64,000 bases of DNA. Source: Sphingobium sp. GTDB lineage: Bacteria > Pseudomonadota > Alphaproteobacteria > Sphingomonadales > Sphingomonadaceae. The stretch is taken from NCBI GenBank assembly GCA_009360885.1, contig SPEL01000002.1:310001-374000 (forward strand), written 5' to 3'. Positions 1 to 64,000 of the stretch are shown here, in pieces (position 1 is the stretch's first letter; each line of letters opens with the position of its first letter). The position numbers and the translations under genes are program-made. The notes under the pieces are model-generated. The model saw nothing but the letters and a program-made list of their open reading frames with translations. It was not told the DNA's origin and did no database searches.

Positions 1-1278
1 GTCTGATTGCAGGCGGAGGATAAGATCTTCGTAAACTTCGGTATTGCCGCGATAGCCGCGAATTTGCGCCAGCCCGGTAATGCCCGGCTTAATGCAATGT
101 CGTGCCCAGTAACGCTGGTCCACTTCCCAGTACAGCGCATCCGCCGCCTTGGCACCAGCCGCATGGGGACGCGGGCCAACAATGCTCATATCCCCTAGCA
201 ACACATTGAAAAGCTGTGGTAATTCATCAAGGCTGGTACGGCGGATAAACGCCCCCACACGCGTAACGCGGGGGTCATCCCGCTGGGTCAGCTTATCCGC
301 CTGAAAATCCGACATATCCGTCCGCATGGACCGGAATTTGAAAATGCGAAAAGGCCGCGCATCACGCCCCAGCCTGCTCTGACGAAAGAAAACCGGACCG
401 GGGCTGGAGAGTTTCACCGCAATCGCTGTACCGATCAACACCGGCGACAGGAAAATAATCGCAGCACCCGATACGACGACATCAAATATCCGCTTGATGA
501 TGCGGTCACGAAAATCCAGCGGCCCACCGGCAACAATCACCGTCGGCTGATGCTGGAATGTGCCGCCACGTGCCGGCGCAAAACGCGCCAGTTCCGGCAC
601 CAATATCTCCCCGCGCGCGGAGAGGGATTTGAGCGCAATGCTCCAATATTCCATGCGGTCTACCGGGCAGGACACCACGACATGTTCCGCACCGCCCACG
701 GCAAGGGCCAGCTTTGCGGCCATTTCCGCATCCTGCCGCGCCGGGTCCAGCCCAATTGCACGCGCATCCAGCACCGTTACCCTAGCGGGCAAAGGCGGGA
801 TCGGCACGCCATCCGCGATAAACAGCTCCATCACCGGCATATCGCCCAGCATCCGGCGGGACAGCCCCGTCACCACCACCCGCGTCGCAATCAGCCCCAG
901 AACCGAAAGGCTACTGCCGACAACAAAGGTAAGGCGCGATAATTGCTGGCCCGATTTGGCGAAGAACACCAGCACCAGCGCCACCAGCACAGCCTGCGCC
1001 AGCGCCATAATCGCATGGGCGCTGCTGCTGCTCACCCGGCCTAACATACGGATGCCATAGGCACCGCTATTAATCGCCAACAAGGCATAAATCGGTGCCA
1101 ATATGGTGAACATCGCTATGCCATGCGGCTTGCCCGGCTCCCCCCATGGAGACCCCAGCACCAACCAGTTAGCGAGAATGAAGCAGGCCAGCATCGCCCA
1201 CATATCCAGCACAAGGCCCAGCATATAGAGGCGCAGCCGCGCGCTTTCCTTGCTAACCGGAGGGGACGAAGAAGTCAT
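1..1278 (-). CDS. Polyprenyl glycosylphosphotransferase (exopolysaccharide/capsule initiating sugar transferase), C-terminus cut by window edge
   Basis: The reading frame is open for 426 codons from an ATG at 1278 to the left edge, so the stop lies outside. The N-terminal third has several hydrophobic membrane segments (starting near residues 18, 55 and 90). It is followed by a CoA-binding-like middle domain and then the bacterial sugar transferase domain from about residue 255. That domain shows [10 protein letters not shown], the [13 protein letters not shown] loop, [29 protein letters not shown] and GPRPHA, the signature of WcaJ/ExoY/GumD-type enzymes. These transfer a sugar-1-phosphate to undecaprenyl phosphate at the inner membrane to start repeat-unit assembly. 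The gene faces away from the dioxygenase-like gene and, with kpsS, marks the edge of a capsule/EPS locus continuing to the left. The sugar specificity cannot be read. Confidence 0.93.
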
Positions 1279-1445
1279 TATTTCTGCTCTGCCCCGGCCA
1301 TATCCTGTATAGCCCCATAAAGGCTATCCCTATCGCCATGCAGAAAAGCTGATAAATTTTCGATCATAAACCCGGCATCATGAGTGTTCGCCATTACGGA
1401 CGCCCCCCCCTTTACACAAGCTTCTCTCCGTCTCAAATAGGGGCG

Positions 1446-2495
1446 ATGACAAACATCCCGAAACAGTCGCCCTTCCATTGGCTGGCTATGCCTCTATGGG
1501 CAATACAGTTGGTAACAGGGGCTAAATCCTTTCTGGACAATCCACTGATCGGGTCAAAAAAACTAAATGAACGCGGCCTGCACCGCTGGCGGATCAGAAC
1601 GACTCATGCATTGGCGGTAATGCGCCGGAGCCGTCTGGCCAGACATATCAGCGCCGAAGATCGCGCCCAATTTGCACAGCAAGGCTATGTGAAGGTGCCG
1701 GACTTTCTGCCCGCCGAACAGTTCGCCGCACTGCGCGATGCGGTACTTTCCCGCACTTCCCCCGCGCGGGAAATGGTACAGGGCGATACTATCACCCGCC
1801 GCATCGCCATAGACGCCGATATGCTGCGGGACATTCCCGCCCTGCGCAGCCTCATCCGCCAGCCGCGATGGGCCGGATTGATGCGCTATGTCGCCAGTTT
1901 CAACATCGAACCACTTTATTATATCCAGACCATCCTCACCCATCAGGAAGATGCGCCGGAAGACCCCCAAACCAGCCTGCATGAAGATACTTTCCACCCG
2001 ACGATGAAGGCGTGGTTCTTCCTTACAGACGTAGCGATTGAGGATGGCCCGCTCAATTATGTGCCGGGGTCCCATCGGCTGACGCCGGAACGATTACAAT
2101 GGGCCCATCACAAAGCCCTCTCGGCACCCGAAGGGCTGGATCGCCTCTCCGCACGCGGCTCCATGCGGATCACCCTCGAGGAATTGCCTGCCCTTGGCCT
2201 ACCGGAACCCGTGGCTTTTGCCGTTCCCGCCAATACGCTGGTCGTGGTGGATACATGCGGTTTCCATGCACGTGGCCGCGCCCATCGCCCGTCGATGCGG
2301 ATAGAGATATGGGCCTATAGCCGTCGCAACCCTTTCATCCCATGGCTCGGTCTGGATATATTGAGCCTGCCCGGCATAGCCGAGAGACGCATCCCAATAT
2401 TATGGGCGTTACGAGACAGGTTCAGGAAATGGATGGGACAGCCATGGAGAGAGGCGGGCATGATGAAGCCTGACCATGATGCGCTAACCCCCTGA
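1446..2495 (+). CDS. Phytanoyl-CoA dioxygenase (PhyH) family protein
   Basis: A 349-residue protein of the Fe(II)/2-oxoglutarate-dependent PhyH family. The core shows the metal-binding pair HED (in TSLHEDTFHPTMKAW) and a distal His in GFHARGRAHRP, with GPLNYVPGSHRL between them, which is the usual PhyH layout. I placed the start at 1446 because the protein then begins MTNIPKQSPFHWLAMP and a short AGGGG lies just upstream. An ATG at 1380 is in frame but has no ribosome site and would overlap the 5' region of the divergent sugar transferase. The first 25 residues are hydrophobic but do not form a clear signal peptide. Its place between a sugar transferase and kpsS suggests a role in modifying a surface polysaccharide or its lipid, but the substrate is unknown. 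Confidence 0.8.
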   Translation: MTNIPKQSPFHWLAMPLWAIQLVTGAKSFLDNPLIGSKKLNERGLHRWRIRTTHALAVMRRSRLARHISAEDRAQFAQQGYVKVPDFLPAEQFAALRDAVLSRTSPAREMVQGDTITRRIAIDADMLRDIPALRSLIRQPRWAGLMRYVASFNIEPLYYIQTILTHQEDAPEDPQTSLHEDTFHPTMKAWFFLTDVAIEDGPLNYVPGSHRLTPERLQWAHHKALSAPEGLDRLSARGSMRITLEELPALGLPEPVAFAVPANTLVVVDTCGFHARGRAHRPSMRIEIWAYSRRNPFIPWLGLDILSLPGIAERRIPILWALRDRFRKWMGQPWREAGMMKPDHDALTP

Positions 2496-2852
2496 TTCCT
2501 GCTCATACTGCGGATATGCAACAAGGAGAGTTTCCATCTCTCCCTTTCATAATTCAGCGTATTTTCGGTGCATTACATCAAACAAATTTGGGAATGCAGG
2601 TTGCAATTTCTTCATTATTGCATGATAATTACTGAATAATAATATTAATATGAAACAAAGGGATTAGGGCGGAATGATTATACAGATTCTGGTTGTATCT
2701 GTAGTAAGTCCATGCGCAGATACTAGATCCCTTTCAAAAAATGACACACAGACGGCTATTCATGTCCTATGAACGGCGGAACAACTGTGCCACAGGGGCG
2801 TCTTGCATTATTATGTTTTGCATATTGATAAGGGCAATTTAAGGCCAATTCC
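2496..2852. other. AT-rich intergenic region before kpsS
   Basis: This gap of 357 bases is clearly richer in A and T than the genes around it, especially from 2560 to 2680. No convincing reading frame or RNA gene is visible. It presumably carries the promoter of kpsS: TTGCAT at 2803 and the AT-rich stretch just before the gene are possible elements, but the spacing is not canonical. Confidence 0.4.
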
Positions 2853-4172
2853 ATGAATGCCCGCAGCATGTTCCCCCGCAGCTTTCTATTCCTGCAAGGT
2901 CCGCCCGGCCCATTTTTCTGGCTTCTGGCGCAGGAGCTGTCCGCCCGTGGCCATGACGTTCATCGGATCAATTTTAACGGCGGCGATAAGGTGGACTGGC
3001 CCGGCAAAGCCGTAAACTATCGCGGCCCCCAATCAGGCTGGAATCAATTTTTCGATCATTATGTCCGCGATCATGGCATCACCGACATCTTGCTATTCGG
3101 CGATTGCCGCCCCCTGCACCGCGCCGCACAAGGAATGGCCACGCTGCGCGGGGTTGCTATTCATGTGTTTGAGGAAGGATACATCCGTCCGCACTGGATG
3201 ACGATGGAGCCAGAGGGTGTTAACGGCAATTCCACCCTGCCGCGTGACCCACAATGGCTGGTGCGGCAGGCAGCGGGCCTTCCCCCATTACCCAAACCCA
3301 TCGCTATTCAGGCCAGCTTCGGTCGGCGTGTCAAGGATACTTTGCGGTATTACACGCATGACTGTCTGTCCCGCTGGCAATATCCTTTTTACACCTCGCA
3401 CCGTCCCGGCTCTCTCTTAATAGAAGGCGGCGGGTGGCTCTTCAAATTCGCGCGCCAGCGCCTACACCGGAAACACATAGAACAGGCCATAGCTCAGGTT
3501 GGCTCCGCCCCCTATTTCCTGTTCCCGCTACAGCTCAATTCCGATTATCAAATTCGCAGCCACTCCCCCTTCACTGGCATGTATGAGGCCGCGCTCTATG
3601 TAATAGAGAGCTTCGCCCATCACGCCCCCGGTAACACCATGCTGGTGGTGAAGGAGCATCCGCTGGATTGCAGCTATCGCAGTTGGTCCCGCTATATTCG
3701 CAAACATGCCCGCAGGCTGGGTATAGAAGATCGCGTTCTGCATATTGCAGGGGGCGGTCTCGATAAAATGGCCGAAGAAAGCCTTGGCATCGTAACGGTA
3801 AACAGCACATCGGGTACATTGGGGCTGGCCGTTGGCACCCCCGTATTCGTACTGGGTCAGGCCGTTTATGATATAGCAGGCATCACCCATCAGGGTAAGC
3901 TGGATGAATTCTGGACCGCCCCTACTCCTCCCGATAAAACTCTCTACGACGCTTTTTGTCGGGTGTTACATGCGCGCTGCCTGATCTCAGGCGGCATTGC
4001 CAGCCAATCTGCCATTGCCATATTGGTAGAATCTGCCCTGAAACGCTTGCTGAACAACCCGGCCCTCATCTCCAGAAAAGAGAATAAAAGCCGGGTCGTT
4101 ATTCATCATCCAGCGATCAATCAGCCAGCCAGTTCTGCGGCTTCAACCAGCTTCTCTTCCACCGGTGCCTGA
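2853..4172 (+). CDS. kpsS: KpsS-type capsule polysaccharide biosynthesis protein
   Basis: A 439-residue protein of the capsule polysaccharide biosynthesis family (KpsS/LipB/HyaE-like). It begins after a short leader with [16 protein letters not shown], then has [21 protein letters not shown] and [20 protein letters not shown], all hallmarks of KpsS. KpsS is a cytosolic Kdo transferase that builds the lipid-linked Kdo primer on which group 2 capsules are assembled. KEHP (near residue 268) and the nearby HIAGGG and [12 protein letters not shown] segments are the typical nucleotide-sugar side of the C-terminal half. The last 52 bases overlap the 3' end of ahpF on the other strand. The overlapping tail (from about residue 420, rich in Ser and Ala) is probably non-conserved and may reflect loss of an earlier stop. 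It implies a capsule exported by an ABC-dependent pathway. Confidence 0.9.
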
Positions 4173-5719
4173 CGGATCAGATAATCGAAGGCCGACAGCG
4201 CTGCTTTCGCACCATCGCCCATGGCGATAACGATCTGCTTATAGGGCACGGTCGTGGCATCCCCCGCCGCAAACACGCCGGGGAGTGAGGTCGCGCCGCG
4301 CGCATCGACCTCAATCTCTCCGCGATCGGAAAGGGCAATGCCACCCTTCAGCCATTCTGTATTCGGCACTAGACCGATTTGCACAAATATGCCTTCTAGC
4401 GTGAGGTCATGCTCCGACCCGCTAACACGATCCTGATAGCGTAGGCCCGTCACCTTCTCGCCATTGCCCAGCACCTTGGTGGTGAGCGCAGATGTGATGA
4501 TGTCCACATTGGCAAGGCTGCGCAGCTTCGTCTGCAGCACAGCATCAGCCCGCAGTTCTTCACCAAATTCGATCAACGTCACATGGGCGACCACACCGGC
4601 CAGATCAATCGCCGCTTCAACGCCGCTATTGCCGCCGCCGATCACTGCAACCTTCTTGCCCTTGAAGAGAGGACCGTCGCAGTGCGGGCAATAAGCCACG
4701 CCCTTGTTGCGATATTCATCTTCACCCGGAACACCCATTTGCCGCCAGCGCGCACCGGTAGAGAGGATCACGGTTTTCGCCTTCAGGCTTGCACCATTTT
4801 CCAGCTCAACCCGAATGAGTCCGCCGGGCGTTTCCGCCGGGACCAGCTTCTTCGCCATCTGAAGGTTCATGATATCAACATCATATTCCTTCACATGCGT
4901 TTCCAGCGCACCCGCCAGCTTTGGCCCTTCGGTATAAGGAACGGAGATGAGATTCTCGATCGCCATCGTATCCAGCACCTGACCGCCGAACCGTCCAGCC
5001 GCTACGCCAGTGCGAATACCCTTACGAGCCGCATAAATGGCTGATGCCGCACCAGCAGGACCACCGCCGACAACCAGAACATCAAAAGGCTCTTTAGCCT
5101 CCATCTTCTCTGCGGCCTTTGCCGATGCATTCACATCCAGCTTAGCAACGATCTCTTCCATATCCATCCGGCCAGAGGCAAAAACCTCTCCGTTCAGATA
5201 GACAGTCGGCACCGCCATCACCTTGCGGTTTTCGACTTCCTCACGGAACACGCCGCCATCAATGGACACATTCTTAATGCGTGGATTGAGGACGCTCATC
5301 AGGTTCAGCGCCTGCACCACATCCGGGCAGTTCTGGCAGGTTAGTGAGAAATAGGTCTCAAACTGATAATCACCGTCCAGCCCCTTGACCTGTTCAATCA
5401 CTTCAGCGGCCGCCTTGGACGGATGTCCACCGACCTGCAACAAAGCCAGAACCAGAGAGGTAAATTCATGCCCCATCGGTATGCCCGCGAAGGTCACACC
5501 AATATCGGTGCCCACGCGGCGGATCAGGAAAGAAGGCCTACGCGCATCATTTCCGGCTGGGTCATAGCTGACCTTGTCCGAGAGAGAGGCGACCTCCTCC
5601 AGCAATTCGGCCAGTTCCGTCGATTTGGCGCCATCATCAAGCGAGGCGACCAGTTCGATCGGCTGAGTAATATTCGTCAGATAGCCCTTGAGCTGATCTT
5701 TAAGAGCGGAATCGAGCAT
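4121..5719 (-). CDS. ahpF: Alkyl hydroperoxide reductase subunit F
   Basis: AhpF (532 residues, close to the usual length near 520) is the NADH- and FAD-dependent flavoprotein that reduces AhpC. The N-terminal tandem thioredoxin-fold domain holds the CQNCPD redox pair near residue 129. The FAD domain starts at [19 protein letters not shown], the redox-active CPHCDG motif is near residue 350, and the NAD site [15 protein letters not shown] follows. The start at 5719 is fixed by a perfect AGGAGG a few bases upstream; the open frame continues further 5' but without support. It lies 155 bases downstream of ahpC on the same strand, with a strong hairpin between the two. Its 3' end overlaps the 3' end of kpsS. 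Confidence 0.96.
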
Positions 5720-5832
5720 GATTGCCTCCTGCGTATCCAATAGGAGAGAGTGCAACGAACCACCGATCATCCCCACAGCATCAGGATGTCCGTTGCAGGC
5801 CACAGGCCAGTCAGGGCCGGGCGATTAATCAA

Positions 5833-5860
5833 GGTGGGCGGCAGTAGAGAGCCGCCCACC
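5833..5860 (-). terminator. Intercistronic hairpin between ahpC and ahpF
   Basis: Perfect 10-bp stem, GGTGGGCGGC at 5833-5842 and its complement at 5851-5860, with an 8-base loop. It sits between the ahpC stop and the ahpF start. There is no T run after it, so it may act as a partial terminator or a 3' stabiliser that sets more AhpC than AhpF. Confidence 0.6.
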
Positions 5861-5874
5861 CGATAGTTCGGAAA

Positions 5875-6441
5875 TCAGATCTTGCCGACGAGGTCGAGCG
5901 AAGGAGCAAGCGTCTTTTCGCCTTCTTCCCACTTGGCCGGGCATACTTCACCGGGGTGCGAAGCCACATATTGTGCGGCCTTCACCTTGCGCAGCAGTTC
6001 CGAAGCGTTACGGCCAACGCCTTCGCTGGTGATTTCCATAACCTGAATGACGCCCTGCGGATCAACCACGAAGGTGCCGCGGTCAGCCAGGCCAACGCCC
6101 GGACGCATCACGTCAAAACTGTTGGTGATGGAACCCGAAGGATCGCCGATCATCGTGAACTTGATCTTGCCAATGGCTGGCGAAGTGTCATGCCATGCCT
6201 TGTGGCTGAAGTGCGTGTCGGTGGAAACCGAGTAAATTTCGACGCCCAGCTTCTGGAATTCACCATATTGGTCAGCCAGATCTTCCAGTTCGGTCGGGCA
6301 AACGAAGGTGAAGTCAGCCGGATAGAAGAAGAAAATCGACCAGCCTGCCGCCTTAACGTCGGCATCAGTGACGGTGACGAACTTGCCGTCCTTATAGGCC
6401 TGCGCTGTGAAAGGTTTAATTTCGGTGTTGATAACAGCCAT
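5875..6441 (-). CDS. ahpC: Peroxiredoxin, alkyl hydroperoxide reductase subunit C
   Basis: AhpC (188 residues) is the typical 2-Cys peroxiredoxin that reduces H2O2, organic hydroperoxides and peroxynitrite. The peroxidatic cysteine lies in [13 protein letters not shown] (near residue 49) and the resolving cysteine in [13 protein letters not shown] (near residue 168). The full-length match, including the [18 protein letters not shown] segment, makes this a secure call. GGAG lies about 8 bases before the ATG. ahpF follows on the same strand. The upstream region (6442-6600) is AT-rich and would be where a peroxide regulator such as OxyR acts, but I could not define a clear operator. Confidence 0.97.
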
Positions 6442-6682
6442 TTTGCACTCCGTAACTGGCTTGGTGGAAATTGATGAGTATCTGGTAGCAAGATTGGTTT
6501 CTATCGTAAAATTACTTTTTTGAGCGATATAGATTGAAAAAAACGATTATTCGTCAAAATGACAATCTGAGCCGATAAACAGAGTTCCCCCCTTCTCTCT
6601 GTTGCCGGACGTTCAGATGACCGTGCTAATATTAGCACCATATTCCATCTGTTTGATGACAGGGATCAAGAAAGGACACGTC

Positions 6683-7006
6683 ATGACCCAAACATCTGTG
6701 AAACGCACCATAGCTGCGGCAATCGCCTTTTCTCTACTGGTTCCGGCGGCAGTTGTTGCCATGCCCGGCTCTGCCGAAGCACGGTCAAAGCGCAACCATG
6801 AATATAAAGAATGGCGCGGACGCGACGGACGCACTTATTGCCGCAAATCAGATGGCACAACCGGCCTCGTCGTTGGCGCAGCTGGCGGCGCGTTGCTGGG
6901 CCGCACCATCGACACACGCGGAGACCGCACCTTAGGCACGGTCGCCGGGGCGGTAGCTGGCGGCCTTATCGGTAAAAAGATCGATTCCGGGAAAAAATGC
7001 CGCTGA
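6683..7006 (+). CDS. Glycine-zipper 2TM domain protein (small surface/envelope protein)
   Basis: A 107-residue exported protein. Residues 1-35 form a signal peptide (VKRTIAAAIAFSLLVPAAVV followed by an AxA-type site), and the C-terminal half is a glycine zipper: GLVVGAAGGALLGRTID, then GTVAGAVAGGLIGKKID, ending in KKCR. Such domains insert in or lie against membranes, as in the Rickettsia 17-kDa antigen and SlyB relatives. There is no lipobox cysteine after the signal. The start at 6683 was chosen for the AAAGGA ahead of it; longer in-frame starts upstream lack ribosome sites. It stands alone between ahpC and a tRNA gene. Confidence 0.8.
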   Translation: MTQTSVKRTIAAAIAFSLLVPAAVVAMPGSAEARSKRNHEYKEWRGRDGRTYCRKSDGTTGLVVGAAGGALLGRTIDTRGDRTLGTVAGAVAGGLIGKKIDSGKKCR

Positions 7007-7030
7007 ATATCGGCTGAAATAACGCAATTC

Positions 7031-7055
7031 TGCCCCGGAGAAATACTTCGGGGCA
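7031..7055 (+). terminator. Hairpin after the glycine-zipper gene
   Basis: Stem TGCCCCG at 7031-7037 pairs with CGGGGCA at 7049-7055, 24 bases after the stop codon. An AT-rich run follows, but it begins with A rather than T, so termination strength is uncertain. Confidence 0.5.
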
Positions 7056-7133
7056 AAAATTTCGCATAGACACTTCCCTGATACGCGATTTTTGCTGGAC
7101 CTTGCCGCCACCTTGCGGCATGGGGGCCCCAGG

Positions 7134-7209
<76 letters not shown>

Positions 7210-7292
7210 TTTTTCAATGACTTAGATAAGAATTTAAGAACACCGCTCTCCGGCGGGGTCCCAACGGGGCACCAGATTAGTGACACTAAAGA

Positions 7293-7559
7293 TCAGCCCA
7301 GCTGATTCCGCACCACGCCGCTGATAATCATTGCTTTAGCTTCAGACCGAGGCCCGATAGGCAGTTCATAAACAGCCATTGCACCTCTGGCTTTATAAAC
7401 GCTCAGAGCAAAACTCACTAACAGCCCTTCACGTTCATCAATCATAATTTCAATAGCATGGTTATCATGAGGGGGAGGATCAATTGGCAGGATCGGCTTG
7501 CCGTCATTCAGGCTCCGCAGCAGGCTGGATTTGGATGACTTATACTGGCTGACAGGCAA
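7293..7559 (-). CDS. Hypothetical protein (88 residues)
   Basis: I do not recognise this protein. The frame runs from an ATG at 7559 to a TGA at 7293, and its composition looks protein-like, with an Ile/Pro-rich N-terminal part (KPILPIDPPPHDNHAIEIM) and a hydrophobic core (GLLVSFALSVYKARGAMAVY). No ribosome site is visible at the first ATG; an inner ATG at 7445 is possible. It has no signal peptide. It lies between tRNA-Thr and a transposase remnant, so it may be a leftover of the same acquired segment. Confidence 0.4.
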   Translation of the reverse strand: MPVSQYKSSKSSLLRSLNDGKPILPIDPPPHDNHAIEIMIDEREGLLVSFALSVYKARGAMAVYELPIGPRSEAKAMIISGVVRNQLG

Positions 7560-7610
7560 TCAAATGGCGTGCCTTGAGCCCCATTTCCTTATGAACAATG
7601 CTAACTCCGG

Positions 7611-7967
7611 GTGGATGATCGACGCGTTTTGAGAGGGATCATCTTTGCCAACTGCACTGCGTTGAGAGAATATAGCCCGACAAAGCAATGGCTGCTGGTC
7701 AACCGAAGATATGATACAGACCGGCTCCGCAACGTCTTACAGGAAAAGAGGCTTACTCCCCTCTCCCGCGCTAGAAATCGCGGACCAGAGCCGTCCAATA
7801 CAGCAAACATCGCCTTAAAAGCCACAACCGCACATAAAGCCATGTTCGACCGATACAAAATTGGCACCGTGTCGCCGCCCGCCATGGTCAATGTCCAGCA
7901 GCTTCTTCTCCGCTATTACCCTCGCCGCAACCATTGGGATCAGATCAGCGCACCCTGTGCTAATTTC
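7611..7967 (+). pseudogene. Remnant of an IS5-type (DDE) transposase, C-terminal part
   Basis: The frame starting at 7611 reads KQWLLVNRRYDTDRLRNVLQ, which matches the LLGDRGYDADWFRxAL block of IS5-family transposases, here with the catalytic GDRGYD changed to VNRRYD. It continues as EKRLTPLSRARNRG, the counterpart of KGIxPCIPxRRNR. Near 7845 the homology moves to another frame, where NWHRVAARHGQCP resembles DWRRVATRYDRCP. The C-terminal end of the family is still readable to about 7965. The element is therefore both frameshifted and mutated at its active site. No intact terminal inverted repeats were found. Its last bases overlap the 3' end of the S41 protease gene on the opposite strand. 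Confidence 0.65.
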
Positions 7968-9270
7968 TAATAATCTCTAACATTGTTTCCAATGCATCCA
8001 TCCCTGAATGATTGAAATGGTCCGGTACAACATAATATTCATGTGCATGGCGACCACGAGCATCCGTGAAATATGCTGGGTCCCAAGTGACCACAACACC
8101 TGTATTAGGAAGATCAAGGAAAAAAAGGGAGCCCTGCCCTCTTGATTTTGAATAATTCCCCCGTGATTGCTCACCGATTATGCATGCAATACCCGCTTGT
8201 TTTGCCAATATTGCAAAAACTTCTGAAGCTGAGCCTGTGCCTTCATCTATCAATATCCAAATTTTCCCCTGAAAAGGGCTTCTTCGCGTGGTAGGAGAAA
8301 AAGTCATCCAGTGATTATAGGCTCCGGTGCCCAAAATATTTGCATCAGCAGAATCCAGATCAGGCAGCATTCCTTTATCAATCATCTCATCAATATGCAT
8401 GCGAGGATATTTTTGATCCGAATAAAAAGTGTCGGTGCAACTCCTGACATGCTCTCCCGCAGCATCATTCGGGAAAAAAACGAAGCCGGTTAATTCCACA
8501 GGATCGCTAATATGGGGCCCAACCAGCATTCTCTCTACGAAAGGTGTATATCCGCCCGGATTGCCCCTGACATCAAAGACAAGATGTTCATAATCGGCAA
8601 TACTATTATAAAAATCGAAAATCCGATCTTCCAGATCATCGTAAAAATCCGGGTCCTCCAGCATGTTCGGGCCCATCATATCTATGCTTAATCTGCCGAC
8701 TTTTCCTTCCAACGGAATATCGGTGACCACCACCGGCAATTTACCTTGAGAAGTTTTCTGGCTTAAAATCGGCTTGTTCAGTTCAGCCTGCTTTATAATT
8801 TCATCTTTATAGCCATCAAATTTGTCAAACCCCATATAGAAAATGACGACAGCAGGCTTGTTCAATATTGCATGGATATAGCTATGGTAAATACTCATCC
8901 CATCTTTTGATGTACGAAGGAAAAATTCGAGGTAAAAATCTTTTGTCAGGGCACCGACGTTACTCTGCATTGAGTACCATGATCGACTCCCTGCTCTTTG
9001 AATTTCAGGCGTGAATATATATTCATTCAGGAGATCATAAAATTCATGTATTTCATAAACCATCTTCTCATTGCATATTTTTAATTTAAGCTTTTCTGCC
9101 TGATCTCTCAAATTAATACCAAATTTTCTGCGAGCATGATTGATCTGAGGAAAGCTCTTTTCCATCTCCTGCATAAGATAGTGCAGATCCTGCAGGAATT
9201 TTTCATTCCCTTCGGCGCGAGCTTTCATTGGAGCCCCCCAATGCCTCTCAGCCACCGCATCACCGTTCAT
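7960..9270 (-). CDS. S41-family (C-terminal processing type) peptidase without signal peptide
   Basis: A 436-residue protein with the S41 serine protease core. The strand before the active site has FDVRGNPGGYTPFVERM (near residue 245), and the nucleophile Ser is in DEGTGSASEVFAILAKQAG (near residue 345). GEQSRGN follows, as in tail-specific proteases. There is no signal peptide and no recognisable PDZ domain; the N-terminal 150 residues are Lys/Glu-rich and predicted helical. The protein therefore appears cytosolic, which is unusual for the family. The ATG overlaps the stop of the preceding PLP-enzyme gene as ATGA, so the two are translationally coupled. It is the last gene of the six-gene operon. 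Its codons are visibly more AT-rich than those of the upstream operon genes, suggesting separate acquisition. Confidence 0.85.
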   Translation of the reverse strand: MNGDAVAERHWGAPMKARAEGNEKFLQDLHYLMQEMEKSFPQINHARRKFGINLRDQAEKLKLKICNEKMVYEIHEFYDLLNEYIFTPEIQRAGSRSWYSMQSNVGALTKDFYLEFFLRTSKDGMSIYHSYIHAILNKPAVVIFYMGFDKFDGYKDEIIKQAELNKPILSQKTSQGKLPVVVTDIPLEGKVGRLSIDMMGPNMLEDPDFYDDLEDRIFDFYNSIADYEHLVFDVRGNPGGYTPFVERMLVGPHISDPVELTGFVFFPNDAAGEHVRSCTDTFYSDQKYPRMHIDEMIDKGMLPDLDSADANILGTGAYNHWMTFSPTTRRSPFQGKIWILIDEGTGSASEVFAILAKQAGIACIIGEQSRGNYSKSRGQGSLFFLDLPNTGVVVTWDPAYFTDARGRHAHEYYVVPDHFNHSGMDALETMLEIIRN

Positions 9271-10373
9271 TGCATCGCCCCATGATGAGCAATCCCAAGA
9301 TCATCAAAGGGCAGTTTTCCGGCGATAAAGCGGGACAGCTTTTCATCCCATGATGCTATATCAATGGCATTTTGCCGATACCAATCTTCGTTATAATAGC
9401 TATGCCCATAGCGCTCTCCACTATCGCATAAGATGGTGACGATCGAGCCGCGCCTGCCTTCCTCTTTCATTCGGCGCGCCAGCGTCACCACCCCGGCAAA
9501 ACTGGTGCCGGTGGAACCACCCACGCGCCGCCCCAGCTTTGCCGCGACATAACGCATGCACGCCAGACTGAAGCCATCAGGCACCTTCACCATCGCGTCT
9601 ATGCAGTGCGGGATAAAACTGGCCTCGGGCGACGGCCTGCCAATGCCCTCTATGCGTGAGCCCTGCAAGGGCGCGGCATCGGCGCTCCACATCCCCCGAT
9701 AGGCATCAAAAAAAGCCGACACTTCAGGGTCCGCACACAAAATACGGGTATCATGCCCACGGTATCGCGCATAGCGGCCCAGCGTCGCCGCCGTTCCACC
9801 GGTTCCGGGGCTGCACACGATCCATGCAGGGACAGGCTCTGGCTCCTGCGCCATCTGCGTAAAAATAGATTGCGCAATATTATTATTCGCGCGCCAATCT
9901 GTCGCCCGTTCGGCATAGGTAAACTGATCCATGAAATGCCCGCCAGTATCCTGAGCGAGCCGCAGCGAAGCCGAATGAAGATCGCAAGCCTTTTTCACCA
10001 GATGACATCGCCCCCCCTGAAATTCTATCGCCGCAATTTTCTCCGGCGACGTGTTCGCGGGGATAACGGCGATAAAAGGCAGGCCCAGTAACCGGGCAAA
10101 ATAGGCTTCTGAAACAGCGGTAGACCCACTGGAAGCCTCAATCACAGTACTGCCGCTATGCAGCCAGCCGTTGGCGAGGCTGTATAGAAATAGCGAACGG
10201 GCAAGGCGATGTTTCAGGCTACCCGTAGGATGAGAGGATTCATCCTTCAGATAAATATCCACTCCTTCAAACTCCGGTATATTCACCGGAATGAGGTGCG
10301 TATCCGCAGAACGATTGAAATCCGCCTCAATCCGTCGGATCGCTGATGCAACCCACATACGCTCCTGTGTCAT
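9267..10373 (-). CDS. PLP-dependent fold-type II enzyme, Cds1-like (cysteine synthase / L-cysteine desulfhydrase family)
   Basis: A 368-residue enzyme of the cysteine synthase superfamily. The Schiff-base lysine is in ESSHPTGSLKHRLARSLF (near residue 54), the substrate loop in EASSGSTAVSEAYFARLLG, and the phosphate-binding loop in CSPGTGGTAATLG. The sequence around the lysine, with SHPTGSLKHR in place of the SxKDR of CysK, and the C-terminal CDSGERYGHSYYNEDWY are typical of Cds1-type proteins. Cds1 cleaves L-cysteine to pyruvate, ammonia and sulfide. Activity on another beta-substituted alanine is possible. The gene starts 4 bases after tldE and overlaps the S41 gene by 4 bases, so it belongs firmly to the operon. 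Confidence 0.85.
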   Translation of the reverse strand: MTQERMWVASAIRRIEADFNRSADTHLIPVNIPEFEGVDIYLKDESSHPTGSLKHRLARSLFLYSLANGWLHSGSTVIEASSGSTAVSEAYFARLLGLPFIAVIPANTSPEKIAAIEFQGGRCHLVKKACDLHSASLRLAQDTGGHFMDQFTYAERATDWRANNNIAQSIFTQMAQEPEPVPAWIVCSPGTGGTAATLGRYARYRGHDTRILCADPEVSAFFDAYRGMWSADAAPLQGSRIEGIGRPSPEASFIPHCIDAMVKVPDGFSLACMRYVAAKLGRRVGGSTGTSFAGVVTLARRMKEEGRRGSIVTILCDSGERYGHSYYNEDWYRQNAIDIASWDEKLSRFIAGKLPFDDLGIAHHGAMQ

Positions 10374-10377
10374 CGTC

Positions 10378-11754
10378 TTAAATTCCCGCTACAGTCATCT
10401 TGTCTAACAAAAGCGCGCCAGTCCTGATCTTGCCCCGCCGATCGTGATCTTTGCTGATAGCAACGATACCCGCAAGCATATCAGGCACCTGAGCAGCGAT
10501 TGTCACCCCTTCAACCGCATGGACAATCTCGCCATGCTCCACCCACATGCCGGTCACGCCGACCGAATAATCGCCCGAAGCGCCATCAAACCCGTGCCCC
10601 ATAATGGATGTAACCACCAACCCACGGTTAAGGCCCGCAATCATCTCTGCCATGCTCTCCGGCCCCTCGCCTGCTACAACCATATTGCTGATACCACCCG
10701 CATTATGCGTGCTCTGCATTCCCAGCCGCCGTGCAGCATAGCTATCCAGCACATAACGCCGGAGCACCCCTTCGCTGATGATCGGCGCATCCTGCCTGAG
10801 CAAGCCATCATCATCATAATGACGGGAACCAGTCCCTTGCCAGATATGCGGTTTTTCGGTGATCGTCACAAAATCAGGCGTCAGCTTTTCTCCTAATCGG
10901 CCAGCCAGAAAACTGCGGCCACTGTAAAGAGCGGGCCCGGAAAGAACATCCAGAACATCATTCCAGAAACGGGCCGCCATTTCCGGCGTGAAAAGCACCG
11001 GGCATGTGCGCGTCGTCAGTGACCGCGCATCAAGCCTGCCTAACGCCAAAGCCGCAGCCTTCGCCCCTAGTGCGGCAGGGGACGCCAGCAAGGCCGGGTC
11101 ACAGGTGACATCATATTCGCCATCCTTTTGCTGCCCGGAGGAATTTTCAGCGATAAAACTGGCCGAGAGCTGGTGCCTCGTCATCGCATGATAGCCGACG
11201 AAACCATTGCTATTCACGCGGACCACCTGTTTCGCCGTAGAAGTGATGCTAGCCTGTGCGCAGCGGCGAATGCGTTCATCAGTCGCCAGCCCGGCAGCCT
11301 CCGCCTCACACGCAATATCAAACATCATGGCGGGGCTGACAGCCCATGGACGCCACAGGCCCAGATCGGGCAAGTCCGCATCTGCTATCTGGCGCTGTTC
11401 AGGTTCCGCCAAGCCACCAAAATCGTCAGGCTGCGTGAAACGGGCGACCGCAATGGCTTTTTCCACTGTCTGGCGGATCGTATCAACAGAGAGGCTGTGG
11501 ACGCTGGCGGTCCCCTTCCGCCCTGCGGCATAGACTGTCACCGCCATATTATTCGTCTGGCTACGGGTCAGGTTTTCAGGCTGGCCATCGCGTACCCCGG
11601 CCTCCGTCCCCTTACCATGGGAAAGGACGATCTCTGCCTCTTCAGCACCCGATTTATGCGCCCATTCCAGCCCGGATAGGCATATAGCCTCCAGCTTTTC
11701 GCGTTCCTGCCCAATGGTTGCGTCTTGTGCAGGTATAATCATCACCTCGTTCAT
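10378..11754 (-). CDS. tldE: TldE/PmbA-type metalloprotease subunit
   Basis: A 458-residue member of the TldD/PmbA (U62) family, the non-catalytic-zinc partner of TldD. Typical segments are the N-terminal EAEIVLSHGKGTEAGVRDGQ, the glycine-rich core and the C-terminal MGHGFDGASGDYSVGVTGMW with VEHGEIVHAVEGVTIA, which are diagnostic of PmbA. It lacks the HExxxH found in TldD. The pair forms a cytosolic heterodimer that degrades unfolded peptides and removes leaders from some ribosomal peptides such as microcin B17. The start at 11754 overlaps the tldD stop as ATGA; longer in-frame starts would run deep into tldD and were rejected. Confidence 0.92.
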   Translation of the reverse strand: MNEVMIIPAQDATIGQEREKLEAICLSGLEWAHKSGAEEAEIVLSHGKGTEAGVRDGQPENLTRSQTNNMAVTVYAAGRKGTASVHSLSVDTIRQTVEKAIAVARFTQPDDFGGLAEPEQRQIADADLPDLGLWRPWAVSPAMMFDIACEAEAAGLATDERIRRCAQASITSTAKQVVRVNSNGFVGYHAMTRHQLSASFIAENSSGQQKDGEYDVTCDPALLASPAALGAKAAALALGRLDARSLTTRTCPVLFTPEMAARFWNDVLDVLSGPALYSGRSFLAGRLGEKLTPDFVTITEKPHIWQGTGSRHYDDDGLLRQDAPIISEGVLRRYVLDSYAARRLGMQSTHNAGGISNMVVAGEGPESMAEMIAGLNRGLVVTSIMGHGFDGASGDYSVGVTGMWVEHGEIVHAVEGVTIAAQVPDMLAGIVAISKDHDRRGKIRTGALLLDKMTVAGI

Positions 11755-13193
11755 GCCTTCGTCCCCCCCACGATCATCGAATCTACCCGCAATGTCGGCT
11801 GCCCCACCCCGACAGGCACGCTCTGGCCGGATTTTCCGCAAAGCGCAGTACCGGAATCAAGCGCCAGATCATTCCCGATCATCGACACATGGGTCAGCAC
11901 TTCTTCGCCCGCCCCGGTCAGCGTCGCGCCGGAAATAGGGGCGGTTATCTTGCCATCCTCGATCAGATAGGCCTCGTTCGCGCTGAACACGAATTTTCCG
12001 CTGGTGGTATCCACCTGCCCGCCTGAAAAATAGACCGCATATATGCCGTTTTTCACCGAAGAAATAATCTCTTCGGGCGAGCTTTCACCAGCCAGCATAT
12101 AGGTGTTCGTCATACGGGGCATCGGCAGATGACGGTAAGATTCCCGTCTGCCATTTCCGGTTGGTGCCCGCCCCATCAGGCGCGCACTCATACGGTCCAG
12201 CATCATGCCCGTCAGCACCCCATTTTCGATAAGCGGCGTGCATTGTGTTTCCACGCCTTCATCATCAACCGAAAGGCTACCTCTCTTATCTGGCAATGTT
12301 CCATTATCGACAATGTTAACGCCGGGAGCAGCAACCTGCGTCCCTTCGCGGGAGGCAAAAACAGATGTCTGTTTGCGGATAAAATCCCCCTCCAGACCAT
12401 GCCCCACCGCTTCATGCAGCAGCACACCGGGCCAACCAGACCCGACCACCACATCCATAATCCCGGCAGGGGCAGGTACCGCCTCAAGGTTGGTAAGCGC
12501 CCGATTAGCGGCTTCCTTCGCCTTGGCCTCCGCCATGCCGGACGCGATAAAATCGCTCAGTTTCATGCGCCCACCACCGCCAGCGCTACCGTTGGTGCGC
12601 CGCCCATTACTCTCCGCACCGACACTAACCGACAGACGCACCAAGGGACGGTAATCCGCCACCAGCGTGCCATCTGATGCAGCAATCAGCACCAGCTCAG
12701 ACATGACACGCAGCGTTGCGGTCACATTCCTGACACGCGGATCACACGCCCGCGCTGTGGCATCAATCACTTCCAGCAGGCGAATTTTTGCTTTCTCATC
12801 GAGCTCCGACACAGGGTCTGCTGCTGCATAGACCCGCCGCACATCACGGCCAGCCAGTGGCGCAGTCAGGCCGCTCCCCATCAGGCCAGAGATAGAACGG
12901 GCATTATCCGCCGCGTCTGCCAGATCATCAAAACCAAAACCATCGCAATAGGCGAAGCCGGTTTTCTCTCCGCTTACTGCGCGTAGCCCCGCCCCGCTTT
13001 CGACCGAATAGCTACCGCTGCGAACAAGGCCATTTTCGATCGTCCAGCCCTCAGACCGGCAATCCTGCAAATAGACATCGGCATAGTCGATATCCGGCCC
13101 GGACATCCGCCCCAGCAGTTTTTCCAACCGGCTGGTGTCAAGGGCATGAGGGGAAAGCAGGCTGTCAGCAGCCAGTTGCAAATAATCAGTCAT
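11751..13193 (-). CDS. tldD: TldD-type zinc metalloprotease subunit
   Basis: A 480-residue TldD. The zinc site is HEAVGHGLEGDF (HExxxH, near residue 262), and the third ligand cysteine is in SGTALCGKSGQSVPVG near residue 452, matching the family. The start at 13193 (MTDYLQLAADSLLSPHAL) fits the normal N-terminus and has a GAGGA upstream; the open frame extends back to 13307 through a hairpin and was not used. tldE follows with a 4-base overlap. TldD/TldE normally stand alone or apart in genomes, so finding them as a coupled pair inside a receptor/transporter operon is informative about their job here. Confidence 0.94.
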   Translation of the reverse strand: MTDYLQLAADSLLSPHALDTSRLEKLLGRMSGPDIDYADVYLQDCRSEGWTIENGLVRSGSYSVESGAGLRAVSGEKTGFAYCDGFGFDDLADAADNARSISGLMGSGLTAPLAGRDVRRVYAAADPVSELDEKAKIRLLEVIDATARACDPRVRNVTATLRVMSELVLIAASDGTLVADYRPLVRLSVSVGAESNGRRTNGSAGGGGRMKLSDFIASGMAEAKAKEAANRALTNLEAVPAPAGIMDVVVGSGWPGVLLHEAVGHGLEGDFIRKQTSVFASREGTQVAAPGVNIVDNGTLPDKRGSLSVDDEGVETQCTPLIENGVLTGMMLDRMSARLMGRAPTGNGRRESYRHLPMPRMTNTYMLAGESSPEEIISSVKNGIYAVYFSGGQVDTTSGKFVFSANEAYLIEDGKITAPISGATLTGAGEEVLTHVSMIGNDLALDSGTALCGKSGQSVPVGVGQPTLRVDSMIVGGTKA

Positions 13194-13271
13194 GAAGGAA
13201 ATATCCTCAGCAAAATATCGCATGAAGCGGCCGCCCCCGCCACAAAGGCACATAAAGGACGAAGCGGCGAA

Positions 13272-13308
13272 GATGCCGGGCGGCGCGGAACAGCTACCGC
13301 CCGGCATC
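13272..13308 (-). terminator. Strong hairpin between the TonB receptor gene and tldD
   Basis: Perfect 12-bp GC-rich stem (13272-13283 with 13297-13308) and a 13-base loop, starting 26 bases after the receptor stop. No T run follows. It probably acts as an attenuator or RNA 3' stabiliser that lets the receptor be made in excess over tldD/tldE. Confidence 0.6.
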
Positions 13309-13333
13309 AGATATGGCCCTGTTCAGGCAGAGA

Positions 13334-15988
13334 TCAGAAAGATTTCGTCAACTCCAGGCTGAAGCCGCGCCCATACACATTATAAAGCGCCGCATTATAA
13401 TAAGGCTGGGAATCCCAGTTTTTGGAAGGCGGCATGCGGTTGAACAGGTTGTTCACGGTGCCATTAACGGCAAAGCCGCTGCCGATATCATAGCTGGCGC
13501 TCAGGTTGAACAAAGTCCACGCCTTATCCCACCCCGGCATCCCGTAGGATGTTGAAGCAGGGCCGCCGGTCAGCAAGGCATAATTGGGCGACTTTCCATA
13601 ACGCACCGCATAAACGGTCGTGCTAAACGGCCCGCTGTCCAGCGACAGGCTGGTGTTCATGCTATCCTTGAACAAACCGCCTGCTGATGGGTTTTTCAGC
13701 TGATCCACCACCGGAGAAACGGAATCATTCTGCGATTTAAATTCCAATACGCGGTTGTAATTAATATCGAACCGGAACTGGCCAATACCCTGTACCGGAA
13801 ACTGATATTGCCCGGCAAGGATAAGCGATTGCGTCTTCTTGGTGGATACGTTGAAGTAGCCGCGTGTTACCCCCGTAACCCGGCCTGTAACGCCATCGCG
13901 CGTTATAAGGGAAAGCGCCTGAGAGCATGAACCCAGATAAACCGCTTCACCCCCCTGACGGCAGGCAGCCTCATCAAACAATATATTCGCGAGAGTAAGC
14001 GCCCGCACCTCATTTTTAATGTTAATATCGATGAAATCGGCACTAAAACGCAATGCTGGCGTCGGCGTCCATACCGCGCCAAGCGTCTTTGATTTCGCTG
14101 TCACTGGCTTAAGCGCGAGATTACCAGTCGATTCATTCGGCATGATATAACGGCAGCTATTGCTTGTCCGTGAAACACCCATCTGATCGCACATATAAAG
14201 GTCATAGCTATTGCTGTTTGTGCTGCTTTTACCCAGAAACAAATAGGACATGTCCGGCACACGGAACGCCGTACCCATTCCCGCCCGCAGCAGCAATGTC
14301 GGCATGGGGCGGATTTCCAGACCAGCCTTCCATGTAGCACGATCGACCGATTTCCCGGCATAGCTATAATCGTCATAGCGCGCCGCACCGCTTATGCTCA
14401 CCCACGGAAGAAGCGGTAACGACACTTCTGTAGCAACGCCGCTATGGTCGCGCTTGCCACGGGACGCCAATTGCGCGCCATCAAAATAAAGACCGGCCTG
14501 AAAATCTGCGGAGGGGGTATCTTTCCAGCTTTCATTACCGGCCTCGGCCAGCAATGCAAACGCTGCTGAACCGCCGGGCAGATCGAAAAGAGAGCTATTA
14601 TAAACCTTGCCGGTAAGCTGCTGGACCCGGCTGCTGGCATTACGCCGTCTGGTGTCTGAGAAACCCGCATATTCTTCGGGGGTCAAAGGCACGAACACCT
14701 GTGAAATATCGCTATATCTATCTGCCAGATAAGCGGTCATTTCCGTCTTCACCGGGTAAAATGTCTTCTGCTTCAGCTTATAAAAGGACCGTGAACCGGA
14801 AACGTCATAATTCCAGTTTCCTGTAATCGCCCCCTTCAAGCCAAGGGCAATATCATATTGCGTGCCATAATCCCGTTTGGCCGAAGTTTTCCAACTGCCC
14901 ATTTCTTCCGGGGCAATTTCACGCGACACTAAATAGGAACGCCCGGAATTAGTATCTGTGAAGTTTTCCCACACAAATACCGGGCCAAAATTGGAGATGG
15001 TACGGGAATATGTACCGGAAAGATCCATATACAGCTCATGCCCATCGGCAACGGGCTGAGACAGGCTGGCATAACCGCTATAATTGCGGCGTTCGCTATC
15101 ATAAGTAGCGACAGAGGAACGGGTGTAATCCGAACCGCAATACCGCATCGCGCCATCGACTTTATAAGTCATCGACCCACCAAACAGGTCTGACATCTGC
15201 GCACAGCCTGCCACACCCGGGTCATAATAATTGCTGCCGGATATCCGGGCAAAAGCATCATCATCATAAGGGGAATAGGCCGTCCTATCCCGGTCTATGC
15301 CCAAAATGGCCTTGCGATTGCTAAATTCAAACGCATAGCTAAGGGAACCATCCGAAGGCAGCTTCAAACCACCAACAGCCTGCACCCGGATGCTTTCCCC
15401 GCCCCCTTCATCATAGCCCGAACCACGGACAGACAAAGCCAGCTTATCAATATTCTTTTTAAGGATGATGTTGACAACACCCGCCACGGCATCCGCCCCA
15501 TAAGTGGCCGATTGCGTACCCGGCAATATTTCAATCCGTTCCACCATTGCGGTCGGAATCGTTGAAAGGTTGGCGAAATTGCCGCCGTCCCCGACATTGT
15601 TATTGAGCGGGAAATTGGCGGTAGAACGTCCGTTTATCAAAACCTTGGTATAGCTCGCCCCCAAGCCAAACAAGTTTATCATCTTGACGTTCTGCATATT
15701 GCCGGTGCCCGGAGCAGAATCGCGCATCGCACCGGTAACAATAGCCTGACCGCGTAAGGCGTCAAAAACCTCGCCAAACCCCTTTTTCTGCATCTCTTCG
15801 CTGGTGATGACGATAACCGGCGATGCGGTGTCCTTTCCCGTGCCCGGAAGCAATGACCCCGTGACGACGACCGTCTCATCCTCTTTGACAGGATCAGCCG
15901 CCGGATCAGCAAGAGCCAATACGGGAAAAGATATAAAGGCCCCGGCAAGCATGAGGCCGGATAGATAGCGTTTGCGGTTAACCCTCAT
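13334..15988 (-). CDS. TonB-dependent outer-membrane receptor of the TldD/E operon
   Basis: An 884-residue receptor. A signal peptide (RYLSGLMLAGAFISFPVLAL) ends at ALADPAADP and is followed by the TonB box DETVVVTG. The plug domain has SEEMQKKGFGEVFDALRGQ, then VLINGRSTANF and MVERIEILPGTQSATYGADA. The long barrel ends in FSLELTKSF, with a terminal Phe as expected. It belongs to the large-plug type seen in sphingomonads and Xanthomonas for oligosaccharides or peptides; the substrate cannot be read from sequence. AAGGGGG lies before the start. It is 34 bases downstream of the ABC transporter gene and upstream of tldD, implying that it imports the compound processed by those proteins. Confidence 0.93.
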   Translation of the reverse strand: MRVNRKRYLSGLMLAGAFISFPVLALADPAADPVKEDETVVVTGSLLPGTGKDTASPVIVITSEEMQKKGFGEVFDALRGQAIVTGAMRDSAPGTGNMQNVKMINLFGLGASYTKVLINGRSTANFPLNNNVGDGGNFANLSTIPTAMVERIEILPGTQSATYGADAVAGVVNIILKKNIDKLALSVRGSGYDEGGGESIRVQAVGGLKLPSDGSLSYAFEFSNRKAILGIDRDRTAYSPYDDDAFARISGSNYYDPGVAGCAQMSDLFGGSMTYKVDGAMRYCGSDYTRSSVATYDSERRNYSGYASLSQPVADGHELYMDLSGTYSRTISNFGPVFVWENFTDTNSGRSYLVSREIAPEEMGSWKTSAKRDYGTQYDIALGLKGAITGNWNYDVSGSRSFYKLKQKTFYPVKTEMTAYLADRYSDISQVFVPLTPEEYAGFSDTRRRNASSRVQQLTGKVYNSSLFDLPGGSAAFALLAEAGNESWKDTPSADFQAGLYFDGAQLASRGKRDHSGVATEVSLPLLPWVSISGAARYDDYSYAGKSVDRATWKAGLEIRPMPTLLLRAGMGTAFRVPDMSYLFLGKSSTNSNSYDLYMCDQMGVSRTSNSCRYIMPNESTGNLALKPVTAKSKTLGAVWTPTPALRFSADFIDINIKNEVRALTLANILFDEAACRQGGEAVYLGSCSQALSLITRDGVTGRVTGVTRGYFNVSTKKTQSLILAGQYQFPVQGIGQFRFDINYNRVLEFKSQNDSVSPVVDQLKNPSAGGLFKDSMNTSLSLDSGPFSTTVYAVRYGKSPNYALLTGGPASTSYGMPGWDKAWTLFNLSASYDIGSGFAVNGTVNNLFNRMPPSKNWDSQPYYNAALYNVYGRGFSLELTKSF

Positions 15989-16022
15989 TGTTTCAAACCC
16001 CCTTGTAGCAATGTGACAGTGC

Positions 16023-17837
16023 TTAGTTTGAAGCCATCGGCGTCATTTTTGACCGATCCGAAGACATATCTTTCCCTGCGCCCACCGTTTGATCCGGCGC
16101 CTGCATGGAACAGGAAGAAATTCTCAATATTTCGTCATGAAGAGCGATCACCGAACTGCGATGCGCGACACTGACGATAGTCAAATCCGGCTGACGTTCG
16201 CGCAACCGGCGGTACAATACCTCTTCCGCATCCTGATCGAGCGCGGACGTGGTCTCATCCAGAAAAACCAGACCAGGCTGGTGTAAAAATATCCGGGCGA
16301 ATGCCAGTCGCTGCTGCTCGCCGGGGGACAGGCATTTCTGCCATGCAGCGACATCATGCAAACGACTGCTAAACTTCGAGAGGCGCGCCGCCTCCAGCGC
16401 CTCCCGGCATTGCTCATCGGAAAAATCATGGCCCAGCGCAGGGTATACAAGTGCCGCCTTCAGCATACCGGTTGGCACATAGGGACGCTGCGGAATGAAC
16501 ATGATGGGGCAATCCGGCAGCTCAATCCTGCCCCGCGCGTCTGACCACAGCCCCGCCAGCGCAAGCAGCAATGTCGATTTACCACAGCCCGAAGGCCCGC
16601 AGATGACATTAGATGTCCCCGGTGCGATAGCCAGAGAAACAGGTTCCGTCAGCACTTCACGCCCCGGCCCGGTCAGCACCAGTTGCGATGTGCGCAAATG
16701 CTTATCTGTACTGGTGACGATCTCCAGCCCCTGACAGACCCCACCATCCGCAGCATTGGCATTGGCTGCGTCTTTGCCTTGTAATAGCAGATCAAATTCG
16801 CTGATACGTCGGCTGGTCGCCCGTAATTCCGCGAGTTCGCGATAATTAACGACAAACCACGACAGGCCGATACGTATTTGCAGGCAGGCCTGCACCATCT
16901 GGGTCAGATCCCCCAGCGTCATATTCCCGCTGAAATATCCGCCAGTTGCAACCAGATAGGGGATCACCTGACCAAATTGGTTGACGCTATCCACCCCAAG
17001 CATCACGCGCTTGGTATCGCCTACCAGTTTGCGCCAATTTTGCTGCACTTGCGAAAAAGCCGTGTTCAGCCGGGCTGTTTCCGCCTGTTCACCGGCATAA
17101 AGCGCCACTGGCTCGGCATTTTCACGGATACGGACGAGATCAAAACGATAATCTGCTTCATATTTCTGCTGGTCATAGCGCGACCGGTTGAGCGGCTTAC
17201 CCACCCATTCCACAATAGCGCTGCCGCCAAGCACAAAGGCGAACATCACCCATACCGCCAGCCCCGGAATATGCCATGAACTGCCGCCAATGTCGAAGCT
17301 AAGGTTACGGGAAAGCCCCCACAACACCACGCTCAGCGTGAAAATCGTGCCCAGCAGGCGATAGACCTCAAAGCCATATTCCAGCACTTTTTCGGTATAA
17401 AGCGCGAGATCCTGCCCAATACGCTGGTCCGGGTTATCCAGCTTGCCGGATCGTTCAATCCGGTAATAGGTCTTGTTTTCCAGCCAGCGAGACAGAAAGC
17501 CCTCGTTCAACCAGACCCGCCAGCGCATTTGCAGCATCATGCGGAACCAGATGGCGAACGTATCAAAGAGAACCGAAATCAGGCTCAGGCCAGCGACAAA
17601 GAATATCTCCTGCCAGAAGGCATCAAGGTTACGCAGCCCGATGGCGTCATATAACCGCTTGTTCCACAATGAAAATTGCAGCGTACACCAGACAGAGCCG
17701 GATTTAAGAGCGATGATCGTCGCCAGCAACAGCCAGGCGCGATATTTATCTGATGACACCCAATAGCCACCGAGCAACCGCAAAGCCGCCCTCATTGACG
17801 GCGTCGATACAGACGCCGCCTGCCCCCGCTCTGTCAT
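16023..17837 (-). CDS. SbmA/BacA-type ABC transporter (fused permease and ATPase)
   Basis: A 604-residue half-transporter with an SbmA/BacA-like membrane domain (about residues 20-340) joined to an ATPase domain. The membrane part has the typical WNKRLYDAIGLRNLDAFW and WRVWLNEGFLSRWLENKTYY segments and NPDQRIGQDL, as in YddA and Rv1819c. The ATPase has Walker A GPSGCGKSTLLLALAGLW, signature SPGEQQRLAFARIFL and Walker B LVFLDETTSALD. Members of this family move peptides (bleomycin, microcins, defensin-like peptides) or cobalamin into the cytosol. It is first in the operon, just ahead of the TonB receptor, and would carry the same ligand across the inner membrane. A hairpin separates it from copZ. 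Confidence 0.9.
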   Translation of the reverse strand: MTERGQAASVSTPSMRAALRLLGGYWVSSDKYRAWLLLATIIALKSGSVWCTLQFSLWNKRLYDAIGLRNLDAFWQEIFFVAGLSLISVLFDTFAIWFRMMLQMRWRVWLNEGFLSRWLENKTYYRIERSGKLDNPDQRIGQDLALYTEKVLEYGFEVYRLLGTIFTLSVVLWGLSRNLSFDIGGSSWHIPGLAVWVMFAFVLGGSAIVEWVGKPLNRSRYDQQKYEADYRFDLVRIRENAEPVALYAGEQAETARLNTAFSQVQQNWRKLVGDTKRVMLGVDSVNQFGQVIPYLVATGGYFSGNMTLGDLTQMVQACLQIRIGLSWFVVNYRELAELRATSRRISEFDLLLQGKDAANANAADGGVCQGLEIVTSTDKHLRTSQLVLTGPGREVLTEPVSLAIAPGTSNVICGPSGCGKSTLLLALAGLWSDARGRIELPDCPIMFIPQRPYVPTGMLKAALVYPALGHDFSDEQCREALEAARLSKFSSRLHDVAAWQKCLSPGEQQRLAFARIFLHQPGLVFLDETTSALDQDAEEVLYRRLRERQPDLTIVSVAHRSSVIALHDEILRISSCSMQAPDQTVGAGKDMSSDRSKMTPMASN

Positions 17838-17884
17838 TTCTAATCCCCGGTTAATTAAGAAGCGTTCGGCCTTTGCCGGTCGGG

Positions 17885-17923
17885 GGCGCCCTCTTGTCTC
17901 AGAACAAGATGTGAGCGGGCGCC
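17885..17923 (-). terminator. Double-stem hairpin after copZ
   Basis: Outer stem GGCGCCC/GGGCGCC (17885-17891 with 17917-17923) encloses a second stem, CTTGT/ACAAG. It lies about 20 bases after the copZ stop and before the ABC transporter gene, and is the likely boundary between the copper transcript and the peptide operon. Confidence 0.55.
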
Positions 17924-17942
17924 TCTCCGGTTATGTTACGCT

Positions 17943-18155
17943 TCAGGCTGCAACAACGGTAAAGCCTGCGTCCTGAATGATAGTTTCAATGCCGCTCTGG
18001 CCAATTTGGGCATCTTCAAAATCGACAGAGACCTGCTTGGTTTCCAGCACGATGTCGGCGGACGTAACACCATCAGCGGCCTCCAGCACGCGCTTCAGAC
18101 GGCTGGAACAGCCTCCGCACGTCATGCCATCGACGGTCAATTGCACTGCACTCAT
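17943..18155 (-). CDS. copZ: CopZ-like copper chaperone (HMA domain)
   Basis: A 70-residue single heavy-metal-associated domain with the metal site GMTCGGCSSRLKRVLE (GMTCxxC). It ends in AGFTVVAA, the usual length and end for CopZ. It carries Cu(I) in the cytosol to the P-type ATPase. GGAGG lies a few bases before the start. It follows copA by 31 bases on the same strand and is probably cotranscribed with it. Confidence 0.9.
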   Translation of the reverse strand: MSAVQLTVDGMTCGGCSSRLKRVLEAADGVTSADIVLETKQVSVDFEDAQIGQSGIETIIQDAGFTVVAA

Positions 18156-18186
18156 ATATTCCTCCTTAAGTTTGGTGGGAAAAGCA

Positions 18187-20616
18187 TCACCGCGGTTTCC
18201 AGCGGTTGAGAAGAAGAGAATTACTGACCACAGAGATGGAACTCATCGCCATCGCTGCGCCGGCAATAACCGGGTTCAGCAAACCAAAAGCAGCCAGCGG
18301 TATGCCCAGCACATTGTAGATGAAGGCAAAGAACAGATTCTGACGGATCTTGCTGAGCGTCGCACGAGAGAGATCAACAGCCGTCGGCACCCCGCGCAGA
18401 TCATTCTTCACCAGCACCACATCAGCAACGTCAATCGCCACATCAGACCCCGCGCCGATAGCGAAGGAAACATCGGCCTGTGCCAGCGCAGGGGCATCAT
18501 TAATGCCATCCCCCGCCATGCCCACGACATTACCTTCACCCTGAAGGCTTTTTACTTCCTCAGCCTTGTTCTGGGGCAAGACTTCGGCGGCATAATGTTC
18601 AATGCCTGCCTGCCGGGCGATGGCTGCGGCGGTGTGCTTATTGTCGCCCGTCAGCATCACAACATCGACACCTGACTTGCGCAACCTGTTCACAGCTTCC
18701 AGGGATGTGTCACGCAACTGATCGGCAATAGCGATGAAACCGGGCACCTTGCCTTCAACCGAAAGGCCGACCACTGTCTTGCCTTCCGCCTGCACCGCTT
18801 CGACACGGGCGGACAATTCATCAGACACAGCCACACCCATTTCACGGAACCATGAAGGCGAACCGAGGGAGAGCTTCTTACCGAGCAGAACGCCCTGCAC
18901 ACCTTTGCCCGGCACCGTATCGAAATCCTCAATATCTTCGATAGTGACGGAGCCTTCGCTCGCTTTCTTCAGGATTGCGCGGGCCAGAGGATGCTCAGAT
19001 CCTCGCTCCAGCGCAGCCGCCATGCCCAGCAATTCGGCCTCGCTGCATCCGTCGGCGGTCAAAATATCGGTAACCTCTGGCTTGCCCTGCGTCAGCGTGC
19101 CGGTTTTATCGACCACCAGCGTGGAAAGAGCGCGCGCCCGTTCCAGCACTTCCGCATTACGGATAAGCACGCCATGTTTTGCGCCCAGCCCGGTGCCCAC
19201 CATGATGGCGGTCGGCGTCGCCAGCCCTAGCGAGCAAGGGCAAGCAATGACCAGAACGGCAACCGCATTAACCAGCGCAGTCTGAAAATCGGACGTAACA
19301 AGCCATGTGCCGATAAGCGTTACTACTGCAATACCCACCACTACAGGAACGAAGATGCCCGCAATCTTATCAACAAACTGCTGAATAGGCGGCTTGGAAC
19401 CCTGCGCTTCATCCACCATGCGGATGATCTGCGCCAGCATAGTATCAGCGCCCACTCCGGTTGCCTTTACCCGCAGCATACCATTCTGGTTGACGGTCGC
19501 AGCGAACACCTTCGCCCCGGCTTCCTTGCTCACCGGCAGGCTTTCACCAGAAAGCATCGCTTCATCAACACTGGAACGGCCAGAGATAACTTCTCCATCA
19601 ACCGGAATGCTTTCCCCTGCCGCAACGATGAAGATGTCCCCGACCAGCAACGTCCCAGCGTCCACCTCGACAATCTCTCCGTCACGCTCAATCTTCGCCG
19701 TCTTAGGCTTCAGCTTCAGCAGCGACCGGATGGCAGAAGAGGTTTTGCGTTTGGCGTTCGCTTCCAGCAGGCGCCCCAGCAAAATCAGCGTGATGATGGA
19801 TGCCGATGCCTCAAAATAGACGTGCAATTCGATCATATCGAAAATGGTGACGACCGCACTGTAGAGATACGCCATGCTGGTCCCCAGCACGACCAGCACA
19901 TCCATATTCGCTGTGCCAGACCGCAAAGATTTAAATGCGGCCTTGTAAAAACGCGCACCAATCCAGAATTGCACCGGCGTTGCCAGCGCAAATTGTATCC
20001 AGCGAGGAATGAGTTCAACATGGTGCCCTTGCACCATATGATCGATCTGGCTAAAATCGAACATCACAAACATCTGGGCAAAAAGCGGCAAAGTCAGCAG
20101 TAATGATGCCAAGAACATCATTAGTTCCTTGCGCCATTTATCCTGATCCCGCTTTTCGCGCGCAGCGACTTCGTCAGCCGATAAGTCGCGTGCTTCAGTC
20201 GCGCCGAAACCTGCTTTGGCGATTTTTTGCGTAATGCCCGCCACATCAATAACGCCGGGAATATATTCCACCCGCGCCTTAGCCGAAGCGAAATTCACAC
20301 CCCCATTCACCACGCCTTCCGTGCGGGAGAGGACGCCCTCAATCCCCACAGCGCAGGCAGCGCAACTCATCCCCGTAATATCAAAAACTGCGGTTTCAGG
20401 CGGCACTTCGAACCCGGCCTTGGTTATCGCATCGACCAATTGTTCAGGCTGCACCTGCCCGGCATCATATTTCACATGAGCGCGTTCCGAGGCAAAATTA
20501 ACCTGAGCGTCCACGCCCGGAAGCCGGTTGAGAACCTTCTCAATGGTTGTTGCGCAGGCAGCACAAGTCATTCCCCGCAAAGGCAGGTTAACGGCCGAAG
20601 CCACAGTCTGAGACAT
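18187..20616 (-). CDS. copA: Copper-exporting P1B-type ATPase
   Basis: An 809-residue Cu(I) exporter. Two N-terminal HMA domains carry [10 protein letters not shown] (near residue 16) and [10 protein letters not shown] (near residue 83). The membrane metal site is [10 protein letters not shown], the phosphorylated Asp is in [13 protein letters not shown], and the hinge is [14 protein letters not shown]. Eight membrane helices are expected, and the last ones carry [12 protein letters not shown] and [15 protein letters not shown], typical of copper-specific pumps. cueR lies just upstream and copZ just downstream on the same strand. It moves Cu(I) from the cytosol to the periplasm, where the multicopper oxidase on the divergent transcript can act on it. 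Confidence 0.96.
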
Positions 20617-20634
20617 TGCTTAGGTTACTCTCTA

Positions 20635-21135
20635 TCAGCTTTTCATATGAGAGCCGCCACAACAGGATGACGACGATGTTTCCAAATGGCTGGCCTGCTC
20701 TTTCCCTTCCTCCCCATGCAGGGCGGATAAAATGGGACAGCATCCCGGATCACCATGACCCGGGCAGGCTTCTGCCAGATGCGTGAGCGCATCACGCATC
20801 CGTGTCATCTCCGCTATACGGAAATCTAACTCACGAATGCGTTCATGCGCCCGTGCCTTGACGCCCTGAACGCCGTTTTCACGATCATTCTCAAGCGCCA
20901 GCAGTTCCTTAATTTCCCCCAACGTAAAGCCGAGGTCCTTAGCACGGCGAATGAAACGGACCTGTTCAACCGCCTTTGCATCATATTGACGATAACCCGA
21001 CGCCTTACGATGGGGGCTAGATAGCAACCCTTCCCGTTCATAATAGCGGATCGTATCGACCGCGACCCCCGCCTGCCTGGCAAGCACGCCAATTGCGAAA
21101 TATCGCGGGCTGGAAGGTTCATAGCGAATCGTCAT
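20635..21135 (-). CDS. cueR: MerR-family copper-responsive regulator (CueR/HmrR type)
   Basis: A 166-residue regulator. The helix-turn-helix (FAIGVLARQAGVAVDTIRYY, then EREGLLSS) is followed by YRQYDAKAVEQVRFIRRAKD, LGFTLGEIKELL and a dimer helix. The C-terminal metal loop CPGHGDPGCCPI carries the two cysteines expected for monovalent copper sensors. The tail after residue 145 is Cys/His/Ser-rich (SSSSCCGGSHMKS), which is not standard and may also bind metal. It lies 18 bases upstream of copA. The promoter just upstream has the elongated 19-bp spacer of MerR-regulated promoters and ends almost at the ATG, so the message may be leaderless. Confidence 0.9.
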   Translation of the reverse strand: MTIRYEPSSPRYFAIGVLARQAGVAVDTIRYYEREGLLSSPHRKASGYRQYDAKAVEQVRFIRRAKDLGFTLGEIKELLALENDRENGVQGVKARAHERIRELDFRIAEMTRMRDALTHLAEACPGHGDPGCCPILSALHGEEGKEQASHLETSSSSCCGGSHMKS

Positions 21136-21142
21136 AAATGCA

Positions 21143-21173
21143 TGTTAACCTTTGGAGTATGATCCAGAGTCAA
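21143..21173 (-). promoter_or_regulatory. MerR-type promoter/operator of cueR-copA-copZ
   Basis: On the minus strand TTGACT (21168-21173) and TTAACA (21143-21148) are 19 bases apart, the over-long spacing of MerR-family promoters. Between them is a near-palindrome with arms CTTTGG and CCAGAG. The half-site ACTCTGGA also occurs in the dyad at 21299-21316. Confidence 0.65.
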
Positions 21174-21298
21174 ACTATTTTTGCATTTTTATGAATTTTT
21201 TATGAAATCATTTTACCCCGCCCTTCACCACCAGCGGGAAAACGCTTTCTGCCAAACCATTCTATCCAAATGAAATTTGTACCAGCCCAATCCAAAAG

Positions 21299-21316
21299 TC
21301 AGGACTATAGTCCAGA
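21299..21316 (+). promoter_or_regulatory. Second CueR-like dyad, upstream of the periplasmic copper operon
   Basis: An 18-base dyad with a perfect 12-base core, GGACTATAGTCC at 21302-21313, followed by TTTTAT at 21318 as a possible -10. On the minus strand it begins ACTCTGGA, like the cueR operator. It would control the His-rich protein, copA, copB and EF-hand genes. Confidence 0.5.
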
Positions 21317-21395
21317 GTTTTATCACGGAAATATCTGATCTACAACGATATTTTCGTTGCAAATCGACAGGCTATCAGAAATATTAAGATCAGGA

Positions 21396-21983
21396 ATGAG
21401 CGCTCATGATCCACTGACGGATATCACGCGCCCTTTATATCACAGCCTTAGCATGGAACCGTTCTTGAAATTCGCACGGTCGATAACACGGTTATTCCTT
21501 CTGATCGGCCTCATGCTGGGGCTGATGGAAACGGCCGTGGCGTCAACACCGATGATGGGGCTCGTGCTGCAAGCCGCCATGCCCTCATGCCATAATATGG
21601 CTGATGCGCCCGGCCTGACAGCGCCCGGCCTGACAGCGAATGCAGACCACCTCCATACAGGCCATGACAGCGCCCAAATACATGGCGGTAATGGCCATGC
21701 CCATGATAAGCACCTCGCAAATAACGGGCAGCATCAGGATATGGTGCCGGGTAATAGTCATGGCACCGTGGCCAATCCCCCGCATAATGACCCCTCGCCT
21801 GGCAAAATCTCCCCTGACAAGATGCATTGCTGTATCGTGCAATATCAGCCAGTCACCTTACCATTTCATGCTATGGCCGCAGACCCACGCATCATTCTCT
21901 CTGCACCGCATAGACCGGATGCTAGCGCACCCATGACGCAAACGCCCCGCGCAACATTGCTGCGCCCCCCTATTAACATCTGA
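21396..21983 (+). CDS. His/Met-rich membrane-anchored protein of the copper operon
   Basis: I cannot assign a family. The protein has a hydrophobic segment (FLLIGLMLGLMETAVAS) after a basic stretch, probably a signal peptide or anchor. The rest is a His-rich exported region with HLHTGHDSAQIHGGNGHAHD, further His/Met clusters, and cysteines in MPSCHNM and MHCCIVQ. This composition and its position directly before the multicopper oxidase suggest periplasmic copper binding. The start is uncertain: 21396 (MSAHDPL) is used here, 21453 (MEPFLKF) would begin right at the signal peptide, and a TTG at 21357 is also open. A perfect 8-bp hairpin separates it from copA. Confidence 0.65.
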   Translation: MSAHDPLTDITRPLYHSLSMEPFLKFARSITRLFLLIGLMLGLMETAVASTPMMGLVLQAAMPSCHNMADAPGLTAPGLTANADHLHTGHDSAQIHGGNGHAHDKHLANNGQHQDMVPGNSHGTVANPPHNDPSPGKISPDKMHCCIVQYQPVTLPFHAMAADPRIILSAPHRPDASAPMTQTPRATLLRPPINI

Positions 21984-22011
21984 TACTGCCCTATTAACCT
22001 GTGTTTTTCAT

Positions 22012-22033
22012 CCGCTTTCATCATCGAAAGCGG
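22012..22033 (+). terminator. Hairpin between the His-rich gene and the multicopper oxidase gene
   Basis: Perfect 8-bp stem CCGCTTTC/GAAAGCGG with a 6-base loop, 29 bases after the stop of the His-rich gene. There is no T run. It could be an attenuator or simply a stable leader element of the oxidase message. Confidence 0.4.
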
Positions 22034-22051
22034 GCAGTTTCAGGATGAATC

Positions 22052-23908
22052 ATGTCTTCTTTTCCATCTGCCTCAGACGGTGGTGGGCTGCTGAGCGGCC
22101 ACGCCTTGTTGCATAGCAACGGCCCGGAAGGGCCAGCCTTCCTCCATGGCAACAGCCCAAAAGGGCCAGCCTTGTCCCGGCGACATTTTGTGCAGGGGTT
22201 TGCCCTGTGTACCGGAGTGTGTACCGGACTTTCCGCCGGGCTCGCCCCACGCGGCGCTTCGGCGGCGTCTCCATTGCCATCAACCGGCAACACCCCGCCT
22301 ATCCTGACCGGCAAGGATTTTAACCTGTCGATCGGCACAAGCGCGGTCAACTTCACCGGGCGCACCCGTCAGGCCATTACCGTCAACAATAGCCTTCCCG
22401 CGCCGATATTGCGCTGGAAGGAAGGGGATACCGTCACCCTTAAGGTGTCCAGCCATTTGCCGGAGCATGTGCAAACCTCGCTCCACTGGCATGGCATAGT
22501 GCTGCCCGCCAATATGGATGGCGTGCCGGGGATGAGCTTTAACGGCATTTATCCCGGCGAATCCTATCTTTATCGCTTCCATGTGCGGCAGGCGGGCACC
22601 TATTGGTATCACAGCCATTCCTTGCATCAGGAACAGGCCGGGCTTTATGGCGCGATTATCATCGATCCGCAGGAGCCAGCGCCCTATTCCTATGACAGGG
22701 AACATGTTATCCTGTTTTCTGACTGGACAGATCTCGACCCGGCCGCGCTCTTTCGGCGGCTCAAGAAAATGCCCGCATATGACAATATGTATAAGCGCAC
22801 GCTGGGCGATTTCATCCGCGACGCCCGCGATTACGGCCTTAGTGCAGCGATAGAGGACCGCAAAATGTGGGCCGGTATGCGAATGACGCCAACCGACCTA
22901 TCCGACGTTAACGGCCTGACCTACACTTATCTTATGAACGGCCATACTCCCGGTGCTAGCTGGCAGGGCGAATTTCGGCATGGTGAAAAAGTGCTGCTAC
23001 GCCTCATCAACGCATCCAACATGACCTATTTTGATTTCCGCATACCGGGGCTCAAAATGACGGTGGTGGCGGCGGACGGGCAATATGTGCATCCGGTCAC
23101 CGTCGATGAACTGCGCATTTGCGTAGCGGAAACCTATGACGTGATCGTCGAACCCGCCGGGCAGAATGCATTCACCCTGTTCGCGCAGGATATGGGCCGC
23201 ACCGGCTATGCCGCTGGTACGCTTTGCACCCGTGCCGGACTGAAGGCGGAAATACCGGCGCTCGACCCGCGCCCGCTGCTGTCCATGAAGGATATGGGCA
23301 TGGACCATAGCGGCCATGGCAAGCATGATCCTTATGCTGGTTTCAAGGCCGAGCGGCATGATGCCCCGACACTAAGCGGGCCGGTCAGCCATGCCCGCAC
23401 CGAAAAGGGCAGCACCTATGTCGATATGCAGGCGATGGTCGCCCAGCCCCGGCTGGATGACCCCGGCGTGGGCCTGCGCGACCGTGAGCATAAGGTGCTG
23501 ACCTATGCCGATCTCCACAGCCTTGGCGGAGACCCGGATGGACGAGATCCCGGACGCACCATAGAACTCCACCTGACGGGCAATATGGAACGCTTTGGCT
23601 GGGCCTTTGATGGCGTGCCGTTCATGGATTCCAAACCGCTGAAGTTCAATTATGGCGAACGGCTTCGTGTCGTGCTGGTCAATGATACGATGATGCATCA
23701 CCCTGTCCATCTGCATGGCATGTGGAGCGACCTTGAAAATGAGGACGGCGCATTTCAGGTACGCAAGCATACCGTTGATATCGCGCCGGGATCGCGCCGT
23801 TCCTACCGTGTCACCGCCGATGCGCTGGGTCGCTGGGCCTATCATTGCCATCTGCTCTATCACATGGATGGCGGCATGATGCGCGAAGTAAGAGTGGAGG
23901 AAGCATGA
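22052..23908 (+). CDS. copA: CopA-type multicopper oxidase (copper resistance)
   Basis: A 618-residue periplasmic Cu(I) oxidase of the CopA/PcoA family. A twin-arginine signal (SRRHFVQGFALCTG, then an alanine-rich cleavage region) begins near residue 42. Copper sites are visible as LHWHGIVLPANMDGVPG, YWYHSHSLHQEQAGLYG, HPVHLHGMW and the C-terminal YHCHLLYHMDGGMMREV. A Met/His region near residues 410-430 (KDMGMDHSGHGKHD) is typical of the family. Oddly, about 40 residues precede the twin-arginine motif and include an 11-residue tandem repeat. AGGA precedes the start. copB overlaps the stop. Confidence 0.94.
   Translation: MSSFPSASDGGGLLSGHALLHSNGPEGPAFLHGNSPKGPALSRRHFVQGFALCTGVCTGLSAGLAPRGASAASPLPSTGNTPPILTGKDFNLSIGTSAVNFTGRTRQAITVNNSLPAPILRWKEGDTVTLKVSSHLPEHVQTSLHWHGIVLPANMDGVPGMSFNGIYPGESYLYRFHVRQAGTYWYHSHSLHQEQAGLYGAIIIDPQEPAPYSYDREHVILFSDWTDLDPAALFRRLKKMPAYDNMYKRTLGDFIRDARDYGLSAAIEDRKMWAGMRMTPTDLSDVNGLTYTYLMNGHTPGASWQGEFRHGEKVLLRLINASNMTYFDFRIPGLKMTVVAADGQYVHPVTVDELRICVAETYDVIVEPAGQNAFTLFAQDMGRTGYAAGTLCTRAGLKAEIPALDPRPLLSMKDMGMDHSGHGKHDPYAGFKAERHDAPTLSGPVSHARTEKGSTYVDMQAMVAQPRLDDPGVGLRDREHKVLTYADLHSLGGDPDGRDPGRTIELHLTGNMERFGWAFDGVPFMDSKPLKFNYGERLRVVLVNDTMMHHPVHLHGMWSDLENEDGAFQVRKHTVDIAPGSRRSYRVTADALGRWAYHCHLLYHMDGGMMREVRVEEA
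22109..22174 (+). repeat. Tandem 33-bp in-frame duplication in the multicopper oxidase leader
   Basis: Two adjacent 33-base copies (22109-22141 and 22142-22174) encode LHSNGPEGPAF and LHGNSPKGPAL, directly before the twin-arginine motif. Both copies carry GGGCCAGCCTT. It looks like a recent slippage or duplication event. Confidence 0.75.
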
Positions 23909-24858
23909 TGAAAAAGCTTCTTTTGCTCGGAGGGATTTGCAGTATGCTGCCCGCTACGGCCTTTGCCCAGCATCAGGGCCATGAAATGCACGATATGCAC
24001 GGCATGAAAAACATGGACAGCATGGCAGAGAAAGACGCTACCGAAGGCGATAAGACCAGCAAGGGCGATACCCCCCATGCTGGTCATGCCATGCCTGCCC
24101 CGCAGGCGGCCATAGCTAAGGCGCCCCCTGCCCCCGCACCAACGGAGCCGAAAACACCCATTCCGGTGCTGACAGATGCCGACAGGGCCGCCGCCTTCCC
24201 TCAGCTTTCCGCCAGCCACAGCCATGACATGCCGATGGTCACGATGGTCAATATCGACAGGCTGGAAGGTTGGGATGACGATGGTAAACTCGGCCTCAAC
24301 TGGGAACTAAACTCCTGGACAGGCGGTGACATCAACCGGCTCTGGATTCGTTCTTCGGGTGAACGCGAGGGCGGCAAAACCAGCGGCAATGTTGAACTAT
24401 TATATGGCCGTGCCAAGGGTGCATGGTGGGATATTGTAGGCGGTATCCGGCAGGATTTCGGCCCGGCCGATCAGGACCAGACATGGGCCGCCTTGGGCAT
24501 ACAGGGCCTCGCCCCCTATATGTTTGAGCTGTCCGCCACCGCCTATGTCAGCACCACCGGCCAGTTCATGGCAAAAGCAGAGGCCGAATATGACCTGCTG
24601 CTCACCAACCGCCTTATCCTTCAGCCGGTGGTGGAAATGACGGCCTATGGCAAAAATGATGGCGCACGCGGGCAAGGCTCTGGCCTGTCGTCGTTCGAAA
24701 CAGGGGCGCGGCTACGCTATCGCATCACCCGCAGCATCGCCCCTTATGTTGGTTTTTCCTACGAGCGCGCGCTCGGTAACAGCGCCGATTATCGCCATCT
24801 GGAAGGCCATAATGTTTCTGATAGCCGGATCGTTTTCGGCATCAATAGCTGGTTCTGA
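23905..24858 (+). CDS. copB: Copper resistance protein B (outer membrane)
   Basis: A 317-residue CopB. A signal peptide (MMKKLLLLGGICSMLPATAF) ends at AFAQ. A Met/His-rich metal-binding stretch (HQGHEMHDMHGMKNMDSM) and an acidic/Pro-rich linker follow. From about residue 100 the conserved CopB barrel begins: LSASHSHDMPMVTMVNIDRL, LNWELNSWTG, WDIVGGIRQDF and a terminal FGINSWF. The start at 23905 overlaps the copA stop as ATGA and has GGAGG just before it. CopB is an outer-membrane protein acting with CopA in copper sequestration or export. It is translationally coupled to the oxidase. Confidence 0.93.
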   Translation: MMKKLLLLGGICSMLPATAFAQHQGHEMHDMHGMKNMDSMAEKDATEGDKTSKGDTPHAGHAMPAPQAAIAKAPPAPAPTEPKTPIPVLTDADRAAAFPQLSASHSHDMPMVTMVNIDRLEGWDDDGKLGLNWELNSWTGGDINRLWIRSSGEREGGKTSGNVELLYGRAKGAWWDIVGGIRQDFGPADQDQTWAALGIQGLAPYMFELSATAYVSTTGQFMAKAEAEYDLLLTNRLILQPVVEMTAYGKNDGARGQGSGLSSFETGARLRYRITRSIAPYVGFSYERALGNSADYRHLEGHNVSDSRIVFGINSWF

Positions 24859-24889
24859 CTTTCGTCCCATTATGTAAGGAGATTTTCAC

Positions 24890-25141
24890 ATGAAGACACT
24901 TTCTTTCGTTATCGCCGCCGTTGTCGCAACCACCACTCTTCCCGCCATGGCGCAAAGTCCGGCGAAGCTCAGCCCGGTTGATGCAGCCCTCCTCAAATTT
25001 GATAAAAACAAGGATGGCTTTGTCACCAAGGCTGAATTGCCCGCAAAGCACCCGTTGCTCGACCATTTCGACATGGCCGATAAAGACCGGGATGGTAAGC
25101 TGAACAAGCGCGAACTGGGTATCGCCCTTAAAATGCTCTAA
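24890..25141 (+). CDS. Small secreted EF-hand protein
   Basis: An 83-residue protein with a signal peptide (FVIAAVVATTTLPAMA, then QSP) and two EF-hand loops, DKNKDGFVTKAE (near residue 43) and DKDRDGKLNKRE (near residue 65). Both have the expected Asp/Asn/Gly/Glu ligands for Ca2+. It lies 31 bases after copB with a good AAGGAG before the start and is probably the last gene of the copper operon. Its role there is unknown; binding of Ca2+ or another divalent ion in the periplasm is the simplest reading. Confidence 0.88.
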   Translation: MKTLSFVIAAVVATTTLPAMAQSPAKLSPVDAALLKFDKNKDGFVTKAELPAKHPLLDHFDMADKDRDGKLNKRELGIALKML

Positions 25142-25161
25142 ATTGATGCATCCGGGAAAGG

Positions 25162-25185
25162 GCTGGCGATCTTGCTATCGCCAGC
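25162..25185. terminator. Terminator-like hairpin after the copper operon
   Basis: Perfect 9-bp stem GCTGGCGAT/ATCGCCAGC with a 6-base loop, 20 bases after the EF-hand stop and before the convergent carrier gene. No long T run follows. Confidence 0.55.
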
Positions 25186-25311
25186 TCTGCTCCGCTAGCG
25201 ATAACAGGTCTGATGCAAGGATATATTCTCAACCATTCTGGCAGGTGCGACGGTTGAGCAGCATGGGAACATATCATATCGAATATCTCGATAGGATGCA
25301 TGTGTGCTATT

Positions 25312-26295
25312 TTATACCTCTGGCCTCTGCGCCCATTTACGCGCCAATGCGGAACAGACCAGCAACTGCAACTGATGGTAAAGCATCAACGGCAAGAGCA
25401 ACATCCCCAGTGCCGGGTTGGCGCTAAACAGGATTTTGGCGATCGGCGCACCATTAGCGAGACTTTTCTTCGACCCACAGAAAACAGCGGTGATCTCATC
25501 CTCTTTGCTAAGGCCCGCCACGCGGCTAATCATAGTCGTCAACGTCAGGACAACCAGCAACAGCAGAGCAGTCATAACAAAAATCTTCAATAACATCGTC
25601 GGGCTGTAATGGGTCCACAGGCCTTCAGCAACGCTATTGCAAAAAGAACCATAGATAATCAGCAATATGACGCCTCGGTCTATTTTCGATATCACTGGCT
25701 TATATTGCTTAACCAACGCCTTCACGGCCGTAGGGGCCAGTTGCCCCAATAAAAAGGGCAGCAGCAATTTCACGCTGACATCTAAAATCGCCTCCCCTAT
25801 GGGAATGCTCCCCGCCCCTACGGCACTGACCAACCCGATCAAAACGGGCGTTACCACCAACCCGATCAGGCCCGATAAAGTGGCGTTGAAAACAGCAGCG
25901 CTGATGTTACCGCGCGCAATCGAAACCATCGCAATAGAGGTCGAGACAGTAGAACTAACCGCGCATAAGAAGAAAAAGCCGAGGCGAACCTCCAGCGGCA
26001 AATACCCCTCTGTCAGAAAGAAAACGATCAATCCAATGAGCGGAAACAAAATAAAAGTGCAGGATTGAATAAGAAGATGCAGACGCCAGTTTACCGCCCC
26101 ATCTTTTAATGCCGCGCGGGAGAGACTGGCCCCATGCAGAAAGAAAATGAGGGCGATACCCACTTCTGATGCACCGCCGACGGGTAATATCCCCCCATCC
26201 GCGCCCAATTGCGGCCACAGTATAGCAAGTGCAACCACAGCCAGCATGGCCCAGACAAAATTATCAACCCATCCAAAGGCACGTTTTAATATCAT
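25312..26295 (-). CDS. Bile acid:sodium symporter family carrier
   Basis: A 327-residue membrane protein with about ten hydrophobic segments, matching the SBF-like family (YfeH/SLC10A7-type). Recognisable parts are GIALIFFLHGASLSRAALKD near the first core helix, VSSTVSTSIAMVSIARGN, NATLSGLIGLVVTPVLIG and FCGSKKSLANGAPIAKILF. In this family the last segment lies in the ion-binding crossover region. It probably moves an organic anion with Na+; the substrate is unknown. It is transcribed toward the copper operon and is otherwise alone. Confidence 0.85.
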   Translation of the reverse strand: MILKRAFGWVDNFVWAMLAVVALAILWPQLGADGGILPVGGASEVGIALIFFLHGASLSRAALKDGAVNWRLHLLIQSCTFILFPLIGLIVFFLTEGYLPLEVRLGFFFLCAVSSTVSTSIAMVSIARGNISAAVFNATLSGLIGLVVTPVLIGLVSAVGAGSIPIGEAILDVSVKLLLPFLLGQLAPTAVKALVKQYKPVISKIDRGVILLIIYGSFCNSVAEGLWTHYSPTMLLKIFVMTALLLLVVLTLTTMISRVAGLSKEDEITAVFCGSKKSLANGAPIAKILFSANPALGMLLLPLMLYHQLQLLVCSALARKWAQRPEV

Positions 26296-26915
26296 TATTC
26301 ACTAACATATAACTGGGATCAGTCCGGCGGATATATCGGCCATTCTGCTCCGGCTTGGTTTATCAAGACAGCAGAGCGCCTCCTTACCCGAAGAGGCATC
26401 TGCCACATTTCAGTACATCAAAATGCCTTACGCACCGACACCCCAAATTTTCCGGTTTATGCCTGACAGCGCGCCCGGTTGGCAATAGTCTGGCAATCAA
26501 TGGGATAATGATCGACGATCCGTACCTAGTGTGGTGAATTTGCAATACGCCACATTATAGCGGCTAAGCCCAGAGCGTATTTCAAATCCATAAACCACGC
26601 TAGAATCATATATTTGCTAGTGACCTTCATGAATCTAAAGTTCGTTCAACCCCTGCCGAACAATGTGACGAACTTCAGATTCAGGTCACTAGTGCCGAAT
26701 CTCACGCGATCATTTTGTGGTTACGCGTGGTTACGCTCTGTCCGTTGAGAGGCCTGACATGTCAGTATAGGACTTAGGGTCAGCCCCCTAACGACAGACG
26801 TACAATATGGAATGCGCACCAATGACCAATTGAACGGAATTTATATTGATAAGAAGAGTTCTGGCACAACAATCACAAGCGCCAGGCTGAAACAACCGGA
26901 TAGGAAGGCGGGGCA
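26296..26915. other. Gene-free region with several repeats
   Basis: This gap of 620 bases has no convincing gene on either strand. It holds a long imperfect inverted repeat (26617-26692), a tandem decamer GTGGTTACGC (26717-26726 and 26727-26736) and a perfect 12-base palindrome CTGACATGTCAG (26754-26765). It may be the scar of a small mobile element, or it may hold an undetected RNA. Confidence 0.5.
26617..26692. repeat. Long imperfect inverted repeat (MITE-like or RNA hairpin)
   Basis: The left arm 26617-26645 and right arm 26668-26692 are reverse complements over 25 bases, except for one mismatch and a 4-base insertion (TCAT) in the left arm. The outer ends read CTAGTGACCT and AGGTCACTAG. 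The 22-base loop is unrelated sequence. Both the length and the ends suggest a miniature element or a very stable RNA hairpin. Confidence 0.7.
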
Positions 26916-28472
26916 TTAATGCCCCGTCAGAAACTGCGCTATGTCTGTTCGTGCCGACACCAGTGATTTTTCATCCAGATAAATCATATGCCCGGATTCA
27001 TAATAACGCTCGGTCAGATTGGCCCGAAGATCGGCAGGCAACATCATATGAGACAAATCATATTCTGTTGCAAAAAACGGCGTTGATAAATCATAATAGC
27101 CGCTCATCGAAAGAACCCGCATGGAAGGGTTACGACGCATGACTTCGGCCAGATCAATCGCCACATCCGCCATCGCATTCTGGCGTGCACCATAAGGTGG
27201 CCGGTGGCTCCAGTCCCACAAAGCAAACATATTACGGATGCGGCTGCCCGGATAATAAGGCTGATTGCTCTTATACCCAAGATCACGCGCAATATAGCCG
27301 TTAAAGGCGCTGATAATCGGCCCGGCTATACTGTTTTCGGTTGGGTCTGTCGCCGCAGCCTCCGCCGTTCCATCGGCCTCGCTACCCGTAAAACGCGTAT
27401 CCAGCCCGCCTACAACAGTGCCTTCTGCGCGCATCAACTCTTTACGAAACCGATCCGGCATCACCTGCAAATCTGAACGGATAAGATATTCCGGTGAAAG
27501 CCCCGTTAATTCCGCCATTTCACGCGCTACATTATTGCGTTCTTCATCGCCCAGCCAATGCCCCTTGGCCAATGCAGCGCTATAAGGCCCGCTGGCGAAG
27601 CGCCGCGCCCGTTCAACATGGTCGGTCAGGCTGCCTTGCCGGGCAATTTTGCCATGATGCCACGCCGTAGCAGCGTAGGTCGGAACCTGATTAATCGCCA
27701 TTCGGTCCAGCCCCGGTGCGCGCTGGGCGAAATTCAGAATGGAGGACATTAGGATCACGCCATTCAGATGAACCCCGCTATCATGCAATTTCAGCGCGGT
27801 GATCGCCGACCGCGTTGTGCCATAGGATTCCCCGAACAGATATTTGGGGGAAGCCCAACGGTCATTCTTCTCCAGATAGCGCCGAATGGCCTGCGCAAAG
27901 GATGCAGCGTCCTGATCGTTCCCCCAGTAATTTTTGCCAAAGGACGCATCCAGCACATCGGAATATCCGGTGCCAATCGCATCAAGGAAAACCATATCGG
28001 TTTCCCCAAGCAAGGTTTGCGGGTTGGGGGCAAGCGGCGCGGCGCTGCCAGCCTTCATGCCAAGGGCTATGGGAACCCTGCGCGGCCCGAAAGACGCCAT
28101 ATGCAACCAGATGCTGGATGACCCCGGACCGCCATTATAGAAAAATGTAACAGGCCGATTTGCTGTCTTTGCCCCGTCCGCCACATAGGCGACATAGAAC
28201 ATGCTGGCTTCGGGCGTGCCATTCTCTCCCTTCAGCGTCAAAGTGCCTGCTGTTGCTGTATAGGCGATGGTCCGCCCGCCCGCCGTTGTGACACTATGCT
28301 TTGTCACAGACTGACGTTCTTCGGCGGATGGCTTATTATCGGCCTTTTCCGCTGCGGCTGCTTTCTGTGGCGGCGCGCCCGCAGGCTCTGCCCCGAAACC
28401 AGCCACAGGTGTAACAGCGCCAACACCCGCAGCCACCACACAAACATAAGAGAAAAGACGTTTCAGGGTCAT
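26916..28472 (-). CDS. S10-family serine carboxypeptidase (second copy)
   Basis: A 518-residue exported peptidase of the S10 family. A signal peptide (LKRLFSYVCVVAAGVGAVTP) precedes a Pro/Ala/Lys-rich linker. The oxyanion segment is FFYNGGPGSSSIWLHMASFG and the nucleophile is in FGESYGTTRSAI. The catalytic Asp and His are expected in the C-terminal region, with YDLSTPFFATEYD and YESGHMIYLDE visible. The family cleaves C-terminal residues from peptides. AGGAGA lies upstream and fits either an ATG at 28472 or a GTG at 28478. The gene follows the first S10 gene closely on the same strand, and the two proteins are clearly paralogues. Confidence 0.88.
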   Translation of the reverse strand: MTLKRLFSYVCVVAAGVGAVTPVAGFGAEPAGAPPQKAAAAEKADNKPSAEERQSVTKHSVTTAGGRTIAYTATAGTLTLKGENGTPEASMFYVAYVADGAKTANRPVTFFYNGGPGSSSIWLHMASFGPRRVPIALGMKAGSAAPLAPNPQTLLGETDMVFLDAIGTGYSDVLDASFGKNYWGNDQDAASFAQAIRRYLEKNDRWASPKYLFGESYGTTRSAITALKLHDSGVHLNGVILMSSILNFAQRAPGLDRMAINQVPTYAATAWHHGKIARQGSLTDHVERARRFASGPYSAALAKGHWLGDEERNNVAREMAELTGLSPEYLIRSDLQVMPDRFRKELMRAEGTVVGGLDTRFTGSEADGTAEAAATDPTENSIAGPIISAFNGYIARDLGYKSNQPYYPGSRIRNMFALWDWSHRPPYGARQNAMADVAIDLAEVMRRNPSMRVLSMSGYYDLSTPFFATEYDLSHMMLPADLRANLTERYYESGHMIYLDEKSLVSARTDIAQFLTGH

Positions 28473-28489
28473 TACCACATGCTTTCTCC

Positions 28490-30055
28490 TCAAGGGTGGG
28501 TTGCGCTATCGTAGAAACGGTCGAGATCGGCCTTCATCTTCGCAGAGGCCGTATCATCAACATAGGTCATGTGGCCGGATTCATATTGGATGAACTGGAT
28601 ATTCTGGCGCAAATTGGGCGTCAGATAGAGCTGTGAAATATCATATTCTGCCTCAGCAAAAGGCGTGGAAAGGTCATAGATACCCGCCAGCATCAATATC
28701 TTGAGGTTCGGGTTGCGCTGCATAGCACCCGCAAGGTCCAGCCCGGTATTGGCAAAGGGAAGAGGCCGATCAATGCCCGGCGCCTTATGGCTGTTATTCC
28801 ATTTTGCCGAAATCGGGCCATTATACAGCGGGCGATAATGCAGATCGCTCTCAAACCCTATGTCGCGTACCAGATGCTGGCGAAAAATGGATAAATGCGC
28901 GCTATTGACGCCTGCGGTGGCAGCATCATTGGTGGCAGGATCATAATTACCATTGCCCGCAGCATAAGAGGCGGGCGCGGTAAAGCGCGTATCAAAGCGC
29001 CCGATCATAATGCCTTCATCCAGCCGTAGCTGTTCCCGGAAATCCTCCATGCCGACACGCATTTTCTTCTTTGTGAGGAACGGAATCGGCAGGCCAGTCA
29101 GTTCGCTCATTTGCTGCATGACCTGCGCATTTTCCTGCGGAGAGACCGTATCCCCCTTCAGCAAAGCCGCCGCATATGGCCCCATCGCAAAGGTGCGGGC
29201 TTTTTGCAGATGTTCTGCTAGGCTGCCCTGTGCCTGAATGGCTGGCTTATGAAACCATGCTGATGCCGCATAGGTAGGCAGGCTGGTGATGCTGCCAATA
29301 TCGCTGCCCTGAAATCCTGTGCCACTGTTGAGCAGCGTAGACAGCATGATGACGCCGTTAAAATCCATCCCCTGATTTTGCAGCTTATAAACAAGGCCCG
29401 CAGACCGTGTGGTGCCATAGGATTCCCCGAACAGGAACCGGGGGGAATTCCAGCGGTCATATTTGCTGATGTAGCGGGTAATGCCGCGGGCAAAGGAATC
29501 TATATCCTCATCCGTTCCCCAAAACTCATCGACGGGCGCATCCCCAATCATCCGCGAATAGCCCGTGCCAATAGCATCGAGAAAAATGAGGTCAGACTTA
29601 TCCAATATGCTGAACGGATTATCCTGTGACACATAGGGCGCTGGCGGCGTTGATTTTGGAGTGGCGGTTGGGGCGCGCTTAGGGCCGAAACCACCGATAT
29701 TCAGCCACAGGCTGGCCGAGCCGGGACCACCATTATTGAGGAATGTCAGCGGGCGATTTTTGCCCTGCCCCTCAACCGTATAGGCCACATAGAACATGCT
29801 GGCGCGCGGGTTTCCTGCATCATCACGGATGATGAGCGTCCCCGCCGATGCCCGATAGTTCAGCGTTTTGCCATTGATGGTGATACGGTGCATCTTGCCC
29901 GTTTCACTTTCCTTGGCAGGCACCAGTTCCACGGTTTCCGCGCCCTTTTTCTCCGCCGGGTCGGTCGCATGGGCCGGAAAGACAGTTGCCAGAGCCAGCG
30001 CCGCAACGGATGCGCGAAGCAGCTTAAATCCGTTTGATTTCACTGTAATTTTCAT
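28490..30055 (-). CDS. S10-family serine carboxypeptidase (first copy)
   Basis: A 521-residue exported peptidase. Residues 1-30 form a signal peptide ending in PAHA. Motifs match the adjacent paralogue: NNGGPGSASLWLNIGGFGPK for the oxyanion hole, FGESYGTTRSAGLVYK with the catalytic Ser, YDLSTPFAEAEYD with the Asp and YESGHMTYVDD with the His. It sits 35 bases after the S9 peptidase gene and just before the second S10 gene, so the three are probably one transcript, acting in turn on peptides in the periplasm. Such tandem S10 genes usually arise by duplication. Confidence 0.9.
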   Translation of the reverse strand: MKITVKSNGFKLLRASVAALALATVFPAHATDPAEKKGAETVELVPAKESETGKMHRITINGKTLNYRASAGTLIIRDDAGNPRASMFYVAYTVEGQGKNRPLTFLNNGGPGSASLWLNIGGFGPKRAPTATPKSTPPAPYVSQDNPFSILDKSDLIFLDAIGTGYSRMIGDAPVDEFWGTDEDIDSFARGITRYISKYDRWNSPRFLFGESYGTTRSAGLVYKLQNQGMDFNGVIMLSTLLNSGTGFQGSDIGSITSLPTYAASAWFHKPAIQAQGSLAEHLQKARTFAMGPYAAALLKGDTVSPQENAQVMQQMSELTGLPIPFLTKKKMRVGMEDFREQLRLDEGIMIGRFDTRFTAPASYAAGNGNYDPATNDAATAGVNSAHLSIFRQHLVRDIGFESDLHYRPLYNGPISAKWNNSHKAPGIDRPLPFANTGLDLAGAMQRNPNLKILMLAGIYDLSTPFAEAEYDISQLYLTPNLRQNIQFIQYESGHMTYVDDTASAKMKADLDRFYDSATHP

Positions 30056-30090
30056 GATCTTTCCTTCACTCTTCCCCTGAGGCGGAGGTA

Positions 30091-32223
30091 TTAATTGGCG
30101 GTGGGCGTTGATGGGCTGCGTGATTGCGTCAGCGGATCATGCCGCCGGAACCAGGCGATGATCGTATCTGTCTTGGTGATTTGCTGGCTGGGCCGCACCC
30201 CAATGCCATGGCTGGCCTCTGGTATGCGGGCGAGCATGCTATCCACCCCGCGTAATTTCAGCGCCGTATAAAATTGCTCAGCCTCAAACGGAGGGGCGCG
30301 CCAGTCTTCGTCCCCCACCATCAGCAATGTGGGTGTTTTCACATTGCCGACCTTTGATAATGGCGAAAGGCTCCAGAATAATTCAGAGTTTTCCCACGGC
30401 ATTGCGCGTATCTGGTGGCGCGCCACATGGGTGGCCGTATCCCCCGCCAGCATCACGCTGGTCCAGTTAATAACCGGATTAACAGCGGCGGCGGCGGCAA
30501 AGCGATCACTATGCGCCACGGACCATGCCGTCATCGTGCCGCCAGCAGACCCGCCCGTAATATAGACCCGCGATGGATCAACCAGCCCGGTCGCAATGGC
30601 CGCGTCCACCGCCGCCATTATATCGCCCAGATCATCCTGCCCCGGAAATTGGCGATCAATCGACAGTGCGAATTTCTCGCCATAGCCGAGGGAGCCCCGC
30701 TGATTGGCCCAGACAGTCAGATAGCCTTCCGCCGCATAGCGCTGGATTTCGGTAGCAAAGCTAGGACCATACATGGTTGCAGGGCCGCCATGTATCTCTA
30801 ATATCATGGGATAACCCGCCTGTGGACGAGCGGTCGGCGGTATCGCCATCCATGCATCAATCGCCAGATCGTCCTTTGCATTACGCACCGGCAGTTTGCG
30901 GGTTTCGGGTAGAGCAATCGCCGAAAGAACGTCACTATTGAGGTCCGTCAAGCGTCGCGCTTTTCCGCCCGATGTCAGTACGGCCACTTCCGGCGGCCTG
31001 TCCGTCGCCCCTTGTGTATAAGCGATAACCGAACCACCCTTGCGGGATGATACGGAGAAATCCCCACCCGCATAAGGACGCCCGCCAAAACTACCGAGAT
31101 CAGTCGCCAGAACAGTGCGCGTGCCATTGAGGGAAACCCGCATCAATTCGGTGCGGCCTTCATTTTCGACCATCACCAATATGTGCGCGCCGTCGGCTTC
31201 CCAGACAGGGGAAGAAACGGAACGGTCCAGAGACGCCGTCAGGTTACGCACACCCGACCCGTCCCGGTTCATAACATAAAGGTCATCGCGCTGCCATGAG
31301 ACGATGCGGTCATCATAGCCGGTATAGGCGATTTTGCTGCCATCGGGCGAGGCAGCCGGGCTATTGTCCGGCCCGCGACGGCTGGTTAGCGCACGGGACG
31401 CCCCCGTTGCCAGATCAATTGCGAAAATATCGGATTCACGCGGGTCCAGATCAGCATCATCGCGGTGATTGGCGGTTGCCAGCACCGTCCGGCTATCGAG
31501 CCAGCGGGCGCTGTTATAGCCGCCTATATCATGGCTGATCTGACGCGCGGTGCCGCCGTCAATGGGAATAGTGAAAATCTGGCTCGTTCGCGGCTCAACA
31601 AAGCCTGCTCCATCCATATGCACATCAATCCGGTCATATAGCCGGACAGGCGGCGCCCATTTCGCCCCATCAGGCCGTGCGGGCGGTGTCGCAAGTCGGG
31701 GGGCATCATCCGGTAAAGACCGCATGAACAGGATGTGGCGACCGTCCTTTGACCATGACGGAGAAAAAGCGCCAATGTTGCTATCGAGTAATTGATAGCT
31801 GGAACGATCATCCAGCCGCATCACATAGAGGCCACTCCCTTGCACCGCATAAAGCAGCTTGGTGCCATCCGGCGACCATAGAGGCGAGGTATAAGACGCA
31901 TCGCCGGTAATCAGCGCACGCTGTTCACCGCTGGCGACATCTATCAACCAGATTTGTGAGCGATAACGGTCCGTCATAATATCCGCAGAGCGCCGCACAT
32001 AAACGACAGAGCGGCCATCAGGGGAAATTTGTGGGTCCTGAGCAGATTCAAGATCAAATAAGTCCAGCGCCCGCATGGGCCGCTTCACCCCGGAGAGAGG
32101 CTGTGCATTTGCTGCTCCATCCCCGGCAGGCAAATTCTTAACCTCTGCCCCGACAGATAAGGCCGGAAACGCCAGTGATGCAGAAAGCAGAAGTGATAAT
32201 GTGATCCGCCGGAAATAGTACAT
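30091..32223 (-). CDS. S9-family prolyl oligopeptidase-type peptidase, exported
   Basis: A 710-residue enzyme. A signal peptide (LSLLLSASLAFPALSVGA) is followed by a seven-bladed beta-propeller built of WD40/PD40-like repeats (SPDGRSVVYV, SPDGTKLLYA, SPDGSKIAY). The C-terminal alpha/beta-hydrolase has the nucleophile in YITGGSAGGTMTAW, the Asp in VGDEDWRAPPFE and the His in PEASHGIG. This is the layout of acylaminoacyl peptidases and dipeptidyl peptidases of the S9C group. It lies between the TonB receptor and the S10 genes. It was compared with lasso peptide isopeptidases, but nothing specific supports that reading. Confidence 0.9.
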   Translation of the reverse strand: MYYFRRITLSLLLSASLAFPALSVGAEVKNLPAGDGAANAQPLSGVKRPMRALDLFDLESAQDPQISPDGRSVVYVRRSADIMTDRYRSQIWLIDVASGEQRALITGDASYTSPLWSPDGTKLLYAVQGSGLYVMRLDDRSSYQLLDSNIGAFSPSWSKDGRHILFMRSLPDDAPRLATPPARPDGAKWAPPVRLYDRIDVHMDGAGFVEPRTSQIFTIPIDGGTARQISHDIGGYNSARWLDSRTVLATANHRDDADLDPRESDIFAIDLATGASRALTSRRGPDNSPAASPDGSKIAYTGYDDRIVSWQRDDLYVMNRDGSGVRNLTASLDRSVSSPVWEADGAHILVMVENEGRTELMRVSLNGTRTVLATDLGSFGGRPYAGGDFSVSSRKGGSVIAYTQGATDRPPEVAVLTSGGKARRLTDLNSDVLSAIALPETRKLPVRNAKDDLAIDAWMAIPPTARPQAGYPMILEIHGGPATMYGPSFATEIQRYAAEGYLTVWANQRGSLGYGEKFALSIDRQFPGQDDLGDIMAAVDAAIATGLVDPSRVYITGGSAGGTMTAWSVAHSDRFAAAAAVNPVINWTSVMLAGDTATHVARHQIRAMPWENSELFWSLSPLSKVGNVKTPTLLMVGDEDWRAPPFEAEQFYTALKLRGVDSMLARIPEASHGIGVRPSQQITKTDTIIAWFRRHDPLTQSRSPSTPTAN

Positions 32224-32253
32224 TTTTCCCCCATGAACCGAATAAATAGCAAC

Positions 32254-32288
32254 ATCACGGAAAGGTATATATTATACCTTTCCGTGAT
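32254..32288 (-). terminator. Perfect 16-bp hairpin between the TonB receptor and S9 genes
   Basis: The arms 32254-32269 and 32273-32288 are perfect reverse complements over 16 bases with a 3-base loop. The hairpin lies immediately after the receptor stop. It has no T run and may stabilise the receptor message or reduce read-through into the peptidases. Confidence 0.7.
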
Positions 32289-32296
32289 GACAGTAA

Positions 32297-34795
32297 TTAA
32301 TGTCGGTATGTAAGGGTCAGGCCCAGCGTCCGCGGACGGAAAGTGGTCTGCCGATAAACCTGATTATACTGGCTATAGGATGTGCAAGCCGCGCCGGATG
32401 CAGCCCGGCAACCAGTGCGCCCTCCGGTAGAGGACAATACATCCTTTGAGTTCAGCAGGTTATCGGCAAATATCGAAACGCCCACCGGTCCCATATCAAT
32501 GCCAGCCCGCGCCGTTACGAAATGCGTGGCTTCTCCGATGCGGTTATCGGGCGTATACCCTGCCGAACCGAACCGAACGGCACGTTCATAGCTGCCGGAA
32601 TATTGGTAATCGCCGCGAATATAGGCTTTGTGCCCTTCCACTTCGAAACCATATTGCAGCCCAAGATTCAGGCTCCATTTCGGGATAGGCAACCGGTCGC
32701 CATCCTGAATATAGACCGTATTCACCGGGGCTGGACCGACGACTGCTTCGGTATATTTCGCATCGGTATAGCCCATCGCCACGGTGCCAACCAGATTATC
32801 GGTAAATGGCACACGGGCATCAAGGTCGATCCCCTTACTCACGGCCTTACCGGCGTTCACGGTATAACCAAAACCACAGGTTGGCAGGCCATAATCGGTC
32901 TGGGTATTGGTCCATTCCAGATAGAAGGCACTGGCGTTAATCTGCATACCCGCGATACGCATTTTCGTACCAGCCTCATAGTTCCAGACTGTGTCCGATT
33001 CATAGGTCAGCGGTGTCGAGGTAATGCCTAGGCTCGTCATATCCCCGGCGCAGGTTACTGGCGGCGGCTGGTTGATACCCCCTACGCGATACCCCTTAGA
33101 CGCAACGGCATAAATCTGATTACGGGGATCAAAATTATATTGCAGGCTGATCTTGGGTGAAATCGGTGTTTCCTTGACCTTACCACCAATCAGACCGCCA
33201 TTTTGATACGTCGGGGTGTTTGTTCCGGCAATGGGCCCTGCGGTTTCCTGAAAATAATCAAATTTGGTCTGGGATACGCGCAAACCGCCAATGATCTTCA
33301 GTTTATCCGTTATCTTATAGGTCATCTCACCATAAGCGGCATATTCTTCATCGGTCAGCGTATAGACGCGATAATATTCGAGATTATTGGGAAGAAGGGG
33401 AACACCAAAAATCCCTTCAGCCGGAAGGCCATATAGTGCCTGTGTCAGATCATCGACATTGGCGTAATAATAAACATCGGCATTAATTTTCGATCGATTA
33501 TAGAAAAGGCCACCAACAAATGTAATTGGTTGGTCATCATTGATTGAAGAGAAACGCAGTTCTCCAGTATAGCTATCACGCTTATTCTTAAATTCAGGAT
33601 AAGATTTATAAATATCCAGATTATGGATGAAGGGGTTGCCCTGCTGGTGGTTCTGCGGTTCCTGATAAGAGAAATCAATCCGGCCACGCGATGAATCCGA
33701 TGCGTAGCTGAAAATACCCTTCACCTGAACAGTATCAAATTCATATTGCGCCGTCACAGATGGCATGAACAATTCACTACGCGTCGGCTGATGCGGAACG
33801 CACATCTCTGTCGTTGCGGCATAATCTTCGCCGATATTACATGTATCGCCAGACCGGTACGGGCCATAGAAATTATATGGGCCGTAAACATACCCATCCC
33901 GCCCGGTTCTTTCGGGAACATCCAGCCAATAAGCATCCTGATCCCGCACTTTTTGCAGGGACCAATAAAGCGACGGGGTCAATTCAAAGCGATCCGACAG
34001 TTTGAAACGAAGCGCCGCACGAGCCGAATAATTGCGGCTGGAGTTCGCATCCCTTTCGACCAGACTGCCATCATGGCGATTAACATAATCCAGATAGCCA
34101 CCATTACGCCGTTGGTAGACGCTGGCGCGGAACCCGATTTTATCCTCTATGATCGGACCACCAAAAGCCACGCCCGTTTCCTGATTCCAATCCCCCTTTT
34201 CGATCTTGGAAAGCTCCCCGCGTGCATAGACCTGATAATCGGTCAGGCTGGGCGTTGGCGTAATGAACCGAACCGTACCGCCCTGTGAGCCACCTCCGTA
34301 GAGCGTTCCCTGCGGCCCCTTTAGCACTTCCACTCGTTCCAGATCGAAAAGCTGCGGCATGGGCGCGCCACTGCCACGCGGGCCGCTACGCTTCTGCAAC
34401 GGCGCATCATCCAGATATACGCCTGTGGTTGGCGATCCTTCTGATGCAACGCCGCGAATTGAGAAATCCTGCGTGCCGTTGCTGGAACCGCTATTGCTCG
34501 CCCGCAATCCGGGGATACCGCGTGCCAGATCCGCCGCACTGCGGATGTTTTTCTGGTCCATATCGGCCTGCGTTACCGCCGAAATGCTCATCGGTACGCT
34601 ATTGATGCTGACGGCCTGCCGCGTTGCCGTGACAATGATGTCGCCATCATCCGCCATATTAGTCGCCTGAGCAAAAGCGGGCAGGCCATTTGCCAGAGAA
34701 ATTGCTGCCCCTGCGAGCAAGCCGATACGCAGGCTGAAGCGCCCCGACACATTCCTATGTGATAAAACCGAAGCCGGTGAAACGGTTACTGCCAT
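32297..34795 (-). CDS. TonB-dependent receptor of the S9/S10 peptidase locus
   Basis: An 832-residue receptor. The signal peptide (RIGLLAGAAISLANGLPAFA) is followed by the TonB box DGDIIVTATRQ. The plug domain has SAADLARGIPGLRAS, FSIRGVASEGSPTTGVYLDD and DLERVEVLKGPQGTLYGGGSQGG. The barrel ends in TFRPRTLGLTLTYRH. It resembles the iron/complex-substrate class common in sphingomonads. Upstream (34925-34940) lies a perfect palindrome that may be the operator of the neighbouring MarR protein. Grouping with three secreted peptidases suggests that its ligand is a peptide or peptide conjugate, though this is inference. Confidence 0.9.
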   Translation of the reverse strand: MAVTVSPASVLSHRNVSGRFSLRIGLLAGAAISLANGLPAFAQATNMADDGDIIVTATRQAVSINSVPMSISAVTQADMDQKNIRSAADLARGIPGLRASNSGSSNGTQDFSIRGVASEGSPTTGVYLDDAPLQKRSGPRGSGAPMPQLFDLERVEVLKGPQGTLYGGGSQGGTVRFITPTPSLTDYQVYARGELSKIEKGDWNQETGVAFGGPIIEDKIGFRASVYQRRNGGYLDYVNRHDGSLVERDANSSRNYSARAALRFKLSDRFELTPSLYWSLQKVRDQDAYWLDVPERTGRDGYVYGPYNFYGPYRSGDTCNIGEDYAATTEMCVPHQPTRSELFMPSVTAQYEFDTVQVKGIFSYASDSSRGRIDFSYQEPQNHQQGNPFIHNLDIYKSYPEFKNKRDSYTGELRFSSINDDQPITFVGGLFYNRSKINADVYYYANVDDLTQALYGLPAEGIFGVPLLPNNLEYYRVYTLTDEEYAAYGEMTYKITDKLKIIGGLRVSQTKFDYFQETAGPIAGTNTPTYQNGGLIGGKVKETPISPKISLQYNFDPRNQIYAVASKGYRVGGINQPPPVTCAGDMTSLGITSTPLTYESDTVWNYEAGTKMRIAGMQINASAFYLEWTNTQTDYGLPTCGFGYTVNAGKAVSKGIDLDARVPFTDNLVGTVAMGYTDAKYTEAVVGPAPVNTVYIQDGDRLPIPKWSLNLGLQYGFEVEGHKAYIRGDYQYSGSYERAVRFGSAGYTPDNRIGEATHFVTARAGIDMGPVGVSIFADNLLNSKDVLSSTGGRTGCRAASGAACTSYSQYNQVYRQTTFRPRTLGLTLTYRH

Positions 34796-34924
34796 AATAC
34801 CCCCTTGTGCCTGCCATTGCCATTGACAATGCGAAATAACTCCGCCCCGGCATCTCTCCCCTTACAGCGACGTTCCTGCCCCCCGGCATGTGCGTCACCA
34901 CATTATTCTTTTCTTCCGCAAAAA

Positions 34925-34940
34925 ATTTAACGCGTTAAAT
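34925..34940. promoter_or_regulatory. Candidate MarR operator
   Basis: Perfect 16-base palindrome ATTTAACGCGTTAAAT, 130 bases upstream of the receptor start and 53 bases after the marR stop. Such TTAACNNGTTAA dyads suit a MarR-type dimer; the link to this regulator is inferred from position. Confidence 0.5.
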
Positions 34941-34992
34941 ATCTATGTCAATTGCGCACCGCAAAATTTTTCAAATTCATGACATTATGGGA

Positions 34993-35529
34993 TTATTCGT
35001 TGCCCGTCATGACAGGAAAGGCAGCACCTAAGATAAGCGTGAGATGGTCCAGCAGGTCACTTAACTCCGCAACCTTGTCTGCCCCCATCTCTTTTGCAAT
35101 CATCGCGTAAATGGGCTGAAATCTCGGCAAAACTTCATTTACCAATGTTCGCCCCTGTGGCGTCAGGCAATAATGAAATCTACGGGCATCCGCTTCGTCT
35201 ACACGGCGAATAATCAACCCACGACCAGCCAAATCCCGCAAGATACGAGAAAGACTTGGCCCCAAAAGAAAGGCCCTATTGGCAAGAGCCATTGTATCAA
35301 TCTCCGCCACAACGCTTAATGTTCTCAACACCCTCCACTGCGGATCTGTAAGGTCAAACGGCTCGAACACTATACGTAAATGGGCAGAGAGGCGATCCCG
35401 GACACGGTGTAACTTGAACGGAAGCTGCTGAACCTTCTTTAAAGCCGCTTCTGCACTTTCTGAACCGTGCAATACGCTATCCACCATATTGCCGGGCAAA
35501 ATTTCAGGGTTATCGGATATGGGTGACAT
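34993..35529 (-). CDS. MarR-family transcriptional regulator (HpaR-like)
   Basis: A 178-residue protein with a winged helix typical of MarR: LTDPQWRVLRTLSVVAEID, then ALANRAFLLGPSLSRILRDL (recognition helix) and GLIIRRVDEADARRFHYCLT (wing). The order and the PFKLHRVRDRLSAHLR N-terminal helix resemble HpaR, a repressor of homoprotocatechuate catabolism, whose ligands are often aromatic acids. It is divergent from the MFS carrier gene and upstream of the TonB receptor on the same strand, so it may control both. Confidence 0.88.
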   Translation of the reverse strand: MSPISDNPEILPGNMVDSVLHGSESAEAALKKVQQLPFKLHRVRDRLSAHLRIVFEPFDLTDPQWRVLRTLSVVAEIDTMALANRAFLLGPSLSRILRDLAGRGLIIRRVDEADARRFHYCLTPQGRTLVNEVLPRFQPIYAMIAKEMGADKVAELSDLLDHLTLILGAAFPVMTGNE

Positions 35530-35597
35530 TCAGTTCCATTCTGTAGACAGTGCCAGCCACGGCTGTTAGCCGGAACCCGAACGATGACTGGCAAGTG

Positions 35598-36896
35598 ATG
35601 ATCTTAAACCCTGCAACGGATACAGTGGCAAAGAATAGCTTCTATAGCTGGTATGCAGCAACAGTCCTTACACTTGCTTATGCATTGTCAGTAATAGACC
35701 GTCAAATCCTGTTATTGATGATTGGTCCAATAGAGCGTGAATTACACCTGACAGACATTGATTTTGCTTTGTTATCTGGCGGTGCATTTGGCATTTTTTA
35801 TGCTGTTTTTGGTATTCCTCTGGGCTGGGCCGCGGATCGTTTCTCTCGAAAATGGATAATAACCTTTGCTATCCTTTGCTGGAGCAGCATGACAATAGCA
35901 TCCGGCCTGTCAAACAGCTTTACTCAATTACTAATTGCCCGAATCGGTGTAGCCATTGGCGAGGCCGCTTTATCCCCCGCCGCACATTCCTTACTGGCGG
36001 ATTTTTTTCCAGCCACAAAACTACCAAAGGCCTTGAGCCTCTATAGTTCTGCACTTTTTATCGGAACAGCGGTGGCATTAATTGTCGGTGGCGGCATCCT
36101 TACTGCCCTGACGGCAGGCACACTCATTCTTCCGCTGGCGCTTTCTCCATGGCGGATAATTTTTCTATTATGCGGTATCCTCGGCCTGTTCCTCGCCCTG
36201 TGGATAATGGCGTTGCGTGAACCAGCCAGATATGGTGCCCGGTCAAATGGCCCCAATAGCCCCCAGCCCTCATTTTCTCTCCTCCACTATCTGACAGAGA
36301 ATAAGACGCAGGGCACCGCCCTGATAATAGGACCTGCGCTGATTGCAACGGTCAGCTTCATGGACTTTTGGTATCCGGAACTCTTCATACGCACATGGGG
36401 CTGGACAATAGCAGAATCGGGTCAAGCCAATGGATTATCATCTCTGATTTTTGGACCGCTCGGCATCATTTGTGCCGGTTTCTGGTCCAGCCGCTTACTC
36501 CGCAATGGCCATCATGATAGCTGCCTGCGACTTGCCGCCTGTGCAGCTCTGGCATTGGGGATAGCATCTTTTCTAATGCCGTTAATGCCGACGGCTACCT
36601 CTATGCTATGCCTGCTTGGACTATCTAAATTCATCATGGGTTTCACCCCTGTTCTCATTCCATCCGCGATTCAGCTCACTGTTCCTCACCATTTACGGGC
36701 ACAATATAGTGCGCTGTTTTTATTCGGGACGGGTGCCATCGGTATGTCCATGGGGCCTTTATCGCCGCCATTGATTAACAGCTTGATTTTCGCAGACCCT
36801 ATGATGATGCGCTATTCCCTCTCCATCGCCGCAATCCTCATTTCTATCCCTGCATGGCTCTGCGTAAGGGCGGGATATAAGGGAAAAATTGCATAA
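35598..36896 (+). CDS. MFS transporter (spinster-like)
   Basis: A 432-residue carrier of the major facilitator superfamily with 12 predicted helices. Helix 1 starts at YAATVLTLAYALSVIDRQIL, and the A-like loop between helices 2 and 3 reads GWAADRFSRKWIIT, followed by ARIGVAIGEAALSPAAHSLL. This pattern is typical of spinster-related MFS proteins in sphingomonads. The start at 35598 gives the usual N-terminus; a GTG at 35550 would add 16 residues. It is divergent from marR and probably regulated by it. Its substrate is unknown; it may move a product released by the nearby peptidases. Confidence 0.85.
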   Translation: MILNPATDTVAKNSFYSWYAATVLTLAYALSVIDRQILLLMIGPIERELHLTDIDFALLSGGAFGIFYAVFGIPLGWAADRFSRKWIITFAILCWSSMTIASGLSNSFTQLLIARIGVAIGEAALSPAAHSLLADFFPATKLPKALSLYSSALFIGTAVALIVGGGILTALTAGTLILPLALSPWRIIFLLCGILGLFLALWIMALREPARYGARSNGPNSPQPSFSLLHYLTENKTQGTALIIGPALIATVSFMDFWYPELFIRTWGWTIAESGQANGLSSLIFGPLGIICAGFWSSRLLRNGHHDSCLRLAACAALALGIASFLMPLMPTATSMLCLLGLSKFIMGFTPVLIPSAIQLTVPHHLRAQYSALFLFGTGAIGMSMGPLSPPLINSLIFADPMMMRYSLSIAAILISIPAWLCVRAGYKGKIA

Positions 36897-37428
36897 GTCG
36901 CAGACACCCAATAGCGCGCTTTATAAATCGCAGCCGAGCAATGCCCCCCACCCTAACCCCAGCAACTGCCAACGTGCGAGGCAAACGAGAAAGAAACTGC
37001 ACCAAGCTTATGCCAATAGCGCATATAACTATTATTAGCATTATATGAAATCGCCATGCAGCCACCCTGTCGCATCAAGATGATCCGCGGCACGAAATGG
37101 TATCTATAAACCATCGCATAGTGCCCCACCTCCCTAAAACGATGTGCCAATGGCAAGTAAGCATAAGCCTGCCTCCACTGCGCTCTAGCGGCCAAATCTT
37201 CCGCTTAATGAGGCTGACTGCACCAGCTTTGACTCCCTTAAATTAGCGTGAAATACCATTCGAGAGCCTCTGGGCGCCTCTCTTCGCAAGCTTCTTGTTG
37301 CCTCATTGCAACAGGGCATAAAACAATAAGACATAAAGCAGCAATAAATCAGAAAAGAATCTTGCATTTGTAGCAAGCTGTTCGCATTAGCACAGAGACT
37401 GAAAATCATTCTCAATAAGGGGGTCTTT
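36897..37428. other. Gene-free region before the siderophore receptor
   Basis: This gap of 532 bases shows no convincing gene on either strand. It carries short hairpins near 37262-37285 and 37305-37325, and a Fur-like box at 37401-37413 just before the receptor. Short open frames exist on the minus strand but have no ribosome sites or family features. Confidence 0.4.
37401..37413 (+). promoter_or_regulatory. Fur-like iron box before the receptor gene
   Basis: GAAAATCATTCTC is an imperfect palindrome resembling the Fur/Irr-type box GAGAATNATTCTC, 15 bases ahead of the GTG start. It fits iron repression of a siderophore receptor. Confidence 0.55.
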
Positions 37429-39780
37429 GTGTCTCGCTCACGGCTACGTCATCAATCCGCCGCTGTTCCGGCTTATCTTGCACTCAGTTGCGTCGGGCTT
37501 CTCGCCTCTCCGCCTGCACTCGCCCAGTCTTCTGACCAGTCCGAGGGTGACCAATCGCCTCAGCGTCTGGGCGGCGTAACCGTCACGGATACGACGATCA
37601 ACGAACAGGGTTATAAGGTCGATAAGGCCGACTCGCCCAAATATACCGCACCGCTGCTCAATACCCCCAAGACGGTTATCGTCTTGCCGGCTCAGGTAAT
37701 TCAGGAAAGCGGTTCTACCACCTTCGTCGAAGCATTGCGCACCGTGCCGGGTATTACTTTTGGCGCTGGCGAAGGCGGAAACCCGCAAGGGGATCGCCCA
37801 TTCATCCGTGGCTTCGATGCTCAGGGAAGCACCTATCTGGACAGCATTCGCAGCGTTGGCGGCCAGTCACGCGAAATCTTCGCGATTGAACAAATCGAAG
37901 TCGTCAAGGGCGGCGATTCCACAATGGGTGGGCGCGGCAGTGCCGGGGGCAGCATCAATCTGGTCAGCAAGATGCCACATATGGGCACCGATGCTCATGC
38001 CGACCTTGCCTATGGCACAGCCGACTATAAGCGCGCCACCGTGGATGCAAACGTGCAGATCGGCGATATGGCAGCGGTTCGCCTGAACGCCATGTGGCAT
38101 GATGCCGATGTCGCCGGACGCGATGTTGTGAATTACAACCGCTGGGGCATTTCACCATCCTTCGCACTGGGCCTCGACACGCCGACCCGTGCCTATCTGA
38201 ACTATTATCACCTCCAAAGCGACGACATGCCAGATCCCGGCATTCCGTTCGAGCGTCAGGGCAACGCTACTCAGGTAAAGACCGTTGACCAATTACACAT
38301 TGGCCCGGCGGAAGTCATCAATGGGCGCAATATCGACCGCAGCACTTTTTACGGGCTGGCGAACCGCGATTTCCGCAAAACAAATGTCGATGAACTGCTG
38401 TTCCGCTTTGAACATGACCTGAGCGACACCATCCGCATTCGCAACACCGCAAAATTCGCCAATGTGAAGCAGGCATACATCCTCAGCCAGCCCGATGACA
38501 GTCAGGGCAATGTCGCCAATGGCAAGCTCTGGCGCCGGGTGAACACACGCCATAGCAACGTGAATGCGCTGACCGATCAGATCGACCTTTCAGGGACCTT
38601 TGAAACCGCCGCCATCAAGCATAGCTTCTCGGTCGGTTTTGAAGGGAGCTGGGAACAATCACGACGCGGTAGCTATTCCGTCAACACCTCTCCGCGCTGC
38701 ACCAACAGCGGGGCCGGGGCGACAGGCACCAGCGAAATCGGCGCCCTGTCCAACTATAACTGCACCAGCATTTTCAACCCCAATCCTTATGATCCGTGGG
38801 TCAACTATGCGGCCGATGGTGTGACGCCTACGCCCATCGTCAAAAACCCGATCAACGGCATAACCGAAGCAACAACTTACGCACTCTACGCCGCTGATAC
38901 CGTCACGATCACCGATGCGCTGATCCTCAATCTGGGCCTGCGTTATGACTGGTACAAAACCACCAGCAAGGCGATTGCGACCACTGGCATTACAGAATTA
39001 GACCTGAAGGATAATTTCCTGAACTATCAGGTCGGTCTTGTTTTCAAGCCGCAGCCTAACGGCAGCCTCTATGTTTCCTATGCGAAATCGACAACCCCTC
39101 CCGGCAGCATGATTGGCGAAGGGGCAGAAGGCAATACGCTGACCAGCACGGCGCTTATTTCACTGGACGACCTCAAGGCTGAGGAGACGAAATCCTATGA
39201 AGTCGGCACCAAATGGGAGTTTTTTGATGCCGCGCTGGGCCTGAATCTGGCTCTGTTCCGTACCGAAACAACCAATGCACGCACCACAGGCCCCACCGGC
39301 TTGCTGGAATATGTCGGCGAACGCCGCATTGATGGGGTAGAGGTCGGCTTTAATGGCAAGCCATTGCCTTTCTGGAGCATTTTTGGCGGCTATACCTATA
39401 TGGATTCGGAAGTACGCAATGCCGGCGCGGGCAATGTGAACAATGGCAAACCCTTCCCGAATACGCCGAAGCATAGCTTCACCGCCTGGACGACGTTCGA
39501 TATCGCTGATCGTTTCCAGATCGGCGGGGGCGCCATCTATAATTCCAAACAATATGGCGGCTTCGGGACGGTTGCCAATGTTGGTACGGTCGAACGCTAT
39601 GTTCCCGACTATTGGCGCTTTGACGCCACCGCAAAGGTCAATATCACCGAAAATGTTGCGGTACGGGTCAATGTGCAGAATCTGACCAACAAGAAATATT
39701 ATGACCGGACCTATTCAACCCACTTCGCGTCGATGGCACCGGGCCGGTCCGCTTTTGCTACGCTTTCGCTGAAATATTAA
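37429..39780 (+). CDS. TonB-dependent siderophore receptor (Fiu/PiuA-like)
   Basis: A 783-residue receptor starting at GTG with AAGGGGG before it. The signal peptide (AYLALSCVGLLASPPALAQS) is followed by the TonB box region GGVTVTDTTINE. The plug has YTAPLLNTPKTVIVLPAQVI, EALRTVPGITFGAGEGGNP and DRPFIRGFDAQGSTYLDSIR, and EVVKGGDSTMGGRGSAGGSI, all typical of catecholate siderophore receptors such as Fiu and PiuA. The last residues are FATLSLKY. It is followed by a Sel1 protein, TonB and PiuC, an arrangement seen for piuA loci. An iron box precedes it. Confidence 0.92.
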   Translation: MSRSRLRHQSAAVPAYLALSCVGLLASPPALAQSSDQSEGDQSPQRLGGVTVTDTTINEQGYKVDKADSPKYTAPLLNTPKTVIVLPAQVIQESGSTTFVEALRTVPGITFGAGEGGNPQGDRPFIRGFDAQGSTYLDSIRSVGGQSREIFAIEQIEVVKGGDSTMGGRGSAGGSINLVSKMPHMGTDAHADLAYGTADYKRATVDANVQIGDMAAVRLNAMWHDADVAGRDVVNYNRWGISPSFALGLDTPTRAYLNYYHLQSDDMPDPGIPFERQGNATQVKTVDQLHIGPAEVINGRNIDRSTFYGLANRDFRKTNVDELLFRFEHDLSDTIRIRNTAKFANVKQAYILSQPDDSQGNVANGKLWRRVNTRHSNVNALTDQIDLSGTFETAAIKHSFSVGFEGSWEQSRRGSYSVNTSPRCTNSGAGATGTSEIGALSNYNCTSIFNPNPYDPWVNYAADGVTPTPIVKNPINGITEATTYALYAADTVTITDALILNLGLRYDWYKTTSKAIATTGITELDLKDNFLNYQVGLVFKPQPNGSLYVSYAKSTTPPGSMIGEGAEGNTLTSTALISLDDLKAEETKSYEVGTKWEFFDAALGLNLALFRTETTNARTTGPTGLLEYVGERRIDGVEVGFNGKPLPFWSIFGGYTYMDSEVRNAGAGNVNNGKPFPNTPKHSFTAWTTFDIADRFQIGGGAIYNSKQYGGFGTVANVGTVERYVPDYWRFDATAKVNITENVAVRVNVQNLTNKKYYDRTYSTHFASMAPGRSAFATLSLKY

Positions 39781-39858
39781 TCGACCGTTTCAGCAGAAGG
39801 ATGACGCCCGTTCCCTCATTGGGGAGCGGGCTTTGTCCCTTTTCGGGGAGAAAATCCA

Positions 39859-40587
39859 ATGAAGCTGACATATGCAGAAATCAGGGATTGGACCGAGGAA
39901 GAGACGCGCAAACGCCTCACATCGTCAGAGACAGAGGTGGCGCAGATTATGAAGGTGGCAGCGCAGGCCGGGGTAACGGAAGCGCAGGCTCTTTATGGGC
40001 AGATTCTACTCGACGGCAAGGGAGTGGTACAGGACCAGACAGAGGCTTTGCGCTGGTTTTCTGAAGCAGCGAAGGCCGGTCATGCGATGGCAATGAACAT
40101 GGTGGGGCGCTGCTGCGAACATGGCTGGGGCACGCAAGTCAATAAATCGCTCGCCGCCCAATGGTATGAGGCCGCAGCCAAACGTGACCTCGATTGGGGC
40201 ATGTATAATCTGGCCACACTCTACTGTCTGGGTGAAGGCGTTACCATGAACCGCGAGGAAGCATTTCGGCTATTTAGTCAGGCCGCCGAGCTGGGCCACG
40301 CCAAATCCGTCAACATGCTTGGTGGCTTCTATGAGGATGGCTGGGTCGTGGAACAGGACATGGCCATGGCCGCCAGCCTATATTATAAGGCCGCACAACG
40401 CGGGGACTTTCGCGGCGAATTCAACCATGCACGTATGTTGATCGACGCAGGGCAAATAGACGAAGCAGCAGTATGGCTGCGCAAATTGCATGCCAGCGCA
40501 ACATCAGCGTTTTTGCAGAAGGTTGCTGGCTGGCTATCCCAACGTCAGGACCCTGCTTTGCTTCAGTTGGCCGGAGAGCTAGGATAA
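39859..40587 (+). CDS. Sel1-repeat protein of the iron locus
   Basis: A 242-residue helical-repeat protein. Sel1 units are visible as AQALYGQILLDGKGVVQDQT, EALRWFSEAAKAGHAMAMNM, AAQWYEAAAKRDLDWGMYNL and ATLYCLGEGVTMNREEAFRL, about 36 residues each. There is no signal peptide. Such proteins are commonly found between PiuA-type receptors and PiuC, where they may act as a scaffold; their exact role is not known. GGGGAGAA lies just before the start. Confidence 0.88.
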   Translation: MKLTYAEIRDWTEEETRKRLTSSETEVAQIMKVAAQAGVTEAQALYGQILLDGKGVVQDQTEALRWFSEAAKAGHAMAMNMVGRCCEHGWGTQVNKSLAAQWYEAAAKRDLDWGMYNLATLYCLGEGVTMNREEAFRLFSQAAELGHAKSVNMLGGFYEDGWVVEQDMAMAASLYYKAAQRGDFRGEFNHARMLIDAGQIDEAAVWLRKLHASATSAFLQKVAGWLSQRQDPALLQLAGELG

Positions 40588-40969
40588 TCATTTCCACCTC
40601 GGACCAACTCATTCCCCCCATTAATAAATACCGCTTCGTCCATGTCCATGTAGCCGATTTTGCAGAACATGAAGACAATAATAATGATAATCATTATTAT
40701 TGAGTGGTAAGTTATAGCAAAATTGGTTGCCCCCTCACGCATGATGAGACTGATTTTTCACTCAGTAACAGAGAACCTCCATCTGCCTGACCCACATATG
40801 CGGCCATATTCAAGTCATCCATGGGTCAAAATGACATCTGCTCGGTAGTGTGCATAGCAATAATGAACTCGACGAATCACTGAACATTTGATATGCAAAC
40901 GCTTCGCAATAGTATGGGTTGATTAGACAACCCCGGCAGGGTTCAAAGAATTTGACACTTCACGCTACA
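40588..40969. other. Intergenic region carrying a Fur box, upstream of tonB
   Basis: This gap of 382 bases has no gene. Its main content is a 27-base perfect palindrome at 40676-40702 (listed separately). The rest shows no RNA or repeat that I could recognise. Confidence 0.5.
40676..40702. promoter_or_regulatory. Strong Fur box (27-base palindrome)
   Basis: A perfect 13+1+13 dyad centred on A at 40689, whose core ATAATGATAATCATTAT matches the Fur consensus GATAATGATAATCATTATC closely. It lies 268 bases upstream of tonB and is the best operator match in the window. Confidence 0.85.
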
Positions 40970-41707
40970 ATGGTCCGTGACGTCGAAATGGGCGACACGT
41001 CAGATAGTGCGCCGCCTGCGGTGGGCAGGACCATCCCTGCCCCGCCTTCCTGGCAACCATCACGTTATGGCGAAGGGCAAAAGCCTAATATTCTGGCGAT
41101 GGCCGGGTCGATCGCCATTGTTGGCGGCCTGCTTGCCGCACTCTTCACCATGAATATTGTGAAAGCGCATATCGAAAGGAGCAAACTCGCGGTGTTTGAG
41201 GTGCTTTCGCCGCCCGAACCACCGCCGCCACCTGCTCCCCCAAAACCACAACCAGACCCAGTTATGCAGGCGCATACCCCTTCGCCCGTTGTTGCCCCTG
41301 CGCCTCTGGTTCAGATGCCGTCCCCCTCCCCGCCAATCATGACGTCGCCGACACCGCCTCCGCCGGAAATTTCGATTCCGGGGCCGCCTGCTCCTAAACC
41401 CGGACCTGCCCCGGCGATAGAAAGCGCGGGAGACCTCTCCTCAAAAATGATCTCCGCGACCCCGCCCCGCTACCCTGTTGAATCACGGCGCAAACGGGAA
41501 CAGGGAACTGTCCTGTTGCTGGTGCTGCTGGACGCAAACGGTAGTGTGGCCAATATCAGCATCTCCAAAAGCAGTGGCTATGACCGCCTCGACCAGGCCG
41601 CATTAACGGCGGTTCGTCGCTGGCGCTGGTCCCCTACCATTCGCGGAGGAAACCCCGTGATGGTCAAAGGCATTATTGAAATCCCGTTCGTATTGCAGGA
41701 CAGATGA
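40970..41707 (+). CDS. tonB: TonB energy-transducing protein
   Basis: A 245-residue TonB. One N-terminal membrane helix (SIAIVGGLLAALFTMNIVKA) is followed by a long Pro-rich periplasmic spacer (PPEPPPPPAPPKPQPDP and later Pro runs). The C-terminal TonB domain holds YPVESRRKREQGTVLLLVLL, SSGYDRLDQAALTAVRRWRW and a final IPFVLQ. It couples the proton gradient to outer-membrane receptors and is likely the transducer for the neighbouring siderophore receptor. The start is not certain: 40970 and 40988 are both in frame and neither has a strong ribosome site. Confidence 0.9.
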   Translation: MVRDVEMGDTSDSAPPAVGRTIPAPPSWQPSRYGEGQKPNILAMAGSIAIVGGLLAALFTMNIVKAHIERSKLAVFEVLSPPEPPPPPAPPKPQPDPVMQAHTPSPVVAPAPLVQMPSPSPPIMTSPTPPPPEISIPGPPAPKPGPAPAIESAGDLSSKMISATPPRYPVESRRKREQGTVLLLVLLDANGSVANISISKSSGYDRLDQAALTAVRRWRWSPTIRGGNPVMVKGIIEIPFVLQDR

Positions 41708-41813
41708 GAACAGATACACGCTCTTCCGCCGCGTGGCGGTGCCAGTATATGCCGAACCATCAGCCATCATTAACCACCCCCGCAAATAGCAGGGCGATAG
41801 GATCATCTGCGGC

Positions 41814-42494
41814 ATGATGCTCAAGATTCCAGAAGTCCTCTCCGACGCAGAGGTCAGACATATTCGCCAGCTTCTCGATCAGACATTGTGGGAAGATGGC
41901 CGTGTGACGGCTGGGCATCAGGCCATCAACGTAAAGAGCAACCTGCAATTACCGCTGGAAAGCCCGATTGCGCGTGATCTGGGCGGTATCATTCTTGATC
42001 GGTTGAGCAGAACCCCGCTATTCATCGCAGCGGCCCTCCCTCTGCGCGTGCTGCCACCCCGGTTCAACCGCTATGAGGGCGGCGGCACCTATGGCAACCA
42101 TGTCGATAACGCCCTGTTCCGCGTCCCCGGAACCGATGCTTATCTCCGCACCGACATTTCCTGCACGCTGTTCCTCAATGATCCTGACGAATATGAAGGC
42201 GGCGAACTCATCGTTGAGGATAGCTATGGCGACCATCGGGTAAAATTACCGGCGGGGGACATGGTTATCTATCCCGGCACCAGCCATCATCGCGTTACCC
42301 CTGTCACAAAGGGCGTTCGCCTCGCCTCCTTCTTCTGGACGCAGAGCCTCGTCCCGTCGGAGGTCCAGCGCAGAACCTTGTTTGAACTCGATAGCGCAAT
42401 CCAGCATTTAACCGCCGACCATCCCGACCATATCTCCATAGCCCCGCTCACCGGCGTCTATCACAATCTGCTGCGGCAATGGTCAATCACATGA
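41814..42494 (+). CDS. piuC: PKHD-type Fe(II)/2-oxoglutarate hydroxylase PiuC
   Basis: A 226-residue protein. Residues in the double-stranded beta-helix carry the iron ligands: GNHVDNALF with the HxD pair near residue 98 and the distal His in GTSHHRVTPVTKGVR near residue 160, with the Arg for 2-oxoglutarate just after. RFNRYEGGGTYGNHVD and LNDPDEYEGGELIVED are typical of PiuC/YbiX. PiuC works with PiuA-type receptors in iron acquisition; its substrate is not firmly known. The stop overlaps the start of the next gene as ATGA. Confidence 0.93.
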   Translation: MMLKIPEVLSDAEVRHIRQLLDQTLWEDGRVTAGHQAINVKSNLQLPLESPIARDLGGIILDRLSRTPLFIAAALPLRVLPPRFNRYEGGGTYGNHVDNALFRVPGTDAYLRTDISCTLFLNDPDEYEGGELIVEDSYGDHRVKLPAGDMVIYPGTSHHRVTPVTKGVRLASFFWTQSLVPSEVQRRTLFELDSAIQHLTADHPDHISIAPLTGVYHNLLRQWSIT

Positions 42495-43624
42495 CCGGGC
42501 TATCGGCACAGCAGCCTCCTCTAACGACTATTCCCAGCGACATCCGTACTCTGGCCGATTATGAACGGCTCGCCCAAAACCATATATCGCCGGATGCATG
42601 GCGGCACATTCAGGCCGGCGCCGGTGGGGAAACGTCTCTAGGCGCGAACAGGGCGCAATTTGATCGCTTCCATCTTGTCCCCCGGATGCTGTCAGACATG
42701 CGCGGCGCGACAACCGAAGTGCATTTGTTCGGGCTGCGTCATGCCGCCCCCATTTTGCTCGCCCCGGTCGCCTATCATCGGCTTGCCCGTCCACAGGGGG
42801 AAGTGGCGACTATCAGCGCCGCAACAGCACTCGATATAACGATGGTGGCCAGCACATTATCCAGCATATCGCTGGAGGACATAGCCGGAGCAGCCCGCGC
42901 AGCGGCGGCAGAGTTGAGACGCCCCGCTCCGCCCCCACTCTGGTTCCAGCTCTATTTTCAGCCTGACCGCGCCTATACGCTTGATCTGGTCCGGCGCGCA
43001 GAAATCGCAGGCTATCAGGTTCTGGTGTTCACGGTGGACGCATCGGTCAAACGATCGGACTTCGCGTTGCCAGCAGATGTGGAGGCCGCCAATCTTCGTG
43101 GAATGCCCAGATTGTCACAGAGCGCCAATGCGGCAGAGGGACGGATCGTGTTTGGAACGCCGCTGCTCGATGCAGCACCGACATGGGATGACCTTGGCTG
43201 GCTGCGCTCTGTCACGCAATTACCGATTGTCGTGAAGGGGTTGCTCTCGCCCGATGATGCTAAGCTCACCATGGACCATGGGGCAGACGGCATCATCGTT
43301 TCCAACCATGGCGGACGGGTAATGGATGGCCTTATCCCGCCTGTGGACGCTCTACCCGCGATGGTCGAAGCGGTGGAGGATAAAATTCCGCTGCTACTCG
43401 ATAGCGGCGTGCGGCACGGTACGGATGTGCTTAAGGCTCTAGCGCTCGGTGCGCGGGCCGTGCTGGTTGGCCGCCCCCAAATACATGCTTTGGCTGTCGC
43501 TGGCATAGGAGGCGTCGCCCATATGCTGCAAATTTTGCGGGCAGAGCTTGAACTGGCGATGGCACAAACGGGGTGCCGCTCTCCTGATACAATTACGCGT
43601 CATATCCTTAGGGACAGGACCTAG
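42491..43624 (+). CDS. FMN-dependent alpha-hydroxy-acid oxidizing protein
   Basis: A 377-residue enzyme of the LldD/glycolate oxidase/mandelate dehydrogenase family. Early parts are YERLAQNHISPDAWRHIQAG and FDRFHLVPRML. The FMN site includes LLAPVAYHRLARPQGE and VVKGLLSPDDAKLTMDHGAD. The catalytic His and the substrate Arg are in IIVSNHGGRVMDG, and LLLDSGVRHGTDVLKALALG with VGRP completes the phosphate site. It oxidises an L-2-hydroxy acid to the oxo acid. The start overlaps the piuC stop as ATGA, so it is coupled to an iron gene. It is also only 1.5 kb from benzoylformate decarboxylase, so mandelate is a possible substrate; lactate is an alternative. Confidence 0.88.
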   Translation: MTGLSAQQPPLTTIPSDIRTLADYERLAQNHISPDAWRHIQAGAGGETSLGANRAQFDRFHLVPRMLSDMRGATTEVHLFGLRHAAPILLAPVAYHRLARPQGEVATISAATALDITMVASTLSSISLEDIAGAARAAAAELRRPAPPPLWFQLYFQPDRAYTLDLVRRAEIAGYQVLVFTVDASVKRSDFALPADVEAANLRGMPRLSQSANAAEGRIVFGTPLLDAAPTWDDLGWLRSVTQLPIVVKGLLSPDDAKLTMDHGADGIIVSNHGGRVMDGLIPPVDALPAMVEAVEDKIPLLLDSGVRHGTDVLKALALGARAVLVGRPQIHALAVAGIGGVAHMLQILRAELELAMAQTGCRSPDTITRHILRDRT

Positions 43625-43738
43625 CCTTAAACCACCTCATACGTGCCGCCATTCATCTCATTTCTGGGAACTGCCCGATCCGCCATTCATTGATTCTATG
43701 CGTCACCATTCGACGCAAAAACATGAGAGGAATGTAAG

Positions 43739-43888
43739 ATGGGTAACCAAAATCAGACGCCTGACTTCGATCCGAACAAACAGCAGCCAGGCAAGAACCC
43801 TTCGCAGCAACAGCAGCAGCAAAACCCCAATGAACGGGGCAAGCAGCAAGGGGATAATGCGCGCGACAATGAACGCCGCCAACATTAA
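43739..43888 (+). CDS. Small Gln/Asn-rich protein (49 residues)
   Basis: A 49-residue open frame with GAGAGGA before its ATG and a strong terminator after it, so it is probably real. It is unusually rich in Gln, Asn, Arg and Lys (FDPNKQQPGKNPS, then six glutamines in a row) and has no hydrophobic segment, so it is likely disordered and hydrophilic. No family is recognised. Similar tiny hydrophilic proteins are often stress-induced, but that is only an analogy. Confidence 0.7.
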   Translation: MGNQNQTPDFDPNKQQPGKNPSQQQQQQNPNERGKQQGDNARDNERRQH

Positions 43889-43905
43889 TTCTCCCATAAA
43901 ATGAA

Positions 43906-43937
43906 GGAAAAGGCCGTTCATCAGGGCGGCCTTTTCC
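43906..43937 (+). terminator. Rho-independent terminator after the 49-residue gene
   Basis: Stem GGAAAAGGCCG/CGGCCTTTTCC (43906-43916 with 43927-43937), perfect over 11 bp with a 10-base loop, followed by ATTTT. It starts 17 bases after the stop. Confidence 0.8.
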
Positions 43938-44007
43938 ATTTTACAGAATAGAGGCTGAGATCATACCCTTAGCGTCATGGCCCTAAGCGCCACAATCTAT
44001 CGATCAT

Positions 44008-44907
44008 TCAGATGATAATATCGCGGGCAATGGTTGAGAAATTCCGGGACGCACTCTGCATGAAACCGCTCGATCTGCGGTAAATCTCAAACTTCCGGGC
44101 AAATCTCATTTCCGCGACATCATATGTTCGCACGATATTGGCCGCAACATAATCCGATAATATCTGCATAGGCAGCCACCCCAGCACATCATTATTAAGA
44201 ACGAAGCCGATTTGAGCGCCCACGGAATTGGTTTCAACGGCCAGATTAGGCATGGAACGGCCCGCGCGCTTCAGCAAGTCCTCAAAAATTGTCCGGGGGC
44301 TTCCCCCAGTGTGGAGCATAACCCAGCTATGCCTGAGGCATGTATCGAGATCTGTGCAATCAGCAGGCAGACTGCTGAGATCAGCCCTGCTAAAAATCGC
44401 CCATTGGTCCGCAACCCGACATTGGCCAAGGCTGATAATATCATCCTCCACCAATCCCGCCGTGCCGATCATCAGATCAATTTTTCTCTCCCGCAGCGCA
44501 TCCATTAATTCGCCATCAGGTGCCTCCAGAAAACTGACCGCAATGCCGGGATATTCAGCACGAAACCGGCCAATGGCACGCGGCACCAATAACCGCCCCA
44601 GCGCAGCCACCGCGCCAATTCGCAGGCCACCACGCCCCAGATTATGCAGTTCCGCCACGGCTTCTGCCGCCTGTTCCATTTCATGTAATATGACCCGCGT
44701 CCTCTGGGCCATCACCTCCCCCGATGCCGTCAGCGCCATCCCTTTACTGTGCCGCTCGAACAGAGGGCCACCCAGTTGCAGCTCCATCTCTTTGATATGA
44801 CGACTGAGGGAGGGCTGCATCATATTCATGGCCTGAGCCGCCCTGCCCAATGAACCATGGTCGACGACAGCGATGAAGGCCTGAAGCTGGCGGGTCGAAA
44901 AAGTCAT
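44008..44907 (-). CDS. LysR-family transcriptional regulator
   Basis: A 299-residue regulator. The N-terminal helix-turn-helix is FIAVVDHGSLGRAAQAMNMM followed by QPSLSRHIKEMELQLGGPLF. The effector domain starts near residue 90 (GGLRIGAVAALGRLLVPRAI). It is divergent from the benzoylformate decarboxylase gene with 193 bases between their starts, and the shared region has a palindrome that fits a LysR site. It therefore probably activates mdlC, the receptor and the carrier in response to an aromatic acid. Confidence 0.92.
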   Translation of the reverse strand: MTFSTRQLQAFIAVVDHGSLGRAAQAMNMMQPSLSRHIKEMELQLGGPLFERHSKGMALTASGEVMAQRTRVILHEMEQAAEAVAELHNLGRGGLRIGAVAALGRLLVPRAIGRFRAEYPGIAVSFLEAPDGELMDALRERKIDLMIGTAGLVEDDIISLGQCRVADQWAIFSRADLSSLPADCTDLDTCLRHSWVMLHTGGSPRTIFEDLLKRAGRSMPNLAVETNSVGAQIGFVLNNDVLGWLPMQILSDYVAANIVRTYDVAEMRFARKFEIYRRSSGFMQSASRNFSTIARDIII

Positions 44908-44935
44908 AGAAAAATTCTAATGCTTTGCTCTGATA

Positions 44936-44952
44936 ATGCAATATCCTTGCAT
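44936..44952. promoter_or_regulatory. Candidate LysR binding site
   Basis: ATGCAA and TTGCAT are perfect reverse complements separated by 5 bases (44936-44952), located 29 bases from the LysR start in the shared divergent region. Inverted repeats of this size in front of a LysR gene commonly bind the regulator itself. Confidence 0.5.
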
Positions 44953-45100
44953 AGCTCGATCTTCCTATAAGCGCTGAACAGTCAACCGCCCGCTCTTCAG
45001 CGGAATGGCTGACATGAATACTGTACGGAGAGGATAAGCGGCGGAACGGGAAACCGGAACGAGCCTGCGCACTCTCCCCCATGATAACAGGAGCATGTGC

Positions 45101-46705
45101 GTGACGGCTGAGGGGCTTCATATTGAAACAAGGCCACTGATCGAAGGCCCCACCGTGCGCGATGCGGTGATGCAGCTATTGGCTGAGCTGGAAATGACCA
45201 CCATCTTCGGCAATCCGGGATCAACCGAACTGCCAATGTTCCGCGATCTGTCACAGCAGTTTCGTTATATATTAGGCCTGCAGGAATCGGTCGTCGTTGG
45301 CATGGCGGATGGCTTTGCGCAGGCCACCGGGCGGGCGGCATTGGTCAATCTGCATAGCTCTGCCGGTGTGGGCCATGCGATGGGCAACATATTCACGGCC
45401 TATCGCAACAAGACCCCTCTCGTTATTACCGCTGGCCAGCAGGCGCGGTCTATCCTGCCCTATGAGCCATTTCTCTTTGCCGAGCGCGCCACCGAAATGC
45501 CGCGCCCTTTCGTGAAATGGGCCGTTGAGCCAGCCCGCGCGCAGGATGTTCCGCTCGCCATCGCCCGCGCATGGCATATTGCGATGCAGCCGCCCTTTGG
45601 CCCTACATTTGTGTCCATTCCTATTGATGATTGGGATGCCCCATGTCAGCCCATCACCCATGCCCGCAAAAGTGGCCGCACCGGTGCTGACCCGGAAATT
45701 ATCGGGGAAATCGCCGATACGCTTTCCAGCGGTACAAAGCTGGCGATTGTTGCGGGGGCGGGCGTTGCCCATGATGGCGCGCGCGCGGCGCTGAAACAAT
45801 TGGCGGAGGCGCTGTCCGCCGATGTCTGGATTGCGCCGATGGCCGCGCGCAACCCCTTCCCGGAAGATCACGGCCTGTTCAAAGGCTTTCTTCCCGCCTC
45901 GCGCGAGGCAATTGTGCAGCGCCTCAATGGTGCCGACAGGGTGCTGGTTCTGGGCGCGCCTGCCTTCACTTATCATGTCGAAGGGCATGGCCCGTTCATC
46001 CCCGAAGGCGCGCAGCTTATCCAGATCAGCAGCGACCCGTCAGATGCATCCCGCGTGCCGGAAGGGCTTGCGGTGGTGGGGAATCTCCGCCTCACGCTGG
46101 AGGCCGTTCTGGCCCAATTGCCGGAACGTGCGCCTGCCCCGCTGGCGGCTCCGACACCTCGCCCTGCGCCGGATGCCTCATCCCTCACCGATGCCTTGCT
46201 GATCCATCGCCTCCATGCACTGCGCCCCAAAGGCATTGCGATTGTCGAGGAAGCCCCCAGCACACGCGGGCCGCTCCATGACTATTTCCCGATATGCGAC
46301 GGCGACGAATTCCACACCTGCGCCAGCGGCGGTCTGGGCCATAGTATGCCGGCTGCCGTGGGCGTTGCCCTTGGCCGCCCGGACAGAAAAACCCTCTGCA
46401 TCATGGGGGATGGGTCCGCCATGTATGCCATTCAGAGCTTATGGTCAGCCGCCCATCATCAGGCCGATGTACGCTTCGTCATCGTCAATAACGGCGGATA
46501 CGCGGCTCTCGACCAATTTGGCGCGATGTTCGGCATAGAGGTGGTCGGCAGCAAATTGCCGGGCATCGACTTTGTGGGGATCGCACAGGCGCAAGGCGTC
46601 CCGGCAGAACGGGTCAGCGACCCAGCCGACCTCGATTCCGCAATCATGCGGTTATTCGAAGGGGCCGGGCCATGTCTTTTAGAGGTCATGGTCTCCAGAA
46701 ACTGA
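45101..46705 (+). CDS. mdlC: Benzoylformate decarboxylase (ThDP-dependent)
   Basis: A 534-residue ThDP enzyme of the MdlC family. The catalytic Glu lies in IFGNPGSTELPMFRDL, followed by LQESVVVGMADGFAQATGRA and LHSSAGVGHAMGN, where the His of the benzoylformate group is seen. The ThDP/Mg site is MGDGSAMYAIQSLWSAAHHQ ending in FVIVNNGGYAAL. It converts benzoylformate to benzaldehyde and CO2, the middle step of mandelate breakdown. The start is a GTG at 45101, seven bases after AGGAG; an ATG at 45095 is too close to that site. No benzaldehyde dehydrogenase or mandelate racemase is visible nearby. Confidence 0.9.
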   Translation: MTAEGLHIETRPLIEGPTVRDAVMQLLAELEMTTIFGNPGSTELPMFRDLSQQFRYILGLQESVVVGMADGFAQATGRAALVNLHSSAGVGHAMGNIFTAYRNKTPLVITAGQQARSILPYEPFLFAERATEMPRPFVKWAVEPARAQDVPLAIARAWHIAMQPPFGPTFVSIPIDDWDAPCQPITHARKSGRTGADPEIIGEIADTLSSGTKLAIVAGAGVAHDGARAALKQLAEALSADVWIAPMAARNPFPEDHGLFKGFLPASREAIVQRLNGADRVLVLGAPAFTYHVEGHGPFIPEGAQLIQISSDPSDASRVPEGLAVVGNLRLTLEAVLAQLPERAPAPLAAPTPRPAPDASSLTDALLIHRLHALRPKGIAIVEEAPSTRGPLHDYFPICDGDEFHTCASGGLGHSMPAAVGVALGRPDRKTLCIMGDGSAMYAIQSLWSAAHHQADVRFVIVNNGGYAALDQFGAMFGIEVVGSKLPGIDFVGIAQAQGVPAERVSDPADLDSAIMRLFEGAGPCLLEVMVSRN

Positions 46706-46757
46706 GGCACCAACAGTTCCAACACCAACATCAAAGCATAATAAACAGGGAGGTTTT

Positions 46758-49175
46758 ATGAACATCACAGTTTCGGCACGGTCCTTTACGGCACTGTCCA
46801 TCTCGGCCGCGTCCTTATTGCTGGCTTCGACCAGCGCCTATGCCCAGAGCGATGCCGCGCCGGGTGAAATCATCGTCACCGCGCAAAAACGCGAACAATC
46901 CCTGCAAGACGTGAGCGCCGCAGTTACTGCCGTCGGCGCTGATCGTCTGGCGACCAGCCAGGTTGCCACCCTGCAGGATTTGCAGACGATTGTCCCCTCG
47001 GTCAATTTTGGCAGCGATTTCAATCAGGCCAAGATTTTCATTCGCGGTGTTGGCGCCAACACGTCCACCACCGGCAGCTCCACCGGCGTGGCGTTCCATG
47101 TGGACGGGGCCTATGTTGCCCGCGCAGAGGCGCAGCTCACCTCTTTGTTCGATCTGGAGCGGGTGGAAATTTTGCGCGGCCCGCAAGGCACACTGTATGG
47201 GCGTAACGCAGTGGGTGGCTCCGTCAACCTCATCACCGCAAAGCCCACCAGTGATCTTTCCGGCTATGCCCGGCTGACCTACGGCAATTATAATGCGATC
47301 ATTGCGGAAACCGCGATTAGCGGGCCGATTACCGATGGCATCCGTGCGCGCCTCGCCGTGCGCAGCGAAAATCGGGATGGCTTTGGCAGCAACCCCGTGA
47401 CCGGACGCGATGTGGATGACCTCAAGCGCAGGATGCTGCGCGCACAAGTGGAGTTTGACATTGCCCCCACCGTCAGCCTCCTCCTTTCCGGCGAATATTT
47501 CCGTCAGGACGATTCATCGGGCGCCATTCATTATCTCGCCCCTTCCTTCCCCGGCGTTCCCCGGCTGGCGTCGCTTGGCATCGGCGGATATGCGAGCCAC
47601 CCGCGTGACCTCGCTAGCGAAAGTCAGGTCGGAACAGATACAAAAACCTATGCCTTTACAGGCACTTTCAAGGCGGACCTGACCGATACTCTCAGCCTCA
47701 CCAACATCGCCAATTACCGCGATTTCAAAAGCTCGTTGTTTCAGGATCTGGACCTCTCCGCCGTCATCAACAGCCTGAACACCAATGGACAACCCACCAC
47801 CAATCAGGAACGGCGCATCAATAGCAAGCAGTTCAGCAATGAATTGCAGCTCAATTATTCCGGTGATTTCGGCAGCGTCGTTCTGGGGGCCTATTATTTC
47901 CACGAGCGCCAGCGCCCCATCGACAATGTTGGCCTCGCCCCGCGCAATGGCATGACCAGCAACATCGCCATATTACAGGCTGCCGGTATTGACCTTGCGG
48001 AAGTCTATCAGCTCTGCGGCTATGAACCGGGTACATTGACAGATGGTACGATGATCGCGCCAAAGCGAGTTTGCACCCGTTCCAATCTGGGAACGCGGGC
48101 CATATCCCTCTTCGGTCAGGCCAATATCAATCTGGGGACCCTCTCCCCTGCTCTGGAAGGGCTGAGCCTGAAACTGGGCGGGCGCTATAGCGATGAGAAG
48201 GCAACATCCGAAAACCCCTCTATCGTCATCACCCGCAACGGCCTTGGCCCGGTATTGCATTACACCGCCGCGCAAACCCATAGGGAACGCAAATTCCGTG
48301 ATTTCACCCCTGAACTGGGGCTGGAATGGAAGGTAAACCCCGACATTCTGCTCTATTACACCTATTCCGAAGGGTTTAAGGCCGGTTCAGGCGAAAATGC
48401 TTCTGGTTCCACCACCATTGTTGATCCGGAAACCATCACCAACCACGAACTGGGTATCAAAACGACCCTGTTTGACGGGCTGACCATCAACCTGTCCGGT
48501 TATCATTACAAGTTGGATGGCCTTCAGCTCAATAAGACCATTGCTGGCGGGCCAACCGGCTATCAGACCATTTTCCAGAACGCCGCATCTACCAAGGCCA
48601 CCGGGCTGGAACTGGAAGTGTTTGCTCGCCCTGCGCGTAATGTCCGCCTCTCTGGCGGGCTGTCCTATACCGACGCGCATTTTGTCGATTATCTGACGCT
48701 TGATCCGCTCAATCCCGCCAATATTCAGTCCGCCGGGTCGCTGCCTTATGATCCGGTCACCAACCCAGATCCGACGGCTTATGGTGCGCCGAGTGGCGGC
48801 AACCTTCAGCTTGCCGGAAATGATGTTCGTAACTCCCCCCGCTGGTCATGGAATATTCACGGCGAATTTGATGTGCCGGGCGCAGAAGAAGCGCTGGGTG
48901 GGCGGCTAACCGCCTCGGTTGATGTGTCCCACAAAAGCCGCACCTATTTCAGCGAATTTGAACGGGCAATCGAAAGCTCTGCTTCATTCACCATGGTCGA
49001 TGGCGCACTGGGCTTTACTACGTCAGACCGTAAGCTGAAGGTGGAAGCCTTCATCAAAAATGCGTTCGACATCTTCCGTCCCTCCAGCACTTTTGCGCTG
49101 GCAACCGGACGTTTGCTGGGCGTCACCTATCTGCCGCCCCGCACTTATGGCCTGACGGTCGGCTATAATTTCTGA
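46758..49175 (+). CDS. TonB-dependent receptor of the benzoylformate locus
   Basis: An 805-residue receptor 52 bases after mdlC with GGGAGG before its start. A signal peptide (ALSISAASLLLASTSAYAQS) precedes the TonB box GEIIVTAQKREQSLQDVSAA. The plug shows QDLQTIVPSVNFGSDFNQAK, IFIRGVGANTSTTGSSTGVA and DLERVEILRGPQGTLYGRNA. The C-terminus is RTYGLTVGYNF. This class is abundant in sphingomonads and is often tied to uptake of aromatic compounds. Cotranscription with mdlC and the MFS gene supports an aromatic-acid ligand, but this is not proven. Confidence 0.9.
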   Translation: MNITVSARSFTALSISAASLLLASTSAYAQSDAAPGEIIVTAQKREQSLQDVSAAVTAVGADRLATSQVATLQDLQTIVPSVNFGSDFNQAKIFIRGVGANTSTTGSSTGVAFHVDGAYVARAEAQLTSLFDLERVEILRGPQGTLYGRNAVGGSVNLITAKPTSDLSGYARLTYGNYNAIIAETAISGPITDGIRARLAVRSENRDGFGSNPVTGRDVDDLKRRMLRAQVEFDIAPTVSLLLSGEYFRQDDSSGAIHYLAPSFPGVPRLASLGIGGYASHPRDLASESQVGTDTKTYAFTGTFKADLTDTLSLTNIANYRDFKSSLFQDLDLSAVINSLNTNGQPTTNQERRINSKQFSNELQLNYSGDFGSVVLGAYYFHERQRPIDNVGLAPRNGMTSNIAILQAAGIDLAEVYQLCGYEPGTLTDGTMIAPKRVCTRSNLGTRAISLFGQANINLGTLSPALEGLSLKLGGRYSDEKATSENPSIVITRNGLGPVLHYTAAQTHRERKFRDFTPELGLEWKVNPDILLYYTYSEGFKAGSGENASGSTTIVDPETITNHELGIKTTLFDGLTINLSGYHYKLDGLQLNKTIAGGPTGYQTIFQNAASTKATGLELEVFARPARNVRLSGGLSYTDAHFVDYLTLDPLNPANIQSAGSLPYDPVTNPDPTAYGAPSGGNLQLAGNDVRNSPRWSWNIHGEFDVPGAEEALGGRLTASVDVSHKSRTYFSEFERAIESSASFTMVDGALGFTTSDRKLKVEAFIKNAFDIFRPSSTFALATGRLLGVTYLPPRTYGLTVGYNF

Positions 49176-49184
49176 CACCCACAC

Positions 49185-49208
49185 CCCCGGCGTCCACAAC
49201 CGCCGGGG
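49185..49208 (+). terminator. Rho-independent terminator after the TonB receptor
   Basis: Stem CCCCGGCG/CGCCGGGG (49185-49192 with 49201-49208) with an 8-base loop, followed by CTTTTTC. It is 9 bases after the receptor stop and may reduce read-through into the MFS gene. Confidence 0.8.
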
Positions 49209-49242
49209 CTTTTTCATCCATCCTATATAAAGGAACAGAGTG

Positions 49243-50562
49243 ATGGCAGGGCCGATCAGCGCCAGCACCAATTCGGTCACGCGCCTTTTGAATCATGCGC
49301 CGATGAGCGGCCTTCAAATCAGGGCGATTGCCCTTTCGGTCGCATTAAATGCGCTGGATGGTTTTGATGTTCTGGCCATGACCTTTGTCGCGCCCGACAT
49401 CAGCCGGGCATGGGGGCTTGGCCCCGCCGCTCTGGGCGTCACCCTGTCGGCGGGTCTTGCAGGCATGGCAGGCGGATCATTGCTCCTCGCGCCATTGGGG
49501 GATCGCTTTGGACGGCGCCCCCTCGTCTTATTATGCATCGCCATCATGGCGCTGGGCATGGGGCTAACGGCAATGTCGCGGGGCATATGGGATTTATGCC
49601 TGTGGCGGGTTGTAACAGGCTTTGGCATTGGGGGAATGGTCGCGGCGATCAATGCCGTGGCGGCGGAGTTTTCCAACGAAAAACGACGAGATTTCTCGGT
49701 CGCGGTGATGGCCGTTGGCTATCCCATTGGTGGGCTAATCGGCGGCTTTCTGGTTTCAGAATTTCTGATCGAGCATGGATGGCAGATTGTGTTCATCGCA
49801 GGCGCGATAGCCACCGCCCTGTTTTTACCGCTGTCCATGGCTTTTTTACCAGAATCTCTGGAATATCTGGAACAGCAGAACAGCCCTTCCTCCCGACAGA
49901 AGATTGCCGCATTACTCAGGAAAATGGGCCACCCGCCGGTCGATATGCCCGAATATAGCACGCCTCTCTCCACCAAGGGCGGCAGTTACAGTGAACTGCT
50001 GGGACCAAATTACCGCCGCGTTACATTATTGCTGGTCGTCGCCTATTTCCTACATATCGTGACCTTCTACTTCTTCTCCGGCTGGCTGCCGAAGCTGGTG
50101 CATGATGCGGGCTTTACAATGCCCGATGCCATCCGCACCTCCGCCCTGATGAGCCTTGGCGGCGTATTGGGCGGCAGCGCGCTGGGGTGGATTGCACCGC
50201 GCTTTGGCCTCGCACGGGTTGTGGCCTTATCCATGGCCGGGACGACCATAATGCTGGGGTGCTTTGCCCTGTCAAAGCAATTGTGGTTGCTCCAGAGTAC
50301 AGCTTTTCTGGCCGGTGTGTGCGTATTTGGCGGCATTGTCGGGCTGTTCGCCCTGCTTGCCCGTGCCTTCCCGCCGGAACTGCGGGTCACAGGCACTGGC
50401 CTTGCCGTCGGTTTGGGCCGGGGGGCCGCCGTTGTCGGTCCAATCATGGGCGGGCTGCTGATGGCACAAGGAATGAGCACGGCAATGACATTGGCAATTA
50501 TCGGCCTGAATGCCAGCGGCGCCGCCATCATCATTGCAATGCTCAATCGACAAAAACCATAG
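49243..50562 (+). CDS. MFS carrier, aromatic acid:H+ symporter type
   Basis: A 439-residue carrier with 12 predicted helices, similar to the AAHS group (PcaK/BenK/MhpT). Helix 1 contains the Asp-rich motif ALNALDGFDVLAMTFVAPDI, the loop between helices 2 and 3 is PLGDRFGRRPLVLL and helix 4 holds RVVTGFGIGGMVAAINAVAA, all typical of the group. The start at 49243 has AGGA 8 bases before; a GTG at 49240 is also possible. Placed after mdlC and the receptor, it would carry benzoylformate or mandelate across the inner membrane. Confidence 0.88.
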   Translation: MAGPISASTNSVTRLLNHAPMSGLQIRAIALSVALNALDGFDVLAMTFVAPDISRAWGLGPAALGVTLSAGLAGMAGGSLLLAPLGDRFGRRPLVLLCIAIMALGMGLTAMSRGIWDLCLWRVVTGFGIGGMVAAINAVAAEFSNEKRRDFSVAVMAVGYPIGGLIGGFLVSEFLIEHGWQIVFIAGAIATALFLPLSMAFLPESLEYLEQQNSPSSRQKIAALLRKMGHPPVDMPEYSTPLSTKGGSYSELLGPNYRRVTLLLVVAYFLHIVTFYFFSGWLPKLVHDAGFTMPDAIRTSALMSLGGVLGGSALGWIAPRFGLARVVALSMAGTTIMLGCFALSKQLWLLQSTAFLAGVCVFGGIVGLFALLARAFPPELRVTGTGLAVGLGRGAAVVGPIMGGLLMAQGMSTAMTLAIIGLNASGAAIIIAMLNRQKP

Positions 50563-50795
50563 GGTCCTGCCCCTGATCGCAATCCAATTCTCTAGTTACG
50601 GCATTAGTTCCGGGGGCATCCCCGGAACTCCCCCCATCTCCATCCGTTCTTCTGCATAGTCTGCATGTCGGCGAAATATCGCGTTCACAAATAATCGCTA
50701 ATAACGATAAGTGTTACGATATTTATGCATTTTACCGATGATAAAGACGAAGATATTATCGTCCCGGTTAACAAGACAGATAAAGGAGAACGAGA

Positions 50796-52268
50796 ATGGA
50801 CCGCCCCAATCCCGATGCTGGAAAATGCCCGGTATCCCACCTCACCACTGCCTTTGGCGCACCGGTGCCGGAAAATCAGAACAGCCTGACTGCTGGCCCG
50901 CGCGGCCCTTTGCTCGCTCAGGATGTATGGCTCAATGAAAAGCTCGCCAATTTCGTGCGCGAGGTCATCCCCGAGCGGCGCATGCACGCCAAAGGCTCTG
51001 GCGCATTTGGCACCTTTACCGTCACCAATGACATAACGCGCTATACCCGCGCCAAAATCTTCTCCGAAGTCGGCAAGAAAACCGAAATGTTTGCCCGCTT
51101 CACGACCGTCGCCGGGGAACGCGGCGCGGCGGATGCGGAACGCGACATTCGTGGCTTTGCCCTCAAATTCTATACGGAAGAAGGCAATTGGGACATGGTC
51201 GGCAATAATACGCCGGTCTTTTTCTTGCGGGATCCCCGTAAATTCCCGGACCTCAACAAGGCCGTGAAACGTGACCCGCGCACCAATTTACGCAGCGCCA
51301 CCTATAATTGGGATTTCTGGACCTTGCTGCCAGAGGCCTTCCATCAGGTGACGATTGTGATGTCTGATCGCGGCATCCCCAAAAGCTATCGCCACATGCA
51401 TGGCTTCGGCAGCCATACCTATAGTTTCTGGAACGAGGCGGGCGAACGCTTCTGGGTGAAGTTCCATTTCAAAACCCAGCAGGGCATAGAAAATCTGACA
51501 GATAGCGAGGCCGCCACTCTGGTTGGCGGGGACCGCGAATCACATCAGCGCGATTTATATGACGCGATTGAACGCGGCGATTTCCCGAAATGGAAAATGT
51601 ATGTGCAGATCATGCCTGAAGCGGATGCGGAAACCTATCACTTCCACCCATTTGATCTTACCAAGGTCTGGTATAAGGCCGATTACCCGCTGATTGAGGT
51701 GGGAGAGTTTGAACTCAACCGCAATCCTGAAAACTTCTTCATGGATTTGGAACAGAGCGCCTTCGCCCCCTCTAACCTGATACCGGGCATCGGCGTATCC
51801 CCTGATAAAATGCTTCAGGCCCGCCTGTTCAACTATGCGGATGCACAGCGCTATCGCCTCGGCGTGAACTATCATCAAATCCCGGTTAACGCAGCGCGCT
51901 GCCCGGTGATGAGTAACCACCGCGACGGCACCGGGCGCATGGATGGCAATTATGGCGGTCGTCCGCATTATGAACCAAACAGCTTCAACCAGTGGCAGGA
52001 ACAACCCGATTATCGGGAACCTCCGCTCAAAATCCGGGGTGATGCTGATTTCTGGGATTATCGCGAGGACGATGATGATTATTTCACTCAGCCCCGCAAA
52101 TTATTCCAGCAGATGAACCCGGAGCAAAAACAGGCCCTGTTCAACAACACGGCAGCGGCCATGGGTGATGCGCTCGATTTCATCAAGCAGCGGCATATCG
52201 ATAATTGCACCCGCTGTGACCCGGAATATGGCGCAGGCGTTGCGGCTGCCCTCGGAATGGCGGGCTGA
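50796..52268 (+). CDS. katA: Heme catalase
   Basis: A 490-residue monofunctional catalase of the small-subunit type. The distal His and Asn are in [20 protein letters not shown] and [14 protein letters not shown]. The proximal heme Tyr is in [17 protein letters not shown], within the R-x-x-x-Y motif. Other family parts are [20 protein letters not shown] and [14 protein letters not shown]. It has no signal peptide and acts in the cytosol on H2O2. AAAGGAG lies just before the start. The upstream 230 bases are AT-rich with short dyads; a peroxide regulator site is likely there but could not be defined. Confidence 0.95.
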
Positions 52269-52301
52269 TCGCACAGCATCTGGGATCGGAAATGTAAGCA
52301 T

Positions 52302-52338
52302 AAAGGGCGGCAGCATCAGCATGGTTCTGTCGCCCTTT
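52302..52338 (+). terminator. Hairpin after katA
   Basis: Stem AAAGGGCG/CGCCCTTT (52302-52309 with 52331-52338) with a 21-base loop, 33 bases after the stop. The large loop makes it weaker than the other terminators listed. Confidence 0.45.
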
Positions 52339-52473
52339 CCTGCATCTACCACCTCTATTTCTGCCAACAGTCCCACATTGTTTCCCTGTTATTTTCACCG
52401 TTGTACAACAGATCTTCATCACCGCATTATTTCGGCTTCCCCTTCCCCCCGACAGACAATAAATAGGGCAGCC

Positions 52474-54087
52474 ATGACACTAACCCTGCGCACCCCGTTT
52501 TTCCGGATTCTCTCCCTGCTGGCACTCAGCCTGCTATCCGTGACCAGCCAGATCGGTTCGGCCCATGCCGAACAAGCGGACGTTGCCGCCACGGTGCGCG
52601 GCGTGGTGCGCGTCGTCATCATCGCCACTAATGGCGAGGAAGCCTATTTTGTCGGCCATGGCAGCGGCTTTGCCGTCGCGCCGGATAAAGTGCTGACCAA
52701 TGCCCATGTCGTGGAGTTATTGCGTACAGAACCCAATCTGGTCGTCGGCATCATCCCCTCTCAGGGCAAGAAAAGCTATGGCGGCAAGGTCATCGCTTAT
52801 TCGCCTGGCAACGATCTGGCGTTGATCCAGCTAAAGGAAGGCCGCCTGCCGGTATCCACCTTCTTCGCGGGCGCGGTAGAGGATGGGCAGAGCGTGACGG
52901 CTATCGGATATCCGGGATCGGTTGACCGGGCGCAAGGGCTGGATCTCAACCAGATGACCCATCCCCTGTCCCCGGTGAAGACCAGCGGGACCGTCTCCAT
53001 GGGCCGCGCATCGCAGGGCTTTGATACTTTGCTCCACACCGCCCCGATGGCGCAGGGCAATAGCGGCGGGCCACTGGTGGATGATTGCGGGCGGGTACTG
53101 GGCGTCAACAGCTTCGGTTCACAATCCGAAAGCACCGCTGATGCGGAATTTGGCTTTGCCATTTCCAACCGCGAGGTTGCCTCTTTCCTACGTCAGGCAG
53201 GGGTACAGTTTCAGCGTACATCAGCCCAATGTCGCAGCATATCCGAACTGGATGCCGAGGAAGCTAAACGCGCCGCCGAAGATCAGGCAAAGAAAAGCGA
53301 GCAGGCGCGGCTGGCCAGCGCTGAACGCGACAAAGCAGTAGCCCTCGCCCGTGAAAAAGCGGAACAACAGGTTTACTCCTCCCGCGAAAATGCCGTAGCC
53401 ATTGCGGGGCTGTTGCTAGTGCTGGGCGGCGTCGCCCTTGCCGGCGCGATGATGTTCCATATTCAGGGGCGTGAAAAAGAACGTTTATGGGCGGGCGTTG
53501 GCGGCGGCGTGCTTTTGCTAGGTGCGCTCATCATTTTCCTGATGCGTCCTTCCTTTTCCAACATTGACGAAGCCATTGACGCCAACACAGGCAATAGCAC
53601 TGCGGCAACCACCGCCACGCAAAGCGGATATCAGGCTATCGGGAATAATCTCTGCCGCCTTGACGAGAATCGCAGCCGCATCACCGTATCAGACGGCGAA
53701 GACGCCTTATTAAACTGGACCGAAAGCGGCTGCGTCAACAAGAACACCCAATATGGCCAAAACGGCGCGGAATGGAGCCGGATTTTCGTACCCGGCACCG
53801 AAGATGTCATCACAATCAACAGCTTTGCCCCGGCAACCGGCACTTATAAGGTCGAGCGCTATCTGGCTGATGAAGAAACGCTGACAAAAGCGCGTCAGTT
53901 GCGCCAGCAATTCCGCTTTGATGGCTGCACCGCCAGCCATGCTGATATGGAAAAGCTGCAACAGATGCAGGCAGAGATTCGTTCGGTCCTGCCAGCCCAC
54001 CCCAATGAGCGACTGGTTTATCAGTGCAATAATGATTCGGCCAAAGCGACCAAAACACCGCAGACACCGCTATCTTCGGGTATTTGA
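52474..54087 (+). CDS. Membrane-anchored trypsin-like (HtrA-related) serine protease without PDZ
   Basis: A 537-residue exported protein. A signal peptide (ILSLLALSLLSVTSQIGSAH) is followed by an S1C protease domain with the triad His in GSGFAVAPDKVLTNAHVVE, Asp in YSPGNDLALIQLKEG and Ser in PMAQGNSGGPLVDDCGRVLG. No PDZ domain follows. Instead there is a Lys/Ala/Glu-rich coiled coil (about residues 260-305), two membrane helices (AIAGLLLVLGGVALAGAMMF and VGGGVLLLGALIIFLM) and a 170-residue C-terminal domain of unknown type with cysteines. The protease domain and the C-terminal domain should lie in the periplasm on either side of a helical hairpin. The start at 52474 is the only one giving a signal peptide. 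Confidence 0.85.
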   Translation: MTLTLRTPFFRILSLLALSLLSVTSQIGSAHAEQADVAATVRGVVRVVIIATNGEEAYFVGHGSGFAVAPDKVLTNAHVVELLRTEPNLVVGIIPSQGKKSYGGKVIAYSPGNDLALIQLKEGRLPVSTFFAGAVEDGQSVTAIGYPGSVDRAQGLDLNQMTHPLSPVKTSGTVSMGRASQGFDTLLHTAPMAQGNSGGPLVDDCGRVLGVNSFGSQSESTADAEFGFAISNREVASFLRQAGVQFQRTSAQCRSISELDAEEAKRAAEDQAKKSEQARLASAERDKAVALAREKAEQQVYSSRENAVAIAGLLLVLGGVALAGAMMFHIQGREKERLWAGVGGGVLLLGALIIFLMRPSFSNIDEAIDANTGNSTAATTATQSGYQAIGNNLCRLDENRSRITVSDGEDALLNWTESGCVNKNTQYGQNGAEWSRIFVPGTEDVITINSFAPATGTYKVERYLADEETLTKARQLRQQFRFDGCTASHADMEKLQQMQAEIRSVLPAHPNERLVYQCNNDSAKATKTPQTPLSSGI

Positions 54088-54345
54088 TAAAGATCGACCA
54101 TGAAATTCAACCAACTATTGCCGCTATTTCCTTAAATTCAGCAAGATAAAGGCAGATCACCGGGAAAAATCTCCCTGCCTGACAGCTTAATATCCCATGA
54201 ATAATGCATATAGCAGCAACATAGTTGTCACCACCATCTTGCATCCCTGCACACCCCCTGCTAACCGGCCCGCACGCATGAGACGGCAAAGGGCCGTTTC
54301 GCTTTTGGCATCACTGGTTACAGCGAACGAGAGGACACAAGGCGC

Positions 54346-56461
<2,116 letters not shown>

Positions 56462-56490
56462 AGTTACTGGCGCATAAGGATTGACGGCTA

Positions 56491-57366
56491 ATGGCCTCGC
56501 TCAAGGAACTTAAACTTCGGATCGCCTCGGTCAAATCGACCCAGAAGATCACAAAAGCCAAGCAGATGGTCGCTGCGGCAAAGCTCCGCAAGGCGCAAGC
56601 GGCGGCTGAGGCGGCTCGTCCCTACAGCGAACGCCTCGAAGCTGTTGTCGCTAGTCTGGCCGGGAAAATCTCGGTCAGCGCGGCATCGCCCAAGCTGATT
56701 GCTGGCACCGGCGCAGATGACACCCATTTGCTGATCGTCGCTAATAGTGATCGTGGCCTTTGCGGCGCGTTTAACGCGAACATCGTAAAGGCAGCAATGC
56801 TGGCGGCACGCGAAATGATCGGTGAAGGCAAGAAGGTGAAATTTTACCTTATTGGCCGCAAGGGACGTGCAGTTATTAGCCGCGCTTTCCCTAACCAGAT
56901 CATTGGGTCCTACGACACCACGACGATGAAGGAACCCTCCTTCGATCATGCTCAGGCAGTAGCGGCGGATATTCTCGCCCGTTACGAAGCTGGCGAGTTT
57001 GATGTCGCGCATCTGTTCTTCTCTACCTTCAAATCTGCGCTGGCGCAGGTTCCTACGCAGCAGCAGATCATCCCGGTCGCTATTCCTGCGGATGCACCGG
57101 CCACCGCTGATGCAACGGTTGAGTATGAACCGGATGAAGAATCCATCCTCACCGATTTGCTGCCACGCAATGTCTCCATCCAGATTTTCAAGGCTCTGCT
57201 TGAAAATAGCGCATCCGAACAGGGCGCATCTATGACGGCGATGGACAATGCAACACGCAATGCGGGTGATCTCATCAATCGTCTGACGATCGAATATAAC
57301 CGCAGCCGTCAGGCCGCGATCACCACTGAACTCGTCGAAATTATTTCGGGCGCCGAAGCCCTTTAA
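56491..57366 (+). CDS. atpG: ATP synthase gamma subunit
   Basis: A 291-residue F1 gamma subunit, the rotating shaft. The N-terminal helix [20 protein letters not shown] followed by [16 protein letters not shown] and the C-terminal [20 protein letters not shown] followed by [20 protein letters not shown] are diagnostic. It lies 29 bases after atpA. A very long open frame on the opposite strand is a shadow. Confidence 0.97.
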
Positions 57367-58836
<1,470 letters not shown>

Positions 58837-58853
58837 CCTTCTAAAATCATTGC

Positions 58854-58877
58854 GCCCCTTCCCTAACGGGAGGGGGC
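58854..58877 (+). terminator. Intercistronic hairpin between atpD and atpC
   Basis: A 10-bp stem including one G-T pair (58854-58863 with 58868-58877) capped by a TAAC tetraloop, 17 bases after the atpD stop. No T run follows. It could limit atpC expression or protect the atpD message end. Confidence 0.55.
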
Positions 58878-58947
58878 ACCCCGCCGGGCAAAACGAGATT
58901 TCGCATCTCCTGCCCATAGCGAATAAGCAACGCCACAGGATAATGAC

Positions 58948-59202
58948 ATGGCCCTGCATTTTGAACTTGTGACCCCGGAAAAGCTCCTTCGTAGTGAGGA
59001 TGTTTATCAGGTCGTCGTTCCCGGCACCGATGGCGATTTCGGTGTTTTGGAAGGCCATGCGCCCTTCATGTCTACCATCCGTGATGGCGAAATTCGTGTA
59101 TTCGCCAACGCCTCTGCTGAAGCGGAAATCATTCCAGTGATTGGCGGCTTTGCCGAAGTCAATGAAAAGGGCCTTACGGTTCTTGCTGAAAAGGCTGGCT
59201 GA
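58948..59202 (+). CDS. atpC: ATP synthase epsilon subunit (short form)
   Basis: An 84-residue epsilon subunit. [40 protein letters not shown] and [20 protein letters not shown] cover the N-terminal beta-sandwich. The C-terminal two-helix domain that inhibits ATP hydrolysis in longer forms (about 135 residues) is missing, as in several alphaproteobacteria. It ends the operon and is followed by a clear terminator. Confidence 0.94.
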
Positions 59203-59240
59203 GTACGGCCACGCGCCTGCCGATCGACAATGTATTTCAT

Positions 59241-59269
59241 AAAAAGCCGCCTGCATCGGGCGGCTTTTT
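59241..59269 (+). terminator. Terminator of the atp operon
   Basis: Perfect 11-bp stem AAAAAGCCGCC/GGCGGCTTTTT (59241-59251 with 59259-59269) with a 7-base loop and T-rich end, a standard Rho-independent terminator. Confidence 0.9.
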
Positions 59270-59406
59270 CTGTTTTGCTCACCATAAGATACAACGAAAA
59301 TCGACGAAAGAGCATATCAGAACCTCCTCCATTAGCTTTTTCTCAAGCCTTATGAACTAACAAGGGTTCCGCCTCCTTAACCATGTGAGGCAAAAGGCAG
59401 GGAAAA

Positions 59407-60924
59407 ATGAACGCATTCGGACGGAAAAACGGACCAGGGGCCATGCGCCCTGCTTTTGGCGTGGCAAAGCCAATGCATGTACTGACCCCGCAATCTCATC
59501 AAAAATCGATACCGCAGGACGATTCGGACGCCCTACCCGCTTCGCTTCTCGACAGTATTCCGACAGTCCAAATCCCTTCACCCCATGGACGAAACGCAGA
59601 TGCGATGGCCCGTCTGGCTGACCGGATGAATACGGACCATGTAGCCGATTCTGAACAAGGCTTTGACACCTCCATCCACCGTATCAAAGAGCAAGTCCTC
59701 CCCCAACTGCTCGAACGTGTAGACCCGGAGGCCGCCGCGGCCCTCACCAAAGATGAACTGGCCGAAGAATTCCGCCCCATCATCATGGAGGTCTTGGCCG
59801 AACTCAAACTAACGCTCAACCGGCGGGAACAGTTTGCGCTGGAAAAGGTGCTGGTGGATGAACTGCTGGGCCTCGGCCCATTAGAAGAACTCATCAACGA
59901 TCCCGACATCAGCGACATCATGGTCAACGGGCCGGACCAGACCTATATCGAAAAAAAGGGCAAGTTACAGATTGCCCCCATCAAATTCCGTGACGAAGAG
60001 CATCTGTTTCAGATCGCACAACGCATCGTCAACAAAGTGGGCCGCCGCGTGGACCAGACCACACCACTGGCTGACGCACGCCTGCCCGATGGCAGCCGCG
60101 TCAACGTAATCGTGCCACCGCTTTCCCTGCGCGGTACGGCCATTTCCATTCGTAAATTCTCGGCTAAACCGATTACTCTCGACAATCTTCGTGACTGGGC
60201 AGCGATGGACGAGAAAATGTGCACCGCCCTCAAAATCGCTGGGGCGTGCCGGTTCAATATCGTCATTTCCGGCGGCACGGGTTCGGGTAAAACCACCATG
60301 CTCAATGCCCTTTCCAAAATGATCGACCCCGGCGAGCGCGTTCTGACCATCGAAGATGCCGCCGAACTCCGCCTGCAACAGCCCCATTGGCTCCCACTGG
60401 AAACCCGCCCCGCCAACCTTGAGGGCCAAGGCGAAATCACCATTGGCGATCTTGTGAAAAACGCTCTGCGTATGCGCCCGGACCGTATCATCCTCGGCGA
60501 AATTCGCGGCGCAGAATGTTTTGATTTGCTCGCTGCGATGAACACCGGCCATGATGGCTCTATGTGTACGCTGCACTCCAACAGCCCGCGTGAATGCCTG
60601 GGCCGTATGGAAAATATGATCCTGATGGGGGACATTAAAATCCCCAAGGAAGCCATTTCCAAGCAGATAGCCGATTCCGTTGATCTGATTGTTCAGGTGA
60701 AGCGTCTGCGAGATGGCTCCCGCCGCGTCACCAATATCACCGAGGTTATCGGCATGGAGGGTGAGGTCATCGTCACGCAGGAGCTGTTCAAATTTGAATA
60801 TGTATCCGAAGACCATGATGGCAAAATCATCGGCGAATATAAATCCATGGGTCTGCGTCCCTATACTCTGGAAAAAGCACGCGGATTTGGGTTCGATCAG
60901 GCCCTGCTAGAAGCTTGTTTGTAA
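59407..60924 (+). CDS. cpaF: CpaF/TadA-type secretion ATPase
   Basis: A 505-residue ATPase of the CpaF family that powers Flp/Tad pilus assembly. After a variable N-terminus (1-90) come LLGLGPLEELINDPDISDIM and VNGPDQTYIEKKGKLQ, the Walker A ISGGTGSGKTTMLNALSKMI near residue 295, the Asp box TIEDAAELRLQQPHWL and Walker B region RMRPDRIILGEIRGAECFDL, followed by HDGSMCTLHSNSPRECLGRM. No other tad/cpa genes lie in this window, so its partners must be elsewhere. AGGGAAAA precedes the start. Confidence 0.93.
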   Translation: MNAFGRKNGPGAMRPAFGVAKPMHVLTPQSHQKSIPQDDSDALPASLLDSIPTVQIPSPHGRNADAMARLADRMNTDHVADSEQGFDTSIHRIKEQVLPQLLERVDPEAAAALTKDELAEEFRPIIMEVLAELKLTLNRREQFALEKVLVDELLGLGPLEELINDPDISDIMVNGPDQTYIEKKGKLQIAPIKFRDEEHLFQIAQRIVNKVGRRVDQTTPLADARLPDGSRVNVIVPPLSLRGTAISIRKFSAKPITLDNLRDWAAMDEKMCTALKIAGACRFNIVISGGTGSGKTTMLNALSKMIDPGERVLTIEDAAELRLQQPHWLPLETRPANLEGQGEITIGDLVKNALRMRPDRIILGEIRGAECFDLLAAMNTGHDGSMCTLHSNSPRECLGRMENMILMGDIKIPKEAISKQIADSVDLIVQVKRLRDGSRRVTNITEVIGMEGEVIVTQELFKFEYVSEDHDGKIIGEYKSMGLRPYTLEKARGFGFDQALLEACL

Positions 60925-60996
60925 CAACCGTGGAAAATATGATGTTTTCCGGCCCTTCCTATTGCACTGCCGCATAAACAGGGTAAGGCCGGGAGC

Positions 60997-61926
60997 ATGG
61001 TTTCTGTTTCCAGTTCCCCGGCGCAGGAAAACCGTCCACTCTATGCGATGGGTCTGCGGTTACTGTCGGCCCTGATGATTTCCATCAACTTCGCCTGCGT
61101 CAAATGGGCGAGTGATCGCGGCGTTCATGTGGTCGAAACGCTTTTCTATCGTCAGCTATTCTCTTTGCCTGTGGCTATGGTCGCGCTAATGCTGGGGCCG
61201 GGACTGATGAGCATCCGCAACGCCCGCATCGGCCTGCATGCCAGTCGCACGGCAGTGGGCATGACTGGCATGATGCTCAATTTCACGGCCATTATATTGC
61301 TGCCACTGGCAGAGGCGACCACTATTGGCTTTTCCGTGCCGATTTTCGCGACGATCTTATCCGTTCTGTTTCTGGGTGAACGGCCCGGTATCCATCGCTG
61401 GCTCGCGGTGCTGGTCGGTTTTCTGGGCGTCGTCATCATTATCAACCCCAGCGCCGCGCATGAGGATATATCCGGCTTTGGTGTCAGCATCGCAATAGCA
61501 GGCGCCATTGCCACGTCGCTCGTTTCGCTGTTGCTGCGGCAAATCGGTAAAACAGAAGCCCCCACGACCACCGTCTTTTATTTTGCAGCCCTTTCCCTCT
61601 TTCCCCTCGGCATAGCCATGCTGTTTTTCGGGCAATGGCATGATCCGGTTACCTGGCTGATTCTGCTACTGATGGGGACAGCAGGTGGGGTTGCGCAATT
61701 GCTAATGACGTCATCGCTACGCTGGGGGCCGGTATCGCTGGTGCTGCCGATGGACTATTCCAGCCTCCTCTGGTCCACTCTCTTCGGCTGGATGCTATGG
61801 ACGGCATGGCCCGGTTCCTCAACATGGGTAGGCGCGGTGGTGATCGCCGCCAGCAGCATCTATATTGGCTGGCGGGAACGTAAGCGTAACAGGGAAAATC
61901 TCGCCCACCGCCATTCCCATCATTAG
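60997..61926 (+). CDS. DMT-family (EamA) exporter
   Basis: A 309-residue membrane protein with ten predicted helices in two EamA repeats. Repeat one includes ALMISINFACVKWASDRGVH and ILLPLAEATTIGFSVPIFAT followed by ILSVLFLGERPGIHRWLAV. Repeat two includes LRWGPVSLVLPMDYSSLLWS. Members export amino acids, nucleosides or drugs; the substrate is unknown. AAGGCCGGGAG precedes the start. Confidence 0.88.
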   Translation: MVSVSSSPAQENRPLYAMGLRLLSALMISINFACVKWASDRGVHVVETLFYRQLFSLPVAMVALMLGPGLMSIRNARIGLHASRTAVGMTGMMLNFTAIILLPLAEATTIGFSVPIFATILSVLFLGERPGIHRWLAVLVGFLGVVIIINPSAAHEDISGFGVSIAIAGAIATSLVSLLLRQIGKTEAPTTTVFYFAALSLFPLGIAMLFFGQWHDPVTWLILLLMGTAGGVAQLLMTSSLRWGPVSLVLPMDYSSLLWSTLFGWMLWTAWPGSSTWVGAVVIAASSIYIGWRERKRNRENLAHRHSHH

Positions 61927-61955
61927 GCGATCCATCTCTGGAGGACGTAGCGAGG

Positions 61956-62609
61956 TTAGTCGCGCCTGCGATACACCAGCATCAGATTATTGGCGGGCAT
62001 GGAAATGCGGGCAGTGCGGGTAAAACCATATCCTGACGCCACCGCATCTACATCTTCTGCGCGCCGCAGCCCGAAACGATCATCCCGCGCCCGCAGCCAT
62101 GCATCAAAGGTCAGGTTGCTCTCCGCCGTTTCGACATCATCCTCACTATAGGGACCATAAAGGATGAGCGGCGCGGCTGCTTTTAATAGACGTGCGGCAC
62201 CATGGAACAGCCCAAGTGTAGCCTCCCATGGGCTGATATGCACCATATTAATGCAAAGCACCGCATCGGCATGCTCGATCGGCCATGCGTCACTGGCCAT
62301 GGCGTCGCAATCAAGGGGCAGGCGCAAATTCTGAGGTCGATCATCCTCCATCCACGCAGCGATAGAGGCACGAGCGGCGGGGTCAGGGTCAGAAGGATGC
62401 CAGTCCAGCGCGGGAAAGCTTTTCGCAAAATGCAGCGCATGTTCGCCGCTACCGCTGGCGATTTCTAGCACCAGCCCGGACGCAGGCAATTCCCGCGCCA
62501 GCACCTGCGATATGGCATCACGGTTGCGCAGCGCCGCCGGGGCATGACGACGCGCATCGCCATCATCCCCCATAGTGGGCAGATCAGCAGCAGAATAACC
62601 ATTGACCAT
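61956..62609 (-). CDS. DUF938 family SAM-dependent methyltransferase-like protein
   Basis: A 217-residue protein of the DUF938 family. The N-terminal RRHAPAALRNRDAISQVLA is followed by the SAM-binding loop GLVLEIASGSGEHALHFAKS (near residue 52) and DWHPSDPDPAARASI. INMVHISPWEATLGLFHGAA and ILYGPYSEDD are family segments. Structure suggests a class I methyltransferase, but no substrate is known. It is transcribed after the GcvT-like gene with 19 bases between them. Confidence 0.88.
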   Translation of the reverse strand: MVNGYSAADLPTMGDDGDARRHAPAALRNRDAISQVLARELPASGLVLEIASGSGEHALHFAKSFPALDWHPSDPDPAARASIAAWMEDDRPQNLRLPLDCDAMASDAWPIEHADAVLCINMVHISPWEATLGLFHGAARLLKAAAPLILYGPYSEDDVETAESNLTFDAWLRARDDRFGLRRAEDVDAVASGYGFTRTARISMPANNLMLVYRRRD

Positions 62610-62628
62610 GACGCTACCATCAACCCGC

Positions 62629-63381
62629 TTATGCGTGATAGGCCGCGCCGCGGTTCAGGCCAGCAACAGCATTCAGCCCCACCAGCTTTACACCTTCCAC
62701 CGCGCACAACGCTTTCGCAAAGCCCGTTGCCGCTTCATCTGACAGGCTGATTTCATAGGCATCCTGCCCCTGCCCGCCAGTGCGGCTAATCCAAAGGCTA
62801 TGCCCCTGCCAGCCAAAAGCCGCCCCCTGCGCAAAGGCAATTTTCTCAGACCCCGGCACCAACTGCGCCAGCGCATCTGTCGCCATCGGCCCGGTTAGCA
62901 GCAACAATGCCTGTTCATCCATCAAAGTGATGGTCGCGTCATCAGGCAATGCCCCAAACAGCCATGCTGAAACGTCATATTTATCCGCCGCGCTGGCGAG
63001 GAGATAGACATCTTCCGCGCGGTGCTGCACCAAAAGAGAAGACTCCAACTCCTCTTCCTCATCCCGCACGGCCACCGATACTATCTGCCCCACACCCATA
63101 GCAACGGAAGAAAAACCGGCAGCTTTCGCCAACGCCTCCCCAACACCATCACCCGTCAGGGATATCTGGCCCATATGGCTGATGTCGGCAAATGCAGCGT
63201 GGCGACGCGTCCAGTCCAGCTCAGCCGCACTATCCCCATAATGCAGCGGCATATCATAACCGGCGCTTTCTCCCATAATCGCGCTATGTGCCCGGTGCCA
63301 GCCATCCAGCCCGACAAGCTGCAACGGCAATTCCGGCAGTTCTTCTTCATTATAAGAAGACTCATTATGGGGGCTGCTCAT
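62629..63381 (-). CDS. GcvT-like protein, short form
   Basis: A 250-residue protein clearly related to the aminomethyltransferase GcvT: LVGLDGWHRAHSAIMGESAG, YDMPLHYGDSAAELDWTRRH and AAFADISHMGQISLTGDGVG match the N-terminal domain, and LLLLTGPMATDALAQLVPGS continues it. True GcvT has about 370 residues; here the last 120 are missing and the frame ends at LNRGAAYHA, where GcvT has the RLEAG segment. The sequence downstream does not continue the match. The KGC motif of YgfZ is absent too. A stray or repurposed folate-binding domain is the likely reading. The N-terminal 20 residues are acidic. Confidence 0.75.
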   Translation of the reverse strand: MSSPHNESSYNEEELPELPLQLVGLDGWHRAHSAIMGESAGYDMPLHYGDSAAELDWTRRHAAFADISHMGQISLTGDGVGEALAKAAGFSSVAMGVGQIVSVAVRDEEEELESSLLVQHRAEDVYLLASAADKYDVSAWLFGALPDDATITLMDEQALLLLTGPMATDALAQLVPGSEKIAFAQGAAFGWQGHSLWISRTGGQGQDAYEISLSDEAATGFAKALCAVEGVKLVGLNAVAGLNRGAAYHA

Positions 63382-63527
63382 ATCATACTCCGCACTATTC
63401 TGGGGCTGTATCCGGGGGATGAAGCCGCTATCAAATCATGGTCCCCCTCATAGCTGTGCGGAGGAGATAAAACATCTGAAATTCGGGGAGAACATCCGTT
63501 ATTCCGGTTAATGGAATGCCCGGCACC

Positions 63528-64000
63528 CTACAGAGGGGGTAAGACCCCATATATTTCTTCGTAACACCGCCGGGCGAAACGGTCTGTCATCCCCGCAATA
63601 TAATCGCCGATTACACGGCTGCGTGCAGGTTCTTCGGCGCTGACCATAGCGCCCCAACCCGCCCCCATCAAATCAGGCTGGTCACGATAAGCGTTAAACA
63701 AGCCGGTTACGATGGTATCTGCCCGGTCTGCTTCTGCCCGCTGCGAATCAGACAAATAAAGATTGGCGTACATGAACCGCTTCAGCGTCTGTTCCGCCTT
63801 CGCCATGTCATCCGAAAATTCAACCAGCCGCCGCCCGGCGGCGCGCACATCTTCGACTGTTTCTACGCCAGATTCGGCAATGCGCTGCTGGCTCGATGCG
63901 AGAAGGTCATTCACCATCGCGCCGATCTGATCCCGGATGAGTTCGCGTAGCAACCGCCCTTCCTCAACGCCCGGATAACGGGTTCGCACCCTATTCCAGC
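63528..64000 (-). CDS. dgt: Deoxyguanosinetriphosphate triphosphohydrolase, C-terminal part (cut by window edge)
   Basis: The frame is open through the right edge, reading WNRVRTRYPGVEEGRLLREL, DDMAKAEQTLKRFMYANLYL and RVIGDYIAGMTDRFARRCYE, then ending in YGVLPPL. This is the C-terminal domain of dGTPase, which hydrolyses dGTP to deoxyguanosine and triphosphate. The HD-domain active site lies beyond the window. A GTG inside the window at 63989 is not the true start. Confidence 0.88.
   Translation of the reverse strand, partial: WNRVRTRYPGVEEGRLLRELIRDQIGAMVNDLLASSQQRIAESGVETVEDVRAAGRRLVEFSDDMAKAEQTLKRFMYANLYLSDSQRAEADRADTIVTGLFNAYRDQPDLMGAGWGAMVSAEEPARSRVIGDYIAGMTDRFARRCYEEIYGVLPPL

Follow-up and report, generated by a model that had tools for sequence, protein, structure and literature searches.

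The microcins of E. coli use SbmA, the TonB pathway and TldD/TldE, all of them products of unlinked host genes. In the locus described here, by contrast, such parts share an operon with a gene for a cysteine enzyme, and no precursor turned up. We know of no BclA/Rv1819c-type importer encoded beside a TonB receptor, peptidases and a cysteine lyase, and of no CueR-CopA-CopZ or methanobactin system extended by TonB, ABC, peptidase and desulfhydrase genes; to our knowledge, the fate of metallophores and cysteine-rich peptides after uptake is itself poorly known. A sequence-only reading of this DNA knew of no described system with this set of genes, and the literature searched yielded no published description. 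A term search of a 2025 survey of SbmA/BacA/BclA-type transporters finds neither TldD nor copper, and TonB once, in the title of a reference; a title in its reference list names SbmA and TonB for microcin 25 (PMC12003926). The enterobacterial CyuP-CyuA and CdsH system shares cysteine desulfuration with the present locus, CdsH belonging to the PLP family of the window enzyme, but CyuP takes up free cysteine, and the part of its description available to us mentions neither an outer-membrane receptor nor peptidases (PMC9040844). The Salmonella enzyme CdsH breaks cysteine down, yielding pyruvate, sulfide and ammonia (PMC7767077).

The ORF list of the window (the whole 64,000-nucleotide stretch of Sphingobium sp. 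DNA that was analysed) places six ORFs on the minus strand exactly where the sequence-only reading had put them, with copper genes on their upstream side:

7960..9270, minus strand: S41-family peptidase, 436 aa (Pfam Peptidase_S41, 56.4 bits, 3.5e-15)
9267..10373, minus strand: Cds1/CdsH-like PLP-dependent enzyme, 368 aa (Pfam PALP, 169.7 bits)
10378..11754, minus strand: TldE/PmbA-like protein, 458 aa (three PmbA_TldD domains, Pfam)
11751..13307, minus strand: TldD-like metallopeptidase (HEAVGH), 518 aa counted from the first ATG (three PmbA_TldD domains)
13334..15988, minus strand: TonB-dependent receptor, 884 aa (TonB plug and barrel, Pfam)
16023..17837, minus strand: ABC_membrane_2 transporter with fused ATPase, BclA/Rv1819c-like, 604 aa (ABC_membrane_2, 166.9 bits; ABC_tran, 67.0 bits)
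17881..17929, minus strand: intercistronic hairpin in the CopZ/ABC spacer (no T-run; fold z -3.77)
17943..18155, minus strand: CopZ-like copper chaperone, 70 aa (Pfam HMA, 53.5 bits)
18187..20616, minus strand: CopA-type P1B ATPase, 809 aa (Pfam E1-E2_ATPase and HMA)
20635..21135, minus strand: MerR-family regulator
21142..21173, minus strand: MerR-type promoter, TTGACT-20 nt-TAACAT with CTGGA-N6-TCCA (same layout 5' of MerR in loci L053, L073 and L113)
22052..23908, plus strand: multicopper oxidase, divergent (three Cu-oxidase domains)
23845..24858, plus strand: CopB (Pfam CopB, 253 bits)

Recomputation of frames and overlaps confirms the tight six-gene run. In transcription order, 34 bases separate the ABC and TonB genes, 26 separate TonB from TldD and 4 separate TldE from PLP, while TldD-TldE and PLP-S41 overlap by 4 bases each; gaps of 4, 34 and 140 bases had been reported, the last of which holds only if TldD begins at the later ATG at 13193. 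The run does not start at 17837, its presumed 5' limit: the CopZ-like, CopA and MerR genes precede it on the same strand (gaps MerR-CopA 18, CopA-CopZ 31, CopZ-ABC 105 bases). A MerR protein, a P1B ATPase and an HMA chaperone in line behind a MerR-type promoter reproduce the layout of CueR-CopA-CopZ operons. These genes were absent from the sequence-only reading, as were the thioredoxin-bearing sister operon and the Lysobacteraceae-type affiliation of the PLP enzyme described below. CopA is presumably of the copper type, on the strength of known P1B ATPase motifs. The metal sensed by MerR would be copper if its cysteine pattern, CPGHGDPGCCPI, which we take to be CueR-like, is the better guide; its operator (CTGGA-N6-TCCAG) resembles what we take to be zinc-type (ZntR) boxes. 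The genes from ABC to S41 may be co-regulated with the copper genes, with which they share a strand, across a 105-base spacer whose hairpin has no T-run. Because that hairpin is strong (it occurs once in the genome), a single transcript across the spacer is not certain.

The order MerR-CopA-CopZ-PLP recurs in L053, L073 and L113, with CopA 71-72% identical to its counterparts in L053 and L073, the CopZ-like protein 61% (L073) and 65% (L053), and MerR 56-61% identical to those of all three. A TonB-ABC pair sits additionally between MerR and CopA in L073. The nearest ABC proteins among the loci compared are those of L188 (42%) and L073 (39%); L188 holds the nearest TonB-ABC pair, and no peptidase was recognised in the stretch read. 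ABC genes of the L073 type occur in 6/198 genomes of its family, and the other five loci have neither copper genes nor a Cds1-like PLP gene in the 10-20 kb read. Within the genus, CopA at the strict threshold of E<=1e-250 is confined to the present genome (1/71). No tRNA-linked direct repeat was seen at the island boundary, and the window stretch has no counterpart on a plasmid beyond a match of 145 bases in the P-type ATPase.

The PLP enzyme had been called Cds1-like. NF052478 (Cds1) is by far its best-scoring family, and K54 and the phosphate loop G190-T191-G192-G193-T194 (GTGGT) are invariant among 14 sequences; the score of 512.2 bits falls short of the curated threshold, 600. Plasmid genes that bear a cdsH annotation share 56-57% identity with P0002. 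The enzyme groups with a Lysobacteraceae clade in a quickly searched tree that serves for broad placement only (165 rows, many loci entered twice, shuffle counts inflated), and PLP genes of this type often adjoin copper genes. The transporter is not of the SbmA type that had been proposed: because it carries its own ATPase domain (ABC_tran at residues 399-531, in the same chain as ABC_membrane_2), it is not SbmA itself, and it shares this architecture with the BclA/Rv1819c-type importers. Its top PDB match is 6tqe (2.7e-69), which we take to be Rv1819c; peptide import is a prediction. TldD scores 607.9 bits against NF008006 (cut-off 513) and has the HExxxH zinc motif as HEAVGH; TldE has all three PmbA_TldD domains and scores 341.5 bits against NF008268, under the equivalog cut-off of 438. 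Window TldE is 28-32% identical to nine other TldEs and TldD 45-53% to other operons' copies, compared with 28% and 48% to the canonical pair, so that the window pair does not appear clearly nearer to other operons' pairs than to the canonical one. In the receptor, Pfam reports no STN domain, and PDB matches (Cir, FepA, BtuB and others) are limited to the plug region. By eye, the S41 protein lacks a signal peptide and has a GSASE nucleophile motif; its weak PDB matches are retinol-binding protein 3 and CtpB. It was rejected as a common operon part, having no match in the 395 other genomes searched at E<=1e-12 (1/396, its own).

The same families are joined a second time in this genome. The sister operon, L007, reads LysR-TonB-ABC-Trx-u-HExxH-TldE-TldD-PLP, u being a protein that matches no Pfam family and nothing in the PDB at E<=1. 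In the genome as assembled (79.6% complete), there are two ABC_membrane_2 proteins, two strong Cds1-like matches (the next is at 1e-26) and two TldD/TldE pairs, besides an unpaired TldD and an unpaired TldE. Both ABC genes, both PLP genes and both pairs are divided between the two operons, each of which also holds a TonB receptor. Under a random-placement model that treats genes as independent points, the PLP-ABC pairing arises by chance with a frequency of ~9e-5 (168/2,000,000 draws). Adjacency of a TonB receptor by itself means little, because the genome has 66 TonB plug rows in 2.93 Mb. Neither Trx nor u was found among the listed window ORFs; the window copy and the sister operon are separate assemblies.

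Other genomes join these families again. Plasmid NZ_CP155749.1 carries TonB-ABC-TldE-TldD-Trx-u-TrxB-M3-PLP. Protein u is found in 6/347 family genomes, its own included; beside it lie TonB, ABC and Trx genes in all six, PLP in five and TldD in four, and it also occurs fused, as u-S9 and Trx-u. The peptidase partner varies among loci. (An AlphaFold model of u built from two sequences, all helical with a mean pLDDT of 49.5, was unusable.) Thioredoxin, in some loci with its reductase, u and interchangeable peptidases, in the sister operon and relatives, thus make up what sequence predicts to be a recurring set for import, reduction, digestion and desulfuration. No copper genes of those searched for appear in the stretches read of these Trx/u operons. 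Some carriers of the set come from plants. The gene limits in relatives are approximate: a codon-usage caller replaced longest-ORF calls, which are poor in high-GC DNA, and it at first overlooked small genes (the Trx gene of L007 was found later) and called the M3 gene of L172 as two pieces.

The set has loose ends. The PLP gene is present in 9/37 genus genomes, its own included, and 6 of 10 strong loci show neither ABC nor TldD/TldE in the stretch read; the scattering in relatives that the sequence-only reading named as counting against it is thus seen in part. The ABC gene by itself was rejected as a marker, occurring in 64/398 phylum genomes at E<=1e-90; 29 such loci (L140-L168, ~1.5 kb of flank each) show no other part of the set except for a second ABC fragment in L162, and two Azospirillum matches (H31, H36) lack the other parts as well. 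Among five further named plasmid PLP loci, L130 has the full operon and L131, L132, L134 and L135 do not, an M3 gene adjoining PLP in L132 and L134; of two ABC loci, L133 reads TonB-ABC-Trx-u and L136 TonB-ABC only. The plasmid-borne PLP relatives H3, H9, H12 and H14 show no copper or peptide operon in their listed features, and the record of H1 is unannotated.

The operon probably serves the import of a cysteine-containing peptide and its breakdown in the cytosol, the single pathway that had been proposed; its families are joined twice here and also in other genomes, and the thioredoxin and thioredoxin reductase that accompany them in relatives fit a disulfide or thiol substrate. Substrate, direction of transport and enzyme activities are predictions from gene families. 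The TonB receptor would pass the peptide across the outer membrane and the ABC_membrane_2/ATPase protein would bring it into the cytosol, where TldD/TldE and the S41 protease would cleave it; the Cds1/CdsH-like enzyme would then convert freed cysteine to pyruvate, ammonia and sulfide and so prevent its build-up. In the sister operon and relatives, disulfides are probably reduced beforehand by a dedicated thioredoxin (in some with reductase), which u probably links to a peptidase. The position directly behind copper-export genes suggests that the peptide may carry copper as well as cysteine. In the window version it may arrive with copper on its thiols, digestion freeing Cu(I) for MerR to sense and for CopZ and CopA to export. 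The idea that a thiol peptide with copper enters by a TonB receptor is shared with methanobactin uptake; it would be strange for copper to switch on an importer that brings in more of it. A copper-loaded substrate is a tentative proposition, to be doubted sooner than believed, and the account as a whole has in our judgement an even chance of being right. The fullest version is unlikely as a whole: a copper-responsive pathway by which a copper-thiolate peptide, such as a chalkophore, would reach the cytosol intact and be dismantled there, with the peptidases freeing metal and cysteines, the desulfhydrase destroying cysteine and CopZ-CopA removing copper, as one member of a wider TonB-ABC-Trx-peptidase-desulfhydrase class for disulfide or thiol peptides in which u is a new Trx-peptidase coupling part.

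Copper might alternatively be countered by sulfide, the desulfhydrase of this clade belonging to a copper-resistance island and making sulfide to bind the metal, with TonB, ABC and peptidases as accessories that supply peptide cysteine. In L053, PLP directly follows MerR-CopA-CopZ and no peptide genes were detected; a multicopper oxidase lies near PLP in 28/80 loci, although many of these are close Xanthomonas relatives, and MerR-CopA-PLP in 3/80 (L047 is a PLP locus without the operon, its multicopper oxidase ~7 kb away). The available parts of two reports have sulfur and cysteine metabolism rising under copper in Pseudoxanthomonas (PMC10667631) and Cupriavidus (PMC7563307) strains, but in the former sulfide output dropped with copper. 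The paralogous L007 has the same four families and none of the searched copper genes within 18 kb. We regard sulfide defence as an unlikely main function.

Somewhat less likely still, the locus might let the cell tolerate or feed on antimicrobial peptides rich in cysteine, made by plants or competitors, which a BclA-like importer would move to the cytosol for reduction and digestion. SbmA/BacA/BclA transporters are linked to cysteine-rich NCR peptides, and thioredoxin, reductase and several peptidases fit disulfide peptides, as the plant origin of some carriers fits their source. Against this, we know of no BclA system with a TonB receptor, defensin-size peptides are big for such receptors, and the copper genes are left unexplained. 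That these transporters are required for survival of antimicrobial peptides is stated in the available part of the survey (PMC12003926).

Chance neighbourhood, a copper island with an insertion of unrelated TonB-ABC-TldD/TldE genes, would account for a window TldE and TonB receptor to which none of the other compared operons has a close relative, and 66 plug rows make one such neighbour cheap; 4-base overlaps, gaps of 4-34 bases and the return of these families in another operon of this genome, built differently, make it very unlikely. Maturation of a ribosomal peptide, the other pathway that had been suggested, with TldD/TldE removing the leader (they mature microcin B17) and the ABC protein exporting, is barely credible: Rv1819c/BclA-type proteins are importers, the peptidase partner switches between loci, no YcaO or like modifying enzyme is among the window genes profile-scanned, and 827 short ORFs outside called genes at 18 loci yield no conserved precursor, clusters in more than two loci being Trx and shadow frames only and the remaining matches CopZ and pairwise.

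Cysteine-peptide import and breakdown thus remains the preferred reading, and the recurrence of receptor, importer, thioredoxin system, swappable peptidases and desulfhydrase, on a plasmid too, outlines a testable path that starts outside the cell and ends in sulfide; if the copper link is true, peptide catabolism and the handling of copper would be connected. A further likeness to CyuP-CyuA/CdsH is an Lrp-type regulator, which lies near the PLP gene in L048, L132 and L197.

Six genes at 7960..17837 on the minus strand form a tight run, transcribed in the order ABC transporter, TonB receptor, TldD, TldE, Cds1/CdsH-like PLP enzyme and S41 peptidase; neighbors overlap by 4 bases or lie at most 34 bases apart, except that the TonB-TldD gap is 26 or 140 bases, depending on the start codon chosen. 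The families that the sequence-only reading assigned are borne out by Pfam and NCBIfam, with one correction: the transporter, read as SbmA-type, carries an ATPase domain of its own, hence is not SbmA proper (its closest solved structure is 6tqe). The genes of the run stand as that reading gave them, but the run was drawn too short, because the same-strand run continues upstream into copper genes:

17943-18155, minus strand: CopZ-like HMA protein, 70 aa, upstream of the ABC gene across a gap of 105 bases
Further upstream of the CopZ-like gene, minus strand: P1B ATPase, then MerR regulator, with gaps of 31 and 18 bases
Divergent from this run: genes including a multicopper oxidase (MCO) and CopB

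Between CopZ and ABC the spacer forms a strong hairpin (z -3.77) that lacks a T-run and is single-copy in this genome; the copper and ABC-to-S41 genes may therefore constitute either one transcript or two. A tRNA-Thr gene (7134-7209, plus strand) adjoins the operon end and is a possible island edge; a matching direct repeat was looked for and none was seen. The nearby plus-strand ORF at 7611-7970 has no Pfam match and by eye resembles a decayed IS transposase fragment.

The same genome (2.93 Mb of sequence, 79.6% complete) contains a sister operon, L007, with the order LysR-TonB-ABC-Trx-u-HExxH-TldE-TldD-PLP, in which Trx is thioredoxin, u is a protein without a recognized family, and LysR and HExxH were assigned by reading the sequences. 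In all, that sequence encodes two ABC_membrane_2 proteins, two ABC proteins like that of the window operon at E<=1e-90, two strong Cds1-like enzymes (the next match reaches only 1e-26) and six TldD/E-type matches, comprising two pairs and one TldD and one TldE located apart. The two operons hold both pairs, both ABC genes and both PLP genes. Under a crude random-placement model that treats genes as independent, the PLP-ABC pairing has a probability of ~9e-5, falling to ~9e-9 when the TldD/E pairs are added; TonB receptors were left out of this argument because of their abundance (66 plug rows, ~1 per 44 kb).

The two operons do not appear to be copies of one another. The window PLP enzyme falls inside a Lysobacteraceae clade (Xanthomonas, Stenotrophomonas, Luteimonas) and is parted by well-supported branches from the enzymes of own-family operons; TldD and TldE are 50% and 30% identical between the operons; and the window order ABC-TonB-TldD-TldE differs from the TonB-ABC-...-TldE-TldD of L007. 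Together these features indicate that the same four families were joined twice in one genome from different sources, and we regard this as the strongest indication that they have a common function. Elsewhere in the PLP set, a record titled Bacillus subtilis SK7B5 (L119) has a Stenotrophomonas-like PLP gene, probably through contamination, and at five loci (L090, L104, L123, L127 and L129, three titled Luteimonas) a large TonB receptor closely follows the PLP gene.

Of the other 36 genus genomes searched, 8 have strong PLP matches (three in G031, fragments only in G004). The resulting 10 loci, two of which (L040 and L046) stop at a contig end, have an M3 peptidase in six cases, thioredoxin in four, TldD/E in three and a full ABC gene in two. 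The three G031 loci (L040, L041, L042) have neighbor sets unlike each other; L042 is a full operon, TonB-ABC-TldE-TldD-Trx-u-M3-PLP. Close relatives of L007 reside on named Sphingomonas plasmids, which makes Sphingomonadaceae the probable family of the host. That of Sphingomonas parapaucimobilis reads TonB-ABC-TldE-TldD-Trx-u-TrxB-M3-PLP (TrxB, thioredoxin reductase), an order that L170 repeats with a short additional gene ahead of PLP. In both Acidovorax Leaf160 and Paracidovorax wautersii the order is TonB-ABC-Trx-(u-S9 fusion)-PLP. The full operon of plasmid locus L130 has at 13.6-14.6 kb a thioredoxin reductase gene, 79% identical to that of L048, where the PLSDB table shows no gene. The gene set is real and recurring.

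Four of five separate copies of u have no Pfam match, and the single match of the fifth is at chance level, below the cut-off; u has no match in the PDB or, for the one copy scanned, in PADLOC. A low-confidence structure model from two sequences predicts an all-helical protein. Protein u is rare (6/347 family and 6/396 phylum genomes, this genome being in both sets). Beside it in the six family genomes are TonB, ABC and Trx (6/6 each), PLP (5/6), TldD (4/6) and M3 (3/6); the stretches read in the six phylum genomes have TonB in five, ABC and Trx in four, TldD in three and PLP in two. TonB is the sole operon part beside the G230 match, and the stretch around the weakest match (G446, 6e-9) has none. 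Fusions of u to S9 peptidases occur at L069 and L106 and, judged by length and N-terminus, at L189, L191 and L192; Trx-u fusions at L177 and L178 have neighbors resembling ExbB, ExbD, an ECF sigma factor and FecR.

TonB receptors are importers, BclA/Rv1819c-type proteins take up peptides or hydrophilic solutes of other kinds, and TldD/E cleaves unstructured peptides. A peptide would accordingly enter through the TonB receptor and the BclA/Rv1819c-type ABC protein, be reduced where thioredoxin is present, be digested, and then be desulfurated. CdsH converts cysteine to pyruvate, sulfide and ammonia (PMC7767077). The parts are of known kinds; what appears to be new is their combination and u. 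As the sequence-only reading had it, the set is apparently undescribed: titles and abstract openings of the open-licence PMC papers listed for it yielded no account of such a set.

The adjoining copper genes hint that the substrate of the window operon may be a thiol peptide with copper bound to it. Among the 80 best-matching PLP loci, out of at least 576, with flanks of up to 10 kb and some shorter, MCO is found near PLP in 28 (many of them close kin, hence not 28 independent events), CopB in 26, and MerR with P1B CopA in three; in 51, no copper gene of those sought was found. L053 has CopB-MCO divergent from MerR-CopA-CopZ-PLP, L113 has MerR-CopA-CopZ ~460 bases ahead of PLP, and L073 has MCO divergent from MerR-TonB-ABC-CopA-CopZ-PLP-M3; the MerR promoter is similar in these three and the window. 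The window MerR operator resembles zinc-type boxes, and 6 of 198 genomes in the family of L073 carry the L073-type ABC, the other five having neither copper genes nor Cds1-like PLP in the stretches read. On these two grounds the copper-bound substrate is a doubtful candidate, and copper-responsive import and dismantling of a copper-thiolate peptide is slightly less probable still. The same copper genes are absent from the stretches read around Trx/u operons. In a Pseudoxanthomonas study (PMC10667631), genes 3041-3046 are named copZ, copA, cueR, copL and copB, and the passages covered mention no desulfhydrase.

Elsewhere in the window, a minus-strand run at 26916-34795 encodes two S10 carboxypeptidase-like proteins, an S9 prolyl oligopeptidase and a TonB receptor, and is likely a further peptide-use cluster.
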